From an uncultured delta proteobacterium (lineage in GTDB: Bacteria > Myxococcota_A > Polyangia > Polyangiales > Ga0077539): a DNA stretch of 32,015 bases. Under the pieces are notes generated by a model. That model ran no database searches and was not told the origin of the DNA. It saw only the letters and a list, made by a program, of their open reading frames with translations. Positions 1 to 32,015 of this stretch are shown piece after piece. The number at the start of each line of letters is the position of its first letter. Position 1 is the stretch's first letter. The DNA is taken from the NCBI GenBank assembly GCA_903860995.1, contig CAIOSS010000681.1, positions 1 through 32,015 on the forward strand. Reading direction: 5' to 3'. The translations under genes were made by a program, and so were the position numbers.

Positions 1-474
1 ACCGCCCTCGCCGCCAAGGCGCTGATCCCGCGGCGCGCGGTGGAGAAGATCCGCGAGGGCTGCGGCAACATCGACGCCGCCACCGACTGCGTCGCGCTCA
101 ACGCGCTCTTCATCCGGCACGCCGCCGCCATCAAGGGCCGCCACCCGCTGGCCAGGTCCGACATCGTCGAGGCCGGCGACGTGGGCAATGCGCTGCTCAA
201 GATTCTCCAGCCGAAGCGCGCCCGCGCCCGCGCCACCTCCGCCGACGTCGCCCGCGCCGTCGACCACCGCGACCGACTCTGGACCCTCCTCGTGCAGCGC
301 TTCGAGGGCCCCCACGGACTCGAGCGCGCCGCCATGCACCTCTGGGGTCGCGACGACGCGCAGCACGTTGCGCCGCTGCTGTCGTTCACGCCGAACGCCG
401 CGCGCGAGGGCCGCCGCGAAGCCCACCGACGGACCTCTCCCTACGCCTGCTCCCACACGCTCGGGACCGCGTAG
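1..474 (+). CDS. Hypothetical protein, partial (open at the left window edge; internal ORF start at 40)
   Basis: Frame 1 is open from base 1 to the stop at 474; no family recognised. Confidence 0.45.
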   Translation, partial: TALAAKALIPRRAVEKIREGCGNIDAATDCVALNALFIRHAAAIKGRHPLARSDIVEAGDVGNALLKILQPKRARARATSADVARAVDHRDRLWTLLVQRFEGPHGLERAAMHLWGRDDAQHVAPLLSFTPNAAREGRREAHRRTSPYACSHTLGTA

Positions 475-815
475 GCGGTCACCAGCACGTCGCGCGTGAC
501 GATCGTGAGCCCCTCGACGATCGCCTGCGCCACGAGGATGCGATCGAAGGGATCGCGATGGATCAGCGGCAGCGTGCGCACCAGCTCAGCATGCGCGACG
601 CCGACCGGCAGCTCGCGGAAGCCGTAGTCGGCGACCGCCTCGGCGAACGAGCCCCTCACGGCGATCTTGCCGAGCCCCGCCTTGATCGCCACCTCCCACG
701 CGCTCGCCGCGCTCACCAGCACTTCGTCGGCCGCGCGGATGCGCCGCACGACCTTCGCGGGCAACGTCCCCTCGTCCCACCAGAGGAAGGCGTGGGTGTC
801 GAGCAGCAGCCTCAA
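441..815 (-). CDS. VapC-like PIN-domain toxin
   Basis: Protein LRLLLDTHAFLWWDEG...SAASAWEVAIKAGLGKI...HRDPFDRILVAQAIVEGLTIVTRD is a PIN-domain signature. TTG start at 813-815 overlaps the antitoxin stop (812-814). Confidence 0.85.
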   Translation of the reverse strand: MRLLLDTHAFLWWDEGTLPAKVVRRIRAADEVLVSAASAWEVAIKAGLGKIAVRGSFAEAVADYGFRELPVGVAHAELVRTLPLIHRDPFDRILVAQAIVEGLTIVTRDVLVTAYAVPSVWEQA

Positions 816-1075
816 CGCGCGCTTCCCTCGAAGGCGGCGAGGACGTCGTCGGGCAACGGATCGTCGAAGTCGCTCGCGACCACGAAGCGCCCCTTGCCCT
901 TCCCGGGCACGCGCAGCTTCACCGCGCCATCCTCCAGCGGGACGAGGCGCGCCCGCGGCTTCCCGGCGCGCGCCAGGATGATGGTCTCCCCCGCGCTGGC
1001 CCGCTCGACCAGCTCCGGCAGATGGGCCTTGGCCTCGGCGATGTTGTAGACCGCTGCCTTCGTCCGATCGCTCAT
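812..1075 (-). CDS. Phd/YefM-type antitoxin, partner of the PIN toxin
   Basis: MSDRTKAAVYNIAEAKAHLPELVERASAGETIILARAGKPRARLVPLE is a Phd/YefM pattern; directly upstream of and overlapping vapC. Confidence 0.85.
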   Translation of the reverse strand: MSDRTKAAVYNIAEAKAHLPELVERASAGETIILARAGKPRARLVPLEDGAVKLRVPGKGKGRFVVASDFDDPLPDDVLAAFEGSAR

Positions 1076-1108
1076 CCGCCGACGGTAGCAACCTGACCAC
1101 CCTGGTCA

Positions 1109-1508
1109 ATGCAGCCGCCGTCCGTCGCCGCGATCGCGCCGCTCCCTCCGCCCGCCTCTTCGGCCATCCCTCCCTTCGTGAACCTCACGCGCGCCGAGAC
1201 CGGCGCCCTCGCCGACCTCTGCGCCACCGTTCGCACCCGCTTCGGCCCATGCCTGCGCGAGCTCCGCCCTCTTCGGCTCGCGCGCCCGCGGTGAGGGCCA
1301 CGAGCACTCGGACCTCGACGTGCTCATCGTCGTCGACGACCTCGCCGGCTCCGGGGCTCGCGCGGTCGCGCAGGGCTGCGGCGACCTCCTCACCGCCTAC
1401 GACGTGCTCGTCTCGCCCTTCATCGTGAGCACCGAGCACATCACGCGCCTGCGCTCCCGCGAGCGCCTCATCGCCGCAGAGATCGCCCGCGACGCGGTGC
1501 CGCGGTGA
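1109..1508 (+). pseudogene. MNT-type nucleotidyltransferase (minimal NTase), frameshifted
   Basis: Frame 1 gives ...TRFGPCLREL; another frame continues (L)FGSRARGEGHEHSDLDVLIVVDDL, the GSRARG...SDLDV NTase motif. The join at ~1265-1275 (ctccgccctcttcgg) needs a 1-nt indel. Confidence 0.7.
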
Positions 1509-1900
1509 CCGGCGACAACCGCCGCCGCAACATCGCCGAGGAGGTGGCCCGCGCCGAAGAGTCGCCGCGCGCGGCGCACGGCGAGGCCGTCGTGCGCGAC
1601 CAGGTGTCGGGCTACTACATCGCGCAGTTCGGGCGCGACGCCGTAGGGGCCATCGACGACCTGATCGAACCGGACGACTGGAAGCTGTGGCAGCAGCTGT
1701 CGATGCCCGCCGCGGCGGCGTTGCTCAAGGCGATCGCGGCGCGAATCGACCTGCGAATGATCCGCAAGCACAAGCGAGTACCCAAGAAGCCCGTCCCCAA
1801 GAGGAATCGCTTCAAGAACGAGCCTCACGTCTCGACCAAGAAGCTGCTGGATGGGACCGCGAAGGAGAAACCGAAGAAGGCCTCATCAAAGGCACGTTGA
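1505..1900 (+). pseudogene. Chimeric ORF: HEPN-like N-terminus fused to an IS4-like transposase C-terminus
   Basis: MTGDNRRRNIAEEVARAEESPRAA resembles the start of HEPN partners and overlaps the MNT stop by 4 nt. The remainder (WQQLSMPAAAALLKAIAARIDLRMIRKHKRVPKKPVPKRNRFKNEPHVSTKKLL) resembles IS4-family transposase C-termini. Confidence 0.55.
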
Positions 1901-1907
1901 AAGGGCT

Positions 1908-1923
1908 GGTTGGTAGACCAACC
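1908..1923. terminator. Short hairpin GGTTGGT-AG-ACCAACC between convergent ORFs
   Basis: Perfect 7-bp stem, 2-nt spacer, between the ORF ending at 1900 (+) and the ORF ending at 1942 (-). No U-tract, so terminator function is uncertain. Confidence 0.35.
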
Positions 1924-1941
1924 ACCGGACAACCCAACCGG

Positions 1942-2769
1942 TCACTCCCCCGAGGCACCATCGGAGGCAGCCGCAGGGTTCGCCTGCCGTCGCTGGCGGA
2001 ACCGCTCGAAGCGCGCGGCCATGGCGGCCTCATAGGCTGCGTGCCGCGCGGCGTCCCGAGACCGCGACCGCAGGCTCAAGGCGTAGGCCGACGATGGCGC
2101 CGCTGCCACAGGTGCGGAGCCCGGCGATGGCGCGGCTGCCACCTCGAGAGACCGGCTCATGAGGAGCGCCCGCCCCTCCCACTCGGCTCGAAAGCAGGCG
2201 GTCCCGCTCGCGACGGCCTGCGCCAGCTCGGGCGCGTCTCCCGGGATACCACCAGGGTTCGCGGCCAGGGCCTCCTGCATCGCCGCCTGGACGATGCAGC
2301 CCTCGCCGAACATGAACACCCGGTCCGGCCCGAGGCGAGACTCGACGTGGCGGCCGCGCACGAAGGTGAACTGCACCCGGCGGTCTGGGGCGCCGAGCGC
2401 CCTCGTCAGACCCGCCAGGGCCTCCTGGAAGCCCGCCGCGAGGCCCTCTGGAGCGACCTGCGCCGTCGCCTGGTCGTACAGGGCCACACCTCCTACGAAG
2501 GTCACGCAGCGCGCCACCTGCGACGCGACCGGACCGGGTGCCGTCTGGCCCGACGAAGGCGCCCTGACGGAGAAGCAGGCCACCTCCACCCCGGGCGTGC
2601 TCGTGTCCCGCGAGACCGGCGCTCCGAGGTGCGCCACGACCTCCTCCCACGACCGATCCACCACCGCGTCCACCCACGCCGCCTCGCGACCCACCGACGT
2701 CGGCCTGACCGACATCCCAGCCCCGCAGCCGCCCAGGAGGGCCATCATCGAAATCAGCAGTCGCTTCAT
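1942..2769 (-). CDS. Putative lipoprotein, hypothetical
   Basis: MKRLLISMMALLGGCGAG lipobox-like signal peptide; intact ORF. Confidence 0.7.
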   Translation of the reverse strand: MKRLLISMMALLGGCGAGMSVRPTSVGREAAWVDAVVDRSWEEVVAHLGAPVSRDTSTPGVEVACFSVRAPSSGQTAPGPVASQVARCVTFVGGVALYDQATAQVAPEGLAAGFQEALAGLTRALGAPDRRVQFTFVRGRHVESRLGPDRVFMFGEGCIVQAAMQEALAANPGGIPGDAPELAQAVASGTACFRAEWEGRALLMSRSLEVAAAPSPGSAPVAAAPSSAYALSLRSRSRDAARHAAYEAAMAARFERFRQRRQANPAAASDGASGE

Positions 2770-2886
2770 ACCCTCGCTCCTCTTCCAGCCGTCACCCGAC
2801 GCGCGGACCCTGCCGGATTCCCCTGCGCCTGTCACCCGCTCCCCGCCCAACGACCGCTCACCGGCGCAGGGGCCCAGGCCTCCCCG

Positions 2887-3010
2887 GTGCACAGGGCGTC
2901 CAATGAGGCACCCCGGCTGGCACGGATTCACCCGGGTTTACAGAGGATCCATGATCAGCAGGACACCGTCCCGCGAGCGCCGCCAAGAGCTTCCGGGACG
3001 CCGCCCTGGC
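2887..3010 (+). repeat. ~125-bp structured dispersed repeat, copy 1 (most diverged)
   Basis: gtgcacagggcgtccaatgaggcaccccggctggcacggattcacccgggtttacagaggatccatgatcagcaggacaccgtcccgcgagcgccgccaagagcttccgggacgccgccctggc aligns end to end with copies 2-4. Confidence 0.9.
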
Positions 3011-3160
3011 CCGAGGCGCACATCGCCGCGTAGCGCAGCGCCGGGTCGAGGGTGACGCCGCCCCCGCGGGCGTCTGTGGGCGGACTCGCCGGGTCAGCGT
3101 CGGTCGTGGTCCAGCGGAGCGGTTCGTCCCGGACGAAGGTGAACCGACCAGGTCGTCGGG
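3011..3160 (-). pseudogene. Gene fragment abutting repeat copy 1
   Basis: Minus-strand open frame ...PGRFTFVRDEPLRWTTTDADPASPPTDARGGGVTLDPALRYAAMCASGQG runs straight into the repeat at 3010; no start codon seen. Confidence 0.35.
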
Positions 3161-3166
3161 ATGGGT

Positions 3167-4087
3167 TCAGTAGGCGTCGGGCCCGAGCCAGCGCACCCGT
3201 CCCTCCTTTTCGAGCACCGCGAGCATTCCGCTGCACGCGACGACCGCGCGCAACCCGCCGAGTTCGAGACGCACGCGCTGCCAGCGTCCGCGCTCGGCCC
3301 CCGTCGCGACGTCGAAGATGGCCACGATGCCGGTCGTGTCCCATGCCACAACGTGCCTCGCGTCCGGGGTCAGCCGCAGTGGGACGCTCGCAAACTCTGG
3401 GATCCGCAGCGTCGTGCGGGCTCCGTCTGGCGCGCGGACGATGAGGGCCCCATCGTCGCTGGTGCGCAGGATCAGCCATCCCAGATCATCCACGCTGACG
3501 AGCTCGCCACGCGGCAGACCGAGCTTCTCGCGCGCCGTGCCCCCGAGTGGAACCCGCTCGTGGTCTGGGTAGGCGTACTCGTAGGTCGCCGCGAGCGACC
3601 AGGGAGGCAGGACGTTCTGGCCCAGCGCGAGCTGACGTGGTGGCGCCAACGGGGCCGACAAGCGGAACTCCAGGAGCCGAGCGACCCGGTCGGTGGGGTG
3701 CCCGCCGCGCTCCTGGGTCTCGGCCAGCACGCGATCCGGTCCGGCGATGGCGGCGCACACGAAGACGTCGTTGGAGTAGGTGGTCGGCCAGCGGGCGCGC
3801 ACCGCCCCGTCGTCGAGCCCGCGCACTTGCAACTCGTGGTCGGCCCGCACGATGGCCGCGAGGCCGTGGCCCGCCGCGAGCGCCACGACGGGACCTTCGC
3901 CCGCGAAGGTTCGCGCGACCGCGGGGCCGCTCCACACGGCGAGGAGGCCGTCGGCGCTCACCGACACCAGCCGTGTGCCGTCCACCGCGAGAAATGCCGC
4001 GGGCCTCCCTCCAGGGGCGTCGCAACTGGCCTGCAACCCCAGAACGCCGTCCGTCTCTTCTCCCGCGCGAGTCACATGTCCTGCCAT
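3167..4087 (-). CDS. Beta-propeller-like (WD40/PQQ-like) hypothetical protein
   Basis: MAGHVTRAGEETDGVLGLQ...VSADGLLAVWSGPAVARTF...RHVVAWDTTGIVAIFDVATGAERGRW shows repeated WD-like blades. Confidence 0.6.
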   Translation of the reverse strand: MAGHVTRAGEETDGVLGLQASCDAPGGRPAAFLAVDGTRLVSVSADGLLAVWSGPAVARTFAGEGPVVALAAGHGLAAIVRADHELQVRGLDDGAVRARWPTTYSNDVFVCAAIAGPDRVLAETQERGGHPTDRVARLLEFRLSAPLAPPRQLALGQNVLPPWSLAATYEYAYPDHERVPLGGTAREKLGLPRGELVSVDDLGWLILRTSDDGALIVRAPDGARTTLRIPEFASVPLRLTPDARHVVAWDTTGIVAIFDVATGAERGRWQRVRLELGGLRAVVACSGMLAVLEKEGRVRWLGPDAY

Positions 4088-4151
4088 GGGGCGGACTCCA
4101 GCATGTCTCCGTGACAAAGGTCCAACCGACACCCGACTCGTGCGGAGTGCG

Positions 4152-4380
4152 GTGCACCCGGAAAACAAGGATCCGTGGGCCGAAGACGAGGACGGCGGGC
4201 CGTACCCCGACGACATCGGTCCAGAGGACTTCCCGTTTCCCGAGGAAGGCGCCGGACCGAAGGGCGCCGATCCCTCCATGACCTGGCCCGAAGATGCGGG
4301 CGAGCCGCCTGATCCTCCGCCGCCGCTCGCCGAGGACCGGGGCGATCCGCCAGTGCCGCCGGTTGGCTACGAGGGGCGAC
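4152..4380 (+). pseudogene. Acidic/proline-rich ORF fragment
   Basis: VHPENKDPWAEDEDGGPYPDDIGPEDFPFPEEG... reads sensibly to ~4380, then becomes low-information sequence before the next ORF. Confidence 0.3.
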
Positions 4381-4444
4381 GCACCGGGCGGAGACCTTCC
4401 GCGCATGGCACTGGGCGCGGCGGTCGACGATCACGAGCGCGCTG

Positions 4445-5086
4445 GTGGTCGACCACGACTGGACCCGGCCGAGCTACGACCGCAACGCGGCGACCGGGTG
4501 CGAGGCCAACCTCCCGACCAGCCCGACGTACTGCGCCGCGTGCGGCACCGTGTGCCCGGCGGTCACCAACGGCGTCCCGGCGCGCACCGCGGGCGTCATC
4601 GGGTTCGCCTTCAACGCGACCGGCATCAGCGCGACGGCGTTTCGGGCGGACACCCACGGCAACCTCCTGCTCGGCACGACCGGCGGGTCGTCGTCGCTCA
4701 CCAACGCGTGCCCGCTCACGGGCACGTCGCGCGCGTTCACCATCGCCCCGCTGTGGGGCGACATGAACCTCAACCGCGTGCTCACGCCCGCCGGGCGGCA
4801 CCGCATCTGCACGGTGAACACTGGCAGCGCGCCGAGCCGCCAGTGGGCCGTCACCTGGGAGGAGGTGCCGTTCTACAGCTCCACCATCACCACGGCGGCG
4901 ACGTTCTCGGCGGTGATGTCCGAGGCCACGTCGGCGATCACCTTCCAGTGGGCGACCGGCTGCGTCTCGACCTCGGCGACCATCGGCGTGCAGGGCGCGA
5001 CCACCGCGCAGTCGACCACCGTCGGCACCTGCAACGTCGCGCAGAGCCTCAACGGCAACCAGGTCACGCTCACCCTCGTCCCCTGA
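4445..5086 (+). CDS. Cys-rich secreted-type protein, probably N-terminally truncated
   Basis: GCEANLPTSPTYCAACGTVCP is the NGCEv...CgaCG..C module of myxobacterial surface proteins; no signal peptide at the available start. Confidence 0.6.
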   Translation: MVDHDWTRPSYDRNAATGCEANLPTSPTYCAACGTVCPAVTNGVPARTAGVIGFAFNATGISATAFRADTHGNLLLGTTGGSSSLTNACPLTGTSRAFTIAPLWGDMNLNRVLTPAGRHRICTVNTGSAPSRQWAVTWEEVPFYSSTITTAATFSAVMSEATSAITFQWATGCVSTSATIGVQGATTAQSTTVGTCNVAQSLNGNQVTLTLVP

Positions 5087-5205
5087 TCCCTGCGTCGGTG
5101 CACACCCTCTGAACGGCGTTCGTCCCCCACTGGACGGGCGCCGCGAGGGCGTGCAACGGTCGACGTCCGACAGTCCTGTCGCCGTTCGGGGAGCCCGTTC
5201 AGCCG

Positions 5206-6342
5206 ATGAAAAGAAGCGTCCTCTGGTTCGCGTTGCTCTTGCCCGCCTGCGATGCCGCGGGTGGAGACAGCATCTTCGTGGTCGAAGACGACGTGCCCGA
5301 AGAGGTCGACGCGGGCTTCGCGCCGATTGACACCGGCGTCGCCCGCGACACGGGCATCGTGCGCCCGACGGACAACGGCGTCGTGCCGCGCGACCTGGGC
5401 TCCCCCGTCGACGCGGGCTCCCCCGTCGACGCGGGCTTCCCCGTGGACAACGGGTTCGAGCGCGACGTGGGCTTCCCCGTGGACGTGGGCTTCCCCCGCG
5501 ACGCGGGCTTCGCGCTGGACACCGGCGTCACGCCCGGGCGCACCACCGTGATCGCCGGGCGGCGCTGCACCGTCGACGGCGACTGCTTCGGCGCCGCGTC
5601 CGCCCTCGCGTGCGTCACCACCATCGGCGGCAACGTGTGCACCGTCGGCGCGGGCTGCGACCAGGGCTCCGTCGCGGCGGAGGAGGCCGCCTGCGGGGGC
5701 CGCTACGCGACGTGCCTCGTGTACTCGACCCCGGCCACCGGGCCGCAGATCAGCCTGTGCAGCCGCGCGTGCGTCTCCGGGGCGCGCACGGAGGCCACCG
5801 GCGCGTGCCCCGCCAGCTCGATCTGCACCACCAACTGGCTGCAACTGCAGACCGCGCAGACCGAGGCGCCGGGCTGCCTGCCGTTCTGCACCTCCGACGC
5901 CGACTGCGCCGGGGCCCTCGCCGGCGACGCCTCCGTCATGCGCTGCAACACCCGCCTCGGGCGCTGCACGACGGCGCCCGTCAACCCCGCGCTGCGCGCC
6001 GACGGGTCGCTCTGCAACCCGATGATGATCCAGTCGACCGGCGTCGCGCAGTGCCGCGGCACGTGCTTCTCGCTCTCCACGGCGCGCCCGGCGGAGGGCC
6101 TGTGCGGGTCGTTCATCAACGTCCGCACCGCCCCTGCGGGGTGCACCGACGACCCGATGATGACCCCGCGCGGCCCGATGGGCGACGAGCTGGGCGTGTG
6201 CATCTTCCGCGAGTGCACCAACAACGTGGGCTGCACCGGCGGGTCGTACTGCGTGTACCCCGAAGACGCGTCGGGTGTGCGCCGCGACGCGGTGCCGTAC
6301 TGCGCCTACCGCACGACGCTCCAGCCGAGCGGCATTCCCTGA
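5206..6342 (+). CDS. Cys-rich lipoprotein with Asp/Gly repeat linker
   Basis: MKRSVLWFALLLPACDAAGG signal peptide; linker DAGSPVDAGFPVDNGFERDVGFPVDVGFPRDAGF; Cys-rich C-terminal domain. Confidence 0.8.
   Translation: MKRSVLWFALLLPACDAAGGDSIFVVEDDVPEEVDAGFAPIDTGVARDTGIVRPTDNGVVPRDLGSPVDAGSPVDAGFPVDNGFERDVGFPVDVGFPRDAGFALDTGVTPGRTTVIAGRRCTVDGDCFGAASALACVTTIGGNVCTVGAGCDQGSVAAEEAACGGRYATCLVYSTPATGPQISLCSRACVSGARTEATGACPASSICTTNWLQLQTAQTEAPGCLPFCTSDADCAGALAGDASVMRCNTRLGRCTTAPVNPALRADGSLCNPMMIQSTGVAQCRGTCFSLSTARPAEGLCGSFINVRTAPAGCTDDPMMTPRGPMGDELGVCIFRECTNNVGCTGGSYCVYPEDASGVRRDAVPYCAYRTTLQPSGIP
5401..5530 (+). repeat. 18-bp tandem repeat array (~7 degenerate units) in the lipoprotein linker
   Basis: Units such as gtcgacgcgggctccccc / gtcgacgcgggcttcccc / gtggacgtgggcttcccc / cgcgacgcgggcttcgcg encode [VR]D[AV]G[SF]P. 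Confidence 0.8.
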
Positions 6343-6604
6343 TTCACGCGGCCTGGTCGCGGCGCGCGGCGGGCGGCGCGAGCGAGAGTCCCGTTCGAAT
6401 CCGGGGCGCCCGCCCACGCCGACGGTCGACGCCTCACCGGAGCGAAGCGACGGCGCGACCGCCCACGCCCACAGTCCCCGGCGTTTCGATCTGCGCCCGC
6501 GACGATCGGAGATGAGATCGAGCACGTAGTCTTCGGCCATCACGTCGGCGACGCGGCCGAGGCCGACGAGGCCGAGGGTGATCCAGACGGCGGTGAAGGC
6601 CGCG

Positions 6605-6703
6605 CACCCCGGCGTGCGGGCCCGCGGGGTGACCCGGCGGTACCTCATGGGCGACGTGTCCATCGACGCGCTGCGCGGGGTCGACCTGAGCCTCGACGAG
6701 GGG
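6605..6703 (+). pseudogene. ABC transporter ATPase (MacB/LolD-like) N-terminal fragment cut by repeat copy 2
   Basis: ARGVTRRYLMGDVSIDALRGVDLSLDEG is the typical N-terminus before the Walker A; the sequence enters the repeat at 6704. Confidence 0.6.
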
Positions 6704-6828
6704 GTGCATAGGGCGTCCAACGGGGCACCCCGGCCCGGCATGGATTCGCTCGGGTTTACTGAGAATCCATGATCAGCAGGACACCGTCCCGCGAGCGCTG
6801 CAAGGAGCTCCCTGGACGCCGCCTTGGC
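6704..6828 (+). repeat. ~125-bp structured dispersed repeat, copy 2
   Basis: gtgcatagggcgtccaacggggcaccccggcccggcatggattcgctcgggtttactgagaatccatgatcagcaggacaccgtcccgcgagcgctgcaaggagctccctggacgccgccttggc. Confidence 0.92.
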
Positions 6829-6989
6829 GCGTGGCGGAGATCCACGTGCGCCGCTCGGTCGAGGCGGTCTTCGAGCAGAGCGTCGTCCTGCGCGAGATGA
6901 TCGAGGGCGGCCACATCGCCCTCGTGGGCGCGATGTACTCCGTGGAGACCGGCGGCATGGACCCATTCGATCAGAGCGCTCGTGCGTGA
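6829..6989 (+). pseudogene. Beta-carbonic anhydrase C-terminal fragment
   Basis: VAEIHVRRSVEAVFEQSVVLREMIEGGHIALVGAMYSVETGGMDPFDQSARA* matches the NVRRTVE.I.E.S.VLRE.IE.G.I.+VGAMYD+ETG pattern; starts directly after the repeat. Confidence 0.65.
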
Positions 6990-7027
6990 CCGCGGCAACG
7001 GCTGCGTCGCCAGGGTTCCGCGTTGAC

Positions 7028-7067
7028 GGCGCGCGGTCGCTCCGCCCTCCGGAGGGGAGCGCGCGCC
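7028..7067. other. ~40-bp imperfect palindrome
   Basis: GGCGCGCGgtCGCTCCgcCCTCC|GGAGGgGAGCGCGCGCC; long GC-rich stem with small bulges. Confidence 0.55.
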
Positions 7068-7377
7068 CACGTCGTCAGTCCCTGCCTCGCGGGCGGTGGC
7101 GTCGCCGGCTGCGTCGCTCATGATGGCGCTCGGCGAGATGCAGCAGTCGGGCGCGGTGCTGATCATCGAAGCGCCCGAGGGGGACCCCTCAACTCAAGGA
7201 GGTCGACTTCATCAAGTATCGCCTGCCGGACGGTGCGCCGTCTGCCACCGGAGCCTGAGCAGCACGGCCGTCGCGGGGCGGCGTTCCACGGTCGGGCCTG
7301 GACCGTTTCAAAGGCGTTGCTCGTCGCGCGGGGTGGCCCGCCGGCGTGGTGATAGGTTGGTGCGAAGGAGCCACCGC

Positions 7378-8754
7378 ATGCCCTTCCGCGCCTCGGTCAT
7401 CGGGTCACTCATCGCCCTGTGCGTCGCGTGTTCGTCGTCGGCCCCGATGGGCTCACCAGGGTGCCTCGCCGGCGCTTCGCTGGCCTGCGCCTGCACCGAT
7501 GGACGCGCGGGTGCCCAGGTCTGCGGCGACGACGCACGCCTCGGTCCCTGCTTGTGCACAAGCGGAGATGCGTCGCTCGCGCCCGCCGACGTCGCGTCGC
7601 CCGATGTCCCCGCGTCGCCCGATGTCCCCACGTCCCTCGCTGACGTGGTGACGCCCGATGTCCCCACGCCGCGCGACGCGCCTGCCGCCGATGTGCCGAC
7701 GTCGTCGACGCGGCCGGGCTTCCTCCACACGCAGGGCAGCGCGATCGTCGACGCGACCGGGCGCACGGTGCGGCTCACCGGGCTCTCGTGGTTCGGCTTC
7801 GAGACCTCGAACTACGCGCCGCACGGGCTCTGGCGGCGCTCCATGAACGCGATGCTCGATCAGGTGCGGACGCTCGGGTACAACGTCATCCGCGTCCCCT
7901 GGTGCAACCAGATGCTCGACGCGGGCAGCACGCCCAACGGCATCGACTTCGCCCAGAACCCCGACCTCCGCGGGCTCACCGCCGTCGAGGTGCTCGACCG
8001 CTTCATCGCCGCCGCGCGGGCGCGCGGACTCAAGGTCATCCTCGATCGGCACCGGCCCGATGCGAGCGGACAGTCCGATCTCTGGTACACGGGCGCGTAC
8101 GACGAGGCGCGCTGGATCCGTGACTGGGTCATGCTCGCGCGGCGCTACCGCGACGATCCGACGGTGATCGGCGTCGACCTCCACAACGAGCCGCACGGCG
8201 CGGCCACCTGGGGCGACGGCAACCTGGCGACGGACTGGCGCCTCGCGGCCGAGCGCGCGGGCAACGCCGTGCTCGCGGTGAACCCCGACCTGCTCATCGT
8301 CGTCGAAGGCATCGAGCGCTACGCCGGAACCTCCTACTGGTGGGGCGGCAATCTCCGCGGTGCGCGCACGGCCCCGGTGCGCCTCACGGTGCCCGGGAGG
8401 GTGGTGTATTCGCCGCACGACTACCCGTCCTCGGTGTCCGCGCAGGCGTGGTTCGGCGCGGCGGACTACCCCGCCAACCTGCCGCGCGTGTGGGGCGACG
8501 CGTGGGGATACCTCGCCGTCGAGGGCCTCGCGCCGGTCTGGATCGGTGAGTTCGGCACGCGCCTCGCGACGACCTCCGACCGGCAGTGGCTCACCGGGAT
8601 GGTGTCGTACGTGCGCGCGCACGACCTGAGCTTCGCGTTCTGGTGCCTCAACCCCAACAGCGGAGACACGGGCGGCATCCTCCAGGACGACTGGCAGACG
8701 GTGAACACCGCCCAGCAGTCGGCCCTGATGCCCTTGCTCGCTCCGCCGCTGTAG
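7378..8754 (+). CDS. GH5-family (cellulase/endoglucanase-like) lipoprotein
   Basis: Signal peptide MPFRASVIGSLIALCVACSS, Asp/Pro linker, then TGRTVRLTGLSWFGFET...GYNVIRVPW...VIGVDLHNEPHG (HNEP)...PVWIGEFG...FAFWCLNPNSGDTGGIL. SD-like gaaggag upstream. Confidence 0.9.
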   Translation: MPFRASVIGSLIALCVACSSSAPMGSPGCLAGASLACACTDGRAGAQVCGDDARLGPCLCTSGDASLAPADVASPDVPASPDVPTSLADVVTPDVPTPRDAPAADVPTSSTRPGFLHTQGSAIVDATGRTVRLTGLSWFGFETSNYAPHGLWRRSMNAMLDQVRTLGYNVIRVPWCNQMLDAGSTPNGIDFAQNPDLRGLTAVEVLDRFIAAARARGLKVILDRHRPDASGQSDLWYTGAYDEARWIRDWVMLARRYRDDPTVIGVDLHNEPHGAATWGDGNLATDWRLAAERAGNAVLAVNPDLLIVVEGIERYAGTSYWWGGNLRGARTAPVRLTVPGRVVYSPHDYPSSVSAQAWFGAADYPANLPRVWGDAWGYLAVEGLAPVWIGEFGTRLATTSDRQWLTGMVSYVRAHDLSFAFWCLNPNSGDTGGILQDDWQTVNTAQQSALMPLLAPPL

Positions 8755-8840
8755 GGTCGCTCGAGCGCACAGCGGCACCTTCTGGTCGTGGCGCGACGCC
8801 ATGTTCGCCGCCGCTGCCGCGCTCTGCCGCACGATCGCGG

Positions 8841-10037
8841 TCAGCGCTCCGACGCCGCCGCGGCCTTCGTCGCGTGCGGGAGGCCTGGCATGCCGACGGA
8901 GGGCGCCCACCGGGACTTCAACCGCAGCACCGGCGACTCGAAGAAGCGAAACGTGAACGACGCCACCGCCAGCGTGGCGAGCACCCACGCCGGGACCAGC
9001 AGCTCGAGCCCTGCGCGCGGGATCGCGAGCGGGCGCAGCAGCGCTGCGAGCGCGGTGCCCACGAGCACGTGCCAGATGTACATGCCGTAGCTGACGCGGC
9101 CGATGTGGCGCACGAGCGGGCGCGCGCACACGCTGCGGAGGAGGCCCTGCGGGTCTGTCGCGACGACCACGAAGACGCCGCCGCAGAGGGCGATCACGGT
9201 GTACCCGAGGGCCGAGAAGACCGCCCCGCCGCGCGCGGGCTCCCAGATGCCGAAGGGGGTCGCGACGAAGACCGCGAAGGTCGCGAGGGCCACCGCCGAC
9301 CATCGGGCCGCGGCGGCGCGCACGCGCTCCCACGCCGGCGCGGAGGTCGCCTGCACCGCGAGCCAGGCGCCCAGCGCGAGCCCGTCGAGGCGAAACGGGG
9401 TGAGGAGGTAGACGCCGTTCTCGCCCGCGTACGGCAGCGCGACCCAGCGGAGCAGCGGCGAGAGCGCCACGATGGCGACGCAGAGTCGCTCCAGCCCGCG
9501 GGCAGACAGGCCGCGCGCCGCGAAGGGCCAGAGGAGATAGAAGTGCTCCTCGATGGCGATGCTCCAGAGGATCGCCGCCGCCATGCCGGGGTAGTGCCCG
9601 ATGGCCTCGGGCACGTTGCCGAGGAAGCACAGCACCCGGGGCACGTCGTCGTCGTGGAGGTTGATGAGGTGCGCCGTGAGGTGCCACGCGTCGCGGTGCG
9701 CCTGCAGCGTCAGCAGCAGACCCACGTAGAGGAAATACAGCGGCATGATGCGCAGCGCGCGGCGGATCCAGAACGCGCTCAGCCCCTCCGTGGCGCGACC
9801 CTTCAGGAGGGTCCCGGTGACGAGGAAGCCGCTCAGCACGAAGAAGAGGTCGACGCCCACCCAGGCGCCGCGGCTCCAGCGCTCGAGCGCGGTGACGTAG
9901 TCCATCGGCAGCAGCGCCGGGGCGTGGAAGACCATCACCAGCAGCACCGCGACGGCACGCAGCGCGTCGAGGCCGGGCAGGTCACCGATGCGGCCCTTCG
10001 AATCCAGCGCAGGGAGGGACGTCGGCTCGGCAGCCAT
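8841..10037 (-). CDS. Acyltransferase 3 family (OafA/YrhL-like) membrane protein
   Basis: GLDALRAVAVLLVMVFH...VGVDLFFVLSGFLVTGTLL...ILWSIAIEEHFYLLWP. Confidence 0.9.
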   Translation of the reverse strand: MAAEPTSLPALDSKGRIGDLPGLDALRAVAVLLVMVFHAPALLPMDYVTALERWSRGAWVGVDLFFVLSGFLVTGTLLKGRATEGLSAFWIRRALRIMPLYFLYVGLLLTLQAHRDAWHLTAHLINLHDDDVPRVLCFLGNVPEAIGHYPGMAAAILWSIAIEEHFYLLWPFAARGLSARGLERLCVAIVALSPLLRWVALPYAGENGVYLLTPFRLDGLALGAWLAVQATSAPAWERVRAAAARWSAVALATFAVFVATPFGIWEPARGGAVFSALGYTVIALCGGVFVVVATDPQGLLRSVCARPLVRHIGRVSYGMYIWHVLVGTALAALLRPLAIPRAGLELLVPAWVLATLAVASFTFRFFESPVLRLKSRWAPSVGMPGLPHATKAAAASER

Positions 10038-10132
10038 CGAGGTCGGAGCGTAGTCGACGCGCCCGCGCGCCGAAAGGCGCGGCCGCCTTGAGAGAAATGT
10101 GAGCACTGTTCACTTTTCGGACGTGATTCACG

Positions 10133-10230
10133 AAGAGGTGGACGGCGAAGGCGGCGGGCGGCGCGCGCACCCAGGCGCGGCGGCTCGACGAGATCACCAC
10201 CGCGGCGTCCGACATCGTGCGCGACGAGGG
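10133..10230 (+). pseudogene. Possible TetR-type regulator N-terminal fragment
   Basis: Frame FTKRWTAKAAGGARTQARRLDEITTAASDIVRDEGI resembles a TetR N-terminus but lacks a start codon and a downstream HTH. Confidence 0.3.
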
Positions 10231-10368
10231 CATCGTCCCGGGACGCTCCCGCCAACGCCCGCGGGAGCGCGTACTGCAGATGACAGGCGATCCGGTAGCT
10301 GGAGCGGGTCCGTGCCGACACGGCTCTCGCAGCACTGCGCCGTCGCGTCGCCTGATCCCCCGGAAGGG

Positions 10369-10840
10369 TCAGCGCGTGCGGTCGTCCTGCCAGAGCAGCG
10401 TGCAGCTCGCCCGCGTGAAGTCGGTGCACCGCCCGTCGCCGCCGCCCGCGAAGCCGCCGTCGGGCGAGCAGATCAGCTCGCAGTCCGACGAGATCAGCGA
10501 GCTGAACTGATCGCAGCACTGCGGCGGGAGGTAGAAGACCGTCGCGCCGCGGTACGTGCACCGGTAGATCGAGCGGGGAGGGTTTCCCACGGGCTGACTC
10601 GCGGCGGTCGTGATGAGCGTCTGGACGCACGCGGGCGTCGCCGGGGGGGGCGTCGGCGGGCGTCGGCCGGTCCTCCGTGGCGGTGTCCGCCGTGGCGGTG
10701 TCCGCCGGAACGTCGGCGGCCCCGGCGTCGACGCAGCTCATGCGCCCACCCGAGTCGTTGGGGCACACCGCCACGGGGCCAACACCGCCGCCATCAGAGC
10801 AGGCGACGAACCCGACACCCAGCACGAAGAGCCACCGCAT
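10369..10840 (-). pseudogene. Small Cys-rich lipoprotein with a frameshift at a G8 tract
   Basis: N-terminus MRWLFVLGVGFVACSDGGG...TEDRPTPADAPP in one frame; C-terminus ATPACVQTLITTAASQPVGNPPRSIYRCTYRGATVFYLPPQCCDQFSSLISSDCELICSPDGGFAGGGDGRCTDFTRASCTLLWQDDRTR* in another. Frames meet at ggggggggc, 10643-10650. Confidence 0.65.
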
Positions 10841-10959
10841 CTGTCCACGCGACTCCCCTCCGCGGCGACGCGTCCTGTCGGCGGTCAGCGCCCCGCATCA
10901 GCGCTCGACGTCTTCGGCATGGAGCGCTGCTTCTTCGCGTCGAACTCCCCCAATGGACA

Positions 10960-11042
10960 AGGTCGGCGGTGGCGAGCGGCCGGGTGAGCGTGCTGCCCGA
11001 CGGCAACGTGGCGTACCGGGTGAAGTCGTCGCGCAGCGCGAG
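10960..11042 (+). mobile_element. IS91-family (Y2/transposase_32-like) transposase fragment truncated by repeat copy 3
   Basis: VASGRVSVLPDGNVAYRVKSSRSARR resembles the (G)R+..L.DGr.aYr+K segment of IS91-like transposases; ends at 11043. Confidence 0.45.
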
Positions 11043-11169
11043 GCGCATAGGGCGTCCAATGGGGCACCCCCCGCCCGGCACGGATTCGCTCGGGTTTACA
11101 GAGAACCCATGATCAGCAGGACACCGTCCCGCGAGCGCTGCCAGAAGCGTCCCTGGACGCCGCCTTGGC
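11043..11169 (+). repeat. ~125-bp structured dispersed repeat, copy 3
   Basis: gcgcatagggcgtccaatggggcaccccccgcccggcacggattcgctcgggtttacagagaacccatgatcagcaggacaccgtcccgcgagcgctgccagaagcgtccctggacgccgccttggc. Confidence 0.93.
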
Positions 11170-11734
11170 CACGGTGATCTTCGCCGTGTGCTCGATGATC
11201 TCCGTGCGCATCACGCCGGTCATCGGGTCGTCGCAAAGCACGACGCTGCCGTGCCGCGCCAGCATGAACGCCTCGCACCCCGTGGCCACCACCGCCGCCA
11301 CCGCGTCGGGCACGTCGGAGGTCGTCGGCGACGCGTACGGCACCGTCGGCACGCGGCCCATCGCGAAGAGAATCTCCGGCACCACCGGCGGGTCGAGCCC
11401 CCAGCCCGCCGCCGTGAGCCCCACCGCGGCCGGCGGGTGCGCGTGCACCCCGCACGCGAGCCCCGGCCGCTGCGCGTAGAGCGCGAGGTGCAGCTTCAGC
11501 TCCGTCGAGGCCTTAGCCCCCGCGGATGACCCGCCCGGCCAGGTCGAGCAGCACCAGGTCGCCCTCGCGGAGCATCCCCTGGTGCACGCCCGACGGCGTG
11601 CAGAGCAGCCGGCCGTCACCGACGCGCGCGGACAGGTTGCCGTCCGTGGGCCCGATCAGCCCGCGCTCATAGAGCACCCGCGCGGCGTCGCAGAGGGCCT
11701 TGCGCAACGCGGGCTCGGTGACGGGTGGGCGCAT
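11170..11734 (-). pseudogene. Class II aldolase/adducin-family protein, frameshifted and C-terminally truncated by repeat copy 3
   Basis: MRPPVTEPALRKALCDAARVLYERGLIGPTDGNLSARVGDGRLLCTPSG...RVIRGG* then another frame AKASTELKLHLALYAQRPGLACGVHAHPPAAV...FMLARHGSVVLCDDPMTGVMRTEIIEHTAKITVA|repeat. Frame break at a G5 run (~11518-11523). Confidence 0.8.
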
Positions 11735-11749
11735 CGCGCGGCACCTCGA

Positions 11750-13717
11750 TCACAACTCCGTGGCGGCCTCGGTGTCGGCGCCAGACCCGCCCCGCAGGCG
11801 CATCGCGAGCACCAGGATGACCACCATGAGCCCGCCCTGCAGGTCGCTCACATACTCCGGCAGCGCGACGCCCGCGGCGGCCCCCGCGAGGCTCAGCACC
11901 ACCCAACCGAGCATCGCGCGGTGCACCATCATCGCGCCCACCGCGGATGACACCGCCGTCAGCAGCATGTCGTTGACGAGCACCGCGTGCACCGGCGTCT
12001 CGAGCTGCGCCGCGAACACCCGGTTGACCAGCGAGGCCACCGCGATGGCCACGAAGGCCCCGACCACCCGGTGCCCGATGCTGTTCTGGAGCAGCCGGCG
12101 GCGGGCCAGCACGATCATCGCGGTGAGCACCGCCACCACGATGCCCTCGTACAAGATCAGGTCGTCGTGCGTGAGCTGGCCCGGACCGCCCGGCTGCAGG
12201 TGCGGCACCGCGGCCAGCACCGCGCCGAACACCAGCACCACTGAGAAGAAGGCGGTGCGCGAGCCCGCGCCGACGGCGAGGTCCTGGTCGCGCTCGAGCT
12301 GACGCAGGCGGTCCTGCGCCGCGCGGCGCGCCTCGAGCCGGGTGCCGAGGGCGTCGAGCTTCGCCGCCAGGTCGGGCCGGTCGCCGCCGATCTCCGCCAG
12401 CGTCGTGCGCGCGGCGTCCTCGCTCTCGTTCCGTAGATTCACCTCGAACATGCGCTCGAGGCAGACGCCCATGCCCGCCCGCGCGTCCGGGTTGTCGGGC
12501 CACTCGCGCAGCGCCTGCGCGAACCCGAACCGACACTCTGTCAGCAGCGTGTGCAGGCGCCGCCGATCGTCCGGCGTCTCCGCGGCGGCGAGCGGCCCCA
12601 GGGCCTCCGCCAGGCGGGCCGCGGCGGTCGCGCCCAGGGCCGTCGACGCGCGGTGCCGGAGGTAGTCGGTCACCGCCTGGCGAAACGCCAGCACCGTCGG
12701 GTACCGCTCCGACGGGTTCGCCCGCGTGGCCCGGTTGCAGATCGTCGCGAGCTCCGTCGGGACGTCGTCGCCGTAGACGTACGGCTCCGAGCGCAGCGCC
12801 GCGACCACGACCAGCGAGAGCGTCGCGCCGCTGTGCCGCGGCACTCCGGTGACCACGCAGTGCAGCGTCGCGCCGAGGAGGTAGACGTCCGAGCGGGCGT
12901 CCATGGAGTCGGCGCCGTCGCCGATCATCTCCGGCGCGAGGTAGCCGGGGGTGCCCGCCACCGCGGCGCCCTGCGTCCGCGCGCAGCCGTCGGGCCCGGT
13001 GCGCAGCGCGATGCCCCAGTCGCAGAGGTACACCTCCCCGTACTCGCCGATCATCACGTTCTCGGGCTTGATGTCCCGGTGCAGCACGCCGTGGCGGTGC
13101 GCGAAGTGCACGGCGTTGCAGACCTGCACCAGCACCTCGAGGTGCGCCACGAGGCGGTCGTCCGAGAAGGTCTCGAGGCGCGACCAGTACGGGTGCGCCG
13201 CGTCGCGCACGAGGTCGTACCAGGCCACCCCGACCACCCGCTTCATCACCAGCACCGGGAGCCCGTCCGGGCCGACGCCCAGCGCGTGCACCGGGACGAT
13301 GTTCGGGTGCTCGAGCGAGCCCATCAGCACCGCCTCGCCCATCAGCGCGTTGGCGGCGACGAGCCCGCCGTCGGGCCGCGCGATCTTCACCGCGACGTCG
13401 CGCTCGAGCGACTGCTGCCAGGCGCGATGTACGGTCCCCATGCCGCCCTTGCCGAGCACGCCGAGCAGCACGATGTCGGGGTCGGAGTCGAGCGCCGCAT
13501 CGACCGGTCGAGGGACCACGGAGAGCATCGGGAGCCGTTGGCCGCTCGGCGACGCCGGCGCGGTCTCCGACGAGGACGCCGGCGCGGGGGCCATCGACAC
13601 GAAGCGCCGCGTCGCGCTGTGGGCGTCGAAGGGCGCGTCGGCGAGGCCCAGCGCGCGCAGAGACTCTTGCAGCCCGCCCGCGTGAACCGAACCGCCGTCA
13701 CCAGACCCTTCGTGCAT
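11750..13717 (-). CDS. PknB-like Ser/Thr protein kinase with C-terminal polytopic membrane domain
   Basis: LGKGGMGTVHRAWQQSLERDVAVKIAR...VLHRDIKPENVMIGEYGEVYLCDWGIAL...GTPGYLAPEM; C-terminal hydrophobic helices (TAFFSVVLVFGAVLAAV...IVVAVLTAMIVLA...LLTAVSSAVGAMMV...GLMVVILVLAM). Confidence 0.92.
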   Translation of the reverse strand: MHEGSGDGGSVHAGGLQESLRALGLADAPFDAHSATRRFVSMAPAPASSSETAPASPSGQRLPMLSVVPRPVDAALDSDPDIVLLGVLGKGGMGTVHRAWQQSLERDVAVKIARPDGGLVAANALMGEAVLMGSLEHPNIVPVHALGVGPDGLPVLVMKRVVGVAWYDLVRDAAHPYWSRLETFSDDRLVAHLEVLVQVCNAVHFAHRHGVLHRDIKPENVMIGEYGEVYLCDWGIALRTGPDGCARTQGAAVAGTPGYLAPEMIGDGADSMDARSDVYLLGATLHCVVTGVPRHSGATLSLVVVAALRSEPYVYGDDVPTELATICNRATRANPSERYPTVLAFRQAVTDYLRHRASTALGATAAARLAEALGPLAAAETPDDRRRLHTLLTECRFGFAQALREWPDNPDARAGMGVCLERMFEVNLRNESEDAARTTLAEIGGDRPDLAAKLDALGTRLEARRAAQDRLRQLERDQDLAVGAGSRTAFFSVVLVFGAVLAAVPHLQPGGPGQLTHDDLILYEGIVVAVLTAMIVLARRRLLQNSIGHRVVGAFVAIAVASLVNRVFAAQLETPVHAVLVNDMLLTAVSSAVGAMMVHRAMLGWVVLSLAGAAAGVALPEYVSDLQGGLMVVILVLAMRLRGGSGADTEAATEL

Positions 13718-13882
13718 CGCCGTCCGCGTGAATGTCGCACGGCGACGCCCGCCGTGTCGCCTGTGCGCGCACCTCGTCCGGAAGGACGTCCGGCGCGCGC
13801 GGGCGTTGCGTGGGCGCGAGGCCGTCGCCCATGGTGGGGAAGGTCGCGGGCTCATGGCCCGACGCGAAAGGTACGATCGCTG

Positions 13883-14077
13883 ATGGCGCGCGAAGACCGC
13901 GTACGGTTCCCAGGGCGAACCCTGTTTCTCACCGAAGACCCGTCGCTGCTGGCGCAACAGCTCCAGGGGGTCGACCTCGCGTGGGACCCGGCGCGCCCGC
14001 TCGTCGACAACATCTCCACCGACGAGATCACCCCCGGGTGGGTCTGCTACCACTACGATGAGACCCTCGCGGAGTAG
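13883..14077 (+). pseudogene. Aconitase/hydratase-family N-terminal fragment truncated at repeat copy 4
   Basis: MAREDRVRFPGRTLFLTEDPSLLAQQLQGVDLAWDPARPLVDNISTDEITPGWVCYHYDETLAE*; the stop falls at the repeat boundary. Confidence 0.6.
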
Positions 14078-14201
14078 CGCATAGGGCGTTCAATGGGGCA
14101 CCCCCGCCCGGCACGGATTCGCTCGGGTTTACAGAGAACCCATGATCAGCAGGACACCGTCTCGCGAGCGCTGCCAAGAGCTCCCGGGACGCCGCCTTGG
14201 C
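14077..14201 (+). repeat. ~125-bp structured dispersed repeat, copy 4
   Basis: gcgcatagggcgttcaatggggcacccccgcccggcacggattcgctcgggtttacagagaacccatgatcagcaggacaccgtctcgcgagcgctgccaagagctcccgggacgccgccttggc. Confidence 0.93.
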
Positions 14202-14388
14202 GATCCAGACGGCGGTGGGGTTCGTGGGCACCGTCGACTCGCGCACGACCATCACGCCGCGCTTCGCGTCGACCACGCCGGGCGCCGCGGAGACCCGCCG
14301 CGTCGCGCAGAACTGGGTCGATCAGGCGCTGAAGTCATCCGTGTTCCTGCCGACGGTCTCGCTGTCGCTGGGGTACCGGCTCTTCTGA
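14202..14388 (+). pseudogene. C-terminal fragment of a probable outer-membrane/beta-barrel protein
   Basis: AIQTAVGFVGTVDSRTTITPRFASTTPGAAETRRVAQNWVDQALKSSVFLPTVSLSLGYRLF*; C-terminal SLSLGYRLF (terminal Phe) is typical of OMP barrels. No start other than within the repeat. Confidence 0.45.
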
Positions 14389-14465
14389 CGGGCGTCTGGC
14401 CGGGTGAAGCCGCTTGCGCGCGGCGCCGAGTCGATGTCAGCAGTCAGTGCCTCCCACCCCGTTAG

Positions 14466-15254
14466 ATGCCCTGCAAGATCTGCCGCGCGCCCGCGGACTA
14501 CTTCGACGCCGTCGACTTCGCCAAGAACTGCTGCGAGCTCGCGGGGGTCGTGCTGCCCCGCACCGGTCGTACGGTCACGTACCTTCGGTGCGGCGCGTGC
14601 GGGTTCATCTTCACCACGTACTGCGACGCCTTCACCCCCGTGGACTTCGCGCGCGAGATCTACAACGACGACTACGCGCGGGTCGACCCGCTGTACCGGT
14701 CGATCCGCCCGGCGGCCAACGCGCGCCTGCTGCGCGAGGTACTCGCCGACGCGTGGGGCCTCGCCGCGCCGCCGCGCCTGCTCGACTACGGCGCGGGCGC
14801 CGGCGTGATCGCCGGTCTGCTCGGCGACCGCGCCGTGGTGCGCAGCTACGACCCGTTCTCCGCGGAGCACGCGGCGCGGCCCGAGGCGCGCTCGGAGATC
14901 GTGTTCTCCGCCGAGGTCATCGAGCACGTCACGGACCCCCTCGCGACGCTCGGCGCGATGCGCGACCTGCTCGCGCCCGGCGGCATGATTCTCTTCTCGA
15001 CGATGATGGCGCCCGCCGACGTCGCCGTGGTGCGCGCGGCATGGTGGTACATCAGCCCCCGCAACGGGCACGTCAGCATCTACACGCACCGCGCGCTCGA
15101 GGTCGCCTGCGCGCAGACCGCGCTCCGCTACACCCCGCTCAGCGTCGAGTGGCACCTCGCCGAGCACCGCGACGCGCCGTGCGCCGTGCTCGACCGCGCC
15201 GCGCTCGGCGCCATCGTCGCGCGCCTGCCCACGGGCTTCGTCGTCGTCGAGTGA
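14466..15254 (+). CDS. Class I SAM-dependent methyltransferase with N-terminal Cys cluster
   Basis: MPCKICRAP...LRCGACGFIF...LLDYGAGAGVIAGLL...VFSAEVIEHVTDPLATLGAMRDLLAPGGMILFSTMM. Confidence 0.88.
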   Translation: MPCKICRAPADYFDAVDFAKNCCELAGVVLPRTGRTVTYLRCGACGFIFTTYCDAFTPVDFAREIYNDDYARVDPLYRSIRPAANARLLREVLADAWGLAAPPRLLDYGAGAGVIAGLLGDRAVVRSYDPFSAEHAARPEARSEIVFSAEVIEHVTDPLATLGAMRDLLAPGGMILFSTMMAPADVAVVRAAWWYISPRNGHVSIYTHRALEVACAQTALRYTPLSVEWHLAEHRDAPCAVLDRAALGAIVARLPTGFVVVE

Positions 15255-15269
15255 AGGGCGGGCGAGACG

Positions 15270-15584
15270 GTGCAGTTTCGGCCGCGAGGCCACAGCATGG
15301 TCGGCGAGATCTCGAGCGGCGACCTCTGCACGGTGGCGGTGCTCGCGGCGGGCGACATCGTCCTGTGCCGCGTGCACGGCAACCAGTACCTGCACCTGGT
15401 GAAGGCGATCCAGGGCGAGCGCTTCCAGATAGGCAACAACCGCGGCGGCATCAACGGCTGGATCACCCGTCGACAGATCTTCGGTCGCCTGCTCGCGGTC
15501 GAGCCGGGACGCGCGCGCGCCGGCTCGCCATCGCGCCTCGCGGCACACCGCGAGGCCTCGGGCGCTTCGCCAAGGCGCGGTTGA
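15270..15584 (+). CDS. S24/S26 (signal-peptidase/LexA-like) family peptidase-like protein
   Basis: FRPRGHSMVGEISSGDLCTVAVLAAGDIVLCRVHGNQYLHLVKAIQGERFQIGNNRGGINGW; RGHSM and GDIVL...KAI motifs. GTG start. Confidence 0.65.
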   Translation: MQFRPRGHSMVGEISSGDLCTVAVLAAGDIVLCRVHGNQYLHLVKAIQGERFQIGNNRGGINGWITRRQIFGRLLAVEPGRARAGSPSRLAAHREASGASPRRG

Positions 15585-15697
15585 ACGAAGCCGCGGAGCC
15601 TCCGGGCGGCCGGCAGTCGTCGATGTGGGAAGAGGGTTGGCCATCGATCCACGGCTGCACCCGCCGCGGGGCAGTCGATGGCGGCCCCCACGGGCCG

Positions 15698-16054
15698 CTA
15701 CCCGAGGCGCTTACCCTCCTCGGTATTCAGCAGGTCCAGCGGGCTGCGCAGCGTCGCGCGACGCGCCTCGGAGAGGTGCGTGTAGCGGGCCGTGCTCTGG
15801 AGCGACCGATGCCCCAACAGGATCTGCACGGTGCGCAGGTCGGTGCCGATCTCCAGCAGATGGGTCGCGAACGCGTGACGCGGGAGGTGGGGATAGACGC
15901 GGAGCTTGAGGCCCGCGCGCTCGACCGCCGCCCGCAGGGAGAGCTTCACCGCCGCGCGCGTCAGCGCATTGCCCCGGGCCGGAACATAGAGACTGGCGAA
16001 CAGCAACTTCCCCTTCGGACGACTCTCTCGCCAGTAGGTGCGGAGCGACTACCT
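15698..16054 (-). pseudogene. Tyrosine recombinase C-terminal remnant
   Basis: [21 protein letters not shown]...[79 protein letters not shown] keeps the C-terminal catalytic motifs; the frame is closed upstream (TAG), so the N-terminus is missing. Confidence 0.8.
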
Positions 16055-16210
16055 TGTCTGCGATTTTCGCCCTGCTACTCGTCATCGGGAGTTCCCGACC
16101 CATCGTGGGAGGAGTTCGCTTGCACCGGGCGATGGGTCACCGTAGGCACAGAGGGTGTTGTGCTGCCCTGAGGGGTCACATCCCTTCGTTTTATCGGAGG
16201 CTAAGGCGCG

Positions 16211-17173
16211 TTGAACTTCTGGCTCGAGCAGAGCGGCCATCGCATTTTCGTCAGCCCTGTGGGCGTGCTCGTCGGCCGCGATGCGTGTTGCGACGTGGTG
16301 CTGTTGGCGCCGCAGATCAGCCGACGGCACGCGCTCCTTCGTGCGACCGACGACGGCCTCGAGATGTTGACCTTCGGACGACACCCGACGCGACTCAACG
16401 GTGACCCCTGCGCTCCCTCGGTCTGGGTGCAGTTCGGCGACGAGATCGACTTCTGCGGACAGGTGTTCAGGGTGGTGCCTGGCGCCGCTCCGAGAGGTTC
16501 AGAGCCCGATCTTTCCTGGGGCATCGAGCGCTGCGCGGGGGTGCTGTTTCCCCTTTCCGAGCAGACTGTTCGCGTCGGCGGATCGGCGAGCGACGACCTC
16601 GTCATCGTCGGCTGGGAGCCCTCGGTGTTTCTCATCCATCGGGTGGCCAACGGCGTCGTGCTCGAGGCCATGAGGGATGGCATCGTCCGCGGGGTACCAC
16701 TGCCCGCCGGGGAGTGCGTGACGCTCGCTTCCGGCGATCGCATCGCATACATGGGGCAATCCCTCAAGGTCATCGCGCTTCCACGCGATCCGACCACGAT
16801 CACCGAAACGATGCTCGGCGCTGACCTCGCCACGGGCGTCGAGCTGTTGTTTCTCCCCATCGGCGGGCGGCTCACCGTGCGCTACGGGTCGCGCGTGTGT
16901 GCGGTGTACCTGCCCGAGCGCCGCTGTGACCTCATCGCGTCGCTCCTGCGTCCGGGGACTAACCTCGCGTGCGGCGATCCGATCCCCGTGGCAGTGCTCG
17001 TCGAGCGCATCTGGCCGGGCGGCAACCAGACCCGCATTGACCTCAACACACTGATCTTTCGTACCCGAAAAGACCTCTTGAGGAGCGAGATCGACGGAGC
17101 CACGCTCATCGAGCGAACGGGCGGTGGCGTGCGCCTTCGACTCGCCGCGGGCGCTCCCGTGGACATCGTGTAG
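16211..17173 (+). CDS. FHA-domain protein with C-terminal OmpR/PhoB-type winged-helix DNA-binding domain
   Basis: VGVLVGRDACCDVVLLAPQISRRHALLRATDDGLEML...HPTRLNG is an FHA signature; C-terminus VLVERIWPGGNQTRIDLNTLIFRTRKDLLRSEIDGATLIERTGGGVRLRL is Trans_reg_C-like. TTG start at 16211. Confidence 0.75.
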   Translation: MNFWLEQSGHRIFVSPVGVLVGRDACCDVVLLAPQISRRHALLRATDDGLEMLTFGRHPTRLNGDPCAPSVWVQFGDEIDFCGQVFRVVPGAAPRGSEPDLSWGIERCAGVLFPLSEQTVRVGGSASDDLVIVGWEPSVFLIHRVANGVVLEAMRDGIVRGVPLPAGECVTLASGDRIAYMGQSLKVIALPRDPTTITETMLGADLATGVELLFLPIGGRLTVRYGSRVCAVYLPERRCDLIASLLRPGTNLACGDPIPVAVLVERIWPGGNQTRIDLNTLIFRTRKDLLRSEIDGATLIERTGGGVRLRLAAGAPVDIV

Positions 17174-17202
17174 AAGCCGTCGGAAGTGCCGGTGCAGCCC
17201 GC

Positions 17203-17221
17203 GGTGATATCGCGGTGACAT
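17203..17221 (-). promoter_or_regulatory. Shared 19-bp motif, copy A: ATGTCACCGCGATATCACC (minus strand)
   Basis: Plus strand GGTGATATCGCGGTGACAT; ends 92 nt before the ATG at 17313. One mismatch to copy C. Confidence 0.75.
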
Positions 17222-17312
17222 AGACCGCGACGAAGTCGCCCGGCTATGTCTTCGATGCCGCCCCGCAGCCGCAGGGGCGCATTCGTCTCCCTCTGCACCC
17301 GAGAACATCACC

Positions 17313-17837
17313 ATGAAGCGCACCGCCCTCCTCCTTGGCACCCTCCTCCTCGGAGCGTGCTCATCCGACAACTCCACGCCCACGACCGCCGACGCGGCAT
17401 CCGCGAACACCGACGCGCCTCCCGGTCGTTGCACCGCGCGGCTGGTTCGACTGCGCACGGGCCCCGACTCGGCGTGCGGCGGCCAGAGCGCCCACTACTG
17501 GCCCATCGGCCTCGCCGCCACCGACTGCCATGGCTGGCGCGCCCTCGACACCGGCGGCCGCTCGCACGACAACTCCGCCAACACGATCCGCTGCAACGCC
17601 GACGGGTCGTTCTCGTTCATGCAGTTTGCGGGCAACCTCAACTGCACGGGCACCGGCACCGTGAAAACCTATCGGCTCAACATGTGCGCGCAGGACACCC
17701 CTCCGTCGCTCTACACCGTGGCCGACGACCTCACCTGCTGCAGCGCCCCCGACAGCGCCGCGTGCACCACGGGCAACCCCTCGGTGAGCGTGGCCGGGGC
17801 GACGATCTACCTCAACGGCACTACCTGCGCGAACTGA
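17313..17837 (+). CDS. Small Cys-rich lipoprotein (paralogous to the gene at 19685-20125)
   Basis: MKRTALLLGTLLLGACSSDNSTP; motif NSANTIRCNADGSFSFMQFAGNLNCTGTGTVKTYRLNMCAQDTPP. Confidence 0.8.
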   Translation: MKRTALLLGTLLLGACSSDNSTPTTADAASANTDAPPGRCTARLVRLRTGPDSACGGQSAHYWPIGLAATDCHGWRALDTGGRSHDNSANTIRCNADGSFSFMQFAGNLNCTGTGTVKTYRLNMCAQDTPPSLYTVADDLTCCSAPDSAACTTGNPSVSVAGATIYLNGTTCAN

Positions 17838-17850
17838 CCACGGGCGTTGT

Positions 17851-19551
17851 TTAGCGAGCGAGCGCGGCCCCGAAGCCAGGGGTCGCGTCGTCGAAGGTGA
17901 CATCGGGCGCAGGGCCCGGACCTCGGCCCAGGCGACCGAAATACACATGCACTCTCCCCGGTTGGGGCGATCGTGGAGAGGTCACCGCGAGGTCGGGAAG
18001 GCCGTCGCCGTTGACGTCTCCCGGCCCCGCGACCGCCGCGCCGAAGGCCACCTCGCCCATCGGCGGCAACGCCACGCCCACAGGCATCTCGAAGCGCGGC
18101 AACTCCGTCTCCGGGAGCGTCGTCGGCGATGACCCCGGCGGGCTCGCGCGACCGAAGAACACCGCGCCGCAGTGGCCCGCGATGAGGCTCGCGACGTCGT
18201 CGAGGCCGTCACCGTTGATGTCACCCAGGGGCGTGGTGGCGGCCTCGAGGCTCATGAGCGCCCCCGCCGGGAGCACGCACGGCAAGGGGTTCGGCTGCGC
18301 GCTCGCCCACCCGCCGACCCCGCGCGTCGCAGGCCCTCGCAGCACGAGCGAACTGCCCGCGGCGAGCCCCCCGAGCAGCAGGTCGGCGACGCCGTCGCCG
18401 TCGATGTCTCCCGCGGGATAGAGCCTGCGCCCGGCGCTCGCGAGCCCGACGCGCGTGGACTTGATCGCCCCGAAGACACCGCTCGGAGATCCTGCAAAGA
18501 CCATCACGAAGCCGCGGCCGGCGTTGGTCGGGTCGCCGGGATCGGTGTAACCCGGTAGTCCTACCGCGAGGTCGGTGTACCCGTCGCCGTCGCGGTCGCC
18601 CGCGCTCGCGAGCGCCATCGTGGGCTCGCGGCTCGACCCCGCCCCCAGCAGCGCGCCCGTCGGCCGCGCGGGCGTCCCCGTCGCAGCGCCGTGAAAGATC
18701 AAAACCCGCGTGTGCGTCGCGGTTTGCGACGACACGGCGATGTCGCCGTAGCCATCGCCGTCGAGGTCGCCCACGCCCGCCGCCGCGGCGCCGAGCACCT
18801 CGTCGGGCTGCGTGGCGGTGAGCGTCACGTGGCGGGTGTAGCGCCCGCTCGCATCGGCAAAGAGCACGTACACCCGCGACGGCAGGTCGGTGACCATCAC
18901 CTCCTGTCGCCCGTCGTCGTCGGTGTCGCCTGCGACGGCGACCGCCTCGGCGAAGCGAGGCCCCGCCCCGTCGGGCGCGAAGGTCACCGCCCGGGTGCCC
19001 GTCCGTGGATCTACGATCACAAAGGCACCGCGCGCCGCGCCGACCGTCGCCGCGGGGAGCGGCGCGCCGACGAGAAGCTCCGTCTGCCCGTCGCCGTCGA
19101 GGTCAGGCAGCGCACGATCGCCCGCGGTGATCGAGCCTGGCGCACGGGCGCTGGGCACTTCGAACCACCGCGGCGTCGTCGCCATCGCGCCGCGCGCGAG
19201 CGACCACCAGTAGCGCCCCGGAGCCATGGGCGTAGGAGCGGTCCACGCGCAGAAGCGCACGCCGCGCACGAAGGGGCCGGTCTCCTCGCGCGCCGCGTCG
19301 CCCGCGGGACAATCCCGCGTGCGGCAGATGCGCAGCGTCGCCGTGCAGCCCTGGTCGTCGATCCACGTGAGCTTCGGTCGCGCCGCGCTGAGCAGGGTGG
19401 CGGTCGGCGGTTGCACTGCCGCGAGGGGCCGCAAAGCAGGTCGCGGCGGTGCGTCGATGGAGGCGTCCGCGGAGGCGGGGCGAAGGGTCCAGCTGTCAGG
19501 TACGCAGCCCAGCACGACCGTCAACAGCACCGGACTCAAGACGACCTTCAC
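17851..19551 (-). CDS. FG-GAP/VCBS-repeat (integrin-like beta-propeller) lipoprotein
   Basis: MKVVLSPVLLTVVLGCVPDSW; repeated DLDGDGQTELLVGAP, DLDGDGYGDIAVSS, DRDGDGYTDLAVGLPG, DIDGDGVADLLLGG, DINGDGLDDVASL, DVNGDGLPDLAVTSP. Confidence 0.92.
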   Translation of the reverse strand: MKVVLSPVLLTVVLGCVPDSWTLRPASADASIDAPPRPALRPLAAVQPPTATLLSAARPKLTWIDDQGCTATLRICRTRDCPAGDAAREETGPFVRGVRFCAWTAPTPMAPGRYWWSLARGAMATTPRWFEVPSARAPGSITAGDRALPDLDGDGQTELLVGAPLPAATVGAARGAFVIVDPRTGTRAVTFAPDGAGPRFAEAVAVAGDTDDDGRQEVMVTDLPSRVYVLFADASGRYTRHVTLTATQPDEVLGAAAAGVGDLDGDGYGDIAVSSQTATHTRVLIFHGAATGTPARPTGALLGAGSSREPTMALASAGDRDGDGYTDLAVGLPGYTDPGDPTNAGRGFVMVFAGSPSGVFGAIKSTRVGLASAGRRLYPAGDIDGDGVADLLLGGLAAGSSLVLRGPATRGVGGWASAQPNPLPCVLPAGALMSLEAATTPLGDINGDGLDDVASLIAGHCGAVFFGRASPPGSSPTTLPETELPRFEMPVGVALPPMGEVAFGAAVAGPGDVNGDGLPDLAVTSPRSPQPGRVHVYFGRLGRGPGPAPDVTFDDATPGFGAALAR

Positions 19552-19684
19552 TGCGCGGCACCTTCTCAGGTCGGTGCGAGAACTTCCACTGGCAACACCA
19601 CCCGGTGCGAGCGGTCACTCTCCCGCCGGGGCTGCTGGGCATCGGATCACCGCCCAGGGCGCCCTTCCGCGCAGGTCCGCGGGG

Positions 19685-20125
19685 CTACATGCACCCGCTG
19701 AAGTCCGTGATGCGGCCCCAGGTGCCCGGCGGCGTGTCCTCCGTACAGTCGGTGAGGGTGTACGCCTTGACGACACCGGCGGGGTTCGTGCCGCCGCTGC
19801 ACGTCAGCGAGGTCCACTGGGTGTACGTGAACGTGCTCGCGCCGCAGGTGAAGCGGCTGCTCGAGTTTTCGTGGCCTGCTCCAGTGGTGCTCGAATGGCA
19901 ACAGGTGCTCCCGTAGTGAACCGGGAGCCGCTGCGAGGCGACCATGGTCCCCGTGCAGGAAGCGTTGCGCCAGCGACCGATGGTGACCCAGCGCTCGAGC
20001 GCGGCGTCGCAGGTCCCCGCGGTGCCGCTGTCAGCTCCGCCGGTGACGCTGTCTGTAGAACATCCCGCCAGCTGCGAGGCCGATAGAAAAAGGCATACAG
20101 AGATCGCGCGGGAGTGGGTATTCAT
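19685..20125 (-). CDS. Small Cys-rich lipoprotein (paralogous to 17313-17837)
   Basis: MNTHSRAISVCLFLSASQLAGCSTDS; motif NSSSRFTCGASTFTYTQWTSLTCSGGTNPAGVVKAYTLTDCTEDTPP. Confidence 0.8.
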   Translation of the reverse strand: MNTHSRAISVCLFLSASQLAGCSTDSVTGGADSGTAGTCDAALERWVTIGRWRNASCTGTMVASQRLPVHYGSTCCHSSTTGAGHENSSSRFTCGASTFTYTQWTSLTCSGGTNPAGVVKAYTLTDCTEDTPPGTWGRITDFSGCM

Positions 20126-20173
20126 GACTTCTTCCTGGTGCCAACGGCACCCGTCGAAAGATGCTGACTGTAA

Positions 20174-20186
20174 TGTATCCGATACA
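20174..20186. promoter_or_regulatory. 13-bp perfect palindrome TGTATC-C-GATACA
   Basis: Lies ~49 nt upstream of the start of the 20125 (-) gene, in the 105-bp intergenic gap. Confidence 0.45.
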
Positions 20187-20230
20187 CCTTGAATGGCCTG
20201 TACCGAGAACCTCCTGGCACTCGCCCGCCG

Positions 20231-23200
20231 CTACCGGACCACGGCAGCGCCGAACTCGTCACTCACGGCGCTGCCGCTGCCGAGCGTGGCCGACACCGAC
20301 GACGTGGGAAAGCCCGTCGGGCTCGACATGTACAGGTACGCGCGCGACCGACCCGGGGCTCCCACCAGGATGTCTGCATAGTTGTCTCCATTGACATCGC
20401 CTACGCCTCCTACGCTGGCGCCATAGTCGACGTCCTGCTCGCTGACCTCATGGGTCCACCATGCAGTCTCAGAGATGCCACTCGGCATTCCGCGGTAGAT
20501 GTTCACCCGTCCCCCTGTCCGGATCCACTCAGGCGCCGAGAAAGTCCGCGTGTCCTTGGTTCCCACCACAATGTCAGCATAACCGTCTGCGTCGAGATCC
20601 CCGGCTCCTGCCACAAATGACCCATGCTCATACAGAGACGTCCCTCCCTGGTCTATCATACTCTGAGGATAGGACAATAGGCCGGAAGTCCCACCTAGAT
20701 ATAAACTAAAATAGGGAATGTTGTAGCCAATAGTAGCATAAGCGCTCATCAGGACATCTGCGTAGCCATCGCCGTTGACGTCGCCGGCTCCGGCCACCGA
20801 ATAGCCGAAAAAATCAGATGCACCGCAGTATCTGTTGGGGGAGAACTGCAGGCCTGTCATGCTTCCAAGATAGAGGACAACTCTTCCGGAATTGCCGCGC
20901 CCGGTACCACAATCATCTAGATATGTGCCGATCAAGATATCGTCGAAGCCGTCTCCGTTGACGTCTCCCGCCCCGGCCACCGAGAGTCCGAAACCGAGGT
21001 AATCCTGGCTCAGGCGGTACCCGGCGGTATTCGGAAGCCCCGTCGCGCTCCCCACGTAGATGTTGGCGACCTGAGCCGCAGAACGGCCAACAATGATGTC
21101 CGCGTAGCCGTCACCGTTGACGTCGCCCGCGCTTGCGACGCTGTCGCCCGTGGTGATCGTCGTGGCAGGGCTCGCTGGCAGGGTTCCGCTTCTTCCGAGA
21201 TAGATGAGTGTTTGGCTAGTGGCCAGTACCGCAAGGTCGCCATAGCCGTCGCCGTTGACATCGCCCGCGCTGGCCACCGAAGAGCCAAAGCGAGAGAGCC
21301 CCGTAGGTGGGTGGAGGGTGACCGAGGGAGTTGTCGAGATGCCTGACGCGCTGCCAAGGTACACCGTGACGCGCCCCCCTCCCGCGTAGCCAGGCGCGCC
21401 CACCGCCACGTCGGAGTAGCCGTCGCCGTTGACGTCGAGCGTGGTCCCGCCGCTGGTGTTCACGGGTGCGCTGCGGTGACCCACCCGAAACCACCACGCG
21501 GGCGAGTAGCCGGTGCTGAAGCGACCCGTGTTGGTGCGCCCGCGCAGACGCCACCAGTGGATCCCTGGTGTGAGGGTGAGTCCCACGGTGACCGTGCCGC
21601 CCTCGGCGTCCTGGCTCCATTCCACGTTGCCGCAGGTTCGCGTGGAGCAGACCTGAACGCGCGCAAGGTCAATGCCGCGAGGCATCGCCCACCGCAGAAG
21701 CGGTGTTTGCGAGCTTACCGTCGCCATCGCGAGCGGCCTGATCGCCCGCGGCGTGGGGATCTGCGAGCAGCCGTTGGCAGGATTGCCATCCAGGTAGTCG
21801 TATCCCGAAGAGCAGGTCGTACTGGCATTGACGCAAGTCCCTGCCGTGCAGACCTGATCGGCGAGGCAGGTGTTGCCGCAGGTCCCGCAGTTGTATGGGT
21901 CTAGAGAGAGGTTACGGCACGTCCCTGCGCAACCCGTGGTGCCCGCCGCCGAGCACGACACTGCACATGCTCCCCCCTGGCACACCCGGCCCGCGGGGCA
22001 CACCACGCCGCACCCGCCGCAGTGGTTCACGTCGTTCACCAGGTCGCGACACACCCCCGTGCAGGTCGCCATGCCGCTCCCGGTACAGGCCGCGCACGCG
22101 CCGTTCGTGCAACTCTGATCCGTCGGGCACACCCGACCGCACGCGCCGCAGTTGGAGCGATCCGTGAGGAGGTTCACCTCGCAGCCGTTGGTGCCCGTCG
22201 CGTCACAGTTGGCGTAGCCCGCGGAGCAGGTTCCGCCGGAGCAAACGCCGATCCGGCAAGCGGCTGTGGCGTGCGCGGAGGCAGGGCACACATTTCCGCA
22301 GGCACCGCAGTGTTGAGTGTGGGTTTCGAGCCGCACTTCGCAGCCGTTGGCCGCGTCGCCGTCGCAGTCGGCGTAGCCTGTACGGCAGATCGCAAAGGAG
22401 CGCAGGACCTCTGCGTTGGGGGGGGTTGCAGCCCCGCGGTACACCGTCGCGCGCCGTGCAGTGCCCGCCGAAGTGCTCTGGTCGAAGAGCACGAAGTCGG
22501 TGTACCCGTCGCCGTTGACGTCGCCGAGCGCATCCCCGCTGCGAAACTCTGCAGTTGTGGCCTGGAAAGAGAAAAGGTAAGTGCCGGACGGTCGTCCTGG
22601 CGCGATGGAGACAATGTTGCTCCGGACCCCGCCGAGGTCGGCAAAGCCGTCACGGTTTACGTCCCCCGCGGAGAAGCCCTGAGGTCCGTTGTAGAAGTCG
22701 TGTGGGGAACTCCCGGGAATTCCGGTCGCAGACCCGTACCAGGTTCGCGTTTCGCCGCGGTCGGAGGGGGCAACGTCGCAGTAGCCGTCTCCGTTGAAGT
22801 CCGCCATGGCCACCGTTTGGCCAAAGAAGTCTTCTGTGGTGGAGAAGCTGAGCGTGCGATGGACCGTCGCACTGATCCCGGCGGAGCCGCCGAGATAGAT
22901 CCTGACCATCCCATAGGCATGATTGCGCGGGACGCCGACGCTGAGGTCTGCGTAGCCGTCGCCGTTGACATCGCCCGCGGCCAGTCCGGCGCCGAAGTTG
23001 TCGTCATTGGTATCAGAGGAGGTCCCGTTCAGGGTGCGCGCAGGGCTGGTCGAGAGGCCCGTGGCCGAGCCGTGATAGATCCGAACCGTTCCGCTCAAGG
23101 TCGTGCCGCGACCCGACACGGCCACGTCGGCGTAGCCGTCGCGGTTGGCGTCGCCGATGCCCTGCACCTGCTGGCCGTAGTGCATGGTGGTGTCCGAGAG

Positions 23201-24883
23201 AACATCGCCCTCTACGGTCCATGTCGGCGTCGTGGCGAGACCCGTGGCGCTCCCGAGATAGACCTCGGCCCGCCCCCGCTCTCCATTGGAGTCCGGCGCG
23301 CCCACGATCAGGTCGCCGAAGCCGTCACCGTTGGTGTCTCCCGCGCTCGCCACCCACGAGCCGAATTTGTCTCGCAGCCCAGCGCTCGTCAGCGTTGTGG
23401 TCGGCGTCGCAGCGAGGCCCCCGGAGCCTCCGAGATACACTTGCACGACGCCGCGATCGTAGGCGTACTCCTCGGCCCCGATGGCAAGATCGCCGTACCC
23501 GTCACCGTTGACGTCGAGCGTCGCCCCGTTGCTGCTATCGACCGCGAGGGAGGTTCGGGCCCCGACACGGAAGTTCCACACGGGGGAGTAGCGCGTGCCG
23601 ACGCGCCCGGAGGCGGTACGCCCCGCGAGGCGCCAGAAGTGAATTCCGGTCGTGAGCGGCGCGGGAACCGTCGAGCTCCCCGATGTCACCGAGAGCGTCT
23701 GCTCCACCGACGCGCAGGCCCGGTCGGCGCAGATCTGCACCTGTGCGCCCGTCGTGAGGGATGCCAGCAGCCAGGTGAGGCGTGGGGCCTGCCGCGTGGT
23801 GGTCGCGGTCGAGAGCGGCGCGACGGGCCTCGGCGGAAGGATTCGCTCGCAGCCGTTGGCTTCGTTGCCGTCGAGGTTCTCGTAACCGGTGGGACAGGTC
23901 ACGGCAGGGCCGACACAAACCACGCCCATGCAGGTCTGACCGTCCCAACAGGCACGGTCGCAGGCGCCGCAGTTGAGGCGGTCGTTGTAGGCGTACAGTT
24001 CGCAGCCGTTGGCCGCGTCGCCGTCGCAATTGGCCCAGTAATTTAAGCATTGGCCGACGCCGCAACGGCCTCCGGAGCACCCGGCGGTGGCATGCGGAGG
24101 GACGGGGCACACGATGCCGCACGCGCCGCAGTTGGAGAGACCCGTGAGGAGGCTCACCTCGCAGCCGTTCCGATTGCTTTGGTCGCAGTCGGCCCAGTCG
24201 TCCTGGCAGCCCGTCCATATGCAGTCATAGAAACATGACAGCCCCCAATCCACGTGGCTGCGGTCCGTGCAGATTGCGTCGCAGTAGTGGCTCCGCGTGC
24301 CGCAGTCGACGCCGGGGGTTTCGCAGGAGACGCAGGCGCCTGCGAGGCATCCCTGAGCCGCGGGGCACACGTTGCCGCAGGCGCCGCAGTGCGAGGCGCT
24401 CCTGGCCGTGTCGATGCATCGCCCGCCGCACGCCGCGAGAGGTGACGGACACGTCGCACGACAAGCGCCCGCGACGCAGAAGGGCTCGGTGGCACTGCAC
24501 GAGACGCCACATGCAGCGCAGTTCGCGGGGTCGCCGGTGAGGTCGACGCAGGTTCCGCCGCAGAGCGTACGGTCGCTCGGGCACGCGCAGGCTCCCGCGG
24601 AGCACGTCTGCGTGGCCGGGCACGCCGCCTCGCATGCGCCGCAGTGGAGCGCATCGCGCGTGAGGTCGGTGCAGACGCCCTCGCAGCGCACCTGACCGGG
24701 GCCACATGCGGCAGCCTCGGCCGAAAGGGCGTCGAAGGTGACATCCACAAGCACCGCGTCGTCGGGCGCAACGCCCTCGGCGGTGGCGTCCATCGGCGCG
24801 AGGCCCTCGCTGGCACAACCGAGGGCCAGAACGGCGGCGACGGTCAAGCGCCAGAGCGAGAAAGAAGATGCGGATCGTTGCAT
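20231..24883 (-). CDS. Giant (~1550 aa) lipoprotein with Cys-rich modules and two tandem FG-GAP beta-propeller blocks
   Basis: MQRSASSFSLWRLTVAAVLALGCASEG; repeated HCGACG..C modules and many DVNGDGYxDxxVG repeats; the Cys-rich/FN-like/FG-GAP module occurs twice (TCPTGYENLDGNEANGCE... and TCSSGYDYLDGNPANGCS...). Confidence 0.92.
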   Translation of the reverse strand: MQRSASSFSLWRLTVAAVLALGCASEGLAPMDATAEGVAPDDAVLVDVTFDALSAEAAACGPGQVRCEGVCTDLTRDALHCGACEAACPATQTCSAGACACPSDRTLCGGTCVDLTGDPANCAACGVSCSATEPFCVAGACRATCPSPLAACGGRCIDTARSASHCGACGNVCPAAQGCLAGACVSCETPGVDCGTRSHYCDAICTDRSHVDWGLSCFYDCIWTGCQDDWADCDQSNRNGCEVSLLTGLSNCGACGIVCPVPPHATAGCSGGRCGVGQCLNYWANCDGDAANGCELYAYNDRLNCGACDRACWDGQTCMGVVCVGPAVTCPTGYENLDGNEANGCERILPPRPVAPLSTATTTRQAPRLTWLLASLTTGAQVQICADRACASVEQTLSVTSGSSTVPAPLTTGIHFWRLAGRTASGRVGTRYSPVWNFRVGARTSLAVDSSNGATLDVNGDGYGDLAIGAEEYAYDRGVVQVYLGGSGGLAATPTTTLTSAGLRDKFGSWVASAGDTNGDGFGDLIVGAPDSNGERGRAEVYLGSATGLATTPTWTVEGDVLSDTTMHYGQQVQGIGDANRDGYADVAVSGRGTTLSGTVRIYHGSATGLSTSPARTLNGTSSDTNDDNFGAGLAAGDVNGDGYADLSVGVPRNHAYGMVRIYLGGSAGISATVHRTLSFSTTEDFFGQTVAMADFNGDGYCDVAPSDRGETRTWYGSATGIPGSSPHDFYNGPQGFSAGDVNRDGFADLGGVRSNIVSIAPGRPSGTYLFSFQATTAEFRSGDALGDVNGDGYTDFVLFDQSTSAGTARRATVYRGAATPPNAEVLRSFAICRTGYADCDGDAANGCEVRLETHTQHCGACGNVCPASAHATAACRIGVCSGGTCSAGYANCDATGTNGCEVNLLTDRSNCGACGRVCPTDQSCTNGACAACTGSGMATCTGVCRDLVNDVNHCGGCGVVCPAGRVCQGGACAVSCSAAGTTGCAGTCRNLSLDPYNCGTCGNTCLADQVCTAGTCVNASTTCSSGYDYLDGNPANGCSQIPTPRAIRPLAMATVSSQTPLLRWAMPRGIDLARVQVCSTRTCGNVEWSQDAEGGTVTVGLTLTPGIHWWRLRGRTNTGRFSTGYSPAWWFRVGHRSAPVNTSGGTTLDVNGDGYSDVAVGAPGYAGGGRVTVYLGSASGISTTPSVTLHPPTGLSRFGSSVASAGDVNGDGYGDLAVLATSQTLIYLGRSGTLPASPATTITTGDSVASAGDVNGDGYADIIVGRSAAQVANIYVGSATGLPNTAGYRLSQDYLGFGLSVAGAGDVNGDGFDDILIGTYLDDCGTGRGNSGRVVLYLGSMTGLQFSPNRYCGASDFFGYSVAGAGDVNGDGYADVLMSAYATIGYNIPYFSLYLGGTSGLLSYPQSMIDQGGTSLYEHGSFVAGAGDLDADGYADIVVGTKDTRTFSAPEWIRTGGRVNIYRGMPSGISETAWWTHEVSEQDVDYGASVGGVGDVNGDNYADILVGAPGRSRAYLYMSSPTGFPTSSVSATLGSGSAVSDEFGAAVVR

Positions 24884-24987
24884 GAGCACCTCGGTGAGGC
24901 CCTGGTTGCGGTCCGCGGCAAAACCCTGTTGGGGTGCCGCGCCACGGAGAGGCTGAGCGAGGTAAGCCAGCGCCGTCGCCGACGGCA

Positions 24988-25006
24988 ATGTCGCGCCGAT
25001 ATCACC
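24988..25006 (+). promoter_or_regulatory. Shared 19-bp motif, copy B: ATGTCGCGCCGATATCACC
   Basis: Intergenic; begins ~105 nt upstream of the ATG (24883) of the giant FG-GAP gene, on the strand opposite to the gene. Two mismatches to copy C. Confidence 0.65.
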
Positions 25007-25018
25007 GGCGCGGTGCCA

Positions 25019-26983
25019 TCACGGCGCGGGTGCCACGCCCGCCTGGCGGGCAGCGCGCACGTCCACAGTGTTGAAGTACTCCGCCGTCAGCGGGATCGAC
25101 GCGAGCTGCTGGCGGCCGGCGTTGAAGGCGACCTCGAAGGGCTGCGACTCGAGCAGCGTGGTTTCGAGAGGCCAGAGCACCGCGGCGCCCGCGCTCGCGG
25201 GGCGAGAGCGCAGCGCGACGAGGGCGTGGGTGTTGGTGTAGACGAGCACGGGATCGAGGCCGAGGCGCTCGAGGAGGCTCGCGAAGAGAAACGCGCCCTC
25301 GATGCAGTTGCCGGTGCGGGTGGCGAGCACCTCCGCGGGCGTGCGGAGGTGTTGCGCGCCGGCGTAGAAGCTGGCCGAGATGTCGGTGTAGGTGATGCCC
25401 CGTGTGCGAAGGGCGTCGTACACGGCGCGCAGGGCGTCTTCGGCGACGTCTTCACGCGAGTTCGAGCGCGTCCAGGCGACACGTACAGCGGCGGAACCGG
25501 GCGCGTTGAGCACGAGCACGTACCAGCCGCCGCTCGTCGAGGTGAAGCTCTGCGTCGCGCCCTGCTCGCTCGCGGGCCACGCCTGCGCGGCGACGCCCGA
25601 GCGATCGCTCTGCCATGCCGCGTAGGCGCTCGCCCGAAAGAGCGCCACGTCCACGGAGCGTGCGCCGTCGATCGCCCCGACCTCGAGCGCCAGCGTTTCG
25701 CCGGGCTCGAGATAGACGTTTTCGTAGGCGTAGCTCCCCGGCGCAATGGCATGGCTTCGGGGGCGGCGCGGCCGCTCGTAGCCGTGCAGTGCGCCGGGCC
25801 ACGCACTTCTCGCTTCGACAGCGGCCTGGAGGGAGACCACCGAGGGGTCGTCGGGGCGCACGAAGACCGCGCTGAGCGCGTCCATCGCCGGCTGCGAGAC
25901 ATGGTCGCTCGGGGGCCCCCACACGATGTCGCCCGCGGGCAGCAGGTCGAGCGCGAGGTAATCGCTGAGCGTAAACCCCGCGCCGATCATCTCGACGCTG
26001 TAGGTCACCTGCCCGCGCGTCGCCTCGGTGAGCGCCCGGACACGCGCGGCGGAGAAGGTCGGGCTCACGCACGCGCGGGTGGTTCCCGTGGCGGGCACGG
26101 CGACGCTACGCACGGCCGCCGCGTCGGTGTACCCTGGCACATCGACGGTGATGCGGGCAGTGTGGGGCGCGCCGTCGAGGCTCGCGAGGGTGAAGCACGC
26201 GACCTCCATCTCGATCGGGTGTCGCACGGTGGCGCTGCCGATGAGGTGCGAGAGGTACAACGGGAGCGAGCGCGAGCCGAGCGCGGGCGGACGCACGACA
26301 GGGTGCGTCACGCTGACGTTGAAGGGGAGGGCGGCGCTCAGGCAGTTGCGACGGAAGCACATGCTCCCGGAAGGGCAGGCGCGGCCGCAGGCCCCGCAGT
26401 GGGCGGGGTCCGACGCGGTGAGCACGCAGGCCCCGCCGCACGACGTCTGCGGGGCTTCGCAGCTCGGCGCACAGCGCCCCGTGAGGCACGTTTCACCCGC
26501 GGCGCAGGCCCGGCCACACGCGCCGCAGTGGGCCTGATCGCTCGTGGTGTCGACGCAGCGGTCCGCGCAGAACACCCGCGCCTCTGTGCAGCCGCCGCCG
26601 CACGAGCCGTCGTTGCACCACTGTCCCGCGCCGCACGCGCGACCGCAGGCCCCGCAGTGCGCGGGGTCGCTCTGGAGGTTCACGCAGCGACCGCAGTGGG
26701 TGAGCCCTTCGGCGCAGTGGGCGTCGGCGATCTCGCCCAGCACGGCAGGGCTGCCGTCGGACGGTACCGAGGCGTCGAGGCTGCCGTCACACCGACACGC
26801 CAGGAGCGCCGTGCTCGTCGCGTTGCACACCTGCGTACCCACACGACCATTCGTGCATGTACACGGACGTTCGACATCGGCCGGGCAGGCCGAGGGCGCG
26901 GGGTCGGAGCATCCGAGGGTGGCGCAGAACCACAGCCCGAGCGCCAGGGAGGCGAGCCGAAAGGCGAAGGTGGCGGTTTTCAT
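25019..26983 (-). CDS. Transglutaminase-like-domain Cys-rich lipoprotein, catalytic residues apparently present
   Basis: MKTATFAFRLASLALGLWFCATLGCSDPA; three HCGACGRAC modules; C-terminal TRTGNCIEGAFLFASLLERLGLDPVLVYTNTHALVALRSR...WPLETTLL. Confidence 0.8.
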   Translation of the reverse strand: MKTATFAFRLASLALGLWFCATLGCSDPAPSACPADVERPCTCTNGRVGTQVCNATSTALLACRCDGSLDASVPSDGSPAVLGEIADAHCAEGLTHCGRCVNLQSDPAHCGACGRACGAGQWCNDGSCGGGCTEARVFCADRCVDTTSDQAHCGACGRACAAGETCLTGRCAPSCEAPQTSCGGACVLTASDPAHCGACGRACPSGSMCFRRNCLSAALPFNVSVTHPVVRPPALGSRSLPLYLSHLIGSATVRHPIEMEVACFTLASLDGAPHTARITVDVPGYTDAAAVRSVAVPATGTTRACVSPTFSAARVRALTEATRGQVTYSVEMIGAGFTLSDYLALDLLPAGDIVWGPPSDHVSQPAMDALSAVFVRPDDPSVVSLQAAVEARSAWPGALHGYERPRRPRSHAIAPGSYAYENVYLEPGETLALEVGAIDGARSVDVALFRASAYAAWQSDRSGVAAQAWPASEQGATQSFTSTSGGWYVLVLNAPGSAAVRVAWTRSNSREDVAEDALRAVYDALRTRGITYTDISASFYAGAQHLRTPAEVLATRTGNCIEGAFLFASLLERLGLDPVLVYTNTHALVALRSRPASAGAAVLWPLETTLLESQPFEVAFNAGRQQLASIPLTAEYFNTVDVRAARQAGVAPAP

Positions 26984-29076
26984 CGGGGTAGTGGGGCGAT
27001 GCCGTGCGCGCGCGCGGTCGCGATGTCCTGTGCGTGGAAGTAGGGTGCCCGGCTGCGGGCGTTGGCGACGGCACGAAGCCCGTCGTCGAACGCCGCGTCG
27101 AAGCCGCCGGGCCTGAGGTTCGAGAGGTCGAGGGCCCACACCAGGGGCTCCGAGGCCGCGCCCAGTACGAAGCGCGAACGCACGCCGAGGTAGACCTGTT
27201 CGTCGGTGTAGAGCAGCACGGGCTCCATGCCGACGAGTTCGACGAGGCTCGCGGCGAGCATCGCGACATCGACGGTAGAGCCGCTTCGCGTGCTGAGCAC
27301 CTCGACGCTGCGGCGCATCTGCGTGAGACCGTGGAAGGTCGCCGCGGTGACGGGCGTGACTGCGACACCCCGCGCGACGAGCGTGTCGTACACCGCGCGG
27401 AGGAGGTCTTCGACGACGTCTTCGCGGGTGTTGGAGCGCGACCAACGGACCTCGACAGGCGTCGCGGAGCCCGCCGAGGCTGTAAGCGCGAGCACGTACC
27501 ACCCGGGCGTCCCAGGACGGCGCGTGAGCGCGGCGCCGACCCCGACGCCCGACCAGCGCGCGCTCGCGGCGGCACCGTGGTCGGTGCGCCACGCACCGTA
27601 CTGCGCGGGTGTCAGGAGCGTGAGATCGACCGCGTCCCCGGTGGCCGACAGGATCTGGATGTCGAGCGCCTCTTCGCCCTCGAGGTAGAGGTTCTCGTAG
27701 GCATAGCCCTCGATGGGCACGGTGGCAGAGCGGGTCCAGGTGCCGCGATCGTAGGCCCGCAGGCCAAAGCCGCCGGGAAAGACGCTCAGCGCCTCGACGG
27801 TGCGAAACAGCCCCTCGATCGGTCGCGCGTGCGGCATGACCCAGACGGCGCTGAGTTCGTCCATCGCTTCGCGGCCCACCGCGGCGAAGGGAGGATCCCA
27901 GGTGAAGACATTGCCCGGCAGCAGCGTGGCGGACTGCACGGCGCGCGTCATGGCCGCGGCGGACCCCTGCGCGTCGCGCACGGAGGCCGCGAGCGTGATG
28001 GGCATCGGGGCCCGCAGTTGCGCGAGGTCGGCCACGGCGAAGACCGGGCTCATGCAGGGCGAGGCGTTGACCCGCGGGTTGAGAAAGAACGTGCGCTGCA
28101 CGGCGGCGGAGTACGGCGTCGCTTCGATGGCGAGGCCGACGGCGCGGGGCATCGAGGCCGCCGAGGCCGCGAGCGAGAAGCACACGGACGCGGGCACCAA
28201 GGCGCGGCTGGTGACCTCCGCGTCGCCGTACAGGTGGGCCAGAAACGTCGGAAAATACGGCGAACCACCGGGGTTTGGCAGCAGTCCCGAGCCGAACCGC
28301 ATACTCGCCGCGAAGGGCAGCGCGGCCGCGACGCAGGCGCCGCCCACGCAGTCTTGCCCCGCCGCGCAGGCGTTGTCGCAGCGCCCGCAGTGCCCGAGCG
28401 TTCCGCTCACATCGATGCACGCCGCGGCCGACGCGCACCATGACTGCCCCGGAGCACAGCCGGGCACGCACGCTCCGCCCGCGCAGGTGAGCCCTGCGCC
28501 GCAGTGCTCGCCGCAGATGCCGCAGTGGGCGATGTCCGTAGCCGGATCGACGCAGTGGTTGTCGCAGACGGTGCGCGGCGCGACGCAGCCCCGCGCACAC
28601 GCGCCATCGAGACAGTAGTCTCCCTCGCTGCACGCATGGCCGCAGGCGCCGCAGTGGAGCGGGTCGGCGGTCACATCAACGCACCGACCGCAGTGGGTGC
28701 GCCCCGAGGCGCACGAGGTCGCGGTCGCCGTGCGGGCGTCGCGGGGCGGCGCATCGAGGATGGCCATGCTCGCATCGGCGACGCGCGCATCGCCGTCAGC
28801 AACGGTCGCGTCGGAGCGGCCCCCGCCGTCGCCGGTGCTCGCGTCGGAGATCGATGCGTCCTCCGCGGTGCGGGGCTTACACGTGCACGGGCCGAGGCCA
28901 TCGCCCGAGGGCGCGCAGACCGAAGCCCCCACGGCCCCGCCATCGCAATGGCAAGCCGTCGATTCTCCCGGGATGCACACCCTTTCCCCGTTGCACGCCG
29001 AGCCGCAGATGCTGGATGTCAATACAACAATAACAGCCGCCCAAAAACGTCGCGCCACCTGCGAATGCACGTCCAT
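26980..29076 (-). CDS. Transglutaminase-like-domain Cys-rich lipoprotein paralogue lacking the catalytic Cys and His
   Basis: MDVHSQVARRFWAAVIVVLTSSICGSACNGERV; same architecture as the 25019 gene. Aligned region is STRSGSTVDVAMLAASLVELVGMEPVLLYTDEQVYLGVRSR...WALDLSNL. Stop overlaps the start of the 26983 (-) gene, so operonic. Confidence 0.8.
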   Translation of the reverse strand: MDVHSQVARRFWAAVIVVLTSSICGSACNGERVCIPGESTACHCDGGAVGASVCAPSGDGLGPCTCKPRTAEDASISDASTGDGGGRSDATVADGDARVADASMAILDAPPRDARTATATSCASGRTHCGRCVDVTADPLHCGACGHACSEGDYCLDGACARGCVAPRTVCDNHCVDPATDIAHCGICGEHCGAGLTCAGGACVPGCAPGQSWCASAAACIDVSGTLGHCGRCDNACAAGQDCVGGACVAAALPFAASMRFGSGLLPNPGGSPYFPTFLAHLYGDAEVTSRALVPASVCFSLAASAASMPRAVGLAIEATPYSAAVQRTFFLNPRVNASPCMSPVFAVADLAQLRAPMPITLAASVRDAQGSAAAMTRAVQSATLLPGNVFTWDPPFAAVGREAMDELSAVWVMPHARPIEGLFRTVEALSVFPGGFGLRAYDRGTWTRSATVPIEGYAYENLYLEGEEALDIQILSATGDAVDLTLLTPAQYGAWRTDHGAAASARWSGVGVGAALTRRPGTPGWYVLALTASAGSATPVEVRWSRSNTREDVVEDLLRAVYDTLVARGVAVTPVTAATFHGLTQMRRSVEVLSTRSGSTVDVAMLAASLVELVGMEPVLLYTDEQVYLGVRSRFVLGAASEPLVWALDLSNLRPGGFDAAFDDGLRAVANARSRAPYFHAQDIATARAHGIAPLPR

Positions 29077-29185
29077 GTCTTCCTATCTGGGCTGACACAT
29101 CGATGCGGCCTCGAGGTCGCTCCGCCGTGGCGCAACCGTCGATGGAGCGCCCGTCGATTCAACGCGAGCCGTGGCGCGTGGCGCA

Positions 29186-29204
29186 ATGTCACCCCGATAT
29201 CACC
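29186..29204 (+). promoter_or_regulatory. Shared 19-bp motif, copy C: ATGTCACCCCGATATCACC
   Basis: Between the divergent genes at 29076 (-) and 29265 (+); ~110 nt upstream of the 29076 ATG and ~60 nt upstream of the kinase ATG. Confidence 0.75.
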
Positions 29205-29264
29205 CGCTCCCCTTCGACGAGCGGACGCGTGAAGGCTACGTTCCTAACGTGGAGGTGGTTTAGG

Positions 29265-30623
29265 ATGCCGCGCGTGGTGGAGCGCTGCGCCGACGACGTG
29301 TTTCAACTCTCGGGTCATCTGCTCGAGGGGCGGTACGCGGTGCATGGAGTCGTCGCCCGCGGCGGTTCGGGCGTTGTCTACAAAGCCACGCGCCTCGACC
29401 TTGGGGTGCCCGTGGCGCTCAAGGTGCTGCACATTCCGCCGCGGCTTCGGGGCGCTTCCGAGGATGCGCTCGTTGAGCGCTTTCGCGTCGAGGCGCGCAT
29501 CCTCGCGGGGCTGCGTCACCATGCCATCGTGCGGGTATACGAGCTCGGCGCGCTCGCCCACGCAGTGGCCCCCAACGGGGGCGTGTGGATGGCCCTCGAG
29601 TGGCTCGACGGCGTCACCCTCGACCGCGATCTCGCCGCTCGCGATGGCCTCGGGCGCTCGCCGCGCGCAGTGTTGGCGCTCCTCGCGCCGGTCTTCGATG
29701 CACTCGCATGCGTGCATGCGCAAGGCATCGCGCACCGCGATGTCAAGCCCGCCAACCTGATGCTCGCGGCCACAGCGCGCGGTGACATCGATCTGCGCGT
29801 GCTCGATTTTGGCATCGCAAAAGTGATGCTCCCCGATGAGTGCGCGGGCACGGGAGTCACCGACACCCGGAGCGATCACGCATCGTTCTCGCTGAGCTAT
29901 TCCGCACCCGAGCAGGTGGCACGCGCGCGGACGGGCCCATGGACCGACGTCCACGCACTCGGCCTGCTCGTGATCGAACTGCTGCTGGGCACCCGCGCCT
30001 ACGCGAGCACGGACAGTTTTTCTCTCTACGGCGAGGTCATGTCTCCCGCGCGCCCCACGACGGCCCGCGGCGGCCGCGATCTGGGCCCGTGGGAGCCGGT
30101 GCTCCGCAAGGCGCTGGCGCTGCAACCAGGCGATCGGTACGCCGCGGCGGGCGCGATGCACGAGGCCCTCGCCGCCACCGTAGACGAAGCCGAGGCGCGC
30201 TGGGCGCGTCGCCTGACGCTCGACGCCGCCCCGCACGGCGGTACGACAGAGGGTTTCGAGGCTCGACGCCGCGGTCCCAGCGCTCGCATCGTCGCGGCGC
30301 TCGCCATCGTGGCGCTCGTGCCGATGGGCTGGCGCGTGCCTCGCGCCCCAGAAAGGCTCGCGACGCCCCGCGTGAGCGTCGCGCCATCCAACGCATACGC
30401 AGCGGTCGCCGATGGGCAAGGCCCCGTGGAGCCCGCCGCTCCAGCGGCTCACGGCCTCGCGACGGGCGGGGCATCCATGGAGCGTGCGGGTGTCGTCCGG
30501 CCCTCGGCGTCGCGTGCTGCGCGTCCCAGAGGCCGACGCACCGCACCCTCGCGCGGGGCGACGACGACGCCGCGGAGCACACCCTCCGTCGAAGTCGTTG
30601 AGCCGGATATCGAGATCGACTGA
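29265..30623 (+). CDS. PknB-like Ser/Thr protein kinase with single C-terminal TM segment
   Basis: LLEGRYAVHGVVARGGSGVVYKATRLDLGVPVALKVLHIP...IAHRDVKPANLMLAATARGDIDLRVLDFGIAKVML...SLSYSAPEQVARARTGPWTDVHALG; TM IVAALAIVALVPMGW. Confidence 0.93.
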   Translation: MPRVVERCADDVFQLSGHLLEGRYAVHGVVARGGSGVVYKATRLDLGVPVALKVLHIPPRLRGASEDALVERFRVEARILAGLRHHAIVRVYELGALAHAVAPNGGVWMALEWLDGVTLDRDLAARDGLGRSPRAVLALLAPVFDALACVHAQGIAHRDVKPANLMLAATARGDIDLRVLDFGIAKVMLPDECAGTGVTDTRSDHASFSLSYSAPEQVARARTGPWTDVHALGLLVIELLLGTRAYASTDSFSLYGEVMSPARPTTARGGRDLGPWEPVLRKALALQPGDRYAAAGAMHEALAATVDEAEARWARRLTLDAAPHGGTTEGFEARRRGPSARIVAALAIVALVPMGWRVPRAPERLATPRVSVAPSNAYAAVADGQGPVEPAAPAAHGLATGGASMERAGVVRPSASRAARPRGRRTAPSRGATTTPRSTPSVEVVEPDIEID

Positions 30624-30624
30624 G

Positions 30625-31482
30625 ATGCGCGAGCCTCTGCGGATTGCGCTCGGGTTCTGGCTTGGGCTCGCTCCCGCTGCGCTCGGCGCCAGGTCGTCGT
30701 ACGCGCAGGAGGGGAGCAACGAGCGCGTGCGCCGCGAACTCATCCTGCGTGCGCAGCGCGCGCGCGGAGCAGGCGATCACCGCGAGGCCCTCGACGCCGC
30801 CACGCGGTCGATGGAGATGCGCAGCTCGCCGTCGATCGAGTATTTCGTCGCGCGGGAACACGACGCCCTCGGCCATCGCGACGAGGCGCACCGACTGGCT
30901 ACGCGCTGCGTACGTGCGGCCGAGACCGAACCCGCCCTGCGCGACCGCGACCTCTTGCTGCGCGCCTGTGCGTCCATCGTCGCGCGCACGGCTCCACCCG
31001 TGGTCGCGGTTCCGGAGCCCGTTCCATGGCCGCGGCCCCCGGTGGGAGCCCCCGCACCTGCGGTCTTCCCAGCCCTCGCGCAGAGCCGTGACCGATCCCC
31101 GACGCTCGCCCCGATGCCTCGACCGGGAGGTGCCCCGCGGCCCCCCGTCGCGGGTCCGTGGATACTGGGTGGCGCAGGCCTCGCGAGCGTCGTGGCATCG
31201 GGCGTACTCTTCGTTGTTGCCGCCGAGGCGCAGCGTGAGCGCGATGCGCTCTGTCCTGCAGCGCCGCTGCACTGTGATCCCGCGGCCGTGGCCTTCGACG
31301 ATCGGTACCGCGCCGCGCTCGTTGCGGGCGACGTGGCGAGCATCGTCGGTGGGGCCGCCCTGCTGACGGGTGCGCTCTGGTGGACCGTGCCCAGGGTGGG
31401 CCATCGCGCAGCCGCGCCGGTGCTCGTGACGGTGCAACGAGGCGGTGGAGCGTTTGCGCTGGGGGCGCGCATCGCGTGGTAG
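30625..31482 (+). CDS. TPR-like periplasmic/membrane protein with two C-terminal TM helices, coupled to the kinase
   Basis: Signal peptide MREPLRIALGFWLGLAPAALGARSSYAQEGS; RAQRARGAGDHREALDAATRSMEMRSSPSIEYFVAREHDALGHRDEA; ATG 1 nt after the kinase stop. Confidence 0.75.
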   Translation: MREPLRIALGFWLGLAPAALGARSSYAQEGSNERVRRELILRAQRARGAGDHREALDAATRSMEMRSSPSIEYFVAREHDALGHRDEAHRLATRCVRAAETEPALRDRDLLLRACASIVARTAPPVVAVPEPVPWPRPPVGAPAPAVFPALAQSRDRSPTLAPMPRPGGAPRPPVAGPWILGGAGLASVVASGVLFVVAAEAQRERDALCPAAPLHCDPAAVAFDDRYRAALVAGDVASIVGGAALLTGALWWTVPRVGHRAAAPVLVTVQRGGGAFALGARIAW

Positions 31483-31639
31483 GGCGACGGGTCCGGATGT
31501 GCGGCGTGCACCACGCTCGACGCGCTCCCCAGCGCGACTCGCGGTGCCCGCGTAGGGGCTACTGAAAGGTCGCTCGTCCATCCTGCGGGGGTACGCGTAC
31601 ACCTGCTCGGCGCCGACAAAGGATGCCTTGGCGCAGGCC

Positions 31640-32015
31640 ACCCAGTCGGTTCGGCAGCGCGCCGCGTGGATGGGCCGCAGCGTCGTGCGCGTCTACGAGA
31701 ACATCGCCAGCGAGGCCAACTGGACCACCCTCCGCCTCGTGGGTCGCGGCCCGGGCGGCGCCAACCACGCGGCCATCGGGGCCGCAGGTGCGGGTCACCA
31801 CGGGCTCGGTCACCCAGCGCCGCGACGTGCAGGGCAACTGGGGCCTCGCGGGCCTCGGCACCGAGCTCCCGGTGCACGTGGGCCTCGGAAGCAACTGCAC
31901 CCTCGACCGCATCGAGGTGCGCTGGCCCGACGCCGCCCGCACGGTCGAGACCTTCACCGACGTGCGGGCCCACTACGGCCTCGAGATCGTCCAGGGCGCC
32001 GGGCGGGTGCAGTAC
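31640..32015 (+). pseudogene. CRTAC1/UnbV (ASPIC) domain protein fragment, frameshifted and running off the window
   Basis: RSVVRVYENIASEANWTTLRLVGRGPGGANHAAIGA then another frame QVRVTTGSVTQRRDVQGNWGLAGLGTELPVHVGLGSNCTLDRIEVRWPDAARTVETFTDVRAHYGLEIVQGAGRVQY. Frame break at ~31778-31786. Confidence 0.6.

Follow-up and report, generated by a model that had tools for sequence, protein, structure and literature searches.

Tandem 11-bp repeats upstream of lipoprotein genes as predicted operators of an FHA–winged-helix protein in a Myxococcota genomic island

Three near-identical 19-bp sequences in a 32,015-nt stretch of DNA (the window) from a freshwater myxobacterium-like genome are predicted to be operators of the FHA–winged-helix protein encoded at 16211-17173, a reading to which we assign a probability of about 0.7. 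The sites, designated A, B and C, lie in a conserved island (16049-31677) that holds the regulator gene, six lipoprotein genes, a Ser/Thr kinase gene and a gene for a TPR-like secreted protein. The features are as follows, the operator copies being predicted from sequence.

16211..17173, plus strand: regulator gene, TTG start; FHA domain, second FHA-like domain and C-terminal OmpR-type winged helix
17203..17221, plus strand: operator copy A, GGTGATATCGCGGTGACAT in gene orientation
17313..17837, plus strand: small lipoprotein under site A, a 31% identical paralogue of 19685-20125
17851..19551, minus strand: FG-GAP repeat lipoprotein, last gene of the putative site-B operon
19685..20125, minus strand: small lipoprotein, member of the putative site-B operon
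20231..24883, minus strand: 1550-aa FG-GAP and STIG1 Cys-rich lipoprotein, first gene after site B
24988..25006, minus strand: operator copy B, GGTGATATCGGCGCGACAT in gene orientation
25019..26983, minus strand: Cys-rich (STIG1 / MXAN_6577-like) lipoprotein with a transglutaminase-like region, putative site-C operon
26980..29076, minus strand: Cys-rich (STIG1) lipoprotein, first gene after site C
29186..29204, minus strand: operator copy C, GGTGATATCGGGGTGACAT in gene orientation
29265..30623, plus strand: Ser/Thr kinase of the Hanks type; a probable transmembrane segment follows the kinase domain
30565..31482, plus strand: ORF encoding a secreted TPR-like protein, which probably starts at about 30646

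Exact matching placed the three 19-mers at the intergenic positions that the earlier note had given for them. With up to 3 mismatches allowed, A, B and C were the sole matches in the window, and 100 shuffles of the window gave a mean of 0.06 matches, none of the 100 reaching three. Copy A is 29 nt past the stop codon of the regulator gene, which does adjoin it as had been noted, and 91 nt 5′ of the lipoprotein ATG at 17313. Copies B and C are 104 nt 5′ of the ATG at 24883 (the giant FG-GAP/STIG1 lipoprotein) and 109 nt 5′ of the lipoprotein ATG at 29076, respectively. The described spacing of roughly 90–110 nt was thereby confirmed, as was the shared orientation relative to the lipoprotein gene, which is identical in all three cases. 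The ATG of the divergent kinase gene (29265) is 60 nt downstream of copy C. Copy B falls within a longer TTG-start reading (24988) of its ORF; it is the ATG at 24883 that yields a lipoprotein signal peptide. No site is present in the promoter of the FHA gene itself.

Read in gene orientation, the site is GGTGATATCGSSGYGACAT, a tandem direct repeat with an 11-bp period. The gene-strand repeat can be written GGTGATA-TCGC-GGTGACA, and the second half is weaker in copy B (CGCGACA). The two half-sites with 11-bp periodicity proposed previously are thus real. The likening of the layout to OmpR/PhoB-type sites stands as far as the tandem 11-bp repeat is concerned; the comparison with the TGTCA repeats of the Pho box does not, and the element is better described as a tandem TGAYATCG repeat on the other strand. 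PhoB recognizes a heptamer of the CTGTCAT class upstream of phosphate genes. A Pho-box reading was rejected on sequence, the consensus here being TGANATCGSSNTGANATCG and the downstream genes encoding lipoproteins, kinases and eCIS-core proteins.

Genome-wide, the motif is not randomly placed. The 7.04-Mb assembly G000 (82% complete) contains three good matches to the 19-mer, all of them in the island and within a span of 12 kb; a fourth match has 3 mismatches, and a reversed-pattern control also gives one such match. Genome G004 has exactly three sites, all at syntenic places. Exact conservation of the 19-mers in G004 is weak evidence by itself because the whole island is 97% identical.

Site A would head 17313-17837. 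Site B probably heads an operon running from 24883 to 17851, in which 24883-20231 is followed by 20125-19685 and 19551-17851 after gaps of 105 and 133 nt, neither of which has a site of its own. Site C is expected to head 29076-26980 together with 26983-25019, which overlaps the stop of its upstream gene. With A, B and C at the head of these putative units, all six island lipoprotein genes would stand behind a site. The kinase gene 29265-30623 is a probable further target of site C. As a separate observation, 25019-26983 and 26980-29076 form an MXAN_6577-like tandem, and the C-terminal transglutaminase-like part weakly matches an anti-phage ProA model.

The proposed binder is a protein of 320 aa whose FHA domain was detected with an E-value of 3.4e-9. 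The FHA residues of the window protein are canonical (GR..S..H..NG): G22, R23, S37 and R38 are invariant in A1, and H40 and N64-G65 are present in the window protein. An AlphaFold model shows two FHA-like beta domains, the second of them non-canonical, followed by a C-terminal winged helix at about residues 206-320. Modelled alone with AF2, the winged helix has a pLDDT of 94, and its best Foldseek matches are CadC, SaeR, TcpP/ToxR and EmbR. EmbR is also the top solved-structure relative by profile, and by fold it is among the best for both domains. Across 18 family members, Pfam assigned FHA to 18 and Trans_reg_C to 7. The homologues, the AF2 model and Foldseek thus agree with the earlier description of an OmpR-type winged helix on the FHA protein. 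No BTAD was matched by Pfam, and in the model nothing follows the winged helix and only beta FHA folds precede it. A REC domain was found by Pfam in 0/18 members.

Of 184 genomes in the order, 13 carry the family, as do 27 of 379 sampled from the phylum. The relatives that bear a name come from Myxococcota or Deltaproteobacteria MAGs; Kofleriaceae, Sandaracinaceae and Nannocystaceae are among the records. Relatives of the regulator elsewhere in Myxococcota are about 40% identical and usually lie beside a kinase. Likewise, relatives of the window kinase (47-55% identical) adjoin FHA–winged-helix genes in other genomes, so that the pairing recurs, and homologues of the 30565..31482 product adjoin kinase/FHA genes in relatives.

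The motif is retained in promoter regions of paralogous FHA–winged-helix loci, in line with the footprinting in relatives that had been suggested. Genes in other genomes were called with a gene finder trained on the window genes; the calls are approximate and the gene starts are predicted. At a paralogous locus of G004 (L062), TTGTCATCGCGGTGAAATC lies about 46 nt 5′ of the kinase gene adjoining an FHA–winged-helix gene, and TTGTCATCGACGTGAAATC lies upstream of a neighboring lipoprotein gene with RCC1 repeats. This pair was the useful exception in a de novo pair search of other FHA loci, which mostly returned low-complexity or repeat noise. A scan matrix built from the three window sites only was then run over all other FHA–winged-helix loci. 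Its best matches are intergenic and lie 5′ of the adjoining kinase (L107, L060, L062) or 5′ of the gene divergent from FHA (L072/L073, L058); at L058, upstream of a redoxin-like gene, three repeats are in register. At a score of at least 14, 14 matches were seen and about 4 were predicted by a Markov background, so the weaker matrix matches need caution. Matches at L105 (7415) and L063 (6984) were not counted as operators, nor was an exact match in G462, which lies inside a called gene.

Counts of the degenerate core TGANATCGSSNTGANAT point in the same direction as the matrix scan. Exact matches number 8 in the 13 family-bearing genomes and 11 in the 171 without the family. When 22 further family-bearing genomes were added to the 13 of the order, the exact core was present in 10 of 35, compared with 11 of 171 without the family (Fisher p 0.0005). 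At up to 1 mismatch, 14 of 37 matches in the 13 genomes fall in regulator loci. With the window island and its G004 copy removed, 8 of 31 such matches fall in FHA loci, which make up 0.28% of the DNA (p 3e-14); after merging of overlapping or orthologous matches, the independent ones in FHA loci are 5 of 28 (again 0.28% of DNA, p ~2e-8). In G005, the gene beside the linked site has a 42%-identical paralogue that is preceded, again in the same orientation, by an unlinked exact match. In the 25 collected sites, the two positions following the second half, which lay outside the search pattern, hold C in 20 and G in 22, as in the first repeat, so that the second unit is the full TGANATCG.

No convincing site was seen at L066-L070 (the G001-G003 sub-clade), L074, L075, L109 or L110. 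For such FHA–winged-helix loci, either the specificity must differ or the operator–regulator link is partial. Separately, a variant tandem repeat with TGTGATCG units and an 11-bp period occurs upstream of two genes at L071 (3321 and 3877, G005:C122), about 4-5 kb from another FHA–winged-helix paralogue; it may be that paralogue's own version of the operator.

Sites are more numerous in Kofleriaceae. At up to 1 mismatch, G255 has 10 core matches and G428 has 7, compared with about 2 in most genomes. By our own gene calls, all 19 matches in G255, G428 and G437 fall between genes, and for most of them a gene in matching orientation begins 33-110 nt downstream. These genes include those for four eCIS-core-domain (PF13699; DUF4157) proteins, those for Cys-rich and other lipoproteins, and two LuxR-type HTH genes. 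The core of G255:C21:84996 is identical to that of window site C. Among the G255/G428 sites (L210, L216-L220, L188, L209, L223-L226), 11 of 13 pair one TGATATC half with one TGACATC half. None of the seven G428 sites is near either of its two FHA–winged-helix genes, and an FHA–winged-helix protein is a less certain candidate as binder of the Kofleriaceae sites. The earlier suggestion that the motif is the operator of the FHA protein is thus supported as a prediction. The local regulon proposed with it would fit the sites of G000 and G004; the scattered sites in Kofleriaceae do not fit it.

Alternatively, the sites could be true operators of some other winged-helix protein; an OmpR-family response regulator encoded elsewhere is one example. 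The entire OmpR/PhoB/SARP class typically binds tandem 11-bp heptamer repeats (PMC5930380), the G428 sites are not close to FHA genes, and one exact core match each is present in 11 of the 171 genomes of the order that lack the family. Nevertheless, these scattered matches are near the chance rate, whereas clustering at FHA–winged-helix loci holds across families. Moreover, the G000 and G004 sites are confined to the island that encodes the FHA–winged-helix regulator, and no second DNA-binding gene was seen there. Another binder is considered unlikely.

A promoter element, such as the paired blocks recognized by an alternative or ECF sigma factor, would account for the fixed orientation and the distance of 33-110 nt upstream of starts. 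The blocks are, however, near-identical direct repeats 11 bp apart, as opposed to the usual -35/-10 spacer of 16-19 bp; L058 has three blocks in register, and either orientation is possible beside FHA genes. This explanation was rejected for its geometry and is very improbable. Coincidence, or descent from a duplicated promoter segment or a dispersed repeat, is refuted by the counts despite the abundance of dispersed repeats in the genome: three matches were observed for 0.06 expected, the same motif recurs at diverged loci, and similarity among A, B and C ends at the site edges, their unlike flanks indicating that no single duplicated promoter gave rise to them.

With the FHA–winged-helix protein as the preferred binder, two or more regulator molecules would probably occupy adjacent heptamers (TGAYATC, 4-nt spacer, TGAYATC) on one DNA face, by analogy with SARP operators, in which heptamer repeats with 4-nt spacers are bound by at least two monomers on one face (PMC5930380). 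Contact with DNA would be made through the OmpR-type wing and recognition helix. The membrane Ser/Thr kinase 29265-30623 is envisaged to sense an outside signal and to make phosphothreonine on itself, the regulator or a partner. The canonical FHA domain would read this mark, altering DNA binding; that it reads phosphothreonine made by the partner kinase is probable by analogy with EmbR–PknH, the review precedent for an FHA regulator with a partner kinase (PMC4601284). This phospho-control step is hypothetical since the precedent is disputed in vivo (PMC9239209); its basis here is the recurrent kinase neighbor. The six lipoprotein genes would thereby be expressed in a coordinated way, possibly along with the kinase gene, activation being more likely than repression.

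EmbR/PknH of Mycobacterium tuberculosis resembles the proposed system in combining, within a single factor, an OmpR-type winged helix with an FHA domain that reads phosphothreonine, in having a membrane Ser/Thr kinase partner (here by gene association) and in its link to cell-envelope genes. The order of domains in EmbR is wHTH-BTAD-FHA, whereas the window regulator has FHA, FHA-like and wHTH, with no BTAD and with the second, FHA-like domain non-canonical; targets and phylum also differ. The SARP regulators PimR and AfsR share the OmpR-type winged helix and the heptamer direct repeats with an 11-bp unit in two or three copies. Their heptamer is CGGCAAG as opposed to TGAYATC, and the window regulator has FHA as its effector part, with no BTAD found. 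The winged helix is N-terminal in the SARP/EmbR family and C-terminal here. PhoB/OmpR proteins share the winged-helix fold, and their sites are likewise tandem repeats of roughly 11 bp; unlike them, the window regulator belongs to a family without a receiver domain and would thus not use an aspartate phosphorelay.

More tentatively, one-step systems might operate across Myxococcota, running from a membrane Ser/Thr kinase through an FHA–winged-helix factor to a tandem TGAYATCG operator and controlling a cell-surface or contact arsenal. That arsenal would comprise Cys-rich and FG-GAP lipoproteins here, and eCIS-core (DUF4157) proteins and lipoproteins in Kofleriaceae. Many Myxococcota Ser/Thr kinases and FHA proteins have mostly unknown outputs, and linking a predicted operator to a cognate regulator and kinase provides a testable kinase-to-promoter path with an architecture different from that of EmbR. 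For eCIS-associated proteins, the sites in Kofleriaceae would provide a candidate control switch. No description of the architecture or of the motif was found in the open-access literature that the search covered.

The 97% identity of the island (16049-31677) to G004 is set against a G000 rpoB that is 90.8% identical to that of G004 and 96.3% to that of G002, whose FHA–winged-helix proteins are only 43% identical. The DNA beyond the end of the island in G004 has no match in G000. Either the island moved recently between lineages or the contig was mis-binned; whichever applies, G004 independently shows the genome-wide uniqueness of the sites.

A dispersed repeat of ~124 nt with inverted ends (AGGGCGTCCA ... 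TGGACGCC) occurs in the window at 2888-3011, 6706-6829, 11046-11169 and 14079-14202, with many more copies in G000 and some in G004. Candidate identities are a MITE/REP element and an attC-like site. A second repeat of ~120 nt lies at 15547-15678, near the left edge of the island, with about 30 listed copies in G004 and several in G000. Also at this left edge, where synteny begins at 16049, positions 15698-16006 encode a C-terminal tyrosine recombinase fragment (XerC / integron-integrase-like) that looks truncated.
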